Below are positions 1 through 64,000 of a stretch of 64,000 bases of DNA, in pieces. The stretch is taken from the NCBI GenBank assembly GCA_021773135.1, contig JAJFKP010000051.1, positions 248,001-312,000 on the forward strand, written 5' to 3'. Numbering within the stretch: the stretch's first letter is position 1; every line of letters starts with the position of its first letter. The notes below the pieces were generated by a model. That model did not search any database. It was not told the origin of the DNA and saw only the letters and a program-made list of their open reading frames with translations. A program made the translations under genes and the position numbers. Source of the DNA: Woeseiaceae bacterium. Lineage in GTDB: Bacteria; Pseudomonadota; Gammaproteobacteria; Steroidobacterales; Woeseiaceae.

Positions 1-786
1 CTGTCCCGTTATATCCAGTGCAGACTCAAGCTGATCCGGCGGATACAAAGGAAACTCGACATCGACTGCGATAATGACGTCAACGTCCATGCTCCGAATT
101 GCGTCGACCGGTACGTTCCCGACCAGTCCGCCGTCGACCAATGTCCTGCCATCTACCTGAACGGGTGAGAATATGCCCGGTGCCGACATGCTGGCCCGAG
201 CAGCGAGGGCCAGATCACCGTTCGACATTACATAGGGTTCACCTGTTTCGATATCGGAGGCTACTGCCCGAAACGGTATAGGTAACAGGTCAAAATCTGT
301 CGTGCCGGCGACATGCAGCAGCTGCTCACGCAAAATCAGCTGCAGTTTCTGTCCCTGGATCAACCCTCTTGGCAGCTGCAGTTCGCCATCCCTTACGCCG
401 ACTTCAAGCTGCACCGGAAACGCGGCATCGTCCTGCTTGCGGCGAAATGAAAGATCTCGCCGCCAGGTCGAATCAACAAAAGCATTTGCCCAGTCGATTG
501 ACCCGATCAGCGCCTCGAGTTCCGCCGGACTCCGGCCGGAAGCATAAAGACTCCCGACTACTGCCCCCATACTGGTCCCGGCGATCGCATCGATTGGTAT
601 GCGCAGCCGTTCCAGCTCTTTGAGAACACCGACGTGTGCCGCTCCTCGTGCGCCGCCACCACCCAGCACCAGGCCAACACGCGGGCGCTCTTGGACATCT
701 CCGGGGTCAGGCTCAGCGGCGCTCGCGGAAGCGAAAACGAGAATCATGGCCAGGATATAACCGGCCCTTATGGAGGACAGCGACAT
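1..786 (-). CDS. Patatin-like phospholipase, exported (3' end cut by window edge)
   Basis: Reading the minus strand from the ATG at 786 gives at least 262 residues with no stop before the window edge. Residues 1-23 form a signal peptide (hydrophobic run, ASA-type cleavage site). The patatin hallmarks are all present: glycine-rich oxyanion loop GGGGARG at 42-48, nucleophile motif GTSMG at 70-74 (Ser72) and the catalytic Asp in DGG at 218-220. The family (RssA/NTE type) hydrolyses acyl esters of phospholipids; the signal peptide argues for an envelope location. Exported members often continue into a surface-antigen or barrel domain, which would lie beyond the left edge, so domain completeness cannot be judged. 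No ribosome site decides between the ATG at 786 and later in-frame starts. Confidence 0.9.
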   Translation of the reverse strand, partial: MSLSSIRAGYILAMILVFASASAAEPDPGDVQERPRVGLVLGGGGARGAAHVGVLKELERLRIPIDAIAGTSMGAVVGSLYASGRSPAELEALIGSIDWANAFVDSTWRRDLSFRRKQDDAAFPVQLEVGVRDGELQLPRGLIQGQKLQLILREQLLHVAGTTDFDLLPIPFRAVASDIETGEPYVMSNGDLALAARASMSAPGIFSPVQVDGRTLVDGGLVGNVPVDAIRSMDVDVIIAVDVEFPLYPPDQLESALDITGQ

Positions 787-856
787 GATATAAGCAACTC
801 TTTCTGATTGAATGCATCAAAGACAAAGGATCATAATAGCGGCAGACCGGTCTAAA

Positions 857-961
857 ATGTTCCGTACGATTGAAGCCTTCGCAAATTTTTTATTCAAAAA
901 GAGACGGGAAAACGAAGTGCGACGATCCGGAGTCAAGCGTCTGGCGTCTTGGGATTTATAG
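857..961 (+). CDS. Possible small ORF, 34 aa, basic
   Basis: An ATG at 857 opens a 34-codon frame ending TAG at 959-961. The product is strongly basic in the middle (KKRRE, RRSGVKR) and matches no family I know. The stop codon overlaps the first base of an 8-bp-arm hairpin at 960-996. Against it, no Shine-Dalgarno sequence precedes the ATG. It sits alone between the divergent patatin gene and the zinc-ribbon gene. Treat it as a candidate only. Confidence 0.2.
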   Translation: MFRTIEAFANFLFKKRRENEVRRSGVKRLASWDL

Positions 962-996
962 TCCTGTCCACAGGCGGTACTATGAAGTACAGGACT
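960..996. terminator. Hairpin with 8-nt perfect arms
   Basis: AGTCCTGT (960-967) pairs perfectly with ACAGGACT (989-996); an inner GTACT/AGTAC stem is also possible. It lies 54 bases upstream of the zinc-ribbon ORF and just after the small ORF at 857-961. The + strand continues with only three T residues, so termination is uncertain; a 5'-UTR structure is equally possible. Confidence 0.3.
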
Positions 997-1049
997 TTCC
1001 CAGTACGCAGCCGGACCGAATTCAGCAAATCAAAAAGTGAGTACCAGGC

Positions 1050-1250
1050 ATGGCCGAACCAAAATGTCCCGATTGCGGCGAAAGCGGGATCGAAAAAGTG
1101 ATCGCAACACCGAGCAAAGAACAGTCGAAAGAACGCAGGCCCTGGTTCTACGTCGCCCATTGCGACAGTTGTGGCCATGTTTACGGCATATTCACCAAGC
1201 ACATTTTTGGCAACAGCGGACCTAAACTTATCCTCGAAGGAAAAAAGTAG
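1050..1250 (+). CDS. Small zinc-ribbon protein, unknown function
   Basis: 66 residues with two CxxC knuckles, C6/C9 (CPDC) and C38/C41 (CDSC), spaced as in a rubredoxin/zinc-ribbon fold, joined by a charged linker rich in Lys and Glu. There is no signal peptide or membrane segment, so it is probably cytoplasmic. The ATG at 1050 is preceded by a weak CAGG. The gene is transcribed towards glpD, whose stop is only 8 bases past its own (tail to tail). Small zinc ribbons of this type are often nucleic-acid- or protein-binding accessories; nothing here says which. I judge it real because the paired cysteines make chance coding unlikely. Confidence 0.65.
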   Translation: MAEPKCPDCGESGIEKVIATPSKEQSKERRPWFYVAHCDSCGHVYGIFTKHIFGNSGPKLILEGKK

Positions 1251-1257
1251 TGCGCAG

Positions 1258-2844
1258 TCAGGCCAAGAATTTTTCGTTATAGGCCTGCAGCTCGGCCAGC
1301 TGCCGTTTTAATTCAGCGTCACTCCAGTTTGCTGCCGCCGCCGCAATTTCGGCAATACGCCCGGCGAGCGACCTTCCTTGATCGGGCCGGAAGCCGAGCA
1401 TCATACGGCGGTGTATGATATCGATCAGGCTGACCGCCATTTCCTGGTGGAGAACGAAAGCTACTTCGGCTGCGAGCACCGTCTTTTCATTGTCGACAAA
1501 ATCCTCCGTGCGAAACACTGACCCGCCAGGCGCGAACAAGGTCGCGCGACTTCCGTAAATTTCCAGGAGCCGGGTTGCACATTCGATCGACAGATCCGGA
1601 TGACTCTTCAAAGCTGCTTTTTCTGCGGCGAAATCCTGGGCGCCGGGAAGCAACAGCGTACGGGTCTGGCATTTACCCGCTTTTGCGTCGAGCCGCTTTG
1701 CTGCAATGTCTACTGCCTGTTCGGCAAGGTTTCTATAGGTTGTCAGCTTGCCGCCAATGATCGAGATAAGCCCGCGCGCGCGATGTTTGTGCCTGTAAAT
1801 AATGTGCTTGCGCGTAATAGCGGACTCCGGTCCCTTATCGCGTTTCGGTAATGGGCGCACGCCTGCGTAAGCGAAATGAATGTCAGTCACAGATAGTCTG
1901 GCTTGCGGAAACACGTTATTGGTTTCTTTTAACAGGTAGTCGATTTCTTCCGCGCTCGCTCGCACATCACCCGGGTCGCCGTCATAGCGAATATCAGTTG
2001 TGCCAATTAAATACTGATGATTCCACGGAATAACAAAGAACGGCCGACCATCCGATCGGGCTTCAACATAAAACGCAGCTTTAGGCGCACCGCTAAATGA
2101 TCCAACGACGATATGACTGCCTTTCGTGCCTCCCATGAATTCAGGCAGTTCGCGATTGACTGTCGCCAGGACCCTGTCGACCCACGGACCGCCCGCATTG
2201 ATAATAGTTGCGACTTTGACCTCGCGTTCCCGCCCACTAACCCGATCTTCGAATTGCAGCCCGCGAACCACACCCTCGCGTACACTGATGCCAATCACGG
2301 GACTGTAATTCCTGACATCGGCTCCCGCCTCCCGCGCGGACAGAATGTTTTCAAGGACCAGTCGTTCGGCGAATGTAACCTGTGCGTCATAGTACTGTGC
2401 GCCGCCAACCAGGCCATCGCTGCTGAGTCCCGGTTCCTCCGCTATCAATTCATCACAGTCCAGCATCCGGTGCCGCGGAATTTTTTTGCCGATCGAGAGG
2501 AGATCGTACGCGATCATGCCCAAAGTAATAATGAATTTGCCACGTCGACTTGATCGGTAGATTGGGATATTTATTCGTATTCGGTCGACGAGATGCGGCG
2601 CAACCTGACGCAGTCGGCGCCGCTCATGCAGAGACTCGAATACAAGCGGTATTTCTCCATATTCGAGGTACCGCAGACCGCCGTGTATCAGGCGACTCGA
2701 CCAACTCGTCGTGCCACTGCCGAAGTCGTTTTTCTCCAGCAAAATAACCCTGAGTCCGCGCAGGGCGGCATCACGCGCAATGCCGGCGCCGTTAATGCCG
2801 CCACCGATGACAGCAATATCGTATTCTCCGACGAAGCTGCTCAT
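1258..2844 (-). CDS. glpD: Aerobic glycerol-3-phosphate dehydrogenase (FAD)
   Basis: 528 residues, the usual GlpD length. The N-terminus carries the FAD Rossmann motif GGGINGAG near residue 14, followed by the GlpD-typical GTTSWSSRLIHGG segment. The enzyme oxidises sn-glycerol-3-phosphate to dihydroxyacetone phosphate at the inner membrane and passes electrons to quinone. Its ATG overlaps the proA stop in an ATGA arrangement (2841-2844), so it is translationally coupled as the last gene of ilvN-proB-proA-glpD. That pairing with proline genes is unusual; its usual partner glpK is about 30 kb away at 32-33.5 kb. No glpF or glpR is seen in the window. Confidence 0.95.
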   Translation of the reverse strand: MSSFVGEYDIAVIGGGINGAGIARDAALRGLRVILLEKNDFGSGTTSWSSRLIHGGLRYLEYGEIPLVFESLHERRRLRQVAPHLVDRIRINIPIYRSSRRGKFIITLGMIAYDLLSIGKKIPRHRMLDCDELIAEEPGLSSDGLVGGAQYYDAQVTFAERLVLENILSAREAGADVRNYSPVIGISVREGVVRGLQFEDRVSGREREVKVATIINAGGPWVDRVLATVNRELPEFMGGTKGSHIVVGSFSGAPKAAFYVEARSDGRPFFVIPWNHQYLIGTTDIRYDGDPGDVRASAEEIDYLLKETNNVFPQARLSVTDIHFAYAGVRPLPKRDKGPESAITRKHIIYRHKHRARGLISIIGGKLTTYRNLAEQAVDIAAKRLDAKAGKCQTRTLLLPGAQDFAAEKAALKSHPDLSIECATRLLEIYGSRATLFAPGGSVFRTEDFVDNEKTVLAAEVAFVLHQEMAVSLIDIIHRRMMLGFRPDQGRSLAGRIAEIAAAAANWSDAELKRQLAELQAYNEKFLA

Positions 2845-4124
2845 CCGGGCCTCGTTTGCCCCGCGCCGCGAACTAGATACTTGTAACTGGTCAGCTGTTC
2901 TGCACCGACCGGTCCGCGAGCATGAATCCGGTCGGTGGCGATGCCAATTTCCGCTCCCATGCCAAACTCGCCACCATCGGCAAACTGTGTCGAAGCATTG
3001 TGCAATAGAATGGCGCTATCAACGTCGGCGAAGAAAATTTCCGCGGCCTCATTGTCTTCCGCGACGATACATTCGGTATGGCCGGACCCGTAGCTCGCTA
3101 TGTGTTTCGTGGCCGCATGGATGTCAGGCACAACCCGAACGGAAATAATGCTATCGAGGTATTCGGTTGACCAGTCTTCCTCTGTTGCAGCAATCGAGCC
3201 CTCATACAAACGTTGCACGGTTGCGTCGCCGCGCACTTCACAGCCGCGATCTGTCAGGGCTGCACAGATCTCGGGCACCAGTCGTTCCGCCGCTGCAGCA
3301 TCAATCAGCAGGGACTCGGCAGCGCCGCAGATTCCAGTACGGCGCAGCTTCGCATTGACTGTAATTTGCTTCGCCATCTCAGTATCTGCTGACTCATGCA
3401 AATACACATGGCAAATACCTTCCAGGTGACCGATTACCGGTACCCGCGCTTCGGCCCGCACTCTTTCAATCAGGCTCTTGCCGCCGCGCGGTACAACAAC
3501 ATCGAGGAATTGATTCATTGACGACAGCAGGTAGCCGACGGCCGAGCGATTAGTAGTCGGAACCATCTGGATGGCTGCCGCATCAATCTTCGCGTGCTGC
3601 AAACCTTCGATGAGGCACTGATAAATTGCGAAACTCGAATTATAGCTTTCTGAACCACCGCGCAGGATCACCGCGTTGCCTGACTTGAGACACAGCCCCG
3701 CTGCATCTGCGGTCACGTTCGGCCTGCTCTCATAAATGATGCCGATTACGCCCAGCGGCACGCTGATTCGGGCAATGTCTAATCCGTTTGGTCGCGACCA
3801 CTCGGCCAGAATTTTTCCAAGAGGATCCGGGATTGCGGCAATAGCCAGCAGACCGTTGGCCATGGACTCGATACGTTCCTTGTCGAGTGCCAGCCGATCG
3901 AGCATGGCAGCAGAAAGTCCCTTTTTACGGGCAGAGATGATGTCTTTGTTGTTTGCTGCCATGATCTTATCGCAGCGTTCGAGAATTACCGCAGACGCAA
4001 ATTGCAGGGCTGCGTCACGACTTGTCACCGTGCTGCGCGCCAGTTCGGTGGCGGCATTCCTTGCGGCAGTGCCAATCGCATCCATGGTCTTTGCAACAGA
4101 GGTTTGCTTTGCTGTGGAATTCAT
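2841..4124 (-). CDS. proA: Glutamate-5-semialdehyde dehydrogenase (gamma-glutamyl phosphate reductase)
   Basis: 427 residues. It performs the second step of proline synthesis, NADPH-dependent reduction of gamma-glutamyl phosphate. The aldehyde-dehydrogenase fold is recognisable from IIYESRPNVTADAA and the KSGNAVILRGG segment, and the catalytic cysteine lies in RTGICGAAES. The frame is open to 4211, but I place the start at the ATG at 4124 because it overlaps the proB stop (ATGA at 4121-4124) and gives the family's normal N-terminus. It is translationally coupled upstream to proB and downstream to glpD. Confidence 0.95.
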   Translation of the reverse strand: MNSTAKQTSVAKTMDAIGTAARNAATELARSTVTSRDAALQFASAVILERCDKIMAANNKDIISARKKGLSAAMLDRLALDKERIESMANGLLAIAAIPDPLGKILAEWSRPNGLDIARISVPLGVIGIIYESRPNVTADAAGLCLKSGNAVILRGGSESYNSSFAIYQCLIEGLQHAKIDAAAIQMVPTTNRSAVGYLLSSMNQFLDVVVPRGGKSLIERVRAEARVPVIGHLEGICHVYLHESADTEMAKQITVNAKLRRTGICGAAESLLIDAAAAERLVPEICAALTDRGCEVRGDATVQRLYEGSIAATEEDWSTEYLDSIISVRVVPDIHAATKHIASYGSGHTECIVAEDNEAAEIFFADVDSAILLHNASTQFADGGEFGMGAEIGIATDRIHARGPVGAEQLTSYKYLVRGAGQTRPG

Positions 4125-5230
4125 TTTTCGAACAGAACCATATCGTCTCTGTGCACCATTACGGACCGACCACGGTACCCGAGAATTCCCGCGATTTCCT
4201 CCGAATGGCAACCCTTGATAGCTATTGCCTCATCGCCTGAATAGGCAGCAAGGCCTCTGCCCAGCTCAATTCCCTGCTGGTCAACCAGCTTCACCGCATC
4301 TCCGCGCCGGAATGTTCCGACGACATCGACCACGCCTACCGGGAGCAGGCTGTTGCCCGCAACCAGGGCAGCCGCTGCACCCTTGTCGAGGTGTAACTCA
4401 CCGCTAATCTGCAACACGCCGGCCAGCCACTGCTTGCGTGCCACAGCGGGTGTCGCGGCGGCCGGGAAGACAGAATGCCTTGCGCCGCGAAACAATGCTT
4501 GTAGAGGCCGGCTTATGGCGCCATTTGCAATAACGGTAGCGCATCCCGCGTGCGTTGCGATGCGTGCCGCCATCAGTTTGGTTTTCATACCGCCACTGCC
4601 AAGTGCCGAGGAAGACTCGCCCGCCATGCGCAGATGCTCATCGGTAATTGACGCGACAACTTCAAGATACTCTGCGTCAGGATTCGAACGCGGATCGGAC
4701 GTATAGAATCCATCAACATCGGAAAGCAAGATTAGTCCATCTGCCATCACCGTCTGCGCGACTCTTGCCGCAAGTCGATCATTGTCACCGTAGCGGAGTT
4801 CCTCCGTGGCGACCGTGTCGTTCTCGTTGATAACGGGTACTACCTCATGCTCCAGCAGTTTTTCCAATGTGCCACGTGCGTTCAAAAATCTTCGCTTTAC
4901 CTCGGTGTCGTCTGGTGTCAGCAAAACCTGCGCAGCGCTGATGCTGTGGCGACCCAGCGCTTCCTGATAGGCATGTACGAGCTGCACCTGGCCTGCAGCT
5001 GCCGCGGCCTGCAGTTCTTCCAGGCGAGCACGACGCGGATTGATGCCCAGAACCTGGCTGCCGATGGCGACCGCGCCGGACGACACGATCAGAACCTGGT
5101 GACCGGATTCGCGCAGGAAATTGACATCGTCGGCAAGCCCGTCGAGCCACGCCCTGTCAAGCCGCTGCCGGTCATCGACCAGCAGGGTCGACCCGATTTT
5201 GATGACCAGCCGTTTCAGACTGTTGAGCAC
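4121..5230 (-). CDS. proB: Glutamate 5-kinase
   Basis: 369 residues: amino-acid-kinase domain (KIGSTLLVDD near the start, SSGAVAIG) followed by a C-terminal PUA domain, the standard bacterial layout. It phosphorylates glutamate to start proline synthesis and is normally feedback-inhibited by proline. The frame is open to 5383, but that extension would overlap ilvN. I prefer GTG at 5230, preceded by TAAGGAG nine bases upstream and lying 22 bases after the ilvN stop. The product then begins at the usual kinase N-terminus. Its TGA overlaps the proA ATG. Confidence 0.93.
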   Translation of the reverse strand: MLNSLKRLVIKIGSTLLVDDRQRLDRAWLDGLADDVNFLRESGHQVLIVSSGAVAIGSQVLGINPRRARLEELQAAAAAGQVQLVHAYQEALGRHSISAAQVLLTPDDTEVKRRFLNARGTLEKLLEHEVVPVINENDTVATEELRYGDNDRLAARVAQTVMADGLILLSDVDGFYTSDPRSNPDAEYLEVVASITDEHLRMAGESSSALGSGGMKTKLMAARIATHAGCATVIANGAISRPLQALFRGARHSVFPAAATPAVARKQWLAGVLQISGELHLDKGAAAALVAGNSLLPVGVVDVVGTFRRGDAVKLVDQQGIELGRGLAAYSGDEAIAIKGCHSEEIAGILGYRGRSVMVHRDDMVLFEK

Positions 5231-5252
5231 CGGCAGCGACTCCTTAGGGTTA

Positions 5253-5774
5253 CTAACCGGTAAGTCGGTGATGGCGGGTATATGTCGAGAGGGTAATTTC
5301 TCCCTGCGACACCGCCACGCTTCCACTACGCGCCACCGCTGACAGTTCGCCAAGCTTTTCTGCGGCCCTGACAAACCCGTCAATATCGTCGGGATCGCCG
5401 GTCATCTGCACCGTAAAGCTAACCTGCGAATCGTCGAGGACCTCTCCACCGTAGCGCCGAGCCAGGGCGGCGACGCGATCCGAGCCGCCGGGCGGCAATT
5501 TTATTTTAAGAATCGCAAGCTCGCGTTCGAAATGTTCGCCAAGCGTCATGTCATGGATATTGACGACGTCCACGAGCTTGGCGAGCTGCGTATTGAGTTG
5601 TGCGATTGCAGCGTCTGAACCGGCAATTACCAGCGTGACACGCGAAACGAGGGGGTCATCCGTCGGCGCAACGTTCAGGGAGTCGATGTTGTAGCCACGA
5701 CTGGAAAACAGGCCGGTCATGCGCGTCAGGGCGCCGACCTCATTTTGCAGCAAAACAGAAATTACGTGTCGCAT
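5253..5774 (-). CDS. ilvN: Acetolactate synthase small (regulatory) subunit
   Basis: 173 residues: an N-terminal ACT domain (VLLQNEVGALTRMTGLFSSRGYNI) and the IlvH-type C-terminal half. It binds branched-chain amino acids and feedback-regulates the catalytic subunit. It leads the minus-strand ilvN-proB-proA-glpD run and stops 22 bases before the proB GTG. The catalytic subunit is encoded divergently at 5937-7787, whereas the two subunits are usually adjacent in one operon. The ATG at 5774 has only a weak upstream ribosome site. Confidence 0.92.
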   Translation of the reverse strand: MRHVISVLLQNEVGALTRMTGLFSSRGYNIDSLNVAPTDDPLVSRVTLVIAGSDAAIAQLNTQLAKLVDVVNIHDMTLGEHFERELAILKIKLPPGGSDRVAALARRYGGEVLDDSQVSFTVQMTGDPDDIDGFVRAAEKLGELSAVARSGSVAVSQGEITLSTYTRHHRLTG

Positions 5775-5861
5775 TCAGAATTCATACCAGCAGTGAATTT
5801 TCAGGTTCGGATGAAACCATTTAGTGATCTGTGCGCCGCAAATGTTGGCCCACTTACCTGA

Positions 5862-5878
5862 GTATTGCAATGCAATAC
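5862..5878. promoter_or_regulatory. 17-bp palindrome, candidate operator between ilvN and ilvB
   Basis: GTATTGCA-A-TGCAATAC is a perfect inverted repeat with 8-nt arms around one central base. It lies near the middle of the 162-bp divergent region between the ilvN start (5774) and the ilvB start (5937), where a shared regulator could act on both promoters. I cannot assign it to a regulator family by sequence. Confidence 0.5.
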
Positions 5879-5936
5879 GAATTAGTAAACACTCGACGAA
5901 AATCCAGCACTTACAGTCACTTTCCCAGTTTTGCTC

Positions 5937-7787
5937 ATGTCTACAGATTACGTCCCTATTGTTGCCAGCATGCGACCGTCTCCCGGCACCGTAATGAGCG
6001 GTGCGGATATTGTTGTACAGGTCCTGGCGGATGAAAATGTCGACACGATTTTCGGCTATTCCGGCGGCGCGATCTTGCCGACCTATGATGCGGTTTTTCG
6101 TTACAACACGGAACACCGGACAGAAGGCAATCGTTCACCACTCTCACTGATAGTCCCGGCCAACGAACAGGGAGCCGGCTTTATGGCAGCAGGGTACGCC
6201 CGTGCCAGCGGCGAAGTTGGTGTCGTCATGGTGACGTCTGGTCCCGGAGCTACCAATACGGTGACTCCGGTTCGCGACTGCATGGCGGATTCAGTTCCCA
6301 TCGTTGTTATCTGCGGCCAAGTGCCTACCAACGCTATCGGCACTGATGCTTTTCAGGAAGCGCCGGTATCAGCCATCATGGGCGCTATCGCCAAACATGT
6401 GTTCCTGGTAACGGAGCCCGAACGGCTGGAGGCAACCTTGCGCTCGGCCTTCGAAGTTGCTCGCACCGGGCGTCCCGGACCGGTTGTGGTCGATATTCCA
6501 AAGGATATACAGAACTGGAGCGGCACCTATAACGGCTCTGGTGCCCTGCCGCTGCATGGCTACCGCACGCGGCTGCAGAGCGTGCTGGATAATAAGCTAA
6601 GCGATGCAGCCTGCGAACGCCTGTATCAGATGCTCAAGGAGTCAAAGCGGCCGCTGATCTATGCCGGCGGTGGCGTGATCAATGGCAACGCGACGAAATG
6701 CATGCGGCGATTCGCGAACGCCTATGGCATTCCGGTGGCGACCACCCTGATGGCGCTGGGCGCGAGCGACACAAAACATGCACTGTCGCTGCACATGCTG
6801 GGCATGCATGGCACTGCGTCGGCGAACTATGCTGTCGAAGATTGTGATCTGCTGATTGCGATCGGTGCAAGATTTGATGATCGCGTCGCTGGCGACCCCA
6901 AGAATTTCGCACCAAACGCGAAAAAAATTGCGCATTTCGATGTCGACGTGTCGGAAATCGGTAAAGTCAAACGCGTTGACTGGCATCACGTCGGCGTGCT
7001 GGCCCGGGACCTCGACGACCTGCTCGCTTACGGCAAAAAGCATTCGGTCAAATGTGATTTTTCGACCTGGCACGAGGAGATCGCGGGACTGAAAGACAAG
7101 CACCGGCTGAACTACGACCGCGAAAGCGAGCTTATTCAACCGTATGCGGTTATCGAGGAATTGAATCGTCTCGCTGGTGGCAAGGCCATTATTTCAACGG
7201 GCGTAGGCCAACACCAGATGTGGGCCGCACAGTACTTCGACTTTCGTGAGCCGCGACTGTGGCTGACATCCGGCAGCATGGGCACCATGGGATTCGGCTT
7301 GCCTGCGGCCATCGGGGCGCAGTTTGCAAAACCGGATCGGCTCGTCATTGATATCGACGGTGACGGCAGCATGCGCATGAATATCGGCGAACTGGAAACG
7401 GCAACGACCTATGGTTTGCCGGTCAAAATTGTGGTGTTTAACAATTACGGCGATGGCATGGTCCGGCAATGGCAAAAACTGTTCTACCAGGGTCGTATGT
7501 CAGGCAGCGACAAATCCCTGCATAGCAAGGATTTTGTCAAAACCGCTGAAGCCGATGGCTTCAAGTTCGCCAAGCGCCTGGATAAAAAGGAAGATTTGGC
7601 GCAAATCATCGGTGAGTTCATGCAATTTTCCGGACCGGCGTTTCTCGAAGTCATCATCGATCCGGATGCCGGCGTTTATCCGATGGTTGGCCCCGGCCTG
7701 AGTTACAGCCAAATGATCACCGGCGATTTCATTGTTGCGCGTGACCAACCTGCAGACGAACAGCCCGGACCCAGCGAAATGTTCTGA
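5937..7787 (+). CDS. ilvB: Acetolactate synthase large (catalytic) subunit
   Basis: 616 residues. It is a thiamine-diphosphate enzyme that condenses pyruvate (with pyruvate or 2-ketobutyrate) in the first shared step of valine, leucine and isoleucine synthesis. It shows the N-terminal GYSGGAILP loop, the cofactor-activating Glu in NEQGAGFMA, TSGPGATN, AFQEA, and the C-terminal ThDP/Mg motif GDGS...N. The NEQGAG and VRQWQ/LFYQ details resemble the fungal/plant catalytic subunit more than the HEQGA form of enterobacterial IlvB/I. The ATG at 5937 is chosen; ATG at 5970 or 5994 would also leave the full catalytic domain. The gene is divergent from ilvN. Confidence 0.93.
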   Translation: MSTDYVPIVASMRPSPGTVMSGADIVVQVLADENVDTIFGYSGGAILPTYDAVFRYNTEHRTEGNRSPLSLIVPANEQGAGFMAAGYARASGEVGVVMVTSGPGATNTVTPVRDCMADSVPIVVICGQVPTNAIGTDAFQEAPVSAIMGAIAKHVFLVTEPERLEATLRSAFEVARTGRPGPVVVDIPKDIQNWSGTYNGSGALPLHGYRTRLQSVLDNKLSDAACERLYQMLKESKRPLIYAGGGVINGNATKCMRRFANAYGIPVATTLMALGASDTKHALSLHMLGMHGTASANYAVEDCDLLIAIGARFDDRVAGDPKNFAPNAKKIAHFDVDVSEIGKVKRVDWHHVGVLARDLDDLLAYGKKHSVKCDFSTWHEEIAGLKDKHRLNYDRESELIQPYAVIEELNRLAGGKAIISTGVGQHQMWAAQYFDFREPRLWLTSGSMGTMGFGLPAAIGAQFAKPDRLVIDIDGDGSMRMNIGELETATTYGLPVKIVVFNNYGDGMVRQWQKLFYQGRMSGSDKSLHSKDFVKTAEADGFKFAKRLDKKEDLAQIIGEFMQFSGPAFLEVIIDPDAGVYPMVGPGLSYSQMITGDFIVARDQPADEQPGPSEMF

Positions 7788-7837
7788 TATGCCGTGCCGC
7801 TGCGATTTTCAGCCGAGCCGTCTGTCGTGAAATTCGA

Positions 7838-7863
7838 GGATACGTGAACGTGATCACGCATCC
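7838..7863. terminator. Imperfect hairpin downstream of ilvB
   Basis: GGATACGTGA (7838-7847) pairs with TCACGCATCC (7854-7863) with one mismatch and a 6-nt loop, 51 bases after the ilvB stop. There is no following T tract, so it may be a 3'-end stabilising stem or an operator for the next gene rather than an intrinsic terminator. Confidence 0.35.
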
Positions 7864-7938
7864 TGGCAACCGCTGTTACTAGACTGGTTATACCGCCATA
7901 AAAGGCCAGCAGCGTTCAGCTGCAATCCGGAGTAGGCC

Positions 7939-8934
7939 ATGAATCGCAGCGTCGCATATTCGCTTCCATTGTTACTGTTACTAACGGCATGTGGCGGGGG
8001 CAGCAGTGCGCCTGCCGGCATTCAGCCACCAACAGGGAATGGCGCCGGGCTCGTCATTACTTCTACAAACGCCAAACCTGCCGTTAAATCCGCATACGGA
8101 TCGGCTCAGCAATCCATGCGTACGGGCGGAATGGTCACTGGCGCCGGGCTGGTAGCAGGTAACGGCGGCGGTCTGCAGAAACCTTACCTGGAAGCCCGTC
8201 TTCCCGACCTGCTCACCAGAGCAATGCAAAAAGATCCGCTTGGTCCCGATGTAACAGATTGCGAAGCCGGCGGCACCACCACGATTACGGGTGAGGTCGC
8301 AAACCCGCAACTGCTTTCGCCCGGCGATCAGATCAACGTTGTTTCCACAGACTGTGACAATGGATTGGGCGCAGTCGCCAATGGCCGCCTGGAAATGACC
8401 GTAGTTTCGTTTGACTTCGATCTGTCCACGCTCGGGTTTCTCCTCGTGATGAACGTACAGCTTGTCGATTTCGAAGTCGTTACCGCGTCTGATATCGTGC
8501 TCAGCAACGGCGACTCGACGGTAACTATCGATCTCTCCGGAACCCCGTTGGCGGTGACCTCGATTAGCGGCAATTCGCTGACCGTGCAGACCAACTCTGA
8601 GACAGAGACGACCAGCAACTTTTCCTCGACGCAAACGGTGGATACCAGCGTGTCGCCGGAACCTTACACGCTGGTATCGTCCGGAACGATTAACAGTACA
8701 GAACTCGGCGGCGTCATAACTTACGCCACCCCGGTCACGTTTCAGGGCGCGGGCACAGACTACCCGTTTGCGGGCGAGTTTCTCGTCACCGGCGCCAATG
8801 GAGCGACTATCCGCCTCGTAGCGCTGGACAGCATCAACGTCAGAATCGACACCGATACAGATGGCGACGGCATCGTTGACGTTACGGAAGACGCGACCTG
8901 GGCAGAAATTGCGCCGCAACCGCAAATATTGTAG
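7939..8934 (+). CDS. Putative lipoprotein, unknown function
   Basis: 331 residues. A lipoprotein signal peptide ends in a lipobox (LLTAC) at about residue 19, followed by a glycine-rich GGGSS linker. The rest is rich in Thr, Ser, Val and Asp with alternating hydrophobics, as in beta-rich exported proteins, and ends in an acidic DTDTDGDGIVDV stretch like a calcium-binding thrombospondin-3/dockerin-type loop. I recognise no family. It stands alone between ilvB and the GFA gene, both on the same strand, with a 150-base leader. Confidence 0.75.
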   Translation: MNRSVAYSLPLLLLLTACGGGSSAPAGIQPPTGNGAGLVITSTNAKPAVKSAYGSAQQSMRTGGMVTGAGLVAGNGGGLQKPYLEARLPDLLTRAMQKDPLGPDVTDCEAGGTTTITGEVANPQLLSPGDQINVVSTDCDNGLGAVANGRLEMTVVSFDFDLSTLGFLLVMNVQLVDFEVVTASDIVLSNGDSTVTIDLSGTPLAVTSISGNSLTVQTNSETETTSNFSSTQTVDTSVSPEPYTLVSSGTINSTELGGVITYATPVTFQGAGTDYPFAGEFLVTGANGATIRLVALDSINVRIDTDTDGDGIVDVTEDATWAEIAPQPQIL

Positions 8935-8986
8935 TTCCACCGAATTCCTGCGCTAATGGTCCCCTGACTATCAGGGGATTGAACGT

Positions 8987-9406
8987 ATGCCACCAGCACT
9001 TTTCAAAGGAAGCTGCTTGTGCGGAACGGTGCAGTATGAAGTTTCCGGCACGCCGCGTAACTTTTTTCATTGCCATTGCCAGCGCTGTCGCAAAGCAAAC
9101 GGCACAGGCCACGCCAGCAACATCATCGTTGAACCGGACTCCGCCGAATGGATTTGCGGCGAATCTGCGTTGCATAGCTTCGCAGTGCCGCAGGCGAAAC
9201 GATTCAGGAATGTGTTCTGCAAAGACTGCGGCAGCCCGATGCCGAGAATCGCACCTGATCTCAGCATCGCCGTCATTCCAGCGGGCACGCTGGACGTCGA
9301 GGCGGCAATCTCGCCCACGGCTCGAATATTCTGGGACGACAGGACGGAGTGGTCTTGCACGGCGGGGGATTTGCCCTGCTGGCCGACCTATCCCGAGCCG
9401 GGCTAA
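8987..9406 (+). CDS. GFA-family zinc protein
   Basis: 139 residues of the GFA/Mss4-like fold. The zinc ligands are visible as CLCG near residue 11, CHCQRC near residue 29 and CKDCGSP near residue 79. The family was named after a proposed glutathione-dependent formaldehyde-activating enzyme, but most members are of unproven activity, so substrate is not assigned. The stop codon lies inside the left arm of a long inverted repeat (9403-9488). Confidence 0.85.
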   Translation: MPPALFKGSCLCGTVQYEVSGTPRNFFHCHCQRCRKANGTGHASNIIVEPDSAEWICGESALHSFAVPQAKRFRNVFCKDCGSPMPRIAPDLSIAVIPAGTLDVEAAISPTARIFWDDRTEWSCTAGDLPCWPTYPEPG

Positions 9407-9488
9407 TACCGGCGGCACGCCCCGCAGGCCCGTGCGCATCGAATCGTCCGCACGCCTCATAACGGCCCGTTGTTGCCGACGGTATTAG
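9403..9488. repeat. 15-nt inverted repeat around a 56-nt spacer
   Basis: The arms at 9403-9417 (ctaataccggcggca) and 9474-9488 (tgccgacggtattag) are complementary except for one base. The left arm contains the GFA stop codon. A shorter GCACG/CGTGC stem sits inside the spacer, and CGGTATT is directly repeated at the right arm. It could form a large stem at the mRNA end and might limit read-through into the next lipoprotein gene. Confidence 0.45.
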
Positions 9489-9540
9489 TCGGTATTCTGC
9501 GTATCCGATATTCCTTGTACAGACTCGTTGGAGAATAATA

Positions 9541-10350
9541 ATGAGGCACTTCAAGATGACCGCCTTTTACGCCGTTGCAGCGTTTGCGCTAGCCGCATGC
9601 GGCCAGTCAGAGCCAGAAGCGCCCGCTGGCTCCGCGACCCAGACCGGCATGCAGCCATCAGAGAGCATGGCAATGCCCATGGATCTGCGCGCCGCGCTGG
9701 CCAGTGATGCCCGCTCGGAGGAAGACCGTGCCCGCGATGCCGGCAGGCGTCCTGCCGACGTCATTGCGTTCCTCGGTATCGAACCAGGGATGTCTGTGAT
9801 CGACCTGATGGCAGCCGGCGGCTGGTATTCCGAGGTACTTTCGCACGCAGTCGGCCCGGACGGGTCTGTAGACGCACAGAATCCACATTGGTTACTGGCA
9901 TTCCGAGACGGCGCGATGGGCAAGGACCTGACCGCGCGCATTGGCGACCGCCTGTCCAACGTTAACCGTGTCGATTCGAGCTGGTCCGAACTTGCTGCAT
10001 CCGGTGCACAGTACGATGCGGCGTTGTCGGCCCTCAACCTGCACGATGCCTATCTGCAATCCCCCGAGGCGGCGGCCGAGCTGATGTCCGCCGTTTATAC
10101 GGTTCTCAAACCCGGCGGTGTCTTTGGCGTAATCGAACATGCAGGCAATGCTGACGTTGACATGAGTGCGTTGCATCGCATGAACAAAGACGTTGCGATT
10201 GAATTGGCGACCGCAGCTGGCTTCGTTCTGGAAGGCGACAGTGACCTGCTTAGCAACAGCAATGATGATCGCAGCCAAAGCGTATTCGCTGACGGAATAC
10301 GTGGAAAGACCGACCGTTTTCTTCTTAAGTTGCGCAAGCCAGCGAGCTAA
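9541..10350 (+). CDS. Lipoprotein with class I methyltransferase fold
   Basis: 269 residues. An N-terminal signal with lipobox (ALAAC, Cys at about 20) leads into a Rossmann-type domain: PGMSVIDLMAAGGWYSEVLSHAVGP matches motif I of SAM-dependent methyltransferases, and a late KPGGVFGVIEH strand is typical of the fold. Predicted secreted methyltransferases of this type (COG4798-like) are known from sequence, but their role is unclear because SAM is not expected outside the cytoplasm. The ATG at 9541 is preceded by GGAG nine bases upstream. The gene ends just before a strong hairpin. Confidence 0.8.
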   Translation: MRHFKMTAFYAVAAFALAACGQSEPEAPAGSATQTGMQPSESMAMPMDLRAALASDARSEEDRARDAGRRPADVIAFLGIEPGMSVIDLMAAGGWYSEVLSHAVGPDGSVDAQNPHWLLAFRDGAMGKDLTARIGDRLSNVNRVDSSWSELAASGAQYDAALSALNLHDAYLQSPEAAAELMSAVYTVLKPGGVFGVIEHAGNADVDMSALHRMNKDVAIELATAAGFVLEGDSDLLSNSNDDRSQSVFADGIRGKTDRFLLKLRKPAS

Positions 10351-10359
10351 GTCATCGCG

Positions 10360-10387
10360 GCGACTGCGGTCGTTCGGCCGCAGTCGC
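10360..10387. terminator. Perfect 10-bp GC-rich hairpin
   Basis: GCGACTGCGG (10360-10369) and CCGCAGTCGC (10378-10387) pair perfectly across an 8-nt loop, starting 10 bases after the stop of the methyltransferase-fold lipoprotein. No T tract follows on either strand. It is a likely 3'-end structure separating this gene from the EamA transporter gene, and its position argues against translation starting at the TTG at 10401. Confidence 0.55.
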
Positions 10388-10430
10388 TCGTAATACTGCC
10401 TTGAAGTACCGTCACGTCACGCCAGAGACG

Positions 10431-11267
10431 ATGGCGGTCATTTATACCAGCGTCGCGATGATCGCTTTTGCCGGCAACTCACTCATTTGTCGGTTTGCAC
10501 TTCGTGACCATACGATTGACCCTGCAAGCTTCACGGCAGTCCGTCTCGGAGCCGGGGCCATCACCCTCCTGATTATTTCCTGGCTGGCACGACGGTCGGG
10601 ACCCTTTCATGGTCATGGCAACTGGTTTTCGGCAGTGCTGTTATTCACCTATGCGCTCGGTTTTTCTTATGCTTATCTGTGGCTAAGCGCTGGAGTGGGC
10701 GCACTGATTCTGTTCGGATTCGTGCAGGTCACGATGATCTTGGCGGGCCTTTTCAGCGGTGACCGGCCGAGCGCCAGCGAGTGGCTTGGTTGGTCCCTGG
10801 CGTGTAGCGGACTAGTTTGGCTGCTGTTACCGGGTGCAGACGCCCCGTCGCTGCAAGGCGCCGTTTTGATGGCAACAGCAGGCGTGGCCTGGGGCCTGTA
10901 TTCTGTTCGCGGACGTGCGGTCAAAGACGCGCTTTCCGCCACAACGGTAAATTTTACCTATTGCCTGCCCATGGTCGCCATCCTGGTCGCAATAACCGTG
11001 AATAGCGCCAGTATTTCCATACTTGGTTTTACGCTGGCAATTGCATCCGGGGCGATAACTTCAGGTATCGGCTACATAGTCTGGTATGCCGCCCTCGACT
11101 ATCTGCAGCCGATGCGGGCAGCATTGGTGCAGCTATCAGTTCCGGCGATTGCGGCAGTGGGCGGGATATTGCTGCTGACCGAACCTGTCTCGCTGCAATT
11201 CCTCCTGTCAGCGTCCCTGGTAGTTGGCGGTATTGGCCTTGCGGTAATTCGCAGACCGGATGGCTAG
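10431..11267 (+). CDS. EamA/DMT-family transporter
   Basis: 278 residues forming about ten hydrophobic helices arranged as two EamA repeats, the drug/metabolite transporter layout. Substrate cannot be told from sequence; relatives export amino acids or metabolites. The frame could begin at TTG 10401, but the ATG at 10431 puts the first helix (VIYTSVAMIAFAGNSL) at the N-terminus as usual for the family and clears the hairpin at 10360-10387, so I use it. Confidence 0.85.
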   Translation: MAVIYTSVAMIAFAGNSLICRFALRDHTIDPASFTAVRLGAGAITLLIISWLARRSGPFHGHGNWFSAVLLFTYALGFSYAYLWLSAGVGALILFGFVQVTMILAGLFSGDRPSASEWLGWSLACSGLVWLLLPGADAPSLQGAVLMATAGVAWGLYSVRGRAVKDALSATTVNFTYCLPMVAILVAITVNSASISILGFTLAIASGAITSGIGYIVWYAALDYLQPMRAALVQLSVPAIAAVGGILLLTEPVSLQFLLSASLVVGGIGLAVIRRPDG

Positions 11268-11426
11268 ACAGGACCCAAGTTCGCCCGGCATCCGGTATTA
11301 TGTGAACCGGCGCATGGAACGCGGGCTGCGAATGCCACACAGTAAAGGCCGAAACCGCCTGCAAACCAATATTTGCGGGAAAATTATTGTAAAACCAATG
11401 AGTTGCCTAAGAACTTACAGTGACAA

Positions 11427-12191
11427 ATGCTGACCACACCTAACAACAAAGATCTAAACAAGATCGTTGTAATCAATCCGAAAGGTGGTTGCGGCAAAAC
11501 GACTCTGTCAACAAACCTGGCTGCATACTATGCAAAACGCGGCCCGATACCCGCCGTCATGGACTGCGATCCGCAGGGATCAAGCATGACGTGGATTGAG
11601 CGAAGACCGTCGACGAATCCGCCGATACACGGTATTGCCGCCTATAAGCGCTCGATGGCCGCAACGCGCAGTTGGCAGCTCCGCGTACCCCAGGAGTCGG
11701 TAAATCTGGTCATCGATTCGCCGGCGAGTTTGTCGCACGATGACTTGCGCGAATTGACTCGCGACTCAAGCAGCATATTGGTTCCGGTCCTGCCATCGTC
11801 AATCGACATACATGCCGCGTCGAGATGTATTGCCGATTTGCTTCTAGTCGCGAAGGTTGATCGACGCGATCGTAAGCTGGCGGTAGTTGCGAATCGCACG
11901 CGCAAGAATACCAGGAGCTTTGCGAAGCTCATGCGTTTTCTTGATTCACTCGGCATCCCGATTATTGCGGTCATGCGTGACAGCCAGAATTTTGTTCACG
12001 CTGCCGAGAAGGGTATCGGCATTTGTGAAATGCAGCCTTACAAGGTTCGCAAGGACATTGCAGAACTCGAAAAAATCATAGAATGGCTGGATGCCTGGAA
12101 AGAACGCCGATTCCAGAGTTCCGAAACGAGCATCATTGAACAGTCTCCGCGTCTTGCAATGTTTGCCAAGCAGGAGTTGGGGGCGAATTAG
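11427..12191 (+). CDS. Orphan ParA/MinD-type ATPase
   Basis: 254 residues. The deviant Walker A motif is KGGCGKTT near residue 19 with the signature Lys, followed by DCDPQGS (A' motif) and the VIDSPAS Walker B region. ParA-family proteins position cargo (chromosomes, chemoreceptors, secretion or carbon bodies) by ATP-dependent dimerisation. No ParB or cargo gene lies beside it: upstream is a transporter, downstream a convergent dehydratase. The C-terminal tail ends in a basic/charged helix (LDAWKERRFQ). The target is unknown. Confidence 0.88.
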   Translation: MLTTPNNKDLNKIVVINPKGGCGKTTLSTNLAAYYAKRGPIPAVMDCDPQGSSMTWIERRPSTNPPIHGIAAYKRSMAATRSWQLRVPQESVNLVIDSPASLSHDDLRELTRDSSSILVPVLPSSIDIHAASRCIADLLLVAKVDRRDRKLAVVANRTRKNTRSFAKLMRFLDSLGIPIIAVMRDSQNFVHAAEKGIGICEMQPYKVRKDIAELEKIIEWLDAWKERRFQSSETSIIEQSPRLAMFAKQELGAN

Positions 12192-12236
12192 CTGCGCGAT
12201 ATGGTGGCTCGCATTGCCGCGACAGGAGCTGGCTGA

Positions 12237-13205
12237 CTAGCCTTCCTGGATCGAAGCAAACATTTTCGCGTCAATATTGCCGCCGCTGAGTACCGCCACC
12301 GTAACTTTGTCACGCGTTTCAATCCTTGCACAAAGCACCGCTGCAAGCGCCGCCGCGCCGCCCGGCTCAACCACAAGCTTCAGATGCCGGAACGCAAACC
12401 TGATGGCCTCCCTGACGTCGTCATCAGTCACAGCCGTTGCGCCCGCCAGCAGTCGCTTGTTTATCTCGAAAGTGATTTGTCCAGGCGTTGCAACCTGCAA
12501 TGCATCGCAAATCGATTTTGCCGACACATCGATACTCTCACGCTGTCCGGTTTCCAGTGACCGGGCCGTGTCGTCAAAGGCCTCGGGCTCGACGGCGTAG
12601 ACATCAATGTCCGGATAAGCGTCGCACAGGGAGATAGCGCACCCTGCGGTCAGGCCACCCCCACTGCAGCAGACCAGCGCCTGATCGGGAGTGAGCCCAA
12701 GTTCGCTACACTGCGCAGCAATTTCGAGCCCGGCAGTTCCCTGTCCCGCGATAATGTGCTCATGATCGTAGGGTGGCACCACTTCGCAGCCGCGGTCTGC
12801 TGCGATATTACGCGCGATACTGTCCCTGTCTTCGGTGTAGCGATCGTAGAGAACCGTCGTCCCGCCTAGCCTGCGGGTGTTCTCAATCTTAATCGTCGGC
12901 GCGTCTTCAGGCATCACTATCGTGGTTTCAATTCCCAGCAGCGTACCGGCCGCGGCAACAGCCTGTGCATGATTCCCCGACGAAAATGCTATGACACCGA
13001 GTGCTGCCTGTTCGGGCGTCAGCTGGCTCAGGAGGTTGTATGCGCCGCGCATTTTGAACGAGCCGGTCCGTTGCAGGTTCTCTGCTTTGAGCAATACTTT
13101 TCCTCCCGCTATTTCGTCAAGTAGCGGCGAAGAAATCAGCGGTGTTCGGGTAATGACCGGCAACAGGCGTTTCGAAGCAGCAACGATGTCGGATGATTCA
13201 ACCAT
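12237..13205 (-). CDS. PLP-dependent threonine/serine dehydratase (or serine racemase-like)
   Basis: 322 residues of fold-type II PLP enzyme. The Schiff-base Lys is in SFKMRGA near residue 51, the Asn-containing cofactor loop in SSGNHAQA, and the phosphate-binding loop in CSGGGLTAG. There is no C-terminal ACT regulatory domain, so it is the catabolic/TdcB-like short form rather than IlvA. It would deaminate threonine or serine to 2-oxobutyrate or pyruvate; serine racemases share these motifs and cannot be excluded. It follows phhB on the minus strand after a 14-base gap. Confidence 0.88.
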   Translation of the reverse strand: MVESSDIVAASKRLLPVITRTPLISSPLLDEIAGGKVLLKAENLQRTGSFKMRGAYNLLSQLTPEQAALGVIAFSSGNHAQAVAAAGTLLGIETTIVMPEDAPTIKIENTRRLGGTTVLYDRYTEDRDSIARNIAADRGCEVVPPYDHEHIIAGQGTAGLEIAAQCSELGLTPDQALVCCSGGGLTAGCAISLCDAYPDIDVYAVEPEAFDDTARSLETGQRESIDVSAKSICDALQVATPGQITFEINKRLLAGATAVTDDDVREAIRFAFRHLKLVVEPGGAAALAAVLCARIETRDKVTVAVLSGGNIDAKMFASIQEG

Positions 13206-13219
13206 GATAATTCAGTTCC

Positions 13220-13561
13220 CTAGAGTTCCTGTGCAAGTCGGTCGATTTTCGCGGCACAAATAAAATCGTTGTCGGAAAGTCCGGCAATGGCCGTCGTAAA
13301 GTACCTGACATTGCAGCTGCCGTATTTGACGGTTAGCTCCGGATGATGGCCCTCGTTGGTCGCAATCCAGGCGATAGCATTGGTAAACGCGATGGTCCTG
13401 CTGTACGCGGGAAATTCGAAGGTACGTTCAATGTAGCCGCGTTCGGTATCGAGTTTCCAGGCGCCATCGAGAGAGTGCATCAGTGTCGTCGCAGCGTCAG
13501 CCGACAGGGGCGGCACGCCGCCCTCGCAGGGTTTACACTTTTTGTCCGCAAGATCAGGCAA
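13220..13561 (-). CDS. phhB: Pterin-4a-carbinolamine dehydratase
   Basis: 113 residues. The N-terminal KKCKPCEGG signature and the NEGHHPE active-site histidine motif identify the PCD/DCoH family, which dehydrates 4a-hydroxytetrahydrobiopterin made by aromatic hydroxylases. The longer frame to 13621 adds residues with no family match; I place the start at TTG 13561, with GGAAT upstream, which gives the normal N-terminus. No phenylalanine hydroxylase gene is in the window. It is 14 bases upstream of the dehydratase gene and probably co-transcribed. Confidence 0.88.
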   Translation of the reverse strand: MPDLADKKCKPCEGGVPPLSADAATTLMHSLDGAWKLDTERGYIERTFEFPAYSRTIAFTNAIAWIATNEGHHPELTVKYGSCNVRYFTTAIAGLSDNDFICAAKIDRLAQEL

Positions 13562-13619
13562 CGCCTGTATTCCATAGCCCCGGAAGCGGCAGACTATAAG
13601 GCTTGACGGATACAGTAGC

Positions 13620-13657
13620 AAAAAAATGCCGACCCCCAGGTCGATGCAGGGCCGGCA
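13620..13657 (-). terminator. Intrinsic terminator of the OmpA-like gene
   Basis: On the minus strand a GC-rich stem with 9-nt arms and one mismatch (13657-13649 with 13635-13627) is followed at once by a run of seven T residues (A's at 13620-13626 on the + strand). It lies about 70 bases past the OmpA-like stop codon at 13728 and closes the long minus-strand block. It is the best-formed terminator I see in the window. Confidence 0.75.
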
Positions 13658-13727
13658 AGGCGGAGACTTCAGATTGAGTCGTGGAGTAATTAAATGCAGT
13701 ATTTTTGATTGTCACTACGGCCTTTGT

Positions 13728-14450
13728 TTAGCGCGGGTTGGAAGCTAACGATGGCGGGTCGCTCATATACAGCACGAGGCTGACCCGACGCTGCAGGGCA
13801 TAGCTGTCGACATTTGTGTCGACGGCCGGGGATTCTCCATGTGCGTCCGTCGTAATCCGGGCCGCCGGAATACCGTTGGCGACCAGCAGGTCCCGCACAT
13901 GCTGCACGCGCCGCAGTGACAATTCCTGGTTGTACGCAGCGTCGCCACATTCATCCGCGTAGCCGTCGAGGCGAATGCGAATGTCTGAATTTGCAGCGAG
14001 ACTCGTGGCGAGCTGGCCCAGCTTGCCGCCAGCCGAATCGGCGAGAACGTCTTCATCGGTCCGAAACAGCAGATCCATCTCGATCCCTGCTGCCAGCAGC
14101 GACAACAATTCCGGCCTGGCCAATTCGCGAATTTCGTTTAATTCGCCATCCATGGAACGGATTTCGCCATTGAGCGACATAACGTTCTTCTCCAGCTGGG
14201 CAACGCGGCTTTGCGAACCTTGTAGCGAGGCTGCGAGCGTTTCCGCCTCCTGGTCACGCCGATAAAGCTCATCGCCAACCGTGCCGCCGATGGCAGCACC
14301 GACAATCGCACCGAATGGTCCGCCCGCAGCGGCACCAATGACAACGCCGAGACCGAGGCCGGCAGCTTCCTCTTTGGACGAGCTATCGGCGAAAGCCGGG
14401 ACTGAAAAACAGCTTGCGAGCAGGCTGAGTAGAATGGTTTTCCTGATCAT
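13728..14450 (-). CDS. OmpA-family protein with glycine zipper and coiled coil
   Basis: 240 residues: signal peptide (1-21), a glycine-zipper segment (GLGVVIGAAAGGPFGAIVGAAIGG) that may insert in a membrane, a coiled-coil stretch (about 65-115) and a C-terminal OmpA/MotB domain. The peptidoglycan-binding residues are kept: YADECGD (Asp) and YNQELSLRR (Arg). The layout resembles OmpA-like proteins of some dedicated envelope systems, but no sortase is present here. It is last in the minus-strand block, 184 bases after the second VWA gene, and is followed by a terminator. It could supply a cell-wall anchor for the ExbB/VWA assembly upstream (inference). Confidence 0.88.
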   Translation of the reverse strand: MIRKTILLSLLASCFSVPAFADSSSKEEAAGLGLGVVIGAAAGGPFGAIVGAAIGGTVGDELYRRDQEAETLAASLQGSQSRVAQLEKNVMSLNGEIRSMDGELNEIRELARPELLSLLAAGIEMDLLFRTDEDVLADSAGGKLGQLATSLAANSDIRIRLDGYADECGDAAYNQELSLRRVQHVRDLLVANGIPAARITTDAHGESPAVDTNVDSYALQRRVSLVLYMSDPPSLASNPR

Positions 14451-14634
14451 TGTGCAAATCCTCCGAAAAATGGGTGGCCATAACGGGCCGCCTTCGGAAT
14501 CAATTACACAAGCAGAACAGGTTGGCCTCAGGGCAGTAAGATGTCAGGATCCGGATCAATTCTGACCAAAAGTGGCAACTACACTGTGCTGCGTTTAAAC
14601 GGCCGTTGCCTGTCTGCAGCCGCCGGGAAAAATG

Positions 14635-15624
14635 CTAACGATTCCTTTCTGTTAGCGCGACAAACGTGCCGCCATTGCGCTCGCAAAGCACCCTCATCAA
14701 GCCAGCGAATTTTTGCGAGCTTTGTGGCGGTGTACCGGTGAAGTTATACGGAAAGCCGATCCCGTGAATACGAACCCGGCGATCGCCGTTTTCATCTTCA
14801 ATGTTAATGCTGTCGATCTGTCGCAGGACCGCTTCCATTGAATTGCCCTGGAATTCGTCGCCTAAAACGTAGATGCTTATTTTCTTGTCGGGCGCCCAAA
14901 ACGTTTCTATCGCGTAGGCAATGCCGTCCGACGGATCACTGTCACTAAAGGGCGCCCACTGACGCATTTGTGACCTTATTGCCTGGCGGATTTCCGGTGA
15001 ATCCTTGATCCAGGTCCCACCATATTGCTGAAACATGTAGCGACCATTGTCGTTCATGATCTGCAGGCCTTTGACCTGCGGGTAGACGTTCAGAACCTGC
15101 GCCAGCTTTTCCTCAGCCCACCCCCATTTGGCCTGCATGCTGCCTGACGTATCGATAACGAAAATAACGTACTCGCTGTCGACCGGTATCCCGCCGACCG
15201 CATCGTCGGGTGCCCGCCGAAACGGACGAAGATTCAGCATCTCTTCCGTCAACCGCTGCCGGGCGGCGCGCAGGTCACCTTCGTCGACGTTCAGTGCCGG
15301 ATCATCAGTGTTCAGCAAATTGTACTGTCCCTGAACGGTGTCCAGTTCTTTCTGCAGCGTCGTAAGACGCATCTTGGTTTCGGATGTTTCCAGCTGCACT
15401 ACTCCCAGGGCGCGATTCATTACCGTCGTTTCGCCGCGAATCAGGAACAGCTCTTCCTGAAGTTTCGCGATTAGTTGCGCCAGGTCCTCATTCGTCTTTT
15501 CGAGAATTACGGGTTCGTAAATTTTACTCAGGACAAGCAGCAGCACGATGGCCCCAAAGCCACAACATATGCAGTCCAGAAACGACAGGCTGAATGCTTC
15601 GACATTGCGCTTGCGCCTCGCCAT
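14635..15624 (-). CDS. VWA protein with ExbD/MotB-like membrane anchor (second of pair)
   Basis: 329 residues. A basic N-terminus (MARRKR) precedes one transmembrane helix beginning SFLDCICCGFGA; Asp17 sits at the helix start, where ExbD/TolR/MotB carry their proton-path Asp. A coiled coil follows (about 40-105), then a von Willebrand A domain with the metal site DTSGSMQ near residue 155. The VWA domain would lie in the periplasm. It follows the first VWA gene by one base between stop and start. The last 30 codons hold LCERNGGTFVALTE, usual for a VWA C-terminus. The function is unknown; the genomic partner is the MotA/TolQ/ExbB protein at 18142. Confidence 0.85.
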   Translation of the reverse strand: MARRKRNVEAFSLSFLDCICCGFGAIVLLLVLSKIYEPVILEKTNEDLAQLIAKLQEELFLIRGETTVMNRALGVVQLETSETKMRLTTLQKELDTVQGQYNLLNTDDPALNVDEGDLRAARQRLTEEMLNLRPFRRAPDDAVGGIPVDSEYVIFVIDTSGSMQAKWGWAEEKLAQVLNVYPQVKGLQIMNDNGRYMFQQYGGTWIKDSPEIRQAIRSQMRQWAPFSDSDPSDGIAYAIETFWAPDKKISIYVLGDEFQGNSMEAVLRQIDSINIEDENGDRRVRIHGIGFPYNFTGTPPQSSQKFAGLMRVLCERNGGTFVALTERNR

Positions 15625-15625
15625 G

Positions 15626-16723
15626 CTATGGCCAGTCCTTGCTGATGCTCATGAATGAACCGCCGGTCTGGTATGCCAGCAGCCAATAAGCTATCGATGC
15701 GTAGTAGTCGCCTTCCATCGGGTAGAGCAGGATATTGATGGGCACCCCGGATGGCAGCGTATCAACTGCAGAGTAGTGAAAGCGAAGGCGTTCCGCACCG
15801 GTCACCATACCCCGTTTCGCCTCCGGCGAATCCATCGTCGGCAGTCCGTCGACCAGTAACAGGACGTTGTCCGGCGCGGGATTGAGGTTTGAAATAACCT
15901 CATAGGCGGCATGCATATTCGTCCCTTCTTCCGGAATAGTGCGACGCAGAAGGCGAATAGCCTCGTCCACCTGCTTGCCGTCACCAACATCAAGCCAGAC
16001 ATTCTCACTGCCCTTCAATACGGGTTTCGCCTCGGTATTAAAGGTGTAGATCTGAAACTGACTGTCAGCCGGAAACTGCGCGGACAGCCAGTCAACGCTT
16101 GCAACGGCCTGGCGCCACTTGAGGGAGCGCAGTTTATTGGCATCCGGCAGATTACGCCGGCGGATAATATTGACAATCTTGCGGTCGAGCATGCTCGCCG
16201 AATTGTCGACCAGGACCAGAATACGATCGCCGCCGACTTTTAACCCGGTCAAATACTGCCGATCACCATCACCGACGAACGTACGTACCCGGTTGCCCTC
16301 GCCTTCGCGCTCCTTTTCCATCGCCAGCAGTCGCTTTTTCTCTTCTTCAAGCGACTCAATGTCGGACTGCAGTTTCTCGACCCGCTCGATTTTTGCCAGC
16401 GTAACCGAGTCGTGCTTGACCAACTCTTCCTTGAGCTTCTCAATAAGCGCGATGATCTGGGCAATGCGATCCTCGGCTCGAACCTGCTCATCTTCCAGTC
16501 GGTCCATCGTGTTGCGGGCCAACACGAGATTTTTACGCTGTTCGAGAATTTCAAATTCCAGCTTGACGGTTTCCGCCTGCGCAAGTTCCGGCGGGTTGTC
16601 GGATTCGTGTACAACCTGCGAATTAATAATCATGAAAAACAAAATGACAGCGCCAAAACCGCAGCTCATGCAGTCCAGGAAAGACATGCTGAACACTTCC
16701 ATTTGGCGGCGACGTCTAGCCAT
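15626..16723 (-). CDS. VWA protein with ExbD/MotB-like membrane anchor (first of pair)
   Basis: 365 residues, built like the next gene: MARRRRQ, then a helix beginning SFLDCMSCGFGA with Asp17 in the same position, a long charged coiled coil (about 45-145), then a VWA domain with DNSASM as metal-site motif. Its VWA insert (LRRTIPEEGTNMHAAYEV) differs from its partner, so the pair are paralogues, not copies. The start is ATG 16723, which overlaps the FHA gene; a TTG at 16729 would add two residues. Role unknown; likely an integral partner of the ExbB-like protein. Confidence 0.85.
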   Translation of the reverse strand: MARRRRQMEVFSMSFLDCMSCGFGAVILFFMIINSQVVHESDNPPELAQAETVKLEFEILEQRKNLVLARNTMDRLEDEQVRAEDRIAQIIALIEKLKEELVKHDSVTLAKIERVEKLQSDIESLEEEKKRLLAMEKEREGEGNRVRTFVGDGDRQYLTGLKVGGDRILVLVDNSASMLDRKIVNIIRRRNLPDANKLRSLKWRQAVASVDWLSAQFPADSQFQIYTFNTEAKPVLKGSENVWLDVGDGKQVDEAIRLLRRTIPEEGTNMHAAYEVISNLNPAPDNVLLLVDGLPTMDSPEAKRGMVTGAERLRFHYSAVDTLPSGVPINILLYPMEGDYYASIAYWLLAYQTGGSFMSISKDWP

Positions 16724-18083
16724 TTTCAATATCCGTGGTGATTAGCTGAAACTCAAATCCAGGCGACCCGATGCGGATTGCGTCTCCAACCTGCAACGTG
16801 GAAGAACCATCAACTTTATGACCATTCAGGAACGTGCCGTACCGACTGTGGTCCTCCAGCACGCACTGGCCGTTCTTTCGCAGAAGCGAACAATGCCGCC
16901 TGGATACGCCTGGCATATCGGCCGGCAGCGCCAGGAATCGCTCTCCCGCAATCTCCTGAGACCCGATTATCAGCGGCGAATTCCCTATTTCGTAACCATT
17001 GTGGCCAAACAGGAGATGGGTGGGGAGGCCTTTCTGGACAGCGTCGACGGCATTCCTGTCCAGGGCAACGGCAGCCTGGTCCCAGGGCAGCTGACGCAAC
17101 AGGCTGATGCCCTCTGCCGCAGCGTTATTTCCCCGACAGCGGGCCAGCGCGCCGCGTGCCGTGGCGCCAGGTTCCAGAACGAATACCTCGCCGCCAACAC
17201 GCGCCTCGAGCATATCGACCAGGCCCGGCAAGCGGCCAACCCGATCTGTAACCTGAACCGCGGGCAGATCTTCGGCCCGGAACAAGGCCCGAAGTTTGCT
17301 GGCAATCTGCTGGTAAACCGGCGCCGCTGCGCCGACCAGCGACAGCGACTCGACTTCCGCATGATAGGTAGTGCCCCCCGCGGTAAGCTGCATCGCGACA
17401 CTGTCGGCCTGGCAGGCCTGTTGCAACCATCCGCCCATTTGATCAAGCAGCATCTGCTCCGTTTCCGCCATGTGCAGCGGATCAAAGCGCGATTGCTGCA
17501 CAAAGGATTCGGCAATAGCCTTCAGCCAAATGTCGTACAACGCGTAAACACCTGCCCCATCCAGCGTCTCCTTGCGGTCTATCTGCACCATGCCCGGTTG
17601 TGCGAGCCGGGTCAGTGTCGCCTTGTGCAGGCTGACGTCAACGTGCACCGGCACCGCCCCTTTGTATTCACGGCGCGTAGCCGCGACTGCAGCATCGACG
17701 AGCGCGACTACAGGCAGCTGCAGTTCGTCCGCGATGCCCAGGAACAGGCCCAGATTTTCAGGTGTCATGTATCCGGGAACAGCAACCACGAGCTCAGTTG
17801 GTTTCGCGCTAACGCCAGCCCAGATGTCTTCGAGCTGCTTGCTCGCAAGATCCGCCGCACTCAAATTCGCAAATCGCTGATCGCTGAACGGCGCTGTATC
17901 CAACTCTGACCAAAAGTGGTGTTGGATACGGCGCGGGTCGATACGTGACTGCGAGAATGCACGTGCTCCCGTGGTCAGCTGGTCGCTGCCGAGGTAGGCG
18001 AAACCCGGTTCGCGGTAGACGGTCTGCTCGCCATCCGACAGGGCAATGCCGGCATCGTTGAGATTTATTGCGAAGCGACTCAT
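16716..18083 (-). CDS. Degenerate Hsp70-like domain fused to C-terminal FHA domain
   Basis: 455 residues. Residues 1 to about 340 follow the actin/Hsp70 ATPase order: a phosphate-1-like AINLNDAGIAL, a connect-like VDAAVAATRREY, then VDVSLHKATL in place of the glycine-rich phosphate-2 loop. The usual Asp and Gly-Gly residues of both phosphate loops are lost, so ATP hydrolysis is doubtful. Residues about 365-450 are a complete FHA domain with SRRHCSL and GTFLNG, expected to bind phosphothreonine. There is no signal peptide, so it is cytoplasmic. It lies between the ExbB-like gene and the VWA pair and is the natural reader of the kinase encoded at 21726. Confidence 0.82.
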   Translation of the reverse strand: MSRFAINLNDAGIALSDGEQTVYREPGFAYLGSDQLTTGARAFSQSRIDPRRIQHHFWSELDTAPFSDQRFANLSAADLASKQLEDIWAGVSAKPTELVVAVPGYMTPENLGLFLGIADELQLPVVALVDAAVAATRREYKGAVPVHVDVSLHKATLTRLAQPGMVQIDRKETLDGAGVYALYDIWLKAIAESFVQQSRFDPLHMAETEQMLLDQMGGWLQQACQADSVAMQLTAGGTTYHAEVESLSLVGAAAPVYQQIASKLRALFRAEDLPAVQVTDRVGRLPGLVDMLEARVGGEVFVLEPGATARGALARCRGNNAAAEGISLLRQLPWDQAAVALDRNAVDAVQKGLPTHLLFGHNGYEIGNSPLIIGSQEIAGERFLALPADMPGVSRRHCSLLRKNGQCVLEDHSRYGTFLNGHKVDGSSTLQVGDAIRIGSPGFEFQLITTDIENG

Positions 18084-18141
18084 TCAGATAACCGCGCCTG
18101 TTAACGCCTTGGCCTCGCCTGAATTCCGTTGCACCATCATG

Positions 18142-18945
18142 TCAGTCGCCTTTCATATGCCTGATGAGTTTGTCGTCCAGATAGATCTGGCTGTCGAACA
18201 CAAGGCGTTCCTGCAGCAGTTGCAATTGATACACGAGGAACATCAGGAATATGCTGATTAGCAGGGCAATAAACGTAGAGTTAAACGCGACGCCCAGGCT
18301 TTGCGTGACACCGGCGATATCTCCCTGCACGGCCTTGTCCGCCTGCGCCAGCGCCTCACCAATACCGCGCACCGTGCCTATGAATCCGATGGACGGTATT
18401 GCCCACGATATATATCGAATCATGGATAACTCGGATTCGAGTCGATCAGCCTCAGACTCGAACACGATATTGGTTGTAGTCGAAACGTCCTGAATATTTC
18501 GCGTTGAATTGAACCGTCTTAATGCGTTTTTTAACGCCCGCGGCAAAAGCATACTTTGACGATCCTCGGGCAGTGCTTCTACCTGGCGCGCAAATTCACG
18601 CGTATCTTCCGGCAAAATACGCATGCCCTCCGCAATCGGAACGAGTTCAACGTCAAGCAGATTTCGTTCGCGAATAATTTCACGCGCTTTATAGCCCATG
18701 ATAGCCAGCGCCCAGAACATCAGGATAAAACAAGATTCCTGTTCGAGATCCTTTATCAATACCCAGTTTGAACGATCCCTTACATAGTCCGGATCCGCGG
18801 CTGCCTCAATGGCCTGCTGCTCGAGAATTTCGGTGGCGTTCGGCCTGACGATAGAAACATAAAATGCATGCACGACGATTATCGAAATAATCAATGCAAA
18901 CAGCTGATAAACAAACTCGATCGGGATATTCTTTTTCTTCATCAA
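18142..18945 (-). CDS. MotA/TolQ/ExbB-family proton-channel protein
   Basis: 267 residues with hydrophobic segments at about 11-31, 71-86, 175-193 and 218-240. The C-terminal half has the family signature WAIPSIGFIGTVRGIG and the polar helix FNSTFIALL, matching TolQ/ExbB helices that line the proton path. An N-terminal extension of about 60 residues and a large cytoplasmic loop (about 90-175) precede it. In known systems five such subunits surround two ExbD/TolR/MotB helices and convert proton flow to movement. No ordinary ExbD gene is nearby; the two VWA proteins downstream carry the matching helix. Confidence 0.87.
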   Translation of the reverse strand: MMKKKNIPIEFVYQLFALIISIIVVHAFYVSIVRPNATEILEQQAIEAAADPDYVRDRSNWVLIKDLEQESCFILMFWALAIMGYKAREIIRERNLLDVELVPIAEGMRILPEDTREFARQVEALPEDRQSMLLPRALKNALRRFNSTRNIQDVSTTTNIVFESEADRLESELSMIRYISWAIPSIGFIGTVRGIGEALAQADKAVQGDIAGVTQSLGVAFNSTFIALLISIFLMFLVYQLQLLQERLVFDSQIYLDDKLIRHMKGD

Positions 18946-18991
18946 TTAATTCTCGTAGCGGGCAGTTGCAGAAGACGTCTTCAAGGCGCAG

Positions 18992-19228
18992 TCAGATATT
19001 CGAGGGAAACGGAATCGGCTCGTCAGCCGGAATTTCCTCGGTAGGTACGAAATCGTCGTCATCGTCCTCATAGACCTGTTCATCCAGGTCATCGTCATCG
19101 AGAATTTCGTCGCGCGACTCGTCCTCCGCAGCAGCCGCATCGGCTTCACGCTCGGACTGATCTTCCTGCGACCAGGACGGCTCCATTAAAAAGGCCATTA
19201 AGATGAGGCTTATCAGAAATCTGGACAT
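18992..19228 (-). CDS. Small acidic exported protein, unknown
   Basis: 78 residues from the ATG at 19228 (the frame opens at 19246, but the later start gives a clean signal peptide). Residues 1-20 are a signal peptide ending near PSWSQE. The mature part is almost wholly acidic, with runs such as DDDDL and EDDDDD. No family is recognised. It sits between the PEGA/FGE-like gene and the ExbB-like gene, 46 bases before the latter, on the same strand, which argues that it is a real part of the block. It might bind divalent cations or a basic partner in the periplasm. Confidence 0.6.
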   Translation of the reverse strand: MSRFLISLILMAFLMEPSWSQEDQSEREADAAAAEDESRDEILDDDDLDEQVYEDDDDDFVPTEEIPADEPIPFPSNI

Positions 19229-19302
19229 ATACGTCTCGCTGAACAATCGGGGCGGGCACCGTCATCTGGTTGGACAAGTTTCGTGCCCAAAAATCCGTAT
19301 TT

Positions 19303-21729
19303 TTACTCTACATTTCGCGCCAAACGGAAACCTACGTCGGGCCGACCGCGATTGCCAAAATCACGATAGCCCAGGCGCAACTCCATGATACCGGAGTGCA
19401 TCCAGCTGGAGCCACGAATGACACGATTTGAACCCCTCGGCGGCCCTGCAGGATCCTCTAGCGGCTCGGTCTGCCCCGGTGTCGCGACCGAATAGTAATC
19501 CTGAACCCACTCAGCGACATTGCCGCCGCCATCGTAAATGCCGAGAGCGTTTGCAGCGAAGGTACCCACCGGTGCCGTGGACGCGTAGCCGTCATCCCAC
19601 CCGGGCAGAATCGATGGCACCAGTCCGTTTGCGGATCTGCCGGCGTAATTGCCGCTGTCCCGTCGGGGCGGCATGCGGTTGCCCCAGGGAAACGTCGATG
19701 CTTTGGGTCGTGCCTGGTAGCGGATAGCCCATTCCCATTCAGCCTCGGTGGGCAGGCGATAGCCGTTAGGCGTCGGAGAAATCGGTTGCCAACGCTCGAA
19801 TATTTTCTCGTAAGCCGGATTCAGTCCTTCCTGGGTACTAAGCCAGTTGCAGTACTCGACGGCATCCTCCCAGCTTAGGTTTGCGACAGGATTCATATCC
19901 CCTGCCAATGCGACATGGAGTTCGCCACCGGAATCATGACCGGACCGGAATCGTCGAAACTCCCGATTGGTCACTTCTTTGGTGCCGATATAGTAAGGCT
20001 TCGTCAAAACAACCGGCACCAATACCTCATTCGCGCGCCTGCCCTGTTCGCGCCGCGAAGTTCCCATCACGAATTCACCAGGTTCAATTCGCCGGAGATC
20101 CTGTCCCTGCGCTGACTTGATGGAATTCGCGGTGCTGCGCGCGAGCATTTCGGCATCCGACAACAGCCGGACCTGAATGGTTTGTGGATATCCGGGTCGC
20201 GGAGTGACGCTGCGCGCAAAGGTCGCATACCCGTCCTTTTTCACTTCCAGCTGGTGTGGCGCCGAAGACAGATTAAGCGTTACCGTGCCGCTGCCGCGTG
20301 CCTGACCATCAATAAATACGGTGGCGTCGACGGGCAGCACGGCGACCGTAACCTCGCCCACTCGCGCCGTCATATCGACGTTTATTTCTTCGGCAGCTGC
20401 CGCCTCCAGGCGCACTCGGCGCGACGCGGTGCCATAGCCCGCTTTTGACAGGCCTATTTCGTAATTAATGTCCGGCGACAGCGCGATCGTGACAGGCGAC
20501 TGGCCACGATAGCGGCCGTTGACCGACACATTCGCACCACGCGGTATGGAGGTAACCCGCAGCTGCGCGTTAGCCGGCTCCAGCTCTACGGTGGGCAACA
20601 CCTGCGCAATGTTTGCGATCGCCTCCACGCTGCCGTCCCAGGCCTTGAAGCCATCCTTGATCAGGCTCAACGAATGCGACCCTTCCATCAATTCAAGCTG
20701 CATTGGCGTCTCACCGATCTGTGTCTCCCCCTGGTAAACAGCCGCACCGGAAGGACTCGAACTCACCTCCACCTCAGCCCATAGCGGCACGAGCTGCACC
20801 TCCAGCCGCTGTCTTATTCCAAGGCCTGGCACAACCAATCGTTGCGTAAAGGGCAAATAACGGTCTGCGGATACCGTGACAGTGTGCGTTCCGGGCTCCA
20901 GCTCAAGGGGTCCGAGTGGCGCCGGTCCTACACGTGTGTCATCGACGGTTATCAATGCGTCCACGGCAGGATGTGTGGCTACCGTCAGTTCGCCGGGCAA
21001 CTTGCGCATTTCGATCACGATAGTACGGCTGGGTTCTTCGCCAACCCTGAAACTCTGCGCGACGTCAAAATAACCCTGCTTGGACACCTTGACCGTGTAG
21101 TCTCCTTCGCGCATAAGAATTCGCTCGCCGACGGGCAGCTTGAACCACCCGCCTTCAACTGAAATCTCATCCAGCCCGGCCGGCTGCACGTCGAACTGAA
21201 TCGATTTCGAACTGAACAGCAACCACGAGACGGCCACCAGCAGCGCAATCACGCCGCCAACCACAGACTGCCAGCGGATTCCCGTCGACGCAGTCTCCAC
21301 CGGCACCTTTTCGGTAGCGCGGCGAAACGCTGTCGCTACGATCGTCTCTTCCGCTACTGCGACTGATGAATCCGCCAGCTCGGGCGGCTTCGTCACATAT
21401 ACGCTGCCCTCGAGGTGAACACCAAGCAGCATCGCCCCATCAAGCTCATCGATCTTAACTGTTGATCCAAAGAACTCGAGTTCATCACCGCTCTTGAGTT
21501 TGCGGGACGTCTGCAGCGGCTCACCATTGATCTTTAACGCGTCCGTCGCCACGGCCGGCTGTACAAAAGGTTCGCCGTCGAGTTCGTCAAGCAGTGCGAC
21601 GGCGCTTCTGCCCGGGCCTGGCAGGCGAATGTCGCAATCAATTCCGGTACCAATGCGCAGCGGCAGTTGACTCACTGCAAGGCGACGCTCACCCTCATTG
21701 TCGCGAATGATGACGGCGTTGAAATTCAA
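19303..21729 (-). CDS. FHA-like / transmembrane / PEGA repeats / inactive FGE-like protein
   Basis: 808 residues. Residues 1-95 look like a degenerate FHA fold (LRIGTGIDCDI, then INGEPL and SGDELEFFG) lacking the phospho-binding SxxH. A transmembrane helix spans 155-173. The periplasmic part has about five PEGA-type beta repeats (for example SSPSGAAVYQGETQIGETP, IPRGANVSVNGRYRG), then an FGE/SUMF1 domain from about 545 (PGEFVMGTSRRE, TKEVTNREF, RLPTEAEWEWA, GNVAEWVQD, GFRLAR). The C-terminal region lacks the two catalytic cysteines of true formylglycine-generating enzymes, so a binding rather than enzymatic role is likely. It overlaps the kinase gene by 4 bases. Confidence 0.85.
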   Translation of the reverse strand: MNFNAVIIRDNEGERRLAVSQLPLRIGTGIDCDIRLPGPGRSAVALLDELDGEPFVQPAVATDALKINGEPLQTSRKLKSGDELEFFGSTVKIDELDGAMLLGVHLEGSVYVTKPPELADSSVAVAEETIVATAFRRATEKVPVETASTGIRWQSVVGGVIALLVAVSWLLFSSKSIQFDVQPAGLDEISVEGGWFKLPVGERILMREGDYTVKVSKQGYFDVAQSFRVGEEPSRTIVIEMRKLPGELTVATHPAVDALITVDDTRVGPAPLGPLELEPGTHTVTVSADRYLPFTQRLVVPGLGIRQRLEVQLVPLWAEVEVSSSPSGAAVYQGETQIGETPMQLELMEGSHSLSLIKDGFKAWDGSVEAIANIAQVLPTVELEPANAQLRVTSIPRGANVSVNGRYRGQSPVTIALSPDINYEIGLSKAGYGTASRRVRLEAAAAEEINVDMTARVGEVTVAVLPVDATVFIDGQARGSGTVTLNLSSAPHQLEVKKDGYATFARSVTPRPGYPQTIQVRLLSDAEMLARSTANSIKSAQGQDLRRIEPGEFVMGTSRREQGRRANEVLVPVVLTKPYYIGTKEVTNREFRRFRSGHDSGGELHVALAGDMNPVANLSWEDAVEYCNWLSTQEGLNPAYEKIFERWQPISPTPNGYRLPTEAEWEWAIRYQARPKASTFPWGNRMPPRRDSGNYAGRSANGLVPSILPGWDDGYASTAPVGTFAANALGIYDGGGNVAEWVQDYYSVATPGQTEPLEDPAGPPRGSNRVIRGSSWMHSGIMELRLGYRDFGNRGRPDVGFRLARNVE

Positions 21730-24140
21730 ATGGACTCCTCGCAGAGTATGACAATCGGTTGCATTTCGACCTCTGGCGCCACTCTAAATTCAATTCGGAC
21801 ATCACGATAGCCAGCCCGGTTTCCTACCGCAACGTAGACGCCTGGTCTCAGACTCAGGTCCTGCCGTGCAAAAGTGCCCAGTTTACCGACCTTGAAAATC
21901 GCGACATTTGTCTGCTCATCTGATATCAGGGTCACCGGCACCGGGGTTGCCGCACGTTTGAGCAAACGAGACAGCTCGTTTTTCTGATCTTCCAAACGCG
22001 GTCCAACCGGCTGTAATCGAGTGACTTCAAGCAACAAGTTGGTCGCGTTTTGCATCGTGACCTGATCACTGAGTACATCGGGTTCGGCGATCAACGCCGC
22101 GAGCCGTGCGTGCAACGCCGCTCTCGAACGTGCCTCAAACAGACCGGCCTGCGCAAACTGTAAATCGGGATCAATTTCCAGAATATCTTCGTAAACGACC
22201 ACTGAGGCTTCCCACTGTTCTGCAGCATCCAGTTCGCTTGCTTTTTGCTCCAGGCGTCGAATATTGGCCAGGCGAACTTCCTGATCAAGCTGCAGCAGCC
22301 CGTCAACAGGCTGGCGCGACCCAGGGTCAAGCGCCTTGGCCGCATTGAATGCAGCGCGCGCAGTATCAAAATCGGCTGCGAATAACGCATCAAACCCCTC
22401 TGTCATGCGTTGCTCGAAAGAATATTGCTTGATTGCGGCGCGTACGCGTTCGAGCCCCGCTGCTGCGGGCTCCCACAGTGGATCCAGCTCCAGCACTTTT
22501 TCAAAAGCCAGTTTCGCAGCTGCGAATTCGAGGTTTTCTTCAAATTGACCGCCCTGGCTCATGAGAGTGAGGACGGCCTGCAGGTTTTTTGCGCGAGCAA
22601 GTCCGGCTTCTGCCTCCCTGTCACCAGGCGTAATCGAGGTGGCAAGATCGAACAACCTTATTGCTTCCGATACGTCGCTCGCGTCGAAGGCTCTGCGAGC
22701 GGCGGCCAGGGTTTCTTCGAACACGCTATCAATACGCTCGAAGAACGGCTCAAGTCGTCTGCTCGCTTGCACATATTTCTCCCCGGCAAGGCGATAGTTT
22801 CGATCTACATAAGCCTGGTCACCTTCAGCATAGACATCCAGTGCATCAAGATATTCTTGTCCGCCCCAGCGATCTATGGCCCGAAATCGCAGTCGCTCTA
22901 GCTGTGAGAGCAAATCACCCAGCGCGCGGTCTGTTGCTGCTTTTATTTGCGTAACCGACGTTGCTCCGCTGCTTTCCAGGTTCTCGCTAAAAGTAGTATC
23001 CGCACCGGCTTCAGCACCAGCGGGACGGGGCGCTGTTGTAGCCGGCGACGAATTTTCTGTGGTGGCTGGACCTGCTTCTTCAGCAGCACCTGGCACAACG
23101 GTTGTTTCAATTGCGCCTGGCGGATCGGCAATGCCAGGACGCTCTGAATCGAATAGATTGGGCAAAACAAAAATAACGATCAGGAACAGCAGTGCGGCAA
23201 CGGCGAGGCCACCGTAAAGAACGGTCGGCGAGATTCCTCCAGATGACTCTGCACTCTGGATTGACTCCGGCGCGGTGACTGCGGCGCCATGCCGACGAGG
23301 TTTTGCCTCAACAGGCTCAACGGACTCATCAATGCCACCTGCACCGGAGACGAACCGCGCCGGCGCAGGACCTGGCGCGATTCCCGCTGCCGCAAGTCTT
23401 GCAGCGACTGTCTCGGCGTCCGGACGATCGTCGGCGTCGATCGCAAGCATCTCGCGCAACAGTTCACGAATGGTCGAGGGCATGGGCTCGCCGTTGGTGA
23501 GGGATGCGGCGACATCACCGTCAACCGGCGGCATACCTGTCAACAACTCATGGATCAAAACACCAAGCGAAAATATATCGTCGGCTGCAGCGGCCGTAGC
23601 GCCCGCTTGCTGCTGCGGACTGCTCGCAACTTCAGACCCGCCGCCCGTCACGGGAACAGCATCATGACCATCGCCCGAGACGCCGAAATCGATGAGGTAA
23701 GGCAGACCATGACTGTCCAGCAGTACGTTGCTGGCTTTTACGTCCCTGTGCACCACGCCTTTGCCATGTGCATAACGCAGCGCATCCGAGATCAGCGCTA
23801 CAGGGCGCAGCGATTCGAACGGATCTATCCCTGCTAACGCCCCGATATCCGTCGCTCCAACGAATTGGAGCCCATAAAACGGGCCATCCGCATCGTCGTG
23901 ATATTCGAAAAGGCGAACGATGTTGGCATGCATCAGTCGGCTGCCGATGCGCCACTCCCGATTAAACAACTGCCGCTGCCGAGGATCGGCAGCAAACTTA
24001 TCCTTAAGGATTTTCAGTGCGATGCGGGTATCCAACCGGTCATCGCGCGCCAGCCAGACTTCACCAGAGCCGCCCGCCCCAAGCCTGCGGATCAGCGTAT
24101 ATCGATTCGCCAGGCACGTACCTTCATTGAGGTTCCGCAT
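21726..24140 (-). CDS. Transmembrane Ser/Thr protein kinase with repeat C-terminus
   Basis: 804 residues. The kinase domain (about 14-270) has the glycine loop GAGGSGEV, Lys43, HRDVKASN (Asp133) and DFG (151-153), so it should be catalytic. The usual APE motif is replaced by SPQQ at 174-177. A Pro/Ala-rich linker, one transmembrane helix near 305-328 and a periplasmic helical region of TPR-like repeats follow (for example AFEKVLELDPLWEPA, AFNAAKALDPGSRQP). A PEGA-like end (RPGVYVAVGNRAGYRDV) closes the chain. It is the probable input kinase of the block; the FHA protein at 16716 is a plausible target reader. Confidence 0.88.
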   Translation of the reverse strand: MRNLNEGTCLANRYTLIRRLGAGGSGEVWLARDDRLDTRIALKILKDKFAADPRQRQLFNREWRIGSRLMHANIVRLFEYHDDADGPFYGLQFVGATDIGALAGIDPFESLRPVALISDALRYAHGKGVVHRDVKASNVLLDSHGLPYLIDFGVSGDGHDAVPVTGGGSEVASSPQQQAGATAAAADDIFSLGVLIHELLTGMPPVDGDVAASLTNGEPMPSTIRELLREMLAIDADDRPDAETVAARLAAAGIAPGPAPARFVSGAGGIDESVEPVEAKPRRHGAAVTAPESIQSAESSGGISPTVLYGGLAVAALLFLIVIFVLPNLFDSERPGIADPPGAIETTVVPGAAEEAGPATTENSSPATTAPRPAGAEAGADTTFSENLESSGATSVTQIKAATDRALGDLLSQLERLRFRAIDRWGGQEYLDALDVYAEGDQAYVDRNYRLAGEKYVQASRRLEPFFERIDSVFEETLAAARRAFDASDVSEAIRLFDLATSITPGDREAEAGLARAKNLQAVLTLMSQGGQFEENLEFAAAKLAFEKVLELDPLWEPAAAGLERVRAAIKQYSFEQRMTEGFDALFAADFDTARAAFNAAKALDPGSRQPVDGLLQLDQEVRLANIRRLEQKASELDAAEQWEASVVVYEDILEIDPDLQFAQAGLFEARSRAALHARLAALIAEPDVLSDQVTMQNATNLLLEVTRLQPVGPRLEDQKNELSRLLKRAATPVPVTLISDEQTNVAIFKVGKLGTFARQDLSLRPGVYVAVGNRAGYRDVRIEFRVAPEVEMQPIVILCEESI

Positions 24141-24157
24141 AGAGTCCCGAGCCGAAT

Positions 24158-25399
24158 TTATCCAGTCGGTTGGGGTTGCTGTTGCGCCCTGGACGGATCG
24201 CTAACCTGGATGACTTCGGTGAAACCTGTCTCAGTTTCATAGATATCGCGCAGCAGCTTGCGCCAGCTCTCATATTGCGCTTCGGCAGTTCCAGTGAGTC
24301 GCATTGTTTCTCCCTGGACCTGGACCACCATCGGTGCCGCTTCCGCAACGAAGGATTCCGACAGCTCCTTGATCTCTTCCCGATGCACGTTGGCCGAACG
24401 GTATTGACCAAACGCGTTGATGATAGAGTTCCAGCCTTTGTTGATAGCGACATTCTGCGCAATCCGCTCGGCGGAATAATAGTCACCACTGGTGTTGATG
24501 GAGGCGGAACCGACCACGACTGCCGCGCCCAACAATGCACGGCGCATTGCCGCCGCGCGCGATTGTCGGTAGGCAACTGACTGTTCCCGCGTCCGTTTCC
24601 GCCAGCCCTCATAAGGCAACGCAATGCCATAATAGAAGTTCGCGTAATGTTCGTTGAGTGTGTCAACGACCAGACGATCTCGCTCGCGAATCTGTCGCAG
24701 TCGATCGACCATCGGATCGTTTGCCGCAGGCAGGCGTTGCACAGTGATCATGCCATCTTCGTCGGCAGCCAGATGGTCACCGTAGGCATTCGGCGCCATA
24801 TCGGCGAAAAACTTAAGCTCCGACACCTCGCGAATGCGCGAAATGTCTTTGGGATCCAGCGTCAATACATAAGCATGCAGATCATTGGCGAAGTCGTTAA
24901 AAATTTTCTGGTAGGGATCCTGGGTCCGATCGCGGTATTCAGCGTAGGACGATATACCGGTTTGCATCGTGTAGGACTCTTCAAACCAGAATCGACCGGT
25001 CGCATCCTGCGCCTGCAACTCCACGGTGATGAACTCACCGTCCGACTGTTCAATCAGGCCGCTTACCAATACGTCCGTCGAAACATCCGCCGACGGAATG
25101 ACCCTCACGGCGCCCCAAAACCCGGTGCCCTGCAAAGTGGTTTTAATGTGATAAGGGAGGTAACGCGCTTCCGCCATGCGGACTTCTGGATATATGCGGG
25201 TTTTTTCTACGTCGTTTTCTTCAGGAACGCCGGCATCAAAATTGAGAATCCCTACATCGAGCAAAAGACTCTCCGAAACCTGCAGGGAGGCCACTTCAAG
25301 CGGCGACGTTTCGGCATGAATAATCTCTGAAACCGTACAGCCGGCGAGCAGGTACGCACCAAGGACAAAAGTCAGGAGTAACCGCAATTTGTGTCTCAT
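24158..25399 (-). CDS. Lipoprotein, unknown, kinase-block member
   Basis: 413 residues. The lipobox is LLAGC with the lipidated Cys at 21; the next residue is Thr, so outer-membrane sorting is likely. The mature protein is soluble, with a beta-rich first half (DVLVSGLIEQSDGEFITVELQAQDATGRFW) and a helical second half rich in Arg and Glu. No named domain is recognised. A weakly hydrophobic stretch (ALLGAAVVVGSASINTS) lies near residue 290. It ends 18 bases before the kinase start and follows the Gly/Ser lipoprotein gene, so it is probably in the same transcript. Confidence 0.75.
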   Translation of the reverse strand: MRHKLRLLLTFVLGAYLLAGCTVSEIIHAETSPLEVASLQVSESLLLDVGILNFDAGVPEENDVEKTRIYPEVRMAEARYLPYHIKTTLQGTGFWGAVRVIPSADVSTDVLVSGLIEQSDGEFITVELQAQDATGRFWFEESYTMQTGISSYAEYRDRTQDPYQKIFNDFANDLHAYVLTLDPKDISRIREVSELKFFADMAPNAYGDHLAADEDGMITVQRLPAANDPMVDRLRQIRERDRLVVDTLNEHYANFYYGIALPYEGWRKRTREQSVAYRQSRAAAMRRALLGAAVVVGSASINTSGDYYSAERIAQNVAINKGWNSIINAFGQYRSANVHREEIKELSESFVAEAAPMVVQVQGETMRLTGTAEAQYESWRKLLRDIYETETGFTEVIQVSDPSRAQQQPQPTG

Positions 25400-25430
25400 A
25401 TTGTCTTCTTAAATCCGTTCGGTCTATGGC

Positions 25431-26513
25431 CTAATTAAGATCGTTATAGGAGCGATATTCTTCCCAAAGTCGTTCACGTAATTCCGGATCGGACTCCGCC
25501 AGCGCAGCTTCCCGAAGCTGCTTGGCAACAATGTCCTCGCTGACCAGGTCAGGGATATCTGCGGGTGTACGGGCCTGAATTTCTTCCTCACTGAGACCGC
25601 CAATAGAGGCTTCACGCTCTGTCGGCGGCATCGCTACGGTGCCGGCCGCGCCGGCTCCGCCGCCGCTACCACCACCACTGCCACCGCCGCCCTGCGAACC
25701 CAATCCAACCCGGCCTGTCCCGGCACCGCCGCCCGAGCCGCCGAAGCCTTCGGTATTTCTGCCCACTGTTGATATTTCGCGCTGCTCCTCGCCCAGGACT
25801 TCGTCGAATCCACCAACAGACTCATCCAGGGTCTTCTCGAGCCTGGCTTTGCGATCAGCATCACTTTCACCCGGTATCTGGCCAACGCTGCCCTCGCAGT
25901 TGTCGTCGGGACCGCCCCATCCTCCGGTACCGCCGGTTGCATTAGGATCACAGTCAGTATTTGACCCCGCGCCACCCGTGCCTGCGATGCCACCGGCACC
26001 GCCTGCGCCGGGTACGGGTCCACTCACACCCCGAATCTGGCCTGCACCACCACCTGCCCCGCCGCCGCCAGCTCCGCCGCCTGATGCGCCGCCTGACGAA
26101 CCGCCCTGCATACCACCATCCGAGGCGCCGCCTGACGAACCACCGGACGAGCCGCCTGACGAGCCACCCGACATGCCGCCGGAGGAACCGCCGCCCGACG
26201 AGCCACCTGAAGAACCGCCCGACATTCCGCCAGAGGATCCACCCGAAGAGCCCCCTGATGAACCGCCCGACATGCCGCCGGAGGAACCCCCTGAGGAGCC
26301 GCCCGAAGAACTGCCCGAGGAGCCGCCCGAGGAACCGCCTGAAGAACCACCGCCGGGAATGCTGACACCACCGCCGCCACTGGATCCACCGGACATGCCG
26401 CCGCTGGGAGAATAGCTAACAGCACATCCTCCCAGGATCAGCGCCATAGCCGCAGATAGAACGGCAACGCGAATGTTGGGGGTGATAACTTGTGTCCGGC
26501 TGCTCAGGTTCAT
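25431..26513 (-). CDS. Gly/Ser-repeat lipoprotein, first gene of the block
   Basis: 360 residues. A lipoprotein signal ends in LGGC (Cys30). Residues 38-158 are almost only Gly and Ser in short units (GGSSGG, GGMSGG), a long flexible, unfolded arm; a second glycine-rich stretch lies at 255-290. The C-terminal 70 residues are acidic and predicted helical (SEEEIQARTPADIPD, DPELRERLWEEY). There are two cysteines in the middle (188 and 206). A linker spanning the periplasm from a lipid anchor to a helical docking piece is one reading. Its start at 26513 faces a 470-base gap that should hold the block's promoter. Confidence 0.78.
   Translation of the reverse strand: MNLSSRTQVITPNIRVAVLSAAMALILGGCAVSYSPSGGMSGGSSGGGGVSIPGGGSSGGSSGGSSGSSSGGSSGGSSGGMSGGSSGGSSGGSSGGMSGGSSGGSSGGGSSGGMSGGSSGGSSGGSSGGASDGGMQGGSSGGASGGGAGGGGAGGGAGQIRGVSGPVPGAGGAGGIAGTGGAGSNTDCDPNATGGTGGWGGPDDNCEGSVGQIPGESDADRKARLEKTLDESVGGFDEVLGEEQREISTVGRNTEGFGGSGGGAGTGRVGLGSQGGGGSGGGSGGGAGAAGTVAMPPTEREASIGGLSEEEIQARTPADIPDLVSEDIVAKQLREAALAESDPELRERLWEEYRSYNDLN
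26040..26402 (-). repeat. Tandem GGSSGG-coding repeat
   Basis: About 360 bases made of short imperfect units, read on the + strand as gaaccgcctgacgag-like strings, encoding residues 38-158 of the Gly/Ser lipoprotein. The units vary at third positions, so this is a protein-level repeat kept under selection rather than a fresh DNA duplication. Slippage could change the length between strains. Confidence 0.8.
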
Positions 26514-26983
26514 CGACTTCCCGCCCTCAGATTGAAATGCCTGAATATCTTGGAAACGCCCGTACGTTGCGAAAGTCTCCGAAATCCATAGTGTTATGTT
26601 CGATTGGAGAGCAGAAACGGTGCTTTAGTTCCATCAAACCATGCGCATCGACGAGCTATTGTCGCGTCACCTGGACCACAGTGACAATAATACGCGCCAG
26701 CGGCTGTCGCAACCGTGTTCGCACTGATTCGGAAGAAGCAGATCATGGGATCTGCGCGCGCCAGACTCCACAAAGCTAAGCACTTGTTTTTTAATGATTA
26801 CTTTGCGGCGCGGAGGAAAGGATGCGCGTTCGGCGGGCGGGTTTTCGAACAACGCAATGCCGTCGGAAGCCGGCCTGACTTTACATAGATAGCGAACCCG
26901 GCACGGCGAAGGGATCGGGGGAAGGATATTCGCCTGACTGCCGGGCCACTATGACTCAGGGTTGTAGTAGGTAAAGCCCTCGA
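26514..26983. other. 470-base gap, probable promoter region of the kinase/ExbB/VWA block
   Basis: No convincing gene is seen. Open frames here are short and lack ribosome sites or family matches. The Gly/Ser lipoprotein gene starts at its left edge and the CpxP-like gene ends at its right edge, both on the minus strand, so it should contain the block's promoter. I could not pick a promoter, operator or terminator with confidence. Confidence 0.5.
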
Positions 26984-27499
26984 TTACTGCGCCTGCGCAC
27001 GATCCCGACTTCTGTGCCCGCGGCCGCGGTCACCGGGTCCCATTGCTGCCAGTTGCTGCTGCTGCTCTGGCGTCAGAATGGCGTGTATTTCAGCCCTGAT
27101 CCGGCCACGCAGTTCTACCGATGACGATTCAAGCGCACCTTTTGCAGCGGCAAGATTCTGCAGCTGCGCACCGTAGTCCGGATCGTTCACATCCAGATCG
27201 CGCATCGCTTTACGGTTTTCGCGGTTACTTTCCCGCAGCAATTCCATCTCCGGTCTTGCGCTTTCGACAATGTTGGTCATTTGCTCGACCTGCGTATCAT
27301 CCAGGTCCAGTCTGCGCGCCATACCGCGAACCATTCGCTGCGCGTCATTCGACCGATGCTCGCCATGTTTCTGCCGAGTCTGGTTGTGCCGCTCGCCTCG
27401 ATCTATTTCGTTTGTATCGGCTTCCTGCGAAATTGCCGAACCACCGACAACCAGCAGAGCGATGCTTGCGATCATTACGGACAGATTTTTCTTGCTCAT
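26984..27499 (-). CDS. Spy/CpxP-family periplasmic protein
   Basis: 171 residues from the ATG at 27499; the longer frame lacks a signal at its front. Signal peptide about 1-24 (ending ISQEA). The mature part is helical, highly charged, with a C-terminal LTPEQQQQL motif, the LTxxQ hallmark of CpxP/Spy. In enterobacteria CpxP binds misfolded proteins and restrains the sensor CpxA. Here the gene is divergent from cpxR-cpxA-like genes across 205 bases, exactly the enterobacterial arrangement, which supports a CpxP role. The C-terminus ends in a basic RGRGHRSRDR tail. Confidence 0.82.
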   Translation of the reverse strand: MSKKNLSVMIASIALLVVGGSAISQEADTNEIDRGERHNQTRQKHGEHRSNDAQRMVRGMARRLDLDDTQVEQMTNIVESARPEMELLRESNRENRKAMRDLDVNDPDYGAQLQNLAAAKGALESSSVELRGRIRAEIHAILTPEQQQQLAAMGPGDRGRGHRSRDRAQAQ

Positions 27500-27704
27500 G
27501 ATTAATACCTCGTTAAAGTTCAAAATGTCCCCTCTCTGGCCGCTTGTGCGGCTGCTTTCGATACAGCCTATCCGCGCGGAAGTTGGCAAACGTCAATCTA
27601 CGCGCAGATTCTGCCAAGAATTGTCAAGGACGGACGACCGATCATTGCGCTGCCCGGTCCGTTGGCGGACGATGCCAGTCAACGTTCACAAAACAACCGC
27701 TGAC

Positions 27705-28406
27705 ATGATCGATGCAAACAAAACCTCCTCTGTCCTGCTGATCGACGACGATCGGGAACTGGGCAAGATGCTTGGCGATTTCCTTTCAGGAGACCGGCTC
27801 GACGTTACGACCCGGCACACCGGTGAGAGCGGACTGGAAGAATTCGCCAGGCAGAAGTTCGACCTCCTGATACTGGACATCATGATGCCAGGCATGAGCG
27901 GGCTTGATGTCCTGAAAAAAGTGCGGCAGACCAGCCCCATACCGGTCATCATGCTGACAGCGCGGGGCGACGACATTGATCGCATCATTGGCCTCGAATT
28001 TGGTGCGGATGACTACCTGCCCAAGCCCTTCAATCCACGTGAATTGCTGGCACGGATAAAAGCGATACTGCGCCGGTCCGGCCCACAGGAAAAAGCCACG
28101 CGCCGACTGACTCTCGGCGATATTACGCTGGACGCGCGCACCCACCAGGCGTCCGTGAGCGGCACCAAGTTGGAACTCACTGGCACGGAGTACGAGATCC
28201 TGAGGTGTCTTCTCGAGACTCCGGGCGAGGTCGTCAGTAAGGAGCAACTCAGCGAACGCGCGCTCGGTCGAAGGCTAATGCCCTATGACCGCAGTGTCGA
28301 CACGCACATCAGCAATTTGCGCGGCAAGCTCGAACGGGCAGGCAACAGGAATGAAACCATTCAGAACCAGCGTGGTGTCGGGTACCTGCTGATTCCGGGG
28401 TCTTAG
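27705..28406 (+). CDS. cpxR: CpxR-like OmpR-family response regulator
   Basis: 233 residues. The receiver domain has the acidic pocket LLIDDD, the phospho-acceptor Asp58 (LLILDIMMPGM) and the PKPF lysine; the winged-helix DNA-binding domain ends GVGYLL. The sequence follows enterobacterial CpxR closely in LTARG, FGADDYLPKPFNPREL, ELTGTEYEIL and LMPYDRSVDTHISNLR. The frame is open far upstream, but the ATG at 27705 gives the family's N-terminus. It is followed by the sensor kinase 11 bases later. Likely targets are envelope-stress genes, including the divergent CpxP-like gene; I saw no clear GTAAA-N5-GTAAA box. Confidence 0.85.
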   Translation: MIDANKTSSVLLIDDDRELGKMLGDFLSGDRLDVTTRHTGESGLEEFARQKFDLLILDIMMPGMSGLDVLKKVRQTSPIPVIMLTARGDDIDRIIGLEFGADDYLPKPFNPRELLARIKAILRRSGPQEKATRRLTLGDITLDARTHQASVSGTKLELTGTEYEILRCLLETPGEVVSKEQLSERALGRRLMPYDRSVDTHISNLRGKLERAGNRNETIQNQRGVGYLLIPGS

Positions 28407-28417
28407 GCCAACCGTTC

Positions 28418-29782
28418 ATGCATAGTCTCTTCCTGCGCTTCTTTCTTTCTTTCTGGCTGATCATCGGCATCATCATCGGGGCCGCAGCCACCGGCGGATT
28501 CTGGTATGCCGAGAAGGTGCAGGATGCCATTGAACATTTTGAGCTCGACGGCCGGTTGCTGGCCGCCAGTTCGGCACTGGAGTCCGGTGGCAGAGCCGGA
28601 TTGACCAACTGGCTGCGCGACTTTCCTCAGACTCGCGGCATTACGCTGTATGTAGTCGACGATCAGGACGAAGACATTCTTGATCGACCATTGTCGAAAC
28701 GCATCGCCGGCACGGTGCGGCGGCATCGAGAATTCCAACGCACTCGCCCGCCCGGTCGGGATGATCCACGTAACCTGAGGCGCTCGCGCCATCTGCCCCA
28801 GCTGGTTGGCGCGAATGGAGATACATTCACATTCTTTGTATCGACGTCAAGGATCCGGGACGCGATCTGGGGCGCTACCGACGTGAGGCTGTTGCTGCTT
28901 ATCTTTGCACTGCTGGTCAGCGGCGCGGTTTCATATGCGCTTGCCAGCGCGATATCGCGTCCGGTGAGAAAACTGCGCAGTGCAACAGTTACCCTTGCTG
29001 ACGGAGATCTCGATGTTCGCGTCGCAAATTTAATTGGCAATCGGCGTGATGAGCTGGGCATGCTCGGACGTGATTTTGACACGATGGCCACCAATCTGCA
29101 GCGTGCAGCTCAGCAGCAAACGGAACTGTCGCGCAACATTTCACACGAACTTCGCTCTCCACTGGCACGCATGCGAGTCGCCGTAGAATTGGCCCGGGAA
29201 AAGGCTGGTGATTTGTCGGAATTTGCGCGACTCGATGACGACGCTGAAAGACTGGACGACCTGATCGGGCAAATCTTGAGTTATACGAAGCTGGACGCGC
29301 TGCCCAACAAACGCAATGAGAATATAGATATTGCAGAGGTTGTTGCCGAAGTCGCGGAGAACGTCAATTTCGAATGCAAATCCGACTCTGCACGTGGCGT
29401 CAGTGTGGAAACCAGCGTGCCGTCTGCAATCAATATCCCAGGACATTACGACGTGCTGGTCAGCGCCGTGGAAAACATTGTGCGCAATGCCGTAAGACAC
29501 AGCGCGCCTGGCAGACCGGTCACGATCGGCGTCGACACCGGTACGCAGGAGGTCCGCATAGAAATTTGCGACACGGGCCCTGGCGTTCAGGCTGAGGAAA
29601 TTCCGCGCCTGTTTGAACCGTTCTTTCGTACACGAGCATCCGCCGAAGCTGACGGCAACGGGGGCACCGGGTTGGGATTGGCGATCGCTCGCCGCGCGGT
29701 TGAACTGCACAACGGAGAAATTACTGCCAGGAATAGAGACGAAGGGGGACTATGTGTCGAGATAACGCTGCCGCGGAATTAG
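28418..29782 (+). CDS. cpxA: CpxA-like sensor histidine kinase
   Basis: 454 residues: transmembrane helix at about 7-30, a periplasmic sensor of roughly 125 residues, a second helix near 158-178, HAMP linker, dimerisation/phospho-acceptor helix ISHELRSPLARM (His about 243), then ATPase motifs ENIVRNAVRHS (N box), DTGPGV (G1) and GGTGLGLAI (G2). All catalytic motifs are intact. It is co-oriented with cpxR 11 bases upstream. The last 4 bases overlap the stop of the convergent PP2C gene. The periplasmic domain is Arg-rich and not obviously similar to enterobacterial CpxA, so the input signal may differ. Confidence 0.86.
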   Translation: MHSLFLRFFLSFWLIIGIIIGAAATGGFWYAEKVQDAIEHFELDGRLLAASSALESGGRAGLTNWLRDFPQTRGITLYVVDDQDEDILDRPLSKRIAGTVRRHREFQRTRPPGRDDPRNLRRSRHLPQLVGANGDTFTFFVSTSRIRDAIWGATDVRLLLLIFALLVSGAVSYALASAISRPVRKLRSATVTLADGDLDVRVANLIGNRRDELGMLGRDFDTMATNLQRAAQQQTELSRNISHELRSPLARMRVAVELAREKAGDLSEFARLDDDAERLDDLIGQILSYTKLDALPNKRNENIDIAEVVAEVAENVNFECKSDSARGVSVETSVPSAINIPGHYDVLVSAVENIVRNAVRHSAPGRPVTIGVDTGTQEVRIEICDTGPGVQAEEIPRLFEPFFRTRASAEADGNGGTGLGLAIARRAVELHNGEITARNRDEGGLCVEITLPRN

Positions 29783-30603
29783 TTGGCAGTGCGGCGAAAC
29801 GGCTTGCGAAACAAAATAACGGATAGATCGTCAGGCTTGCTGGGCTGGTGCAATGTTTCGATATTCATACGCCGTTGCGCCAGGCTGATCATCGCTTTGA
29901 CTGCGTCAGGCAGGGGTCCCTTACGGATAAATTCCTTGATCTCGTCGCCGTGTACATTGTCAGTCAGACCGTCGCTGGCCAGCAGCACCGTATCCCTGGC
30001 ATTCAGTTTGGTTTCGGCGCCAACATCGATGCGCATTTCGGTTGTGCCGATGAAATTCGAAACCAGGTGGCGCTCTTCGTGATGCAGGGCGGCGCGCTGA
30101 TCCAGGAAGCCGGCTTCAACAGCAAATCCGGTTGGCGAATGTGCCATCGTTTGTGACCGTACGCGGCCTCTTTGCCCGACGATCATCGCCTCTGAGTCAC
30201 CGATCTGGTAGGTGCGCGCAATATGCCCCTCGACCGTCACAATGGTCATGGTAGTGGCCGAGCCGGTTCCCAGCCCCAATACCGCTTTATTGGCTGCATC
30301 TATGCCATTCAGAATTGCGGTGCGCAACAACATCGTTTCATTCATCGCCTCATGCAATGAAGCTTCAAGGGATGCGATGGCGGTGCGGGACGCACGCCGC
30401 CCCGCCGGCAGCCCGCCGGCGCCGTCCGCGACGACCAGGACGACTGCAGCGGGTCCGTAGGGAATCGCGGCGACACTGTCCTCGTTTTCAGTCTCCTTGT
30501 CCGGGGCCGGGGTGGTAAAAGCGACAATCGATCCACCGCCAATATCGGCGACCCTGTGATCGGCGTCCGTCGCCCCGTCGAGCATGATGATGTCGGTTGT
30601 CAT
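29779..30603 (-). CDS. PP2C-type Ser/Thr protein phosphatase
   Basis: 274 residues of PPM/PP2C fold, without a membrane segment. Metal-binding motifs are present: ENEDS near 40, VADGAGG near 60, GDSEAM near 138, SDGLTDN near 210 and KPDDLSV near 262. It should remove phosphate from Ser/Thr targets using Mn/Mg. Its ATG overlaps the stop of the upstream kinase gene by 4 bases, a coupled kinase/phosphatase pair. It may also reverse the action of the kinase at 21726. Confidence 0.88.
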   Translation of the reverse strand: MTTDIIMLDGATDADHRVADIGGGSIVAFTTPAPDKETENEDSVAAIPYGPAAVVLVVADGAGGLPAGRRASRTAIASLEASLHEAMNETMLLRTAILNGIDAANKAVLGLGTGSATTMTIVTVEGHIARTYQIGDSEAMIVGQRGRVRSQTMAHSPTGFAVEAGFLDQRAALHHEERHLVSNFIGTTEMRIDVGAETKLNARDTVLLASDGLTDNVHGDEIKEFIRKGPLPDAVKAMISLAQRRMNIETLHQPSKPDDLSVILFRKPFRRTAN

Positions 30604-31886
30604 CGATTAACCGGGGCGTTACACCAGGGGCAGAATTTCCAGAACTCGCGAACGATACCGGAATGGCAGGTCGAACATTTTTGCCTGTTTCCGGCAATTT
30701 TCGACGGCTTCTTGATCTTGACTTTGCACCAGGGGCAATAGCGCATGAAGGGCATCAGCGGTTCGCGACAGCGTGAATTTGCACATTTGCCTGCATAGCG
30801 CTTATCCGGAAAGCGTCGCGTCGTTTCCACTTCGAAACCGGGCCCATAGCACCAAGCGCAGTATCGCCAGTCGGTCTTCACGCCGCGTTCACACCGCGGG
30901 CAAACGGCGGGCATCGTGGTTTCGGCACCTTTTGCAGGATTATCAACACCGCACCAGGGGCAGCCCTGCATGTTCTCGGCGACCGGTCCTTCGCAACGAC
31001 GGCAATAATGACGGGTTTCAAGGTCTTTACGATACAGGCGCTGAAATTCCCGCCACTGCAGTTTGCGCCACCCGGCACCCTTTACGGATACGCTGCGCCG
31101 ACGCCTGGAGGGATTCTTCTCAGCATATTTGCGTTTGATACGACGAAAGGCCGTCGCCATTTCGCTGGCGTTTCGGAAACGGTCTGCGGGATCCAGTTCG
31201 ATCGCTTTGCGCAGCATTGTCGACAATTCCGGCGGGTACCGTTTCTGCAATCGATCGTACCCTACCATGGGCCATTTGAACGGCCATTCCGGGAGCTTCC
31301 CGGAGAAAAGGCGATACAGCACCAGTCCCAGCGAAAAGACGTCCGACTGGAATTTTGGGCGCCCCATGGCCTGTTCAGGCGCAATATAGTCGATTGTGCC
31401 GGAACCGGAGGCCTTTAGCGTACGCAGGCTAATCTTGGCGAAGCCGAAATCGGCCAGCTTCAAACGGTTGCCCGGAAACAAAATGAAGTTTTCAGGCTTG
31501 ATATCGCAGTGGATAATTTTTTTCTCGTGCGCGTGCGCGAGAGCTGCGAGTGCCTGGTCTGCGATCGACATCGCATGTGCCGTGGACATACGCCTGACAA
31601 TTCTGTCTGCAAGCGACTCTGTACCAAGTTCCATTGCGATGACGAAATGGCCGTCTATGAAACTGGCGTCCTGTACCGGCAGAATATTGCCATGGTTCAA
31701 TCGTGTCGCAATCTGAACCTCGCGGAGAAAATCGTCCTGGCTGACGTTATCGTCAGCCTTTGGAATTTTCAGTGCGACCCGCGTCTTGTGAATCGTGTCA
31801 GCCGCCTTGTAAACGTCGGCCAGGGGGCCGGCTGCAATACGACCGAGGATTCGGTATTTACCGAGTTTTTGACGAGCTCGAAGCAA
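30600..31886 (-). CDS. Ser/Thr protein kinase with C-terminal zinc-ribbon tail
   Basis: 428 residues. Kinase domain (about 10-275): glycine loop GRIAAGPLADV, Lys40, HCDIKPEN (Asp128; Cys replaces the Arg of HRD), DFG 146-148 and a full APEQ. A basic linker (PSRRRRS) is followed by about 140 residues with four zinc-ribbon-like knuckle sets, each pairing an upstream CxxC-type knuckle with a (C/A)PWC or AWC knuckle. There is no transmembrane helix. The start is TTG at 31886, with no strong ribosome site. The HCD form means activation-loop control may differ from RD kinases. It is coupled to the PP2C gene. Confidence 0.86.
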   Translation of the reverse strand: MLRARQKLGKYRILGRIAAGPLADVYKAADTIHKTRVALKIPKADDNVSQDDFLREVQIATRLNHGNILPVQDASFIDGHFVIAMELGTESLADRIVRRMSTAHAMSIADQALAALAHAHEKKIIHCDIKPENFILFPGNRLKLADFGFAKISLRTLKASGSGTIDYIAPEQAMGRPKFQSDVFSLGLVLYRLFSGKLPEWPFKWPMVGYDRLQKRYPPELSTMLRKAIELDPADRFRNASEMATAFRRIKRKYAEKNPSRRRRSVSVKGAGWRKLQWREFQRLYRKDLETRHYCRRCEGPVAENMQGCPWCGVDNPAKGAETTMPAVCPRCERGVKTDWRYCAWCYGPGFEVETTRRFPDKRYAGKCANSRCREPLMPFMRYCPWCKVKIKKPSKIAGNRQKCSTCHSGIVREFWKFCPWCNAPVNR

Positions 31887-31905
31887 TGCGAAATAAATCC
31901 AATGA

Positions 31906-31926
31906 GACCTGAGCCAGGGTCAGGTC
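31906..31926. promoter_or_regulatory. Inverted repeat upstream of kinase/phosphatase pair
   Basis: GACCTGA (31906-31912) and TCAGGTC (31920-31926) are perfect 7-nt arms around GCCAGGG. It lies 20-40 bases upstream of the kinase start and about 92 bases past the glpK stop. It could be an operator for the kinase or a weak terminator for the glpK transcript; no T run follows. Confidence 0.4.
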
Positions 31927-32017
31927 CTGGCTGCGATTCGACACCAATCATTGTTTGCAACGCGGACTGAAGTCAAGTGTGGAAACTGGCCTGGTTTCTT
32001 AGACCACTGGACACTCA

Positions 32018-33511
32018 TCATCGAGGTCGTTCGCTTTGCACACGACTCACAGCGTCCTGCCAACCTTCATAGAGTGCATCTTTCGCAGAAGCGTCCATCT
32101 TTGGGGTGAAAACAGCGTCCCGTGACCACAGCGATGCAATGTGATCAAGTGACGAGTAGACGCCGCACTGCAGTCCGGCGAGATACGCCGCGCCGGCGAC
32201 GGTGGACTCCACGTTGCCCGGTCTCTCCACGGTCCGGTCAAGAATGTCGGCAAGGAAACTCAGAAACCAGTCGTTGCTGACCATGCCGCCGTCAACGCGG
32301 ATGATGTTGGGATCGATGCCGTCATCTGTCATCGCCTCAAGCAGGTCTTTGGTCTGAAATGCGACTGCCTGCAAAGTCGCCGTGACGATTTCATTGATGC
32401 CGGTGTCGCGCGACAAGCCCAGAATTGCACCCCGAGCATCCGGATCCCAGTAAGGTGCGCCGAGGCCCGTAAATGCGGGTACGACATGCACATGCTCGAT
32501 GATGCCGGTCGCGTTCGCAATTGCCTCTGTCCCGGCGGCATCGTCAATTATTTTCAGCTGGTCGCGCAACCACTGAATCGCAGACCCCGCTACGAAAATG
32601 CTGCCCTCCAGACCGTATGTGACGACACCATTCAATCGGTATGCCACCGTGGTCAGGAGGTTGTTCTCGGATCGCAGAGCAGTGTTACCCGTATTCGCTA
32701 TCACGAAACAGCCCGTACCGTAAGTGCTCTTGGTTATGCCGGGAGAAAATCCCGCCTGACCAATGAGCGCCGCCTGTTGATCGCCCGCCATCCCGCAAAT
32801 CGGGATCTCACGACCAACGATGTCTTTCGCCGTCGTGCCGAAATCCGCGGCGCAGTCTTTCACTTCGGGCAACAGCGACGCGGGAATACCGAATATCTTG
32901 AGCAGTTCTTCGTCCCAGACCTGTGCATGAATATCAAAAAGCAGGGTCCTGGACGCATTGCTCGCGTCCGTCGCATGTACGCGACCGGCTGTCAGGCGCC
33001 ACAGAAGGAAGCAGTCGACCGTACCGAATGCGAGTCGCCCTGCAGCGGCAAGGTCTCTCGCGCCAGGTACGTTGTCGAGTATCCAGACAATCTTGGTTGC
33101 CGAGAAATAGGGATCGAGCCGCAGGCCGGTTTTTGCAGTGACGTAGCTTTCAACGCCAGTCGCCCTGAGCTTGCGACAGTAGTCTGCGGTTCTTCGATCC
33201 TGCCAGACGATCGCATTATGAATGCACTGGCCGGTGGCCCGGTCCCAGATGAGCGCCGTTTCGCGCTGATTTGTAATGCCCAGCCCACTAACGGTTATTG
33301 CGCCTGCTTCTTGCAGCGCTTCACGTACAACGGACACCACCGATTCCCAGATAGCCTCAGGATCATGCTCTACCCAGCCTGGCTGCGGATATTCCTGGGG
33401 AAACTCCTGCTGCGCAGCGGCGACTGCTTGCGCATCGTGCCGATAGATTACGGCGCGGCTGCTGCTGGTTCCCTGGTCGATGGCCATCAGGTATGTCGTA
33501 TCGTTACTCAT
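32018..33511 (-). CDS. glpK: Glycerol kinase
   Basis: 497 residues, the family length. N-terminal phosphate loop [16 protein letters not shown]-type motifs including [12 protein letters not shown], and a conserved [13 protein letters not shown] near the C-terminal third. It phosphorylates glycerol to sn-glycerol-3-phosphate, feeding GlpD (1258-2844). Its ATG overlaps the upstream thioesterase gene by 8 bases, making it third in aacS-thioesterase-glpK. No glycerol facilitator gene is near. Confidence 0.96.
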
Positions 33512-34024
33512 CTACTGTCTTCCGCGGCAACAGGCTGTAAAGCGGTTTGCTGATCGACATTTTTTGGCCGACTTCTTCGGGCACTTCAGTACTTTTTTGT
33601 GCGTCTGTGTACTGCCTTATTTTTGTCAGAATTTGTGACGGCCATGGCGAGACTCGGCGGGTCTGCAGGTCTACATGCAGATTCATCCATTCCGCCGTCG
33701 CAACCAGGTATTCCTGTTCGGCATGATACATACGTTGAAACTGATGAATGCGTTTCTCGTCATAGGCGAGAACTTGCGCCGTAACGATATAGGGTTCGCC
33801 CTCGAGTAGTTCGCGCTGGTAGGTGATGTGACATTCAACTGCGAATGTAGAGCCCTGTCCGCCCTCAATATAGTCGCTGGTTATTCCGAACCTGTCCCAC
33901 AAAGCATCGACAGCCAGGTCCAGCGCAAGAACGTAGTAGGCAACATTCATATGGCTGTTGACGTCAATCCATTCTGGCTTGACTCTACCATCGTAAATTA
34001 CGTTTCCGATCATGTTCGTGTTGC

Positions 34025-34028
<4 letters not shown>
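33504..34028 (-). CDS. Hotdog-fold acyl-CoA thioesterase
   Basis: 174 residues. The N-terminal [14 protein letters not shown] matches the 4-hydroxybenzoyl-CoA thioesterase/YbgC active-site helix, with Asp in the catalytic position. A hotdog beta-sheet follows ([15 protein letters not shown]). It should hydrolyse an acyl-CoA in the cytoplasm; the specific substrate is unknown, though linkage to acetoacetyl-CoA synthetase suggests short-chain or CoA-recycling duty. It overlaps aacS by 4 bases and glpK by 8. Confidence 0.85.
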
Positions 34029-35962
<1,934 letters not shown>

Positions 35963-36249
35963 TTGCGCTGCCTGTTTTATTTTTGGTAACCGGTCAATAC
36001 AGAGCCCGGTTACACAATTGGATTATGACGATTATGCCGACGCGTCGCGCGCTTGACGTCTATTTTGTCTTTGCAGAAGATCAAACTCAAAGATTTATTG
36101 TAAGCGACCGACAGTTCGCCAACGCAATAACATGGCTGGCAATTGAAAGGACCGCGGCCAGGCCTGTTATTATTCTCCTACCTGCAATATCTTACCGGTT
36201 AACTATTGGTGTCCGAACAACGCTCGACACCGCTTCTTAAAGGACTAAC

Positions 36250-36843
36250 GTGGACGCGATCTGGTTACTAATCGGCGCTGGCATTGTCATGGCTGCCGGG
36301 ATCTTTGTATTCCGGGACAAGGTTCGGGGCAAACCGGTGCCGAACGCGATCAAGCCCGGCAGACCCCTGCCTGAATTCACTGCCACGAATGAAAATGGTG
36401 AGGCGGTGCATTCCGGGTTGCTGCGCGAACAACCTTCGGTACTGCTCTTTGTGCGTGGATCCTGGTGTCCATTCTGCAGCAAACAGGTTGCGAACCTCAC
36501 GAAGTACTATAAGGAAATTACAGATTCCGGTGCCAGGCTAATCCTGATCACACCGAAACCACTGGAGACAACCCGCCGGGTTGCCGATTTTTTCGCTGTC
36601 GACTTCGAATTCTGGCTGGACGATTCGCTGACAATCGGTAGAAAACTGGGGCTGGTGCAAGAGGGTGGTGTACCGGGAGACAGCCGACCTGAATACGGCG
36701 TTGATACGTTGTGGCCCACGTCGTTGGTGGTGGATGCAGACGGTGTCATCCAGCATAGCGAGCTGTCGCGGTTCATCGCCGACCGACCGAATCCGGTCAA
36801 GTTACTCGCCATTGTAAAACAGCTGCAGGGACTTCCGAACTAG
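36250..36843 (+). CDS. Membrane-anchored peroxiredoxin/thioredoxin-fold protein
   Basis: 197 residues from GTG 36250, supported by AAAGGA upstream. One N-terminal helix (3-20) anchors it, with the rest probably periplasmic. The AhpC/TSA-type domain has GSWCPFC near residue 75, a CxxC in the peroxidatic position, then KQVANL. The family reduces peroxides or thiols; with the CPFC pair, a thiol-disulfide role is equally possible. It stands alone: a 287-base gap with no gene seen lies upstream, and the convergent leucine dehydrogenase gene ends 41 bases after it. Confidence 0.82.
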   Translation: MDAIWLLIGAGIVMAAGIFVFRDKVRGKPVPNAIKPGRPLPEFTATNENGEAVHSGLLREQPSVLLFVRGSWCPFCSKQVANLTKYYKEITDSGARLILITPKPLETTRRVADFFAVDFEFWLDDSLTIGRKLGLVQEGGVPGDSRPEYGVDTLWPTSLVVDADGVIQHSELSRFIADRPNPVKLLAIVKQLQGLPN

Positions 36844-36884
36844 CACTGTGCACGCGGACCAAACGAGGTATCCTCTGCGGGGCA

Positions 36885-37931
36885 CTACGCGGCGGCGATA
36901 ATTCTCCTCGCCTGAGCATCCGCGACGACATTGGTGGGCAGGTCGCTGGCTGCGGATTCCTCGAAAATCCCGGTCAGTCTCGGGCCAATGGCTGCAACCT
37001 GCTGCATTACTTCCTCATCCGTGGCGTCATGATAATACTCGCAGGCAACATTGATAATGCCGCCGCCGTTGATGACATAGTCCGGCGCATACAGAACGCC
37101 GGCATCGTGCAGTCGCTGGCCATCAGCATCAGTTTCAAGCTGATTGTTTGCACCACCGGCAACAACCGGCGCGTTCAATTGGGGAATCGATCTCGAATTC
37201 AGTATCGCGCCAAGCGCGCACGGCGCCAGTACGTCAACTTCCTGTTGCAGAATCTGCTCCAGAGACACCGGCGTCGCCGCAAACTCAGAGACTGTTCTTG
37301 AAACCCGCGAATCGTCCATATCCGCAACGAACAGATTGGCGCCGGCTTCATGCAGGAATTTACACAGGTGGTAGCCGACGTTGCCAACGCCCTGCACCGC
37401 TACCCTGAGGCCGGCGACGTCTTCGCGGCCCAGTTTTGTCTGCACAGCCGCTTCTATGCCTTTGAAGATGCCGTAGGACGTTTTCGGTGACGGGTCGCCG
37501 CCGGCCTGGCCTTCCCGTTGCACAAGCCCGGCAACATATTTCGTCTTGCGCCCGATCATCTCCATGATGGCCACACTCATGCCAACATCTTCGGCAGTCA
37601 CATAGCTGCCGCCCAGCGAATCGACAAACTCACCGTATTTTTCGTACAGCTTATCGCTTGCAACGAAATTTTCGCCGCGGATGATCACTGCCTTACCGCC
37701 ACCGAACCTGAGGCCGGCCATCGCATTCTTGTAGCTCATTCCCTGGGAAAGACGTAGTACATCGTGCAGGGCTTCAACATCGTCCGCGTAAGACCAAAGC
37801 CGCGTTCCGCCAGCGGCGGGCCCAAGCGCCGTCGAGTGAATGGCGATGATGGCTTGCAGGCCCAGGTCTGCGTCGTGGCAGAAAACGACGCGCTCGTGCG
37901 CATCGAACGCGGAATCACTAAATACGGCCAT
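36885..37931 (-). CDS. Leucine/branched-chain amino-acid dehydrogenase
   Basis: 348 residues, Glu/Leu/Phe/Val dehydrogenase family. The substrate-binding stretch GPAAGGTRLW and the catalytic-Lys region MAGLRFGGGKAVI are present, as is the NAD loop VQGVGNVGYH. The short length and GPAxGGTR form match leucine/valine dehydrogenases rather than glutamate ones. It performs reversible oxidative deamination to 2-oxo acids. Specificity between Leu, Val and Phe is not decided. The ATG is at 37931. Confidence 0.9.
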   Translation of the reverse strand: MAVFSDSAFDAHERVVFCHDADLGLQAIIAIHSTALGPAAGGTRLWSYADDVEALHDVLRLSQGMSYKNAMAGLRFGGGKAVIIRGENFVASDKLYEKYGEFVDSLGGSYVTAEDVGMSVAIMEMIGRKTKYVAGLVQREGQAGGDPSPKTSYGIFKGIEAAVQTKLGREDVAGLRVAVQGVGNVGYHLCKFLHEAGANLFVADMDDSRVSRTVSEFAATPVSLEQILQQEVDVLAPCALGAILNSRSIPQLNAPVVAGGANNQLETDADGQRLHDAGVLYAPDYVINGGGIINVACEYYHDATDEEVMQQVAAIGPRLTGIFEESAASDLPTNVVADAQARRIIAAA

Positions 37932-38062
37932 TAGGCACCCTTAAGCGGCTGTTCGCCAATTAGTTTCTGGCGGAACTTGCCGCCGTGGCGCGCGGATTCT
38001 AGCACCCATGACGCACAAGGTCATATGTCAATTCTCATCAATTGCGCGCATCGGGGCGGGCC

Positions 38063-38755
38063 TTAGAACTGCACGTTAACGGCTTTGCAGAGAAACTGCA
38101 TGTAGGGGGTCGCAGCGCGGAAAGCGGTTTCGACCTTTTGCTGAAATCGGGGACTGAGTGCGTCGTCATGCGACATACTTTTGACGGCGATAAAGTCTTT
38201 GCGCTTGATATCGTCGATCATGACGTGATCTTTGGCAAAGCCGCGCGGCGGGCGGCTCAACGATTCGCCACCAAGACTGAAATGGCGGCTGAAGGTCCTG
38301 TCATCGCGGACTCGCTCCCATTCTTCCGGCTTGTCAGAAATTCGCTCACGAATTCCGCGTAGTGCATCTGACGCCGGGCGCCACATGCCGGCGCCGAGAA
38401 ATACCTGGTCGGGGTCAATATGCACATAGTAGCCCGGTGCGTGCACGTCGCGAGCCTGTTCATGCCGGAACTGTATTCCGATATTGGTTTTGTAGGGCGT
38501 CTTGTCTTTCGAAAACCGGGTGTCACGATAGATGCGCATCAACGATCCACCCATGCGTTTCGGTATCGCTGTAAAATTCGGCGCGATCTCTGCCAGCGGG
38601 TCGTGCATCGACTGGATAAAATTAAGGGCTACGTCCAGGACCTGCTCCTCGTAGCGACTTTTGTTTTCTTTGAACCACTCACGATTGTTGTTGTTCTTGA
38701 GCTCTGCCAGGAAAGCGATCGACTCCGGTGTGAAACGTGCATAGCGAGCAGCCAT
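38063..38755 (-). CDS. DUF2461 (TIGR02453) family protein
   Basis: 230 residues from ATG 38755; the longer frame to 38848 runs into the next gene, and GGAGGA six bases before 38755 supports this start. The family's N-terminal FTPESIAFLAELKNNNNREWFKENK and the later RIYRDTRFSKDKTPYKT and GYYVHIDPDQVFLGAGMW are all present. It is a conserved cytoplasmic protein of unknown function, common in proteobacteria and actinobacteria. It follows the small gene at 38772-39152 by 16 bases. Confidence 0.85.
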   Translation of the reverse strand: MAARYARFTPESIAFLAELKNNNNREWFKENKSRYEEQVLDVALNFIQSMHDPLAEIAPNFTAIPKRMGGSLMRIYRDTRFSKDKTPYKTNIGIQFRHEQARDVHAPGYYVHIDPDQVFLGAGMWRPASDALRGIRERISDKPEEWERVRDDRTFSRHFSLGGESLSRPPRGFAKDHVMIDDIKRKDFIAVKSMSHDDALSPRFQQKVETAFRAATPYMQFLCKAVNVQF

Positions 38756-38771
38756 TAGTGTCCTCCCCGGC

Positions 38772-39152
38772 TCAGGTAAGCTCGGCATTTTTCGGGTTTG
38801 GGAACATGTCCGACTCGTCCTCATCCGCCCGCGGCGCGAGGCACTCAAAATCCTTCTCCACCAGAATCTTCAATTGGTCGCCGTCGTCCAGGTCTTGCTC
38901 CGACTCTATCGAAACTTTTTCGGATTCAGCCCACTGCTGCACGTCCAGCCGCGGAATACGGACGGTCAGCACATTGTTCGATACAAAAGCTTCCGGCTTG
39001 ACCGTGGCCGGCGAGCTTTCGAATACATACTCAAATGAATTGTTGCCGCCAAACTGGACGCGACCACGCACCAGGCCCTCGTCTCTTGCAGTGGCAACCT
39101 CAGATCGGGTTAGCCGCAATCGAATCGAATTGTCGCGAATACGAAGTTTCAA
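38772..39152 (-). CDS. Small conserved protein (DUF7009-like)
   Basis: 126 residues. It begins MKLRIRDNSIRLRLTRSEV, a pattern I associate with small DUF7009-type proteins, whose function is unknown. Acidic toward the C-terminus, with no membrane segment. It is upstream of the DUF2461 gene on the same strand and likely co-transcribed with it. Confidence 0.7.
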   Translation of the reverse strand: MKLRIRDNSIRLRLTRSEVATARDEGLVRGRVQFGGNNSFEYVFESSPATVKPEAFVSNNVLTVRIPRLDVQQWAESEKVSIESEQDLDDGDQLKILVEKDFECLAPRADEDESDMFPNPKNAELT

Positions 39153-39293
39153 CGGGGCACTCTCACTATTTTTATTACGGCCGCAATTAAATCACGGTTG
39201 CCGCAGCAAAAGTAGCGCCCGCAGTCGACGAAATTTCCGGGCAGAGATGACTTTCCTGCTATTCTGCGCCGCCCGGAAACGCGGACCGTCAAC

Positions 39294-40052
39294 TTGATAA
39301 CGGACCCCTATTTTTACCTGGTAGCGGTTCCCGCGGTCATACTATTCGGCGTTGCCAAAGGTGGCTTCGCCGGTGGACTCGGCGTAGCCGCAGTTCCGAT
39401 GATGGCTTTGGTTATTTCTCCGATCCAGGCAGCCGCGATACTGCTGCCGGTTCTCTGTGTGATGGACCTGGTCGCCCTGTGGAAATATCGAGGCCGATGG
39501 GTGTGGTCAGAACTGGTCTTGCTCATTCCCGCCTCATTGCTCGGGCTTGGCGCGGGTACGCTGCTGTTCAGCCAGATGAGTCCCGCGATAATACGACTAC
39601 TTCTTGGCGGAATCGCCATTGCTTTTACCCTGCACCACTGGTTCCAGCAACTGCTCGCAAAAAGATACGCCCAGAATCATTTTGGTCCTGTCGTTGGCAT
39701 CCTGGCTGGGGCAACGTCTGGATTCACGAGCTTCGTCGCCCACGCCGGAGGCCCTCCGCTGGGCATGTACCTGCTGCGCAGGGGGCTCGACAAGACTGCC
39801 TTTGTAGCCACCACGGCGGTTTTTTTCACGGTCGCAAACTACCTGAAGCTGATTCCGTATGCGTGGCTCGGACACCTGGATATGGGCAACCTGAAAACTT
39901 CATTTGCTCTGATGATTCTGGCGCCGCCGTCGATTCTCGCCGGATACTGGCTGCATACCCGCATTTCCGAATTACTTTTTTTCCGCTTTGTTTACGCGAG
40001 CCTGCTGGTTGTCGGCGTCAAGCTGGTTTGGGACGGTTTGAGCGGCCTATAG
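39294..40052 (+). CDS. TauE/SafE-family anion exporter
   Basis: 252 residues, about eight helices in two related halves. The first half has GVAKGGFAGGLG and the second GATSGFTSFVAHAGGPPLGMYLL, the family's repeated signatures. Relatives export sulfite, sulfoacetate or other organosulfur anions, so substrate is not fixed. The start is TTG at 39294, with GGA upstream. Its stop overlaps by 6 bases the end of the convergent octaheme gene. Confidence 0.87.
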   Translation: MITDPYFYLVAVPAVILFGVAKGGFAGGLGVAAVPMMALVISPIQAAAILLPVLCVMDLVALWKYRGRWVWSELVLLIPASLLGLGAGTLLFSQMSPAIIRLLLGGIAIAFTLHHWFQQLLAKRYAQNHFGPVVGILAGATSGFTSFVAHAGGPPLGMYLLRRGLDKTAFVATTAVFFTVANYLKLIPYAWLGHLDMGNLKTSFALMILAPPSILAGYWLHTRISELLFFRFVYASLLVVGVKLVWDGLSGL

Positions 40053-42359
40053 CGAATCCAGCAGCGTCCGCACCTGCTGAACGTCGGGATATCGTTGTGC
40101 CAGAACCGCCGCAACCTCCCGTGCAGCGGCAGAATCTCCCTGGTCTCGATACATCGTTGCCAATGCCCAATGGATATCAAAATCTGCAGGAAATCGATCT
40201 TTGACTTCCGACAACAGTTTGGTCGCCGCTTCAGGTTGTCCTAGCGAATTTAATGCAACCGCATAAACATAGGCATAGCGAGCGTTGTCCGGGCTCGCTT
40301 CAACAGCCATTCTGAGCGCTTCCAAGCCCTCATCCTGACGATTGCTGCGCACCAGAAGAAGCCCAAGTGAATGATGTAAATCGGCTGCACCCCGATCCAG
40401 CTCCAAGCCCTCACGCAGAAGCGCCTCGGCATCACCATCGCGACCTGTGCGGCGATAAAAATCCGCATAATTGATGCGCGCAAACAGGGAATCCGGCGCG
40501 ACTCGTAACGCGGTTTGATACGCCGCTTCCGCCGCGGCCACATTGCCGGCATCGGCATACAGGCTTCCCAGGTTCGCGTGCGCCTCCGGTCGTTCCGCAA
40601 TGGCCATCAGCGCCTCCACAAGTTCGATCTCCGCTGCTGCGAAAGCGCGCTGGAATCCGGGCGCCAACAAAGACCGGAACGGCGATACCTGCCTGACAGC
40701 TTCGATGCGAACGGCCCGTAACGAATCGGCAAGTAGCGGGCCTGCCCACTCAGCCCGAGCCTCCGGCGGGAGTCCCGGTAAAGCGCGTAAAGCCCCTATT
40801 CTGACGAATGGGTCACCGTTGCCAAGCCCGGTCCGAATAGCGGCGGCGACCTCTTGAGATACCGGTGACTGCAACGCCGCGAGTGCCGTGCCTCTGGCGA
40901 TGCCGGGATGAGTGCTATCGCCGATAACCTCCAGGAGTTGCGCATTGGCGTCTGGCTCACCAATCCGTGCGGCGTGTATCGAGTATCCGTAATGAGTACG
41001 GTCGGTGCCTCCGTACCAGTCGGTCACGACAGCGACTGCCCAATCGGCGCCCTGATCGCTATGGCACTGATTGCAGGCATTCGGGGCGCCCGTTTGCAGC
41101 GCAAGGTCGGGGCGCGGCACTCGAAAACTATGGTCGCGTCGACCATCGACCACCATATAGTCGCGCGAGGTCATATGACAATCAACGCAACCGACCGCGT
41201 CGACAGCATGGCGATGATGTTTCGTATTCGAAAATTTTTGCGGAAGATGGCAGGTCGCACAGATTGCGTTGGGGTCGGCTCCGGTGTGCAGATCGCCGCT
41301 GTGCGGATTGTGGCAGTCGCTGCAACTGACACCCGCCTGGTACATGCGACTCTGCAAAAACGATCCGTATACATACACCTCTTCACGAATCTGCCCGTCC
41401 GGAAAATACAGGCCGTCGTCGAGCAATACGGGCGCGTGCGTATCGAGCAGCGAATGACCGAACTCATAGTCTGCAGCGATTACGCTACGCCGCGCATGGC
41501 AGCGGCCACATGCTTCCGGTTGTTGCGGCACCTGCATACGCAGCTCACTGCGTGCGGCAATGCCGGTTGCAGGATCCATGACCCAGACTGCGCGGCCCGC
41601 ATCGTCGAGATTGACGGGCAAACCATACTGGCGATCAAACTCCTTGACTGCCGCCTGTGCGACATGCACCGAAGCCGGGCCATGACAACTCTCGCAACCT
41701 ACGTTGATTTCAAACCAGTTCGTGTCAAATGTATTGCTGGCCACGTCATAGTTCTTGGTGAGGTTCGTCGAATGACACTCGGCGCACATAAAATTCCAGT
41801 TTTGTTCACGACCGGTCCAGTGCAGTTCATCGCCACTCTCGATCGGCTCATCCGGATAGATGTGATACCAGCGCTGTCCGCCGGCCGGCGCAGGTCGGGA
41901 ATCCCATGCAAGCGGCAACGTTTGCAGCCGCCCGTCCGGGAATTCGATCAGGTATTGCTGTAACGGCTCGATGCCAAAGGTATAGGAGACCAGGAACTCC
42001 TCCATGTCGCCAGCGGCATTGTCTGTCGCGACAAAAAAATCGTTGCCACGGCTGAAAAACCGGCTCGTCGTGTTGAAATGTGTAAATTCAACGCCGGAAA
42101 AATCACCGAGTACCGTGTCCGGCGTCGCGTGCTGCATTGCGAGCGCGTGATGCGATCCCTGCCACAATGCGTATTCTTCCTGGTGGCAGCCGCGGCACGA
42201 TTCGGACCCCTGATATGCGGCCTGTGCATCCGACAGGGTCGGCACGGATTGTTTTGCCGGAGAACAGGCTGCGAACAGAAAGGCAGTGCACAGAATAAAT
42301 TGGCGCAAGGAGGTTCCCGCAATATCTGATCCAAATATCGCGAATTTGGCGAACCGCAT
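40047..42359 (-). CDS. Octaheme c-type cytochrome with C-terminal HEAT/TPR region
   Basis: 770 residues from ATG 42359, which has AAAGGAAG upstream and opens a lipoprotein-like signal (LFAAC). Eight CxxCH heme sites are visible: CRGCH, CAECH, CESCH, CGRCH, CSDCH, CATCH, CVDCH and CNQCH. After about residue 480 it changes to HEAT-like then TPR repeats (AEAAYQTALRVAPDSLFARINYADFY). Periplasmic, probably anchored to the outer membrane. Multiheme cytochromes of this kind carry electrons or reduce nitrogen/sulfur oxides; the reaction here is not assigned. The TPR part suggests a docking partner. Confidence 0.88.
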   Translation of the reverse strand: MRFAKFAIFGSDIAGTSLRQFILCTAFLFAACSPAKQSVPTLSDAQAAYQGSESCRGCHQEEYALWQGSHHALAMQHATPDTVLGDFSGVEFTHFNTTSRFFSRGNDFFVATDNAAGDMEEFLVSYTFGIEPLQQYLIEFPDGRLQTLPLAWDSRPAPAGGQRWYHIYPDEPIESGDELHWTGREQNWNFMCAECHSTNLTKNYDVASNTFDTNWFEINVGCESCHGPASVHVAQAAVKEFDRQYGLPVNLDDAGRAVWVMDPATGIAARSELRMQVPQQPEACGRCHARRSVIAADYEFGHSLLDTHAPVLLDDGLYFPDGQIREEVYVYGSFLQSRMYQAGVSCSDCHNPHSGDLHTGADPNAICATCHLPQKFSNTKHHRHAVDAVGCVDCHMTSRDYMVVDGRRDHSFRVPRPDLALQTGAPNACNQCHSDQGADWAVAVVTDWYGGTDRTHYGYSIHAARIGEPDANAQLLEVIGDSTHPGIARGTALAALQSPVSQEVAAAIRTGLGNGDPFVRIGALRALPGLPPEARAEWAGPLLADSLRAVRIEAVRQVSPFRSLLAPGFQRAFAAAEIELVEALMAIAERPEAHANLGSLYADAGNVAAAEAAYQTALRVAPDSLFARINYADFYRRTGRDGDAEALLREGLELDRGAADLHHSLGLLLVRSNRQDEGLEALRMAVEASPDNARYAYVYAVALNSLGQPEAATKLLSEVKDRFPADFDIHWALATMYRDQGDSAAAREVAAVLAQRYPDVQQVRTLLDSL

Positions 42360-42470
42360 TTTGTTGCTTCCTTTCAATAATCTCCGCAGAGACACAATGC
42401 AGTTGCCCTTTGCAGTTTCTGGTTGTGACCCGCTTTGCGCTGGTCGTCGTCGAACTGCCCTAATCAATGA

Positions 42471-42683
42471 CTATTCGGCGATTACGTTTTCCGCCTGCGG
42501 GCCTTTCTGGCCCTGGGTCACTTCCATGGAAACTTTCTGCCCCTCTTTGAGAGTCTTAAAGCCTTCCATTTGAATCGTGCTGTGATGAACAAATACATCC
42601 TGCCCACCTTCACGCTCGATAAAGCCAAATCCCTTGTCGTCATTGAACCATTTTACGGTTCCCGTAACTCTTTCCCCTGACAT
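42471..42683 (-). CDS. CspA-family cold-shock protein
   Basis: 70 residues, single S1-like cold-shock domain with RNP1 KGFGFIE and RNP2 DVFVHH. It binds single-stranded RNA/DNA and melts mRNA structure. A 250-base leader to the next gene start upstream (42684-42933) may contain a long untranslated region; I see no certain cold box there. It stands between the octaheme gene and the YeiH exporter, all on the minus strand. Confidence 0.95.
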
Positions 42684-42933
42684 ATCTACCTCTTAAGAAA
42701 AACTCGCCAGTAGCAACCAGCGCTAATCGGACACGCATGAAGCGAAGCCACAAATAGTCTACTCGCAAATAAGTTGTGAGGCCCATTTTTAGCGCTTGGC
42801 AAATCGCGCCTGCATGCGAAATGCCCTAGCTAAAATACCTAAATGCGTGAATTTTCGATGTCTTTTCGGATCGCAAGACGAATCTCGCCGAAATTTCATG
42901 GGCCTGATGGGCGCGCTTCGTGCGCTGAAAGTG

Positions 42934-44040
42934 CTATAAGCCAACCGCTGAAATCAGCGGTTTGGCGAACAGTGAAATCAATACCAGGCTGACGCCACCA
43001 ATGAGCAAAGCCGCAAACAGGCCGAGGATAAACGGGCGCGCGCCGATTTGCCGGATGCCGGAGAACATCGACGTCAGGCCAACGGCCGCCATTGCCAACA
43101 GCAGGCACGCTTCCGCAGCATCACGAACAAACCTGACAAGATCCGCCCACTGATCCTGATCAAGAACCCCAAACGCTTTGTCGCCATAATCTCCGACGGT
43201 GCGAAGCGCCGACATCACGGCGAACCCGATGATGAACCACGGAATCAGTGTCCACCAACGGCCGGTTGGGGCATCTTCGGTGCCGCGATTTGATCCATAC
43301 AAAATTCCGACCAGTGGAATAACGGCAATCATGCACAGGTTTCTGACCAGTTTGGTGACCGTTGCGATATCGAGCGCAACCGGGGCGTTGTATTGTGCTT
43401 CGTACATCAGGCCTGCACCCGCAACCTGCGCCGTCTCATGAATTGACGTACCCAGAAACAGGCCTGCCAGCGCTGGCTCATCTGCAAACAGGTAGTAACC
43501 GAGAATCGGATAAAAGAACATCGCCGCCAGGCCGAACACCGTGATGCAGGCGATTGAATAACTGACCTCTGATTCGTTCGCTTTGATCAGCGGCGCGGTT
43601 GCAACGATTGCGGTCGCACCGCAGATACTGGTGCCAACCGCAATCAGGCCGCTCAGTTGGCGCGACAAATTCATCGAGCGTCCAAGGAAGCCGACGACCG
43701 TCAGTCCGATGCCAATCGCGGCGACAACGAACGGCAGCGCAACGAGTGTAAACCGACCCGCACCGAGGAGGCTCAGGCGTATGCCGAGCAACATAATGCC
43801 GATGCGAAGGATGGTTGATGTGCAAAACTTGAGACCCGGATTCAGACCGATTGGCAATTTGAAAATGTTGGCGACCAGCATGCCGAGGATAATCGCCATC
43901 ATGATCGCGCTCACCGGGCTTCTAGCAAAACCGAGCACTGATTCGCCAAACCACTCGGCAACATATCCGGCCGCGAATGAAATCAGGACCGCGAGGCCGA
44001 TGCCGGCCCACCAGAGGGGGCTTCTGAAACTGTTAGTCAC
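42934..44040 (-). CDS. yeiH: YeiH-family (UPF0324) putative anion exporter
   Basis: 368 residues, about ten helices. Family motifs: GLNPGLKFCTSTILRIGIMLLGIRLS in the first half, SICGATAIVATAP, and GTSIHETAQVAGAG. The family is annotated as putative sulfate or sulfonate exporter, with little direct proof. It ends with an extra helix after a short linker. It follows the FMN dehydrogenase gene on the minus strand after 17 bases, so co-transcription is likely. Confidence 0.9.
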   Translation of the reverse strand: MTNSFRSPLWWAGIGLAVLISFAAGYVAEWFGESVLGFARSPVSAIMMAIILGMLVANIFKLPIGLNPGLKFCTSTILRIGIMLLGIRLSLLGAGRFTLVALPFVVAAIGIGLTVVGFLGRSMNLSRQLSGLIAVGTSICGATAIVATAPLIKANESEVSYSIACITVFGLAAMFFYPILGYYLFADEPALAGLFLGTSIHETAQVAGAGLMYEAQYNAPVALDIATVTKLVRNLCMIAVIPLVGILYGSNRGTEDAPTGRWWTLIPWFIIGFAVMSALRTVGDYGDKAFGVLDQDQWADLVRFVRDAAEACLLLAMAAVGLTSMFSGIRQIGARPFILGLFAALLIGGVSLVLISLFAKPLISAVGL

Positions 44041-44057
44041 TTGGTTTTAATCCGGGT

Positions 44058-45245
44058 TTATGCTGGCTTCTTTGAGGATTTCTGGATGTATTTCGGGCCC
44101 AGTTTCTGCACCGAATTACAGCCGACCAGCGCCATGCTACGTTCGACCTCAGACCGAAGCAATCCCAGCGCATGTTCGACCCCGCGCTGGCCGCCGGCGG
44201 CCAGCCCGAACAGGTATCCGCGTCCGATGCTGCAGGCCGTAGCGCCAAGAGCGAGGGCCTTGATGACGTGCGTGCCGCGGCGAATACCGCCATCGCAAAT
44301 GATCTCCAGCCGATCCCCCAGTTCGTCCGCGATCGGCGCAATACAGTCTACTGGCGCAGGTGCCGTTTCGAGCTGGCGGCCGCCGTGATTCGACAGCATT
44401 ACAGCGGTCGCGCCTGAGTCCGCAGCCTTCCGCGCATCGGCCGCAGTTTGTATGCCCTTCACGACCAGGGGTCCGTCCCAGAGTTCGGCCAGCCATTCGA
44501 CATCTTTCCATGTAATCGAGCGATCAAACTGGCTGTTAATGTACTCCATCACGCCATCCCCAATCTCGGTGGACGCGCTTGCGCTGTTGATGACGTTCAC
44601 CATATCGAAATTGGGCTTCATGATGGCTCTGATTGACCATGGCAAATGCCTCGCGTAGCTCAGCACGCTGCGCAGATTGAATTTCGGCGGTATACCAAAT
44701 CCCGTAACGAGATCGCGCTCCCGATTCCCTGCCACCGGTGTATCGACTGTCAGGCAAAGAGCCGCGTAATTCTGTTCTTTGCAGCGCTTTATAAAGTCTC
44801 GTGAAATGGCGCGGTCCTTGAACATATAAACCTGGTACATCTTCGGGCCAGGAGACACCGCTGCAATGTCTTCTATTGAAGTTGTTCCGAGGGTGGAGAG
44901 ACTGTAGATCGTCTCGAAATCATGGGCTGCACGAACAACCGCGGGCTCAGCCTCATGATGAAAGATTCGCGAGGCGCCGGTAGGCGCGAGGAATACCGGC
45001 CAGCCAATCCGTTGGCCGAGCACCGTGGTTTCCGTATTGATGCGACTGACATCGGATAGCTGGCTTGGCAGCAGCTCATAGTCATTGAAGGCGTCCGTGT
45101 TGCGACTGAGCGTAAACTCATCGTCCGCTCCGCCGTCCAGGTAATTGAATATCGGCCACGGCAGGTTCCGCTTTGCGAGAACACGCAGATCAGTGACGTT
45201 GTGACAATCACCAAGCCGACGAATGGTCGATTTTCTACGCTGCAT
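44058..45245 (-). CDS. FMN-dependent alpha-hydroxy-acid dehydrogenase (LldD-like)
   Basis: 395 residues, TIM barrel. The flavin and substrate residues lie in NYLDGGADDE, VYMFKDR, the catalytic His of LSNHGGRQL, and the phosphate site CDGGIRRGTHV/IGRGYLFGLAAGG. The family includes L-lactate dehydrogenase (quinone) and glycolate/mandelate oxidases. The sequence fits an LldD-type membrane dehydrogenase, but specificity is not proven. It is the first of a probable two-gene unit with yeiH and is divergent from the heme-copper gene at 45427 across a 181-base gap. Confidence 0.88.
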   Translation of the reverse strand: MQRRKSTIRRLGDCHNVTDLRVLAKRNLPWPIFNYLDGGADDEFTLSRNTDAFNDYELLPSQLSDVSRINTETTVLGQRIGWPVFLAPTGASRIFHHEAEPAVVRAAHDFETIYSLSTLGTTSIEDIAAVSPGPKMYQVYMFKDRAISRDFIKRCKEQNYAALCLTVDTPVAGNRERDLVTGFGIPPKFNLRSVLSYARHLPWSIRAIMKPNFDMVNVINSASASTEIGDGVMEYINSQFDRSITWKDVEWLAELWDGPLVVKGIQTAADARKAADSGATAVMLSNHGGRQLETAPAPVDCIAPIADELGDRLEIICDGGIRRGTHVIKALALGATACSIGRGYLFGLAAGGQRGVEHALGLLRSEVERSMALVGCNSVQKLGPKYIQKSSKKPA

Positions 45246-45426
45246 GCGAATTCATTATTATGTCGTTCCGAGCTTGGCTGGCACCGGTAGAGAATAACAT
45301 CGGAAAGTGCACCAGACCGCGGTCGAAATCAATCCAGATTCGTTAACAACCAGCGAATGCCATCGATTGGCAACATCGGCGCATGAATGTGTTGACCCAT
45401 TCCCGGCGGCAGACTAAGTTGCCGAC

Positions 45427-46812
45427 ATGATTGGCAAGATGAATCTGCAAGGTAATACAACGGAGTACGCTCTGCCATTTTATGGCGGCGACAGTCGTCG
45501 CATGACGACCGCCTGGGTGGTGCTGGGACTGGTGTCACTCATTCTTGCGGGAATATTTTCTCTGCTGCTGGTGTTGGCGCGCACGCCGATCGTCCAGGGT
45601 TGGATACCATTCATTGATTTTTTCCAGGTTTCCCTGGTCGTCCACGTTACGCTGTCGGTGCTCATATGGCTGCTCTCCATGTCAGCTGCATTGTGGAGCC
45701 TGTGCGCAGCAGATGAGCGTCCGTTGCTCGACCGACTGTCATTCGGCATGGCCGCAATTGGCACGGCAATTATCGTGATTGCGCCATTTGCCGGCGCCGG
45801 CAATCCGCAGATGAGTAACTATGTTCCGGTTTTGCAGCACCCGCTGTTTTTCACTGGATTGAGCCTGTTCGCATTTGGCATCGCCAGCCACGTATTACGT
45901 ACGCTGTATACGTGGCGAGGAATCAGTGCAAACCTGAGCGGCGGTGAAGCACTTCAGTTCGGTGTGTTTTTGTCGGCAATCGTGTCCGGGGTTGCTCTCG
46001 CTGCAGTGCTCGTCTCCATGCTGGGTATTCCGGCCGAAATGGACGGCCAGATCTACTTCGAGTTCTTATTCTGGGGCGGCGGTCACGTCATGCAGTTTAG
46101 TTACACCTTACTGATGATGATCAGCTGGGTGGTGCTCGCGCATGCCAGTGGATGCCACCTGGAACTAACGCCACGCCTGACGCTTATTTTCCAGCTGTTC
46201 CTGGTGTTGCCGATCATCGTGGTGCCGTTCCTGTACCTGGCCCACGACGTGGTTTCGCCGGGTCACCGCCTGGCTTTTACAGAACTGATGAAGTACGGGG
46301 GTCTGTCCTGCCTGCCGCTGGGGATTGCGGTGTTATCGAGCTTCCTAAACGCCGAACGTCTGCACGGTGAGGCGACCTATTTGCGGGCGGCTCTGTGGAG
46401 CTCGCTGTTGCTGTTTGCGACCGGCGGTGTTCTCGGGTTCATGATCTCCGGCCTGGACATCGTCATTCCGGCCCACTATCACGGTGCTACGGTCGGCGTC
46501 ACGGTCGCGCTGATGGGTCTGACCTACTATCTTTTGCCGCGACTCGGATTCGGGCCGCTACCCGCAAGAATGGCCTTTTGGCAGCCGCTGCTCTACGGCG
46601 GCGGACAGCTACTGCACATCGCCGGTCTTGCGTGGACAGGCGGCTACGGCGTGCAGAGAAAGACTGCGGGGCTTGCGCAAGGGGTCGATCGGTTCGGAGA
46701 AATCGCCGGTATGGGCCTGATGGGATTCGGTGGCCTGATATCTGTCATCGGCGGCCTCCTGTTTTTGGTTGTTGCGTGGAAATCGATGCGCGCCAAAGGA
46801 GATCAGGCGTGA
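45427..46812 (+). CDS. Heme-copper oxidase-superfamily subunit I with H-H-D metal site
   Basis: 461 residues, about 12 helices. Low-spin heme His73 and the helix X pair H350/H352 (AHYHGATVG) are kept. In helix VI His220 is kept, but the position of the O2-reductase Tyr (H+4) is Phe224. In helix VII the usual HH is H273-D274. So all hemes should bind, but the second metal would have ligands H, H and D and no cross-linked Tyr, not an O2-reductase site. HCO-derived NO reductase clades with an Asp ligand have been proposed; assignment is inference. A small two-helix protein is coupled to it (GTGA overlap). No CuA or cytochrome c subunit is adjacent. Confidence 0.8.
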   Translation: MIGKMNLQGNTTEYALPFYGGDSRRMTTAWVVLGLVSLILAGIFSLLLVLARTPIVQGWIPFIDFFQVSLVVHVTLSVLIWLLSMSAALWSLCAADERPLLDRLSFGMAAIGTAIIVIAPFAGAGNPQMSNYVPVLQHPLFFTGLSLFAFGIASHVLRTLYTWRGISANLSGGEALQFGVFLSAIVSGVALAAVLVSMLGIPAEMDGQIYFEFLFWGGGHVMQFSYTLLMMISWVVLAHASGCHLELTPRLTLIFQLFLVLPIIVVPFLYLAHDVVSPGHRLAFTELMKYGGLSCLPLGIAVLSSFLNAERLHGEATYLRAALWSSLLLFATGGVLGFMISGLDIVIPAHYHGATVGVTVALMGLTYYLLPRLGFGPLPARMAFWQPLLYGGGQLLHIAGLAWTGGYGVQRKTAGLAQGVDRFGEIAGMGLMGFGGLISVIGGLLFLVVAWKSMRAKGDQA

Positions 46813-46997
46813 GTGAAATTCTGATATTTACGCTGAACGGGATATTCATTTACCTGGTATCGGACTGGATCGTAAGAAAAATTGAGGCACTGCAGGGTGG
46901 CGTATTGAAGTACCGGCAAATCGTGTTTTTCGCGATCTTCCTGTCACTAGCTCTGACGACGTTTCAAATGCTGCGCTTGTTGTTACAGTCTGGCTGA
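46809..46997 (+). CDS. Small two-helix membrane protein coupled to heme-copper subunit
   Basis: 62 residues starting GTG at 46809, which overlaps the previous stop as GTGA. Two hydrophobic helices (about 5-20 and 40-58) are joined by a basic turn (VRKIEALQGGVLKYR). No family is recognised. The overlap and orientation suggest an accessory subunit of the H-H-D oxidase-like protein, comparable in size to small oxidase subunits. It was recognised from frame and coupling, not homology. Confidence 0.65.
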   Translation: MSEILIFTLNGIFIYLVSDWIVRKIEALQGGVLKYRQIVFFAIFLSLALTTFQMLRLLLQSG

Positions 46998-47010
46998 GCA
47001 CCCGGTTTGC

Positions 47011-47029
47011 GTGAAATCCTACCTGCGCT
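47011..47029. terminator. Hairpin between convergent genes
   Basis: ACCTGC (47011-47016) and GCAGGT (47024-47029) pair around a 7-nt loop, in the 134-base space between the small membrane protein gene and the convergent hemerythrin gene. It contains the palindrome CTGCCGGCAG. No T tract is present; a bidirectional 3'-end stem is possible. Confidence 0.35.
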
Positions 47030-47131
47030 GCCGGCAGGTGCGAGCTGACAACTATTGCACTAAAGACTAAAGCGCACGGACACAATATCCACGAATATCA
47101 ATGCGCGCATATTGCTCTGAAAACGCGGTAC

Positions 47132-47536
47132 CTAATGGTGCGGGATATCCAGCTTGCCGTGCAGCCGCGAATCAAAACTCGAGAAATGGTTTGCAAACCA
47201 GTCGGAGAGCCGTTCCTGTAACAGCGGCAATCCGTTGTCGGGATCATCTGCATAGACATCCATCAGCTCGCGAATCTGGTCAAGCAGTTCTTCATGGTCG
47301 TCTTTGTGTGGCTCATATTGGTCGTAAGCCGCCTGCTTCATCACACGCTCCTCCAGCGCAAAATGCGCGGAAATCGTCGCGTGAATATCACCAAGAAACT
47401 GCTCAATAGAGCCGCGATCACGTCGATTTTTCATTTCGTCGTACAACGCGTTCACTAGCTCGATCATTTCACGATGCTCGTGATCGACAGAATCAATGCC
47501 AACCGAATATTCAGATTTCCAGGCGAGAAAAGTCAT
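47132..47536 (-). CDS. Bacteriohemerythrin
   Basis: 134 residues. The di-iron hemerythrin ligands are in order: His in VDHEHREM, then HFALEERVM (His, Glu), HKDDHEE and WFANHFSSFD. All ligands appear intact. Such proteins bind O2 or NO reversibly; some deliver O2 to oxidases, others bind NO for sensing or detoxification. Its place amid three heme-copper proteins with NO-type active sites favours an O2/NO carrier or sensor role. No fused signalling domain. It is the last gene of a minus-strand run that includes the gene at 47545. Confidence 0.9.
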   Translation of the reverse strand: MTFLAWKSEYSVGIDSVDHEHREMIELVNALYDEMKNRRDRGSIEQFLGDIHATISAHFALEERVMKQAAYDQYEPHKDDHEELLDQIRELMDVYADDPDNGLPLLQERLSDWFANHFSSFDSRLHGKLDIPHH

Positions 47537-47544
47537 CGTTTACG

Positions 47545-48039
47545 TTACTCAACTACAAAGGTGTTGGTTAGATTGTCGAATCCGATTACCAGGTTCTGGC
47601 CTGGCGCGATTTGCAGATTTGCAGTGTGCTCATAGTCAAAGCCTGCGTTGCCGCCCGAGTCGTTCATGCCGATAAACAGCTGATACTTGCCGGCGGGAAG
47701 CGTGCTCCGGTGGTAGATATTGATCTTGCCGTCCTGCCACAGGCCGCTTGGCAGCAGCGTTTCTGCAAACAGCACTTCATTGTCAGCGCGCACCTCGACA
47801 TACGCCGAGTGTCGCTCGCGCGGACAGGCATTGGGTTTACGCATATTGGGTGGCAGCTCGTTCATTTCTTCCTGGGTCAATTGGCGACACTCACCGACCC
47901 GCTCTGCGGCATGCGAGAAACTCAGAGAAATTATGGCGTCCTGCTGGCTGAGCATTCGGTATTCGGGCCAGACTGACAAGAGCCCGATAACGGCAGCGAA
48001 CGCTGTGTAGGTCACGCACTGGCCCAGCACTCGACTCAT
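47545..48039 (-). CDS. Membrane-anchored periplasmic protein, unknown
   Basis: 164 residues. One N-terminal helix (about 8-26) without a clear cleavage site, then a mature domain with one CRQL and one ACPRER cysteine region and a beta-rich end (LPAGKYQLFIGMNDSGG, TANLQIAPGQNLVIGFD). The beta end resembles a carbohydrate-binding or FixG-like sandwich, but I do not name it. Its ATG overlaps the upstream fusion gene's stop by 4 bases, so it belongs to the NO-reductase-like run 53021-47545. Confidence 0.7.
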   Translation of the reverse strand: MSRVLGQCVTYTAFAAVIGLLSVWPEYRMLSQQDAIISLSFSHAAERVGECRQLTQEEMNELPPNMRKPNACPRERHSAYVEVRADNEVLFAETLLPSGLWQDGKINIYHRSTLPAGKYQLFIGMNDSGGNAGFDYEHTANLQIAPGQNLVIGFDNLTNTFVVE

Positions 48040-49586
48040 GCCGCCGGTTCCTCATTGCTGTCCGAGCTGTCACGCAGAGATGCTCGCAGCGTCGCCAGTT
48101 GCTTCTGCACGTTGCCCTGGTAATGCGGCAAATCCTGCCAGGCACGACAGATTCTGGATTCATCTATGCGTCGTCGCAGACGCGGATCCCGTTTGCGGGT
48201 CACGCGATCTTCGGTCCAGTGCGTACCGAATCGGTAACGGCAGCGGCCATCCGAGCACCCGGTCATCAGGATCGCATCAGCCAGGTCGCGGCTCAAAACG
48301 TAATCCAGAAATGGCGGCGGCAACTGACCCATACATTTTAATTCAACAACCGCCTCGCCTGCCTTTTTAAGCGTAGCTGCTGTAGTACTGCCGCTGCAGC
48401 TGAAACTTAAAATTCGGTAGTCGCCGGACAAGGTTGCCGCAACGGAATTTATTGTTTTGCGCAGATCGGCAGCGGTCAACTCCGGTAAATCGATCCCCGG
48501 AACCAGGTCACCACGAGTACGAAACGGCGTAGCTGTCGGACAAGCACCTACACAAATCCCGCATCGCGTACACAGATCGGCATCGACAACGGCCTCCTGA
48601 TCGTAATTCGCGCCGTCACTCCTGGGCTGCATTTGAATAGCGCCGAACGGGCAGTCATCCGCACACCGCTGGCACCCATTGCAGTTGTCGAGATCTACAA
48701 TAGCTGGTTCCGCAATTTTTCCCGGCGGCAACCAGGGCGCAAAACAAATCACGCAACTTATGCCGACCAGCAACAACCAGACGTATCCTGGTGACCACTG
48801 CTGTACCAGTGGATAGGCATGCAGATAAAACCAATCCAGATTCACCGCCTGCGTTGCCTGCGCCAGGTTCGCCTTGTCCTGGCTGACTGCTGGAAACACG
48901 AATGACAAGACCAGCATGCAAAGCAGTGTGCCAGCCATAAGTCGCCGCGGCGGATTAATAGCCGGCCGTGACAGTCTGAAAACATGCAGCCAGATACCGA
49001 AAACCAGGAATATGGGCAGGCCAACGAGGTGCAGGAAGGCCATCAATGTGAAAAAACGATCGCTCAGTGCAGACTCGATCAGGAAGTTGCCCGCCATCGA
49101 ATCGGTGAAGATCGGAATCCGGTCAAGAAGCTCCGCACTCGTGATGGCAACGTACTGAGCCAGCTCGTCCCAAACCAGCCAGTAGCCGGTGATACCCAGC
49201 GTGAACAACATCCAGACCAGCGGCACGCCGGTCACCCAGCTAAACCAGCGTTTTAGGCGGTAGGTATCGAATGCGAACTCTTTGACGATATGCACGAACA
49301 GCGCGAGTATCGCCGCATCTGAAGCATAGCGATGCAGGCTGCGCATAATGCCGCCGAGGTACCATTGCTCGTGCGTCAGGTATTCTACAGATTCAAAAGC
49401 GCCGGAAACGCTCGTATGAAAAAAGATCAGCAGCCATATTCCGCTGATCAATACGATCCAGCAGAAAAATATGATGAGTGCACCCAGGTGATTGAGCGGG
49501 TTCTCGACAGGACCGAACGCACGCGCCAGTGGCCGATGCAGGATGCCCAGGCTGGCACGAGCAATTTTCTGGAAAAATAACAGCAA
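48036..49586 (-). CDS. Cytochrome b6-type / two-[4Fe-4S] ferredoxin / MvhD-like fusion
   Basis: 516 residues. Membrane part: four heme-b histidines H85/H99 and H186/H201, spaced 14 and 15 as in cytochrome b6. A linker helix (269-285) is followed by two ferredoxin motifs, CNGCQRCADDCP near 302 and CTRCGICVGACP near 339. The last 120 residues carry cysteines in FSCSGS, ELKCMG and GCSDGRC, as in the MvhD/HdrA-associated delta domain. It probably passes electrons between the quinone pool and a cytoplasmic donor. Next to SCO, subunit I and subunit II genes it may be an electron-input subunit for them. Confidence 0.85.
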   Translation of the reverse strand: MLLFFQKIARASLGILHRPLARAFGPVENPLNHLGALIIFFCWIVLISGIWLLIFFHTSVSGAFESVEYLTHEQWYLGGIMRSLHRYASDAAILALFVHIVKEFAFDTYRLKRWFSWVTGVPLVWMLFTLGITGYWLVWDELAQYVAITSAELLDRIPIFTDSMAGNFLIESALSDRFFTLMAFLHLVGLPIFLVFGIWLHVFRLSRPAINPPRRLMAGTLLCMLVLSFVFPAVSQDKANLAQATQAVNLDWFYLHAYPLVQQWSPGYVWLLLVGISCVICFAPWLPPGKIAEPAIVDLDNCNGCQRCADDCPFGAIQMQPRSDGANYDQEAVVDADLCTRCGICVGACPTATPFRTRGDLVPGIDLPELTAADLRKTINSVAATLSGDYRILSFSCSGSTTAATLKKAGEAVVELKCMGQLPPPFLDYVLSRDLADAILMTGCSDGRCRYRFGTHWTEDRVTRKRDPRLRRRIDESRICRAWQDLPHYQGNVQKQLATLRASLRDSSDSNEEPAA

Positions 49587-49593
49587 AATTCAG

Positions 49594-50400
49594 TCAGGTA
49601 TCTCGCGTTGGGCGATATCCCTTCCAAAGGAAGACAGAGACTGAAATTACGATAATGAAACCGATCGCAATTTGTATGAACAGCGAATTGTCGATTTCGT
49701 AGCGACCGCTCGCGGGATTGAACACCGTGCAAAACAACCGTACGCGGTCAACGAGGCTGGCCACCATATGGCCTGCAGACTCCGGGCGATTGAAAACGAG
49801 CTGTTTCAACGGCTCCACGAGCCACGGCAACTCGAAGTTCACTCCGTAAACCTGGTTGTAGACGACACTGTCGCGATCAATGATCGTGACCTGGTTGATG
49901 TGATCGAAACCGCGTGGTGTCGGAAAATAGATAAAGCCGAGATCTGCTGACAATGCCTCGATCGTTTCTTGCGTGCCACTTAAGAAACGCCAACCGTTTG
50001 CATCGATTCTCTGCTCTCGTGCAAAGGCGTTCATCGCATTCGGCGAGTCATGCGCGGTGTCGAAGCCGATAGTTACGATCTCGAAGCTGTCCTCTCCCAG
50101 TACCTCCCTGGCGGCTCGGGTTGCCTGGTCAAGGTGCTTCGTCGTCATCGGGCAGACGTGATGGCAGGACGTGAAGATCATGCTGATGACAAGCGGCTTG
50201 CCCGCAAAGTCGTGCAGGCTGACGTTACGATTCAGCCGGTCGACGAACCCGTAGTTGCCTATCTTGGTACCGACAGCAGCCTGCGAAATGGCAAGCGCAG
50301 TGTCCGGGTCGTAATCATCGGCTGCAGCGGCAGTTGGGTATACAATTGCTGAAATAACAATTGCCAGGGCCGTTATCAGTTTCATTACTCTGTTATGCAT
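49594..50400 (-). CDS. SCO1/SenC-family copper chaperone
   Basis: 268 residues. Signal peptide/anchor at the N-terminus, thioredoxin fold with copper site CHHVCP near 79 and the third ligand His in FDHINQ near 170, and one C-terminal helix (about 240-258). SCO proteins mature the CuA centre of subunit II in oxidases. Here it lies 7 bases before the cytochrome b fusion start and 52 bases after subunit I, next to a CuA-bearing subunit II. The order subunit II, subunit I, SCO resembles the norSY-senC cluster reported for nitrifiers (from memory). Confidence 0.9.
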   Translation of the reverse strand: MHNRVMKLITALAIVISAIVYPTAAAADDYDPDTALAISQAAVGTKIGNYGFVDRLNRNVSLHDFAGKPLVISMIFTSCHHVCPMTTKHLDQATRAAREVLGEDSFEIVTIGFDTAHDSPNAMNAFAREQRIDANGWRFLSGTQETIEALSADLGFIYFPTPRGFDHINQVTIIDRDSVVYNQVYGVNFELPWLVEPLKQLVFNRPESAGHMVASLVDRVRLFCTVFNPASGRYEIDNSLFIQIAIGFIIVISVSVFLWKGYRPTRDT

Positions 50401-50451
50401 TTGCTTGCAGATCGAACACGTGGAATCGAACTCCCACGCACGTGATCGAAC

Positions 50452-52164
50452 CTAGCTGATGGGCCACACTGAAGCCAGGTACTTCCAGTTCACAGCGTAG
50501 TAAAGCACAAAGATTACCAGGAAGAACATTGCCAATAAGAACGTCCCCGGCGCTGCAAAGCCCCATTTTCCTGCAGCTTCGTGACCGCCCTCTGGCATCA
50601 CAACCGGTTCGGCGCGGGTCAGAGTGCTGGTCGTGAATCCGAAACTGGATTCAGACCCAACCGGTTTGCCGAAAAACACTGACAGCACGGTTACCAGGAC
50701 ATAGGCTGCACCACCGAGAATTGCCGCTACCCCGGAAATGCCAACCACGCCCATGAAGGTATAGGCACTGGCGGGATAATCGAAGCCGATCATCGCATCC
50801 GTGAATGCCATGTCCCAGTGCCGGCGTTGAACACCGAGAGTTCCCGCACCCATCATCGCCATAGTGAAAACCATCATGCCAATGCCAAACAGATACGGCT
50901 GAATTTTGGCCAGGCCGGGCAACATCACCTGTTTACGAAACAGCACGGGTATCAGGAAATAGGTCAACGACATGAATGCAAGGGTCGATCCGATAACCAC
51001 CGTCGCGTGGAAATGTCCGGGCACGTAAATAGTGTTGTGGATGATGATATTAATCTGTTCTGTACCCATCACCACACCGGAGATGCCGCCGATGAATCCG
51101 AAACCGATAAGTGACAGGAACATGCCGGAGAAAACCGGATTGCCCCACGGCGCCTTCCTGAGCCACTCGAACAGACCATTGGTCAATCCCTTGGCGCGCT
51201 GGGCAACTTCAATCGATCCCGGCACAGTGAGTCCGTGCACCATGCTCGCGAGCACGGCAAGATACATTGCGTAACTGGTATTGAATATTTTCCATTCAGA
51301 ACTTAAGCCTGGATCCACCAGCAGGTGATGGGCACTGGCGATTTGCAAGAACGCAATATAAAGAAAGAAAGCGGTGCGGCTGACCTTTTCCGACAATGGC
51401 CTGGCGCCGAAAACGATTGCAGCAATCGCGTACCAGACAGACACATGGGCAGCAACATTGATTTGCTGTGATGAATGCCCGAGTGCCCACCAGACCAGGC
51501 GGTACATTGCAGCGTCGATGTTGTTGATATACCCGATTGACCAAAGGTAGGTTGGAATCAGGATCACAGCGCCGGAGGCGATCGTGAATATTGCGATGAT
51601 GCATGCCGTCAGCGCACCGAAAGTGACCAGAGGAATAGAGCCCTCGTAGGTTTTCTCTTCTTTGGCAATTATCAGTGTCCCAAGGAATACAAAACAGCCC
51701 AGGAGTGCACCAACTGCGAAGAGAATCAGCCCAAGGTAGAAATTCGGATTGGCTGGCATCGGTACGTAGGACGTCATCATTACCGACGCATCGCCGTTCA
51801 ACACGGCCGCGTTGTTGACCACGATGCCGATCAACATCAGCGCAAACCCGAGCCAAGCAATCCTCGGCGTCGCCAAGCGGCATTTAAGTAGTGTCGATGA
51901 ACAGAAATACAGTACCGCAATCTCAAAAGTGATCATCCAGAAGATAAGCATGTTGACGCCGTGCAGCGTCAGCACCTGGTAGAACTGACTTGCCTCCAGT
52001 AAATGCACGGCCGGCCACCGGGTCAGAGTCACGAGTAGCGCTGTGATGCCGCCGAACAAAAGGATGACGACCGCGAGAACTGCGTTGGTCCGCATCAGCG
52101 TTTCTGCCGGCTTGTGAAATTGCAATCCGGACTCGGGACAGGTTCTGAAAAGTTCCTTGTTCAT
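50452..52164 (-). CDS. Heme-copper subunit I, sNOR-like (NorY candidate)
   Basis: 570 residues from ATG 52164, which overlaps the subunit II stop (ATGA). Metal ligands: H69 (helix II), H230 in WWALGHSSQQ (helix VI), H279/H280 (helix VII) and H384/H386 (VPGHFH). All six are kept, but the active-site Tyr at H+4 is Gln234, so a standard O2-reductase mechanism is doubtful. The long C-terminal end has a final helix after a Gly-rich linker. With a CuA subunit II and SCO beside it, the set matches descriptions of the sNOR type of nitric-oxide reductase (NorY with NorS). The upstream frame to 52233 overlaps subunit II and is rejected. Confidence 0.85.
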   Translation of the reverse strand: MNKELFRTCPESGLQFHKPAETLMRTNAVLAVVILLFGGITALLVTLTRWPAVHLLEASQFYQVLTLHGVNMLIFWMITFEIAVLYFCSSTLLKCRLATPRIAWLGFALMLIGIVVNNAAVLNGDASVMMTSYVPMPANPNFYLGLILFAVGALLGCFVFLGTLIIAKEEKTYEGSIPLVTFGALTACIIAIFTIASGAVILIPTYLWSIGYINNIDAAMYRLVWWALGHSSQQINVAAHVSVWYAIAAIVFGARPLSEKVSRTAFFLYIAFLQIASAHHLLVDPGLSSEWKIFNTSYAMYLAVLASMVHGLTVPGSIEVAQRAKGLTNGLFEWLRKAPWGNPVFSGMFLSLIGFGFIGGISGVVMGTEQINIIIHNTIYVPGHFHATVVIGSTLAFMSLTYFLIPVLFRKQVMLPGLAKIQPYLFGIGMMVFTMAMMGAGTLGVQRRHWDMAFTDAMIGFDYPASAYTFMGVVGISGVAAILGGAAYVLVTVLSVFFGKPVGSESSFGFTTSTLTRAEPVVMPEGGHEAAGKWGFAAPGTFLLAMFFLVIFVLYYAVNWKYLASVWPIS

Positions 52165-52712
52165 GGCCCACCCTCCACGACATAGATTTTCCCGGTCATG
52201 TTGTGGTGCCCCAGACCGCAAAACTCGTTGCAAATGATCGTTTGTTCAACCGACGTATCGGGCGTTACTGTCATGACCATTTCATAGCCAGGCAGAATCT
52301 GCGTATTGATGTTGACCGGTTGCAGGGAAAAACCGTGCTGCCAGTCCATTGAAGAGATGTGTAGCCGATAGCTCTGCCCTTTCTCCAGCTCGAGAATCGG
52401 CCACCATTGCCACAGCCTGCCGAGGATATACACGTCACTGCCGGGCGGCGGTCGGACCACGGGCATGTTCGCAGCGGTTTCCGTACGTACCGTGAATTCG
52501 TCGACCATCGCCTGCGTCTTGGCAAGAAATGCCTGAGGAGTGGTTCGATAAGCTTCGTTTGAGAGGTTCTGTTTACCGTAGATGTGCCACAGCGGCATCA
52601 TGATAAACATGAACAGGGACCACACTAAGGCAATGGCGATCCACGTTCCCTCGACTTTATCCAGTGGCTGTTTCCACCAGACGGTTTCAGCAGGCGGCTG
52701 TATTGCACTCAC
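52161..52712 (-). CDS. Heme-copper subunit II with CuA site (NorS candidate)
   Basis: 183 residues. One N-terminal helix (about 23-43), then a cupredoxin domain whose CuA ligands are complete: WQHG His near residue 124, then CNEFCGLGHHNM (two Cys, His, Met) near 162. No cytochrome c extension. It accepts electrons from a soluble cytochrome c or cupredoxin and passes them to subunit I. It follows the 54-residue single-helix gene and overlaps subunit I by 4 bases. Confidence 0.9.
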   Translation of the reverse strand: MSAIQPPAETVWWKQPLDKVEGTWIAIALVWSLFMFIMMPLWHIYGKQNLSNEAYRTTPQAFLAKTQAMVDEFTVRTETAANMPVVRPPPGSDVYILGRLWQWWPILELEKGQSYRLHISSMDWQHGFSLQPVNINTQILPGYEMVMTVTPDTSVEQTIICNEFCGLGHHNMTGKIYVVEGGP

Positions 52713-52751
52713 GACATCACCCCACTCGTCTTGCGCGTTCAGTTGTCGCCG

Positions 52752-52916
52752 TTACGGCGCGATCGGGATTGTTACAATTTCCATGATTCCCCATATAATG
52801 TAGAACACCGTCGGCACGACGACGCCTATAAAAAGCAGAATAAAGGGGTTATCCAGGATGCGTTGCATGATCGGAATACGGACGAAGCTGGTGGCTCCGG
52901 TTTGCTCTTCACTCAT
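52752..52916 (-). CDS. Small single-helix membrane protein, first gene of sNOR-like run
   Basis: 54 residues from ATG 52916, preceded by AGGAAA seven bases upstream; the longer frame to 53021 lacks such a site. One helix (FILLFIGVVVPTVFYIIWGIMEI) at about 21-43 and a short polar N-terminus. No family is recognised. It precedes subunit II by 39 bases on the same strand and is probably an accessory subunit or assembly factor. Confidence 0.6.
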   Translation of the reverse strand: MSEEQTGATSFVRIPIMQRILDNPFILLFIGVVVPTVFYIIWGIMEIVTIPIAP

Positions 52917-53121
52917 GGCCAGTTTCCTTATTACGCCAATGTTTTTTTCCAGGGGATTACCGCGAGGCGACTGGTCCAGCAACCATGATCGGTAGAATTC
53001 GACCCCAAAATACCCGCCCAACTTAGACGTCTTGCTATTGACAGGTAACTGGGGAAACTACCTAGATCGATAACGCGGCCTGCGTATTACCCGACGCCGC
53101 AAACCGGTTAAGCTTGCTTGC

Positions 53122-53751
53122 ATGAAAACCGAAACGACTCTGGTCGGCCTGTTATTAGCGATGCTTTGCGGTTGTGGCGGAGAAACCGAACATGCGGATG
53201 CCATTCACGATGTGAAATATCGTTCCCTTGCGGCCGCGGGCGTCGTCGTTGAAAACGGGGTGGGCAACTGTGTCGAAGACACGGTTACGGGCCTTACCTG
53301 GGAGAAAAAAACCGCTACCGCGGGGCTGCATTACTGGCAAAACCGCTACAGCTGGTACAACCCGAACGAGAATAATGACGAGCTGGACTACCGTGGCCTC
53401 GAAAATGGTGGTGAGTGCACAAACTCGGCCTGCGACACCTGGAACTTTGTCCGGGCTGTAAACGAAAAAGGTTTGTGCGGATTTCGGGATTGGCGCATGC
53501 CGACGCGCGACGAGCTGTACTCGATTTCCGATCGCCGCAAGGTCTCCACACCACCAACGGCGAACCTCGAATTCTTTCCGTACATGCAAGCTGACGAATA
53601 CTGGACCGGGTTCGACTACTCGATGCAGTACGAATCCGCCTGGGCTTGGAATTTCGTGTACGGACATGATCGCGTCGACTGGAAGAAAACGCCGAAATAT
53701 GTGCGCCTGGTACGAGGCGATGCAGTAGCACTGGAGGAAGTCAAAGAATAG
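53122..53751 (+). CDS. DUF1566 (Lcl C-terminal-like) lipoprotein
   Basis: 209 residues. Lipobox MLCGC near residue 18. The domain shows the DUF1566 order: DTVTGLTWEKK, then GLCGFRDWRMPTRDEL and a final YVRLVRG. Four or more cysteines in the mature part may form disulfides. The family is related to FGE/lectin-like C-terminal domains; its function is unknown. It is divergent from the sNOR-like run and 4 bases before the COX15-like gene. Confidence 0.83.
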   Translation: MKTETTLVGLLLAMLCGCGGETEHADAIHDVKYRSLAAAGVVVENGVGNCVEDTVTGLTWEKKTATAGLHYWQNRYSWYNPNENNDELDYRGLENGGECTNSACDTWNFVRAVNEKGLCGFRDWRMPTRDELYSISDRRKVSTPPTANLEFFPYMQADEYWTGFDYSMQYESAWAWNFVYGHDRVDWKKTPKYVRLVRGDAVALEEVKE

Positions 53752-53755
53752 TTCG

Positions 53756-54709
53756 ATGGCATCGCTCGCAAAAACTTCCCTGCTGCTGGTGATTGTCCTC
53801 GTTACGGTGAGCGCCTACCTGCGGCTCGAGCATTCTGGCATCGGCTGCGACCCATGGCCTGCCTGCTACGGAAATATTGGTTTGCCGGCTGAGTCGCCCA
53901 GCGCTGCAGGCACCTACGAGCGGCTCCTGGAAGAAGCGAGCGAGCCACTTTCGTGGGCTACACCATTGCACCGTCTTGTTGCCAGCGTACTTGGCCTGAC
54001 CATTCTCGGCATGTCCCTGCTCTCGCTGCAACAGAAAAGGGACCGTCTGGCCACTTTAGCGTTGCTGGTCTTGACAGTCTTCCTCGCCTGGCTGGGTATT
54101 TATTCTGAAGGATTGCACAGCCCGGCCGTCGTGATGGGAAATTTGTGCGGCGGATTTGCGATGCTGGGAATCCTTGGCTGGCTCGTTGTTCGCAAACCAG
54201 CTTCGACACGTACGAAAAGATCGCGTCTGCACTTCGCGAGCGTTGCTGCGCTTTTGTTTCTTGGTGTACAGATATTTGTTGGTGGACTGACAAGCGCCAA
54301 TTTTGCAGCGTCAGCCTGCCGGACATTGCCAGACTGTCACGGCAGCTGGCTGCCGGGTGCGGAGGTCTTCACCGCCTTCGACCTGTCGCGCGTCCATGAA
54401 ATCGGAGCGAGCGGCATGGTTCTTGGCGGCGCCGAAAGGGCGGCTATTCACAAGCTGCACAGGCTTACCGCCGTTATTACTGCTGCAATGATTTTATTCG
54501 CTGGCATTCTGGCGATCCAGGCTGGTCGTGACCTGAGAATCGTCGGCATCGCGGTAATCGTTATCGTATTGCTGGAATTCACGTTAGGCATTGCATCGAT
54601 ACTGGCGGGCCTGCCAATACTTGGTGCCGTCGCGCATAACTGGCTGGCGGCCGTGTTGTTACTGGCAACCCTGAAGCTTTTGGCCGAGAGTCAGGCGAGT
54701 TCCGGCTGA
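53756..54709 (+). CDS. Degenerate COX15/CtaA-like membrane protein
   Basis: 317 residues, eight helices in two related halves with loop cysteine pairs C31/C37 (GCDPWPAC) and CRTLPDC, as in Bacillus-type heme A synthases. In the first half His72 is kept, but the essential Glu three residues before it is Thr69 and the second heme His position reads Asn129. The second half keeps its His pair (IHKLHRL, VAHNW). Heme A synthesis is therefore doubtful; a heme-handling role is possible. A normal CtaA is encoded at 57183. It ends overlapping the convergent NorB-like gene by 19 bases. Confidence 0.8.
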   Translation: MASLAKTSLLLVIVLVTVSAYLRLEHSGIGCDPWPACYGNIGLPAESPSAAGTYERLLEEASEPLSWATPLHRLVASVLGLTILGMSLLSLQQKRDRLATLALLVLTVFLAWLGIYSEGLHSPAVVMGNLCGGFAMLGILGWLVVRKPASTRTKRSRLHFASVAALLFLGVQIFVGGLTSANFAASACRTLPDCHGSWLPGAEVFTAFDLSRVHEIGASGMVLGGAERAAIHKLHRLTAVITAAMILFAGILAIQAGRDLRIVGIAVIVIVLLEFTLGIASILAGLPILGAVAHNWLAAVLLLATLKLLAESQASSG

Positions 54710-56052
54710 GTCTGCTCGCTGCTTACAGGTGTGATTATCTCGCCGATAAGTCGGAATGCATTCCACAGAACCACCCAGAATCCAAGCATCAATGTGATGC
54801 CCGATACGGCAAAAACCATCATGAACGGTCGAATTTGCGTCGCCATTTCCTGGAAAGATGCACCGTCGTAAAGCCCGCGCCCTAAGCCTGCCATTACGAG
54901 CGCCAGGAAAAATACCGCGAGCGAAATATTCGCAACCCAGAAACCGGTCATGACCTGTTTCGAACAGCTGGCGTGAACATTTTGTGGCAGCTCTTCACGA
55001 ATAATATAGAACACGGACGACAGCAGTATCATCGAGTTGATGCCAATAGTGCTGCCCATCGCGTGGGCCACGGTAATGTGGGTGCCGTGCGTAATCAGGT
55101 TGAATGCCGGCACTGAAATTATCAATGCGAGTACAAGGTTGATAAACACCCAGATGTCCGCGGCAAACATGAATCGATAGGCATTGCAGTGGCGATTCTT
55201 TTGATATTCGCTCAACGAACTGCGCCAGTCCCACAGAATTTTGCCGAGGATAAATAACTCGGTCATGCTCACCGCATAGGCGAAAAGGCGGATCCACGTT
55301 TGCGACGGCACGAGGTAGGTATGATGCGCCCAGCCGAAAATAAGGTTGAATAGTCCAAGGAAATACAGGCTGTAGGCCATTTTCGAGCGTGCTGCATCCT
55401 GATTCCCGGCAATACGCGTCGCAACATAAATTGCCGTGCCGTAAACCAGCATGTTCCACGACCCCGTCAATGCGCCATAGGATTTCCATTGCACAATTAT
55501 TTCTCGCACCATGCTCTCGCGAAAATACGGTATCAGCCACAGGTAGGCTTCACAGAATGTGATAAAGAAAAAGACGACGCCGGTGCCCCACATCCAGTAA
55601 TACACCGGCCAGGGCCCCTTTTGCTGGCGGACGGTGTTGAAATAATTGACGCCAAACAGGATCCAGGTCAGGAAGATTGGAATACTGAGCGCTGCAGGAA
55701 ACTCGAAGTATTCGCGGCCGCCAAACTGGCCCGTGAGGTAACTGAAAAGAATCGCCAGGCCGGTGACGATGAAAACCCAGAAATGTATCCTGGCCGCATT
55801 GGGTGACCATAGCTTCAGTTTCTGCTGCCGCGGCAGATAAAAATAGATGCCGCCAATAGCAACCAGAAAAATCCACGACACGACCATCGATACATGTATC
55901 GGACGTGTTTTGGTAAACAACAGTTCGCGCAGGAATTCAGGAAACAGGAACTGGAAGCCACCAATTACGCCAAAGAACATGCCGACGCCGAGTGACAGCA
56001 TGCCGAGCCGGATGAAATTCAGACCGACCAAATCACGATCACGTGCGATCAT
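54691..56052 (-). CDS. NorB-like subunit with substituted heme/metal ligands
   Basis: 453 residues, about 12 helices. Alignment to cNOR NorB by constant spacing gives: H53 (low-spin heme ligand) kept; Tyr192 in place of FeB His207; Thr196 in place of Glu211; H243/H244 (FeB pair) kept; Glu265 in place of Glu280, kept; H330 kept; Met332 in place of the low-spin ligand His349 (AHAMG). The spacing Tyr192 to H243 is 51, as in cNOR. So the catalytic iron loses one His and one Glu. It may be catalytically different or an electron-transfer/structural subunit. The coupled upstream gene is NorC-like. Confidence 0.82.
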   Translation of the reverse strand: MIARDRDLVGLNFIRLGMLSLGVGMFFGVIGGFQFLFPEFLRELLFTKTRPIHVSMVVSWIFLVAIGGIYFYLPRQQKLKLWSPNAARIHFWVFIVTGLAILFSYLTGQFGGREYFEFPAALSIPIFLTWILFGVNYFNTVRQQKGPWPVYYWMWGTGVVFFFITFCEAYLWLIPYFRESMVREIIVQWKSYGALTGSWNMLVYGTAIYVATRIAGNQDAARSKMAYSLYFLGLFNLIFGWAHHTYLVPSQTWIRLFAYAVSMTELFILGKILWDWRSSLSEYQKNRHCNAYRFMFAADIWVFINLVLALIISVPAFNLITHGTHITVAHAMGSTIGINSMILLSSVFYIIREELPQNVHASCSKQVMTGFWVANISLAVFFLALVMAGLGRGLYDGASFQEMATQIRPFMMVFAVSGITLMLGFWVVLWNAFRLIGEIITPVSSEQTQPELA

Positions 56053-56486
56053 TGCGGATCGTCCTCCTGGCGAACGGTGCCGTACCAGGTCACCTCGTAA
56101 TTTTTGGGTGGATATGTACCCGTCTGGTTTACAAAGCTCAGATAGGCAACGACGTCTTGTACTTCCGTCGGGTCAAGCCCCAGGTTCGGCATGGTTGCCG
56201 TGCCGGAAGCGATGAATGTGGCCGCAACGGTTTCACCGGCTGCACCGTACTTGGATATAACATTGGTAAGGTCAGGCCCCATGTAACCGCCAAGTCCGTA
56301 GAACTGGTGACAGGCCACACAGTTGTATTTCTGGAACACGTGCTGACCGCGGCTGGCTTCTTCACTCATCTGCGGGAGGTGAGCAGCCTCGGTGCCTGCC
56401 GTGTAGACGTAAGCCGAATAGAAAATGAAAGACACGAACAATGTGCCAAACACAAGCCGATTATTGATGCGCTGATCCCCTGGCAA
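56049..56486 (-). CDS. NorC-like membrane-anchored cytochrome c
   Basis: 145 residues. N-terminal helix (about 10-30), then a cytochrome c domain with CVACH near 56 and the Met ligand in ATMPNLG near residue 98. The stretch QFYGLGGYMGPDLTNV mirrors NorC's CxxCH-downstream segment. It would accept electrons from periplasmic donors and pass them to the NorB-like subunit, which it overlaps by 4 bases. The GTG/ATG region at 56486 faces a 192-base divergent gap shared with the Lrp-type gene. Confidence 0.87.
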   Translation of the reverse strand: MPGDQRINNRLVFGTLFVSFIFYSAYVYTAGTEAAHLPQMSEEASRGQHVFQKYNCVACHQFYGLGGYMGPDLTNVISKYGAAGETVAATFIASGTATMPNLGLDPTEVQDVVAYLSFVNQTGTYPPKNYEVTWYGTVRQEDDPQ

Positions 56487-56678
56487 TTTGTCTCCGGCCG
56501 ATTGGCCGGAATTGGCATTAATGTTAGCTGAAGTGGCACTGCAAAGGGTTCAGATTTGTTGCTAAAAAAGCCAAGAAAATCATATTTTTTCCCTATTTAG
56601 TGCATTTTATTAGGACATTTTTGCGTAATTTTACATCTTAATGGATAATTAGATTGTTTGACGAAATCGAGAACTTAT

Positions 56679-57137
56679 ATGGACAAGAAAGATAAGGCGA
56701 TTCTGAAAGCACTACAGGCGGATGCGACCAAAACAGTCAGCGAACTGGCCGAATCGATCGGCTTGTCCAAATCAGCGTGCTGGCGCCGCATCCAGAACCT
56801 TGAGGAAGCGGGCGTGATATCGGCCCGCGTCACATTGTTGAACCAGGAGTCGCTGGGTTTGAACCTGACGGTGTTTGCTGCTGTAAGAACACACGAGCAC
56901 ACGGCCGACTGGTTCAACCAGTTTCATCGCGTTACAACTGCCATGCCGAATGTCATGGAAGTGCATCGCATGAGCGGGGATGTCGACTACCTGATTCGTG
57001 CGGTTGTGCCGGATATGAAACGCTATGACGAAATGTATCGCGAGATGATTTCAAAAGTGAACCTTTTCGACGTCAGCTCATCTTTTAGTATGGAGACCAT
57101 CAAGTACACAACCGCACTTCCACTCGACTATCTCTGA
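56679..57137 (+). CDS. Lrp/AsnC-family transcription regulator
   Basis: 152 residues from ATG 56679 (TTG 56658 would add seven). N-terminal winged helix (LQADATKTVSELAESIGLSKSACWRRIQNLEEAGVI) and a C-terminal RAM ligand-binding domain (VMEVHRMSGDVDYLIRAVV). Members sense amino acids or small metabolites and bind DNA as octamers. Divergent from norC-like, so it may control it, its own gene and the ctaA gene just downstream. The 192-base gap upstream is AT-rich (56530-56660). No FNR-type TTGAT-N4-ATCAA site was seen. Confidence 0.9.
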   Translation: MDKKDKAILKALQADATKTVSELAESIGLSKSACWRRIQNLEEAGVISARVTLLNQESLGLNLTVFAAVRTHEHTADWFNQFHRVTTAMPNVMEVHRMSGDVDYLIRAVVPDMKRYDEMYREMISKVNLFDVSSSFSMETIKYTTALPLDYL

Positions 57138-57182
57138 TACTATTCCCGGCCGTTTAATTCTGTCTTTTTCAAGATAACCCTG

Positions 57183-58208
57183 ATGCAACCGACCCCTGCT
57201 GAGATCAACCTGAAAATAGCGCGCTGGCTGCTGATTTGTTGCGCACTGGTTTTCATCATGGTTGTGCTGGGTGGCGTAACCCGCCTGACCGGTTCCGGGT
57301 TATCCATGGTCGACTGGCGACCCGTAACCGGATTTCTCCCACCGCTGAACGACGAAGCGTGGCAGAAGGCATTCGAGATGTACCAGCAATCGCCGGAATT
57401 TCAGAAGGTCAATTCACAAATGAATGTGAATGACTTCAAAGGTATTTTCTGGCTCGAATTTCTGCATCGCCTGCTTGGGCGCATTATCGGCATCGTTTTT
57501 CTCGTGCCATTCGTGGTCTTCGCGGTCAAAGGTTATATCCGCAGCAACGAGTGGCTTAAGTACACCACCATGTTTGTTCTCGGCGGCATGCAGGGCGTTC
57601 TCGGCTGGTACATGGTCAAGAGCGGCCTGGTCGACAATCCGCACGTTAGTCAGTATCGACTGACGGCCCACCTTGTATCAGCGTTTCTGATCTATGCCTA
57701 CATGTTTTGGGTGGCGCTGACATTATTGTTCCCGCCCAATACCCACAGGCGGCATCCCTGGTATCGCAAGACGCTTGCCCTGACGATACTCATATCAATT
57801 ACGATTATTTCGGGCGGTTTTGTCGCAGGACTGAAGGCGGGAAAAATCTACAACACGTTCCCGATGATGGGTGACTACTGGGTGCCGCCGGGACTGATGG
57901 CGCTTGCGCCGTGGTGGCGAAACCTGTTTGATAATATTGCGACAGTGCAGTTTGATCACCGCGTCCTGGCCATCACAACGTTCGTACTCATTATCGTATA
58001 TTGGGCCAAATTCCCGAAAGATGACCTGCCTGTTCGCCTGCGCAAGGGAATTAATGCGTTGCTGCACACCGCCACACTGCAGGTAGCGCTGGGAATCACT
58101 ACTTTGTTGCTGGTCGTACCCATCGTCCTTGCCGCGACGCACCAGGCCGTTGCAATGCTGCTGTTCACGGTCGCACTCTATCTTTGCCATGGTTTACGTA
58201 GAGCCTGA
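57183..58208 (+). CDS. ctaA: Heme A synthase
   Basis: 341 residues, eight helices. Core residues are kept: GGVTRLTGSGLSMVDWRP, the Glu/His pair in FWLEFLHRLLG (Glu three residues before His), TAHLVSA, FDHRVLA and THQAVAML. It lacks the loop cysteines, as in the proteobacterial/mitochondrial COX15 class. It oxidises heme O to heme A for A-type oxidases; no CtaB or A-type oxidase is in the window. Starts 45 bases after the Lrp-type gene and may share its transcript. Confidence 0.92.
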   Translation: MQPTPAEINLKIARWLLICCALVFIMVVLGGVTRLTGSGLSMVDWRPVTGFLPPLNDEAWQKAFEMYQQSPEFQKVNSQMNVNDFKGIFWLEFLHRLLGRIIGIVFLVPFVVFAVKGYIRSNEWLKYTTMFVLGGMQGVLGWYMVKSGLVDNPHVSQYRLTAHLVSAFLIYAYMFWVALTLLFPPNTHRRHPWYRKTLALTILISITIISGGFVAGLKAGKIYNTFPMMGDYWVPPGLMALAPWWRNLFDNIATVQFDHRVLAITTFVLIIVYWAKFPKDDLPVRLRKGINALLHTATLQVALGITTLLLVVPIVLAATHQAVAMLLFTVALYLCHGLRRA

Positions 58209-58356
58209 ACCGAGCCAATTCCGCTGTGGACGTAATTGTCAGCCGGAAACGCCCCTCTCGTTCCCGAAACAAGGTGTGTTTCACAGGTTCACAGCGTGAA
58301 ATCGGCGATAATCTATTGGTTGACTGCCACAGCCATCAGGACACGGTGTTACCGCT

Positions 58357-59040
58357 ATGCGAGACCTTGCAATCGATCGAGTAATGACGACAAATCCGGC
58401 AACGGTTGAGCCGACCGATCCGATTTCCACTGCCAGACGTCTGCTTGAACCGGGGCGCATTCATCACCTGCCGGTCGTCGAACATGGGCTGCTTGCAGGC
58501 ATCGTATCGACCTCGGATTTGCTGAAATTTCACCTGCTGCAAGGTGGCACGGATTCCGCTGACGAAACACCGGTCGCACTGATTATGGAAGTCGACCCCG
58601 TCACGCTCGACTCCAATGCAAGCCTGCGCGACGCCGCCAACAAGCTGTCCGTTGGCGGATATCACGCCCTGCCGGTGATTGGACCCGATCGCACACTGGT
58701 TGGCATCGTGACGACGAGCGATCTCATTACACAACTGTTGCGACAACTTCCGAGCGGAGACGGCAGTATCAGGCCCGGTGAATCCACCGAGTCCGCACAG
58801 CCAATTAATGACAAAGAATTATCCCGGGTGATGCACCAGGCAGAGCAGGCAGTCCAAAGCGGCAGCGAGCCAGCGAACATATCCCGCATTCTGTTAAGAC
58901 TGCGCGACAATAATCGGTCACTTAAGAAAGCCTGTCACGCCGCTGAGCTCTACATGCGCAGCGGCCACGGCGAGCGTGAGCACAGCGTGCTCATTAAATG
59001 CCTGTCTGACCTGCAAGGCGGCGGTGGCGCAGACCTGTAA
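58357..59040 (+). CDS. CBS-domain protein
   Basis: 227 residues: two CBS motifs in tandem (about 5-65 and 75-130) with HHLPVVEHGLLAGIVST and YHALPVIGPDRTLVGIVTTSDL, which together form a nucleotide-binding Bateman module. A helical C-terminal tail of about 90 residues follows, of unknown type (MHQAEQAVQSGSEP, LRLRDNNRSLKKACHAAELYMRSG). No enzyme or channel domain is attached. It may sense adenylates to control a partner protein. Confidence 0.88.
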   Translation: MRDLAIDRVMTTNPATVEPTDPISTARRLLEPGRIHHLPVVEHGLLAGIVSTSDLLKFHLLQGGTDSADETPVALIMEVDPVTLDSNASLRDAANKLSVGGYHALPVIGPDRTLVGIVTTSDLITQLLRQLPSGDGSIRPGESTESAQPINDKELSRVMHQAEQAVQSGSEPANISRILLRLRDNNRSLKKACHAAELYMRSGHGEREHSVLIKCLSDLQGGGGADL

Positions 59041-59187
59041 CTTGATTCCGGGCTGCAGGGTTCATGCATGCGTTCCGGCCAACTTATTGCCAGCCTCCTC
59101 GCGAATCGATCGAGACCCTGCGGCCCGCCACACATATGCGGAAACTACTGATTGGGCCCGGGACAAGCATGCGCCACGATGCGCATC

Positions 59188-60585
59188 ATGGCCAAGTTCG
59201 ATACCCATGAGGTTTGCTTCGACCAGGCACTGATCGAGCGCTATGGAGGCCGCGGGCCACGGTACACGTCCTACCCCACTGCGCTGCAGTTTGATGAGGG
59301 TTTTACCGCTGACGACTACCGCCGTCATGTCGCGCGCAGCAATACCTCAGGCCGCCCGCTTTCCCTGTATGTCCACATCCCGTTTTGCCGTTCTCTTTGC
59401 TATTACTGCGCTTGCAACAAAATCGTGACGCGAAACGCGGACCGCGTTGAAAAATACCTGCACCACCTCAATCAGGAAATCGACATGCAGGCGACACTCT
59501 TCGACAGGCAGCGCAAAATTGAGCAGCTGCATTTTGGAGGTGGCACGCCTACATATCTTAATGAGAACCAGCTGCGTGCGCTGATGGCGCACCTGCGTGC
59601 AGCATTTAACTTCGACGAGAGTGACCGTCACGAGTTTTCCATCGAGGTTGATCCGCGCTCGGTCGACGCAGGAATGATGGGAATTCTCGCGGAGCTTGGC
59701 TTCAACCGCGTGAGCCTGGGCATTCAGGATTTCGATCCGCAGGTTCAGCTTGCCGTCAACCGCATCCAGTCAGCAGATGATGTCAATAATCTGCTGCGCG
59801 ATGCCAGGCGCAATCAATTTCGCTCGGTTTCGTTTGACCTGATTTACGGGCTACCGCATCAGACCGTCGAATCGTTCGACCTGACACTCAACAAAACGCT
59901 GGAGATGCGGCCGGACCGGCTCGCCATATATAACTATGCACACCTGCCCGCACGCTTCAAAGGACAGCGGATGATTGTTGATGCAGACATTCCGTTGCCG
60001 GAAACGAAACTGGAGATTCTGCATCACACGATCGACAAACTTGCAAAGTCTGAATACGTCTACATCGGCATGGATCATTTCGCGCTGCCCGACGACGACC
60101 TGGTTCGCGCGCAGGATGAGGGTTCACTGCAAAGAAATTTCCAGGGGTATTCGACACACAGGGAATGCGACCTGATTTCGCTTGGCGTCAGCGCGATTGG
60201 CAATATCGGAAACATTTACGCACAGAACACGACTTCAACCAGCGAATACGAAACTTTGCTTGAATCCGGCAGATTGCCAATCTGCAAAGGCATAGAGGTC
60301 GATGCGGACGATCTGCTGCGAGCCGAAGTGATCAGTCAACTGATGTGCTATGACCGCCTGGTATTTACAGACTTCGATTCAGCACACGGTGTGCAGTTTC
60401 TTGACTACTTTCGACTTGAAGTCTGCCGCCTTCAGCCGTTAATCGAAGATGGCCTGGTCGAAATCGACTCTGCACAGATCGTCATTACGCCAAAAGGCAG
60501 GCTGCTGCTACGCAGCATTGCCATGATATTCGATCGCTATATCGGTGCAGAGCAGCACGACAGTCGTTTTTCAAAAGCAATCTGA
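59188..60585 (+). CDS. hemN: Oxygen-independent coproporphyrinogen III oxidase
   Basis: 465 residues from ATG 59188 (ATG 59179 and a TTG at 59152 would extend it). Radical-SAM cluster CRSLCYYCAC and, downstream, GGGTPTYL and the SAM-binding SLGIQDF, plus the N-terminal GPRYTSYPT signature of true HemN. It makes protoporphyrinogen IX without oxygen. This supports low-oxygen growth, matching the NO-reduction genes nearby. The upstream 147 bases show no clear FNR box. Confidence 0.95.
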   Translation: MAKFDTHEVCFDQALIERYGGRGPRYTSYPTALQFDEGFTADDYRRHVARSNTSGRPLSLYVHIPFCRSLCYYCACNKIVTRNADRVEKYLHHLNQEIDMQATLFDRQRKIEQLHFGGGTPTYLNENQLRALMAHLRAAFNFDESDRHEFSIEVDPRSVDAGMMGILAELGFNRVSLGIQDFDPQVQLAVNRIQSADDVNNLLRDARRNQFRSVSFDLIYGLPHQTVESFDLTLNKTLEMRPDRLAIYNYAHLPARFKGQRMIVDADIPLPETKLEILHHTIDKLAKSEYVYIGMDHFALPDDDLVRAQDEGSLQRNFQGYSTHRECDLISLGVSAIGNIGNIYAQNTTSTSEYETLLESGRLPICKGIEVDADDLLRAEVISQLMCYDRLVFTDFDSAHGVQFLDYFRLEVCRLQPLIEDGLVEIDSAQIVITPKGRLLLRSIAMIFDRYIGAEQHDSRFSKAI

Positions 60586-60678
60586 TAAACTTCCCGGCAC
60601 CTCGTTGACCCTGTAATACAGCGTTCCATGATGTGAACGTGTCTGCATTACGCTGCCAAAAAGAATCAAAATTCGACT

Positions 60679-62358
60679 ATGAGCAAAGTACCTTCAGATA
60701 TTGAAATTGCACAGGCGGCCAGCAAGCTGCCTATCGCAGAAATCGCCGCGAAGCTGAATATTCCGGCCGACGCCATTATTCCGTATGGCCACGACAAGGC
60801 GAAGATCGCCTATGACTTTCTCAGCGACCTCACTGGCAGGGAGGATGGCAAACTCATTCTGGTCACGGCTATATCGCCGACGCCGGCCGGAGAGGGTAAA
60901 ACAACGACCACCGTCGGACTTGGCGATGGGCTGAATGCCATAGGCAAGGACGCGACAATTTGCCTGCGCGAGCCAAGCCTGGGTCCCTGTTTCGGGATGA
61001 AAGGCGGTGCAGCGGGCGGCGGCTTTGCCCAGGTCGTCCCAATGACCGACATCAACCTGCACTTTACCGGCGACTTTCACGCCATCGGTGCAGCGCATAA
61101 TCTCCTGTCTGCAATGATCGACAATCACATGCACTGGGAGAACCAGCTTAATATCGATCCGCGTCGCGTTACTTGGCGTCGAGTGGTCGACATGAACGAC
61201 CGCGCACTGCGAGCGATTACCTCCGGTCTTGGCGGCTTCCACAACGGCGTGGTTCGCGAGGCAGGTTTCGATATTACGGTCGCATCGGAAATCATGGCTG
61301 TGTTTTGCCTTGCCAAAGATTTAGAGGACCTGCGAGAACGTATCGGCAACATTACTATCGGCGAGACCCGTGATGGGAAGCCGGTGCAGGCGCGAGCCCT
61401 GCAGGCGGAAGGTGCGATGACCGCCCTGCTCCGCGATGCATTGCAGCCGAATCTCGTACAGACGCTCGAAAATAACCCGGCACTGATGCACGGTGGCCCG
61501 TTCGCAAACATCGCGCATGGCTGCAACTCGGTTATCGCAACCAGGACAGCGCTGAAACTCTCGGACTACGTGGTAACTGAAGCCGGCTTCGGCGCCGATC
61601 TTGGCGCGGAGAAGTTTCTCGACATCAAATGCCGAAAAGCCGGCCTGAAACCTGACGCCATTGTCCTGGTTGCGACAACGAAGGCGCTCAAGATGCACGG
61701 TGGTGTTGCGAAGACCGACCTGGTCGGTGAAGACGTCGAAGCAATTAAGAAAGGCTGCGCTAACCTGGGCCGACATATTCGCAATCTCGGCCAGTACGGA
61801 GTGCCCGTAACGGTCGCGATCAATCATTACGTGACGGATACGGATGCCGAGCATCAGGTCATCAAGGATTTCTGCGCGGAATTTAACGTGACCTGCACGG
61901 TGTCCTCACACTGGGAGCACGGAGGCAAAGGCGCTACAGCGCTCGCGGAAGCCGTCATTGAACTGATCAACGGTCACACATCACAGTTTCGACCACTCTA
62001 TAAAGACGACCTGCCGCTGTGGGAAAAAGTGCGGCGCATTGCGCGAACGATTTATGGCGCCGAAGACATCATTGCCGATAAAAAGATTCGCGACCAGTTT
62101 CAACAATTTGAAGATGATGGTTATGGCCATTACCCGATCTGCATGGCCAAAACTCAATACAGTTTCTCGACCGATCCGCAGCTGCTGGGTGCGCCGTCAG
62201 GACACGATGTGCCGATCCGGGAAATTCGCCTTGCGACAGGCGCAGAATTTCTCGTTGTGATCTGTGGCGCAATCATGACCATGCCTGGTCTGCCCCGTGC
62301 GCCTGCTGCAGAGCAGATTAGTGTTACGGAAAGTGGGAGAATAACCGGGCTGTTCTAA
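60679..62358 (+). CDS. fhs: Formate-tetrahydrofolate ligase
   Basis: 559 residues, the family length. P-loop [18 protein letters not shown] near 67-84, [20 protein letters not shown], and the conserved [10 protein letters not shown] and THQ-equivalent regions. It joins formate to THF with ATP for one-carbon metabolism. No strong ribosome site precedes the ATG at 60679. It is followed by a separate M24 peptidase gene after 12 bases. Confidence 0.96.
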
Positions 62359-62370
62359 ACCCAAGGGAAA

Positions 62371-63693
62371 ATGATGAACCACAAAATTGGCAAATTCACT
62401 CTGGCCCTGCTTTGCCTGGCCTTCGCCGCACACGCCTCTGCCAAAGGCGAAGCCCAAAAACGCTGGGAACTGATGAACCAGATTCGGACGGAAAAATTTG
62501 ATCTCGTCCTACCCGAGGTAATGCGCGAAAACGGCGTCGACATGTGGATTACGGTCAATCGGGAGGGTTTTGACGACCCGCTTACAGAGGATTTCGGCAA
62601 AGGCTATACCGGTTCGTACGGTTACTATGTTTTCACCGATCGGGGTGAAGGTCGAATCGAACGCGCGATTCTCGGCGTCGGCACTGCGCTCGTCGAGGAC
62701 AATGGGGCCTACGATATTTTCGGCGGCCCGGATGAACTAAAGGCATTTGTCGAGGAACGTGACCCGAAGTCGATTGCACTAAACTACGCGCGCAATATTG
62801 GTGCTGCAGACGGTCTGAGCCATACGTCTCACCAAAAGCTGACCGAGGAGCTTGGTTCCCGCTACGCAGAACGTTTCGTGTCCGCCGAGAAACTCGCGTC
62901 GGACTTTCGCTCACGCCGCGTTGCCTCGGAGATTGCGGCGTTCGCCTGGGCCGGTGAAATGTCACGTGAAATCGCCGAACGCGCCTTCTCCAACGAGGTC
63001 ATCACGCCGGGCAAGACAACTTTGGCCGATGTTGCCTGGTGGATGCGTGAACAGCAGTTTGAAAAAAACCTCGGCACGTCGTTCGGCATGCCGTCTGTCT
63101 ACATCACCGGACCCGACGGGTTCGTCGCCCTTTCAAATGATCACGTCATACAGCGCGGTGATTTTCTGGCAATTGACTGGGGTGTGGGCTACCTGAATTT
63201 CTACACCGATATGAAGCGGCACGCCTACGTCCTGCGGGAAGGCGAAACGCACCTGCCGGAGAGCATGCAAAAAGCGTTCGACAATGGGCGCAAGGTGCGT
63301 GACATTCTGAAGACCAACATAAAGGCTGGCCGGACAGCGGGCGAAACGTTCGAACTGCTGAATCAACATATTACCGACGCCGGATTCAGAGTGATGGCAA
63401 CCGCCAACACACCCAGTGATGATCCGGACGATATCGATATCATCATCGGCTGCCATTCCGTTGGCAACTTAGGTCACGGAATCGGGCCCTCGATTGCGTG
63501 GTTTAACCCGGAACGCATGACCTATGTCATTCAGCCAACCAACCTCTTTTCGATCGAACTGTTTGCCTACACCGCTATTCCCGAATGGGGCGGCAAAAAG
63601 CTCCGCATTCCGCTTGAGGACGACGCCATTGTGACTGAACGTGGCGTAGAATGGCTGTATCCGGTGAATCAGAAAGTGCTTCTCATCAGATAA
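62371..63693 (+). CDS. Exported M24 metallopeptidase (aminopeptidase P-like)
   Basis: 440 residues with a signal peptide (1-24, ending ASAKG). Pita-bread fold with the five metal ligands visible: Asp in LAIDWG, Asp 11 residues later in YTDM, His in NLGHGIG, Glu in FSIELFAY and Glu in VTERGVEW. An N-terminal creatinase-type domain precedes it. It would cleave N-terminal X-Pro peptides in the periplasm. ATG 62371 or 62374 may be used; AAGGGA lies upstream. It starts 13 bases after fhs ends, so co-transcription is likely. Confidence 0.88.
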   Translation: MMNHKIGKFTLALLCLAFAAHASAKGEAQKRWELMNQIRTEKFDLVLPEVMRENGVDMWITVNREGFDDPLTEDFGKGYTGSYGYYVFTDRGEGRIERAILGVGTALVEDNGAYDIFGGPDELKAFVEERDPKSIALNYARNIGAADGLSHTSHQKLTEELGSRYAERFVSAEKLASDFRSRRVASEIAAFAWAGEMSREIAERAFSNEVITPGKTTLADVAWWMREQQFEKNLGTSFGMPSVYITGPDGFVALSNDHVIQRGDFLAIDWGVGYLNFYTDMKRHAYVLREGETHLPESMQKAFDNGRKVRDILKTNIKAGRTAGETFELLNQHITDAGFRVMATANTPSDDPDDIDIIIGCHSVGNLGHGIGPSIAWFNPERMTYVIQPTNLFSIELFAYTAIPEWGGKKLRIPLEDDAIVTERGVEWLYPVNQKVLLIR

Positions 63694-63728
63694 TATCGCC
63701 GCAGCCAGGATCAATCGGGGGAGAACTG

Positions 63729-64000
63729 ATGCACAAATCAACGTCACTTATTGCCGCGTTGCTGGCGTTGGCGTCGTTACTCGTCGCCACCAAGGCAACG
63801 GCGCACCATTCGTTTGCCACCCACTATGACGCCAGCAACGTTGTCGAAATTTCAGGCAAGCTGTCGCGCGTCAGGATGCGCAGCCCACATTCGTTCTTTG
63901 AAGTGGAGGTCGTCTCCGATGGCGGTGTCACCGACACGTGGGAGGTCGAAGCGCATGCCGTACCTATTCTGCGTCGCCTCGGAATTAACCGCGACACGTT
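63729..64000 (+). CDS. Exported DUF6152-like protein (cut by window edge)
   Basis: At least 90 residues, open at the right edge. Signal peptide 1-26 (ATKATAHHSF). The early mature sequence HHSFATHYD and VEISGKLSRVRMRSPHSFFEVEV is like the small DUF6152 family of periplasmic proteins, with a conserved His pair after cleavage. Function unknown. ATG 63729 follows a GGGGAGA ribosome site. It may share the transcript of the M24 gene 35 bases upstream. Confidence 0.75.
   Translation, partial: MHKSTSLIAALLALASLLVATKATAHHSFATHYDASNVVEISGKLSRVRMRSPHSFFEVEVVSDGGVTDTWEVEAHAVPILRRLGINRDT

Follow-up and report, generated by a model that had tools for sequence, protein, structure and literature searches.

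A conserved block of nine genes, found in bacteria from the sea and from soil, seems to specify an envelope motor driven by protons, with two different adhesion-type (VWA) proteins as its axle and an added phospho-switch, the three parts of which tend to disappear together during evolution. We studied it in a window of 64,000 nucleotides from a Woeseiaceae bacterium (assembly GCA_021773135.1, contig JAJFKP010000051.1, positions 248,001 to 312,000), and all coordinates given here are positions within that window. A motor of the 5:2 class combined with a phospho-switch is, as a whole, probably the best explanation of the block. Motors of this class power nutrient uptake, outer-membrane upkeep, motility, secretion, and phage defence; if the reading is right, the block would represent a widespread member with a VWA-pair axle, and the axle would be an interchangeable part.

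All nine genes lie on the minus strand and are separated by −14 to +58 bp, an operon-like spacing. Every gene listed in the original prediction is found where it was placed, and the consecutive block is real, although the prediction spoke of eight genes and its own list makes nine. Lipo1 (25431..26513), a lipoprotein (LGGC) rich in Gly and Ser, ends in a conserved stretch of ~35 to 50 residues. Lipo2 (24158..25399; LAGC), a predicted outer-membrane partner, has a domain resembling TolB domain 1, PelC, CsgG, and FlgT at residues 30 to 187, followed by long helices. The Ser/Thr kinase (21726..24140) has its catalytic residues (K43, D133, N138, and D151), a membrane helix at residues 307 to 325, and a TPR-like periplasmic part. 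The FHA-like/PEGA/FGE protein (19303..21729), predicted to serve as phospho-acceptor and periplasmic arm, consists of an FHA-like domain, a linker with the candidate phosphosite T113 (TKPP, of the T-x-P/A-P type; codon at 21391..21393), a membrane helix that begins near residue 155, four PEGA stretches, and an FGE fold. A small acidic exported protein (18992..19246) precedes the ExbB/TolQ-like ring subunit (18142..18945), in which P184 is invariant. The degenerate Hsp70-like/FHA protein (16716..18083), a predicted cytoplasmic phospho-reader, ends in an FHA domain with S394, H397, and N420. VWA_B (15626..16729) and VWA_A (14635..15624), the predicted first and second axle subunits, share one layout, with an N-terminal membrane helix bearing an Asp, a predicted stalk, and a VWA domain that in VWA_A belongs to a C-terminal part predicted to be periplasmic; the Asp and MIDAS are Asp19 (SFLDCMSCGFGA) and DNSAS in VWA_B and Asp17 (SFLDCICCGFGA) and DTSGS in VWA_A.

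Pfam cut-offs were passed by Pkinase (3.5e-28), PEGA (2.5e-47, four stretches), FGE-sulfatase (5.5e-41), MotA_ExbB (1e-14), and the FHA domain of the Hsp70-like protein (1.8e-12). VWA_2 matched the two VWA proteins at 5e-5 and 0.0044, under the Pfam cut-off, with the MIDAS DxSxS present. The N terminus of the FGE protein matched FHA with an E value of only 0.14 and is therefore FHA-like at best. The catalytic Cys pair of the FGE sulfatase-activating enzyme lies in the C-terminal core, and no conserved Cys was seen by eye in the C-terminal part of the FGE protein alignment. 

Conservation of the block was assessed in loci gathered by likeness to the window, mostly from draft MAGs. In a set of 80 related loci, each of six core partners was seen in 93 to 100% of the loci where it would be visible, and VWA_A is present in 73 of 73 testable loci. 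All seven main genes are visible in 45 loci, and in 44 of these they keep the same order on one strand, which bears out the earlier reading of the genes as one unit. The synteny was repeated in further locus sets, and the shared gene order exceeds chance. The ExbB-like gene and VWA_B occur in an identical list of 31 of 369 genomes of the class and lie no more than 3 kb apart on one contig in 29 of those 31. Within the window's own family, ~82 of 90 genomes have matches to the block (rows counted by eye). Matches also occur in draft genomes of just 1.1 to 1.8 Mb assembled size, suggesting that the system is not a luxury.

The core of the block is well supported by sequence comparison as a PMF-driven motor with the VWA proteins as partners, and the original prediction had named the right partners. 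The ring subunit contains MotA_ExbB (PF01618, 54.8 bits versus a cut-off of 22.9), as had been claimed, and a simple scan gave it only two clear hydrophobic stretches (residues 15 to 33 and 226 to 244). Its T191 and T224 match two TolQ threonines in an alignment with an E value of 0.016; on the final tree, T191 is kept in 112 of 112 loci and T224 in 111 of 111, with one gap. VWA_A and VWA_B have one hydrophobic stretch each, and the membrane Asp of each is kept in 112 of 112 loci. Among nine PF01618 genes in the window's own genome, only the ExbB-like gene of the block has no PF02472 or MotB_plug gene within ~1 kb. This lack of an adjacent ExbD or MotB, the membrane Asp residues, the kept channel threonines, and the shared genome list together argue for the motor. 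The N-terminal helix of VWA_B aligned with that of ExbD at P = 5.5e-4, Asp on Asp; the likeness of the VWA helices to ExbD and MotB is weak overall, with P values of 0.022 for VWA_A/ExbD, 0.011 for VWA_A/MotB, and 0.058 for VWA_B/MotB, and unrelated helix controls starting from 0.024. Compared with the PDB, the ExbB-like profile reached no chain at an E value of 0.01.

A similar core has already been predicted. The TPH-vWA motor described in 2025 (PMC12204202), as far as its available text goes, has a TolQ-like ring with conserved threonines, a heterologous vWA pair whose helix bears an Asp, and a tolQ-like neighbour without tolR or exbD. In the window likewise, paired, different vWA genes adjoin a tolQ-like gene without exbD. 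The lipoproteins, FGE/PEGA protein, Hsp70-FHA protein, acidic protein, and phospho-switch of the window were not found in the available text of PMC12204202, whose main text, to that extent, never uses the word “kinase” and gives “FHA” only within FhaC. The original statement that no published system has this exact set consequently applies to the whole: the full operon, with the TolB-D1/PelC/FlgT-like domain of lipo2, a degenerate Hsp70-FHA protein, and a detachable phospho-switch, was not found in the literature searched, but its core was. The system was likewise not seen in the available parts of PMC12505986 or PMC9389320. MotAB, ExbBD, and TolQR share with the block the MotA_ExbB domain, the channel threonines, and an Asp in the partner helix; the partner in the window, however, is a VWA pair rather than ExbD or an OmpA-type MotB.

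The cytoplasmic side of the machine varies as a set. On the final tree of 112 loci, the kinase is intact in 68, and the other 44 have no kinase domain or one with a catalytic residue missing; in many relatives the domain is lost or broken and the remainder of the kinase protein is kept. The motor genes and motor residues persist there. FHA is intact in all 68 kinase-intact loci, and the T-x-P/A-P site is present in 67 of them. Among the 44 others, FHA is intact in 8 and degenerate in 23, and the Hsp-FHA gene is absent from 13; a strict regex finds the site in 5 of the 43 that could be scored. Since the kinase-less loci have mostly lost both the intact FHA domain and the site but kept the motor residues, “phosphorylation-controlled,” as the machine was first described, fits the window, where the catalytic residues, FHA residues, and T113 are all present, but not the whole family.

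The state of the kinase changes ~14 times on the tree, and phylogenetically independent pairs gave median P values of 0.004 to 0.03 overall. For kinase and site, 12 pairs included 9.5 changing the same way and 0.0 the opposite way (median P = 0.0039); for kinase and FHA, 13 pairs included 7.7 and 0.0, respectively (P = 0.0078), or 12 pairs with 6.5 the same way when only loci with the Hsp gene were counted (P = 0.031). Smaller trees gave median P values of 0.031 or 0.0625 (one tree) and 0.0625 or 0.125 (another). In a pre-set test on new loci, those with the kinase had FHA in 25 of 25 and the site in 24 of 25, and those without it had the site in 0 of 9; these loci alone provide three independent pairs and no significance. 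Only L251 departs from the site rule, and its kinase linker carries a TVPP; such motifs are not rare there (16 of 55 kinase linkers have a T-x-P/A-P), and TVPP was therefore not counted as a rescue. In a scan of the threonines of six proteins, T113 is the only one with a marked drop (1.00 to 0.25), with the limit that any residue aligns at T113 in only 8 of 30 kinase-less proteins. Two periplasmic FGE positions fall mildly (0.91 to 0.63 and 0.84 to 0.66), and no Thr in ExbB, VWA_A, VWA_B, the kinase protein, or the Hsp protein has a marked drop following the kinase.

Kinase and FHA states were scored by alignment columns, as a crude regex had misclassified clear kinases. The site counts use T-x-[PA]-P; a looser version also took T-x-S-P. 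An early set of 62 loci with the Hsp gene included the same-genome pairs L022/L090, L025/L093, and L030/L131, and L022, L025, and L030 were dropped from the first smaller tree; L039, with a very long branch, was left out of the second smaller tree and the final tree. For the site, L034 (masked bases) and L127 were set aside, regex matches of L134 and L203 were rejected on inspection by eye, and L097, whose FGE N terminus reads out of frame, was scored as lacking it; the strict-regex repeat of the pairs test scored L134, L203, and L127 as present. L208 was counted among the loci without the Hsp-FHA gene, although it has a separate FHA protein upstream of lipo1 (weak match, 25 bits, FHA residues present). 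Fifteen of 20 extra pieces entered the tree (L194, L051, L209, and L210 were too short, and L211 consists of just the ExbB gene from the genome of L203). Among the 40 loci for the pre-set test, L212, L246, and L250 were incomplete, and L233, L234, and L245 repeat L114, L112, and L109. L240 and L241 are identical on the tree.

Pfam did not see Hsp70 in the Hsp70-like protein, whose AlphaFold2 model (pLDDT 90.5) has the nucleotide-binding fold of Hsp70, with Ssz1 as the best Foldseek match in the PDB (E value = 2.9e-17) and DnaK next; together with its FHA domain, this agrees with the fusion originally proposed. Gly-rich phosphate loops are a motif of the Hsp70 ATPase, and by eye they are not conserved in the alignment of this protein. 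In the structural comparison of the modelled lipo2 domain, its likeness to PelC and CsgG equals that to TolB-D1 and FlgT (Z of ~8 to 11); a lipo2 profile had a single match among PDB sequences, at an E value of 0.08, which was not useful. The acidic protein has a C-terminal motif of the type F-[IV]-P-[ST]-x-x-[IV]...[FY]-P-x-[DN]-I in 12 of 21 sequences (the window plus 20 loci).

We propose a trans-envelope proton-driven motor of the 5:2 class (MotAB/ExbBD/TolQR), in which five ExbB-like subunits would form the ring and one VWA_A and one VWA_B a two-helix axle, with Asp17 and Asp19 facing T191 and T224. Proton flow would turn the axle, whose stalks and VWA heads would extend into the periplasm and there may push or pull an outer-membrane complex of lipo2, through its TolB-D1/FlgT-like domain, and lipo1. 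In the window's lineage, a phospho-switch would act on the cytoplasmic side: the membrane kinase would sense through its periplasmic TPR-like part and phosphorylate the FGE/PEGA protein at T113, in its juxtamembrane linker; the degenerate Hsp70-like protein would then dock on phospho-T113 through its FHA domain, so that the motor is engaged or released. The fully specified version, in which the motor would be rotary, its axle a VWA heterodimer, and lipo2 a load at the outer membrane resembling TolB and FlgT, with a modular clutch running from the kinase through phospho-T113 in the FGE/PEGA arm to the FHA of a ring-docked pseudo-Hsp70, is plausible but tentative. A PP2C phosphatase and a second kinase with a zinc ribbon (29779..31886, minus strand) lie near the block, with linkage in some relatives only, and the phosphatase is a possible counter-enzyme. 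The candidate site, kinase, and reader, together with natural relatives that have none of the three, offer a ready comparison for on/off control of such motors.

There is precedent for such a switch in T6SS, where PpkA phosphorylates TssL at Thr14 and Fha reads it; as far as the available text of PMC3953482 goes, that system likewise joins a membrane kinase, an inner-membrane component phosphorylated on a cytoplasmic threonine, and an FHA reader. The nine proteins of the window, however, include no T6SS core family, and their reader is fused to an Hsp70-like domain. FHA and vWA domains are also assigned among ArnA/ArnB/ArnC of archaeal motility control. That control unit likewise unites kinase, FHA, and vWA, but these are archaeal regulators that, in the available text of PMC12852372, have no motor subunit fusion.

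The motor might exist without the switch, the kinase having other targets and the joint loss arising because some clades simplified their cytoplasmic side. In favour of this reading, 8 of the 44 loci with no intact kinase still have FHA, three kinase-less tree groups and L039 lack the Hsp gene altogether, and many kinase-less proteins lost the entire FHA-like N terminus rather than the Thr alone. Yet an intact kinase never occurs with a broken FHA on the tree, T113 alone drops markedly in the Thr scan, L108 keeps TTPP and the kinase without an FHA-like domain, and, by eye, the linker prolines are kept where the Thr has become Val or Leu (L118 and L193) or Glu or Asp (L248 and L249); we regard simplification as rather unlikely. 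It is quite improbable that the VWA proteins instead sit at the motor edge like TolA or TonB, with an ordinary ExbD encoded elsewhere as axle. vWA edge transducers are proposed in the available text of PMC12204202 (its first vWA family), and the genome has six PF02472 genes, but each of these adjoins its own ExbB gene, the VWA helices have an invariant Asp, and the SHLS motif given there for the edge family was not seen in the VWA N-terminal alignments.

Alternatively, the block might encode a dedicated machine that exports or assembles a surface product in the manner of T9SS, curli, or Pel; lipo2 would then be its outer-membrane component, and the cargo would be either the acidic protein or lipo1. 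This reading would suit the lipo2 domain, which is as close to PelC and CsgG as to TolB-D1 and FlgT, and the conserved motif of the exported acidic protein. It would also suit the FGE fold, which T9SS GldKLMN combines with a 5:2 motor (GldLM, available text of PMC9389320). The GldK/PorK match, however, reaches 98.1 bits, far under the TIGR03525 cut-off of 350, none of the nine proteins matched a secretin, barrel, or transport ATPase family, and the motif-bearing acidic protein is recognised in just 30 of 80 loci, so that we consider such a machine unlikely. Antiphage defence related to Zorya is highly improbable: ZorA models match the ExbB-like protein weakly (E value = 0.002) and defence-type kinase models match the kinase, but a scan of the nine block proteins gave only weak ZorA and ZorB matches and none to ZorC, ZorD, or ZorE, and the presence of the block throughout most of its own family speaks for a housekeeping role.

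Around the block, one recurrent-neighbour family was discarded because it looked like antisense shadows. An OmpA-like protein with a Gly-zipper (13728..14450, minus strand), 184 bp beyond the block, is a neighbour mainly in Woeseiaceae rather than family-wide and scores 127.1 bits against the sortase-associated OmpA PdsO (TIGR03789), under the cut-off of 152.2. A lipoprotein-like family, without a significant Pfam family, lies downstream of the block in 17 of the 18 loci in which it occurs.

The block at 14635-26513 consists of nine minus-strand genes with intergenic distances of -14 to +58 bp, encoding two lipoproteins (lipo1 and lipo2), a Ser/Thr kinase, an FGE/PEGA protein, an acidic exported protein, an ExbB-like protein, an Hsp70-like/FHA protein (Hsp-FHA), and two VWA proteins (VWA_B and VWA_A). 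Pfam cut-offs were passed by the kinase, PEGA/FGE, MotA_ExbB, and FHA domains. The VWA domains scored below cut-off and retain the MIDAS DxSxS residues, which are invariant across 20-row alignments; in our final tree of 112 loci, the first MIDAS Asp is present in VWA_A of 112/112 loci and VWA_B of 110/111, with one further locus being a gap. The source organism is related to Woeseiaceae: the closest named VWA_B relatives come from Woeseiaceae or Woeseia MAGs (86-91% identity; the 88% and 91% matches are partial). The Hsp70-like assignment in the original prediction was borne out by a predicted structure (pLDDT 90.5) resembling Ssz1 and DnaK. The phosphate-loop glycines of the Hsp70 motif are not retained in the alignment, so this protein is probably not an active chaperone. 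In the predicted model of lipo2 (pLDDT 82.7 overall), residues 30-187 of this lipoprotein align with FlgT, PelC, CsgG, TolB domain 1, and PqiC (Z about 8-11); Foldseek alone gave a best E of 0.002, to TolB. A second lipo2-like gene lies elsewhere in the same genome (G000:C51:150355-151059). The acidic exported protein (18992-19246) has a conserved C-terminal motif, with terminal FPx[DN]I, resembling a tail for docking or sorting.

VWA_B was present in 54/60 relatives, 215/296 genomes of the order, 31/369 genomes of the class, and 3/198 of a phylum sample around one homologous locus (L101), whose own genome is among the three. The best 80 of at least 544 VWA_B relatives in named genomes were, by record label, from Gammaproteobacteria, Acidobacteriota, Desulfobacterales and other Deltaproteobacteria, Myxococcales, and one Kiritimatiellae MAG. 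Among those of the 80 loci whose contigs extend far enough, partners included VWA_A (73/73), Hsp-FHA (65/70), ExbB (65/66), FGE/PEGA (54/54), the kinase protein (48/48), and lipo2 (43/44); in the Kiritimatiellae locus, the VWA pair lacks an adjoining ExbB-like gene. Of the 45 loci showing all seven main genes, 44 share a single gene order with every gene on the same strand; the sole exception (L097) is broken into two divergent halves. In the class, the ExbB-like profile and VWA_B returned an identical list of 31/369 genomes, with the two genes no more than 3 kb apart on the same contig in 29. They are on separate contigs in the other two, with the ExbB-like gene close to a contig end in G368 and well within its contig in G270. 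Lipo2 was found in 27/369 class genomes, 26 of them in common with this set; the remaining genome has a lipo2-like gene (G242:C1:1845932-1847098) and no VWA_B or ExbB-like match. In some relatives (L199, L202), the ExbB-like gene sits after VWA_A. Two genomes carry a second, diverged VWA_B copy (L039 on G056:C9, and G043:C132; 36-37% identity) besides the standard one, and L039 has neither a kinase domain nor an Hsp-FHA gene. A MAG labelled "Klebsiella pneumoniae" (L128) also has the system; it clusters with an uncultured Gammaproteobacteria MAG (L139), and its label is probably wrong.

Each VWA protein begins with four to five basic residues followed by one hydrophobic stretch with an Asp near its start, an arrangement from which the VWA part should be periplasmic. 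This membrane Asp is present in 79/79 readable VWA_B sequences of the 80 loci (one is cut by a contig edge), in 78/78 VWA_A sequences, and in 112/112 loci of the final tree. In an alignment of the ExbB-like profile with TolQ (109 residues, E 0.016), T191 and T224 coincide with the threonines in TolQ's GTV and ALIAT stretches; helix profile comparison was suggestive for VWA_B versus ExbD only. Eight other PF01618 genes in this genome each have a PF02472 or MotB_plug gene within about 1 kb, and no such gene was found within that distance of the ExbB-like gene of the block. Elsewhere in the genome (G000:C47:223717-225143), an ExbB gene accompanies two ExbD-like genes, one with Asn replacing the membrane Asp.

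The motor core agrees, in the features described in section 8 of PMC12204202, with a "second family" of vWA proteins predicted there with AF3, and so the core itself is not new. For the whole set, the original remark that no published system with exactly these genes was known agrees with our literature searches, which found no description of the nine-gene set as a machine, of the lipo2 fold, of the pseudo-Hsp70 reader, or of the co-evolving T-x-P/A-P switch.

Many relatives have a "kinase" gene without the kinase domain that retains its membrane and TPR-like part. Alignment columns were used to score the catalytic residues of the kinase (K43, D133, N138, D151) and the FHA residues (S394, H397, N/D420). 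In the first locus set, the FHA was intact in 45/45 kinase-intact loci and in 5/17 loci with no intact kinase, the Hsp-FHA gene being absent in 5 more; of 15 class-sample loci without a kinase domain, none carried an Hsp-FHA gene with intact FHA in the expected position. One class-sample locus (L208), scored as having no Hsp-FHA gene, has a separate FHA protein upstream of lipo1, a weak match (25 bits) with the FHA residues present. A search for a Thr tracking kinase state gave a single standout, FGE/PEGA T113, within a T-x-P/A-P site in the variable linker preceding the membrane helix, and in the first set this site occurs in all 43 distinct loci that have an intact kinase. With the rule fixed beforehand, 40 new loci were fetched, of which 34 were complete and non-repeated: the 25 kinase-intact loci had FHA in 25/25 and the site in 24/25; the nine with no intact kinase had the site in 0/9 and FHA in 3/9, and the Hsp gene was missing in 5/9. 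By eye, two loci with an intact FHA and no kinase domain (L248, L249) have ELPP or DLPP in place of T-x-P-P.

Independent pairs on the 112-locus tree, drawn in random pairings, supported these associations for kinase versus site (12 pairs, 9.5 the same way, 0.0 opposite, median P = 0.0039; under a strict regex, 9.4 same, 0.1 opposite, P = 0.0039), kinase versus FHA (13 pairs, 7.7 same, 0.0 opposite, P = 0.0078; P = 0.031 in Hsp-bearing loci only), and site versus FHA (10 pairs, 7.4 same, P = 0.016). Earlier, smaller trees gave P values of 0.031 and 0.0625 (one tree) and 0.0625 and 0.125 (the next), and the 34 new loci by themselves gave 3 pairs and no significance. Since the motor residues on the final tree are constant irrespective of kinase state, the joint loss of kinase, site, and FHA is not general decay, and the retention of the motor residues in relatives lacking the trio suggests that the motor can operate without it.

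We propose that proton flow through a ring and axle would drive rotation or pulling, with the VWA heads acting on a load, an outer-membrane lipoprotein. The kinase-site-reader trio would govern this motor, by analogy with PpkA-TssL-Fha of the T6SS, likewise described as a kinase, a phosphothreonine site, and an FHA reader, in which Fha binding to phospho-Thr14 of TssL activates secretion, according to PMC3953482.

A lipoprotein-like gene immediately follows VWA_A in one relative (L139:12085-12768), with related ORFs in 18 non-Woeseiaceae loci and no significant Pfam family. Upstream of the block, 26984-29782 encodes an LTXXQ-family protein, of the CpxP/Spy type, and a divergent OmpR-type regulator/histidine kinase pair, together arranged as in a Cpx-like envelope-stress system; a regulator and histidine kinase likewise adjoin the block in L021. 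Genes at 29779-31886, which also adjoin the block in several relatives, encode a PP2C phosphatase and another Ser/Thr kinase, the latter bearing zinc ribbons; these are candidate opposing enzymes.
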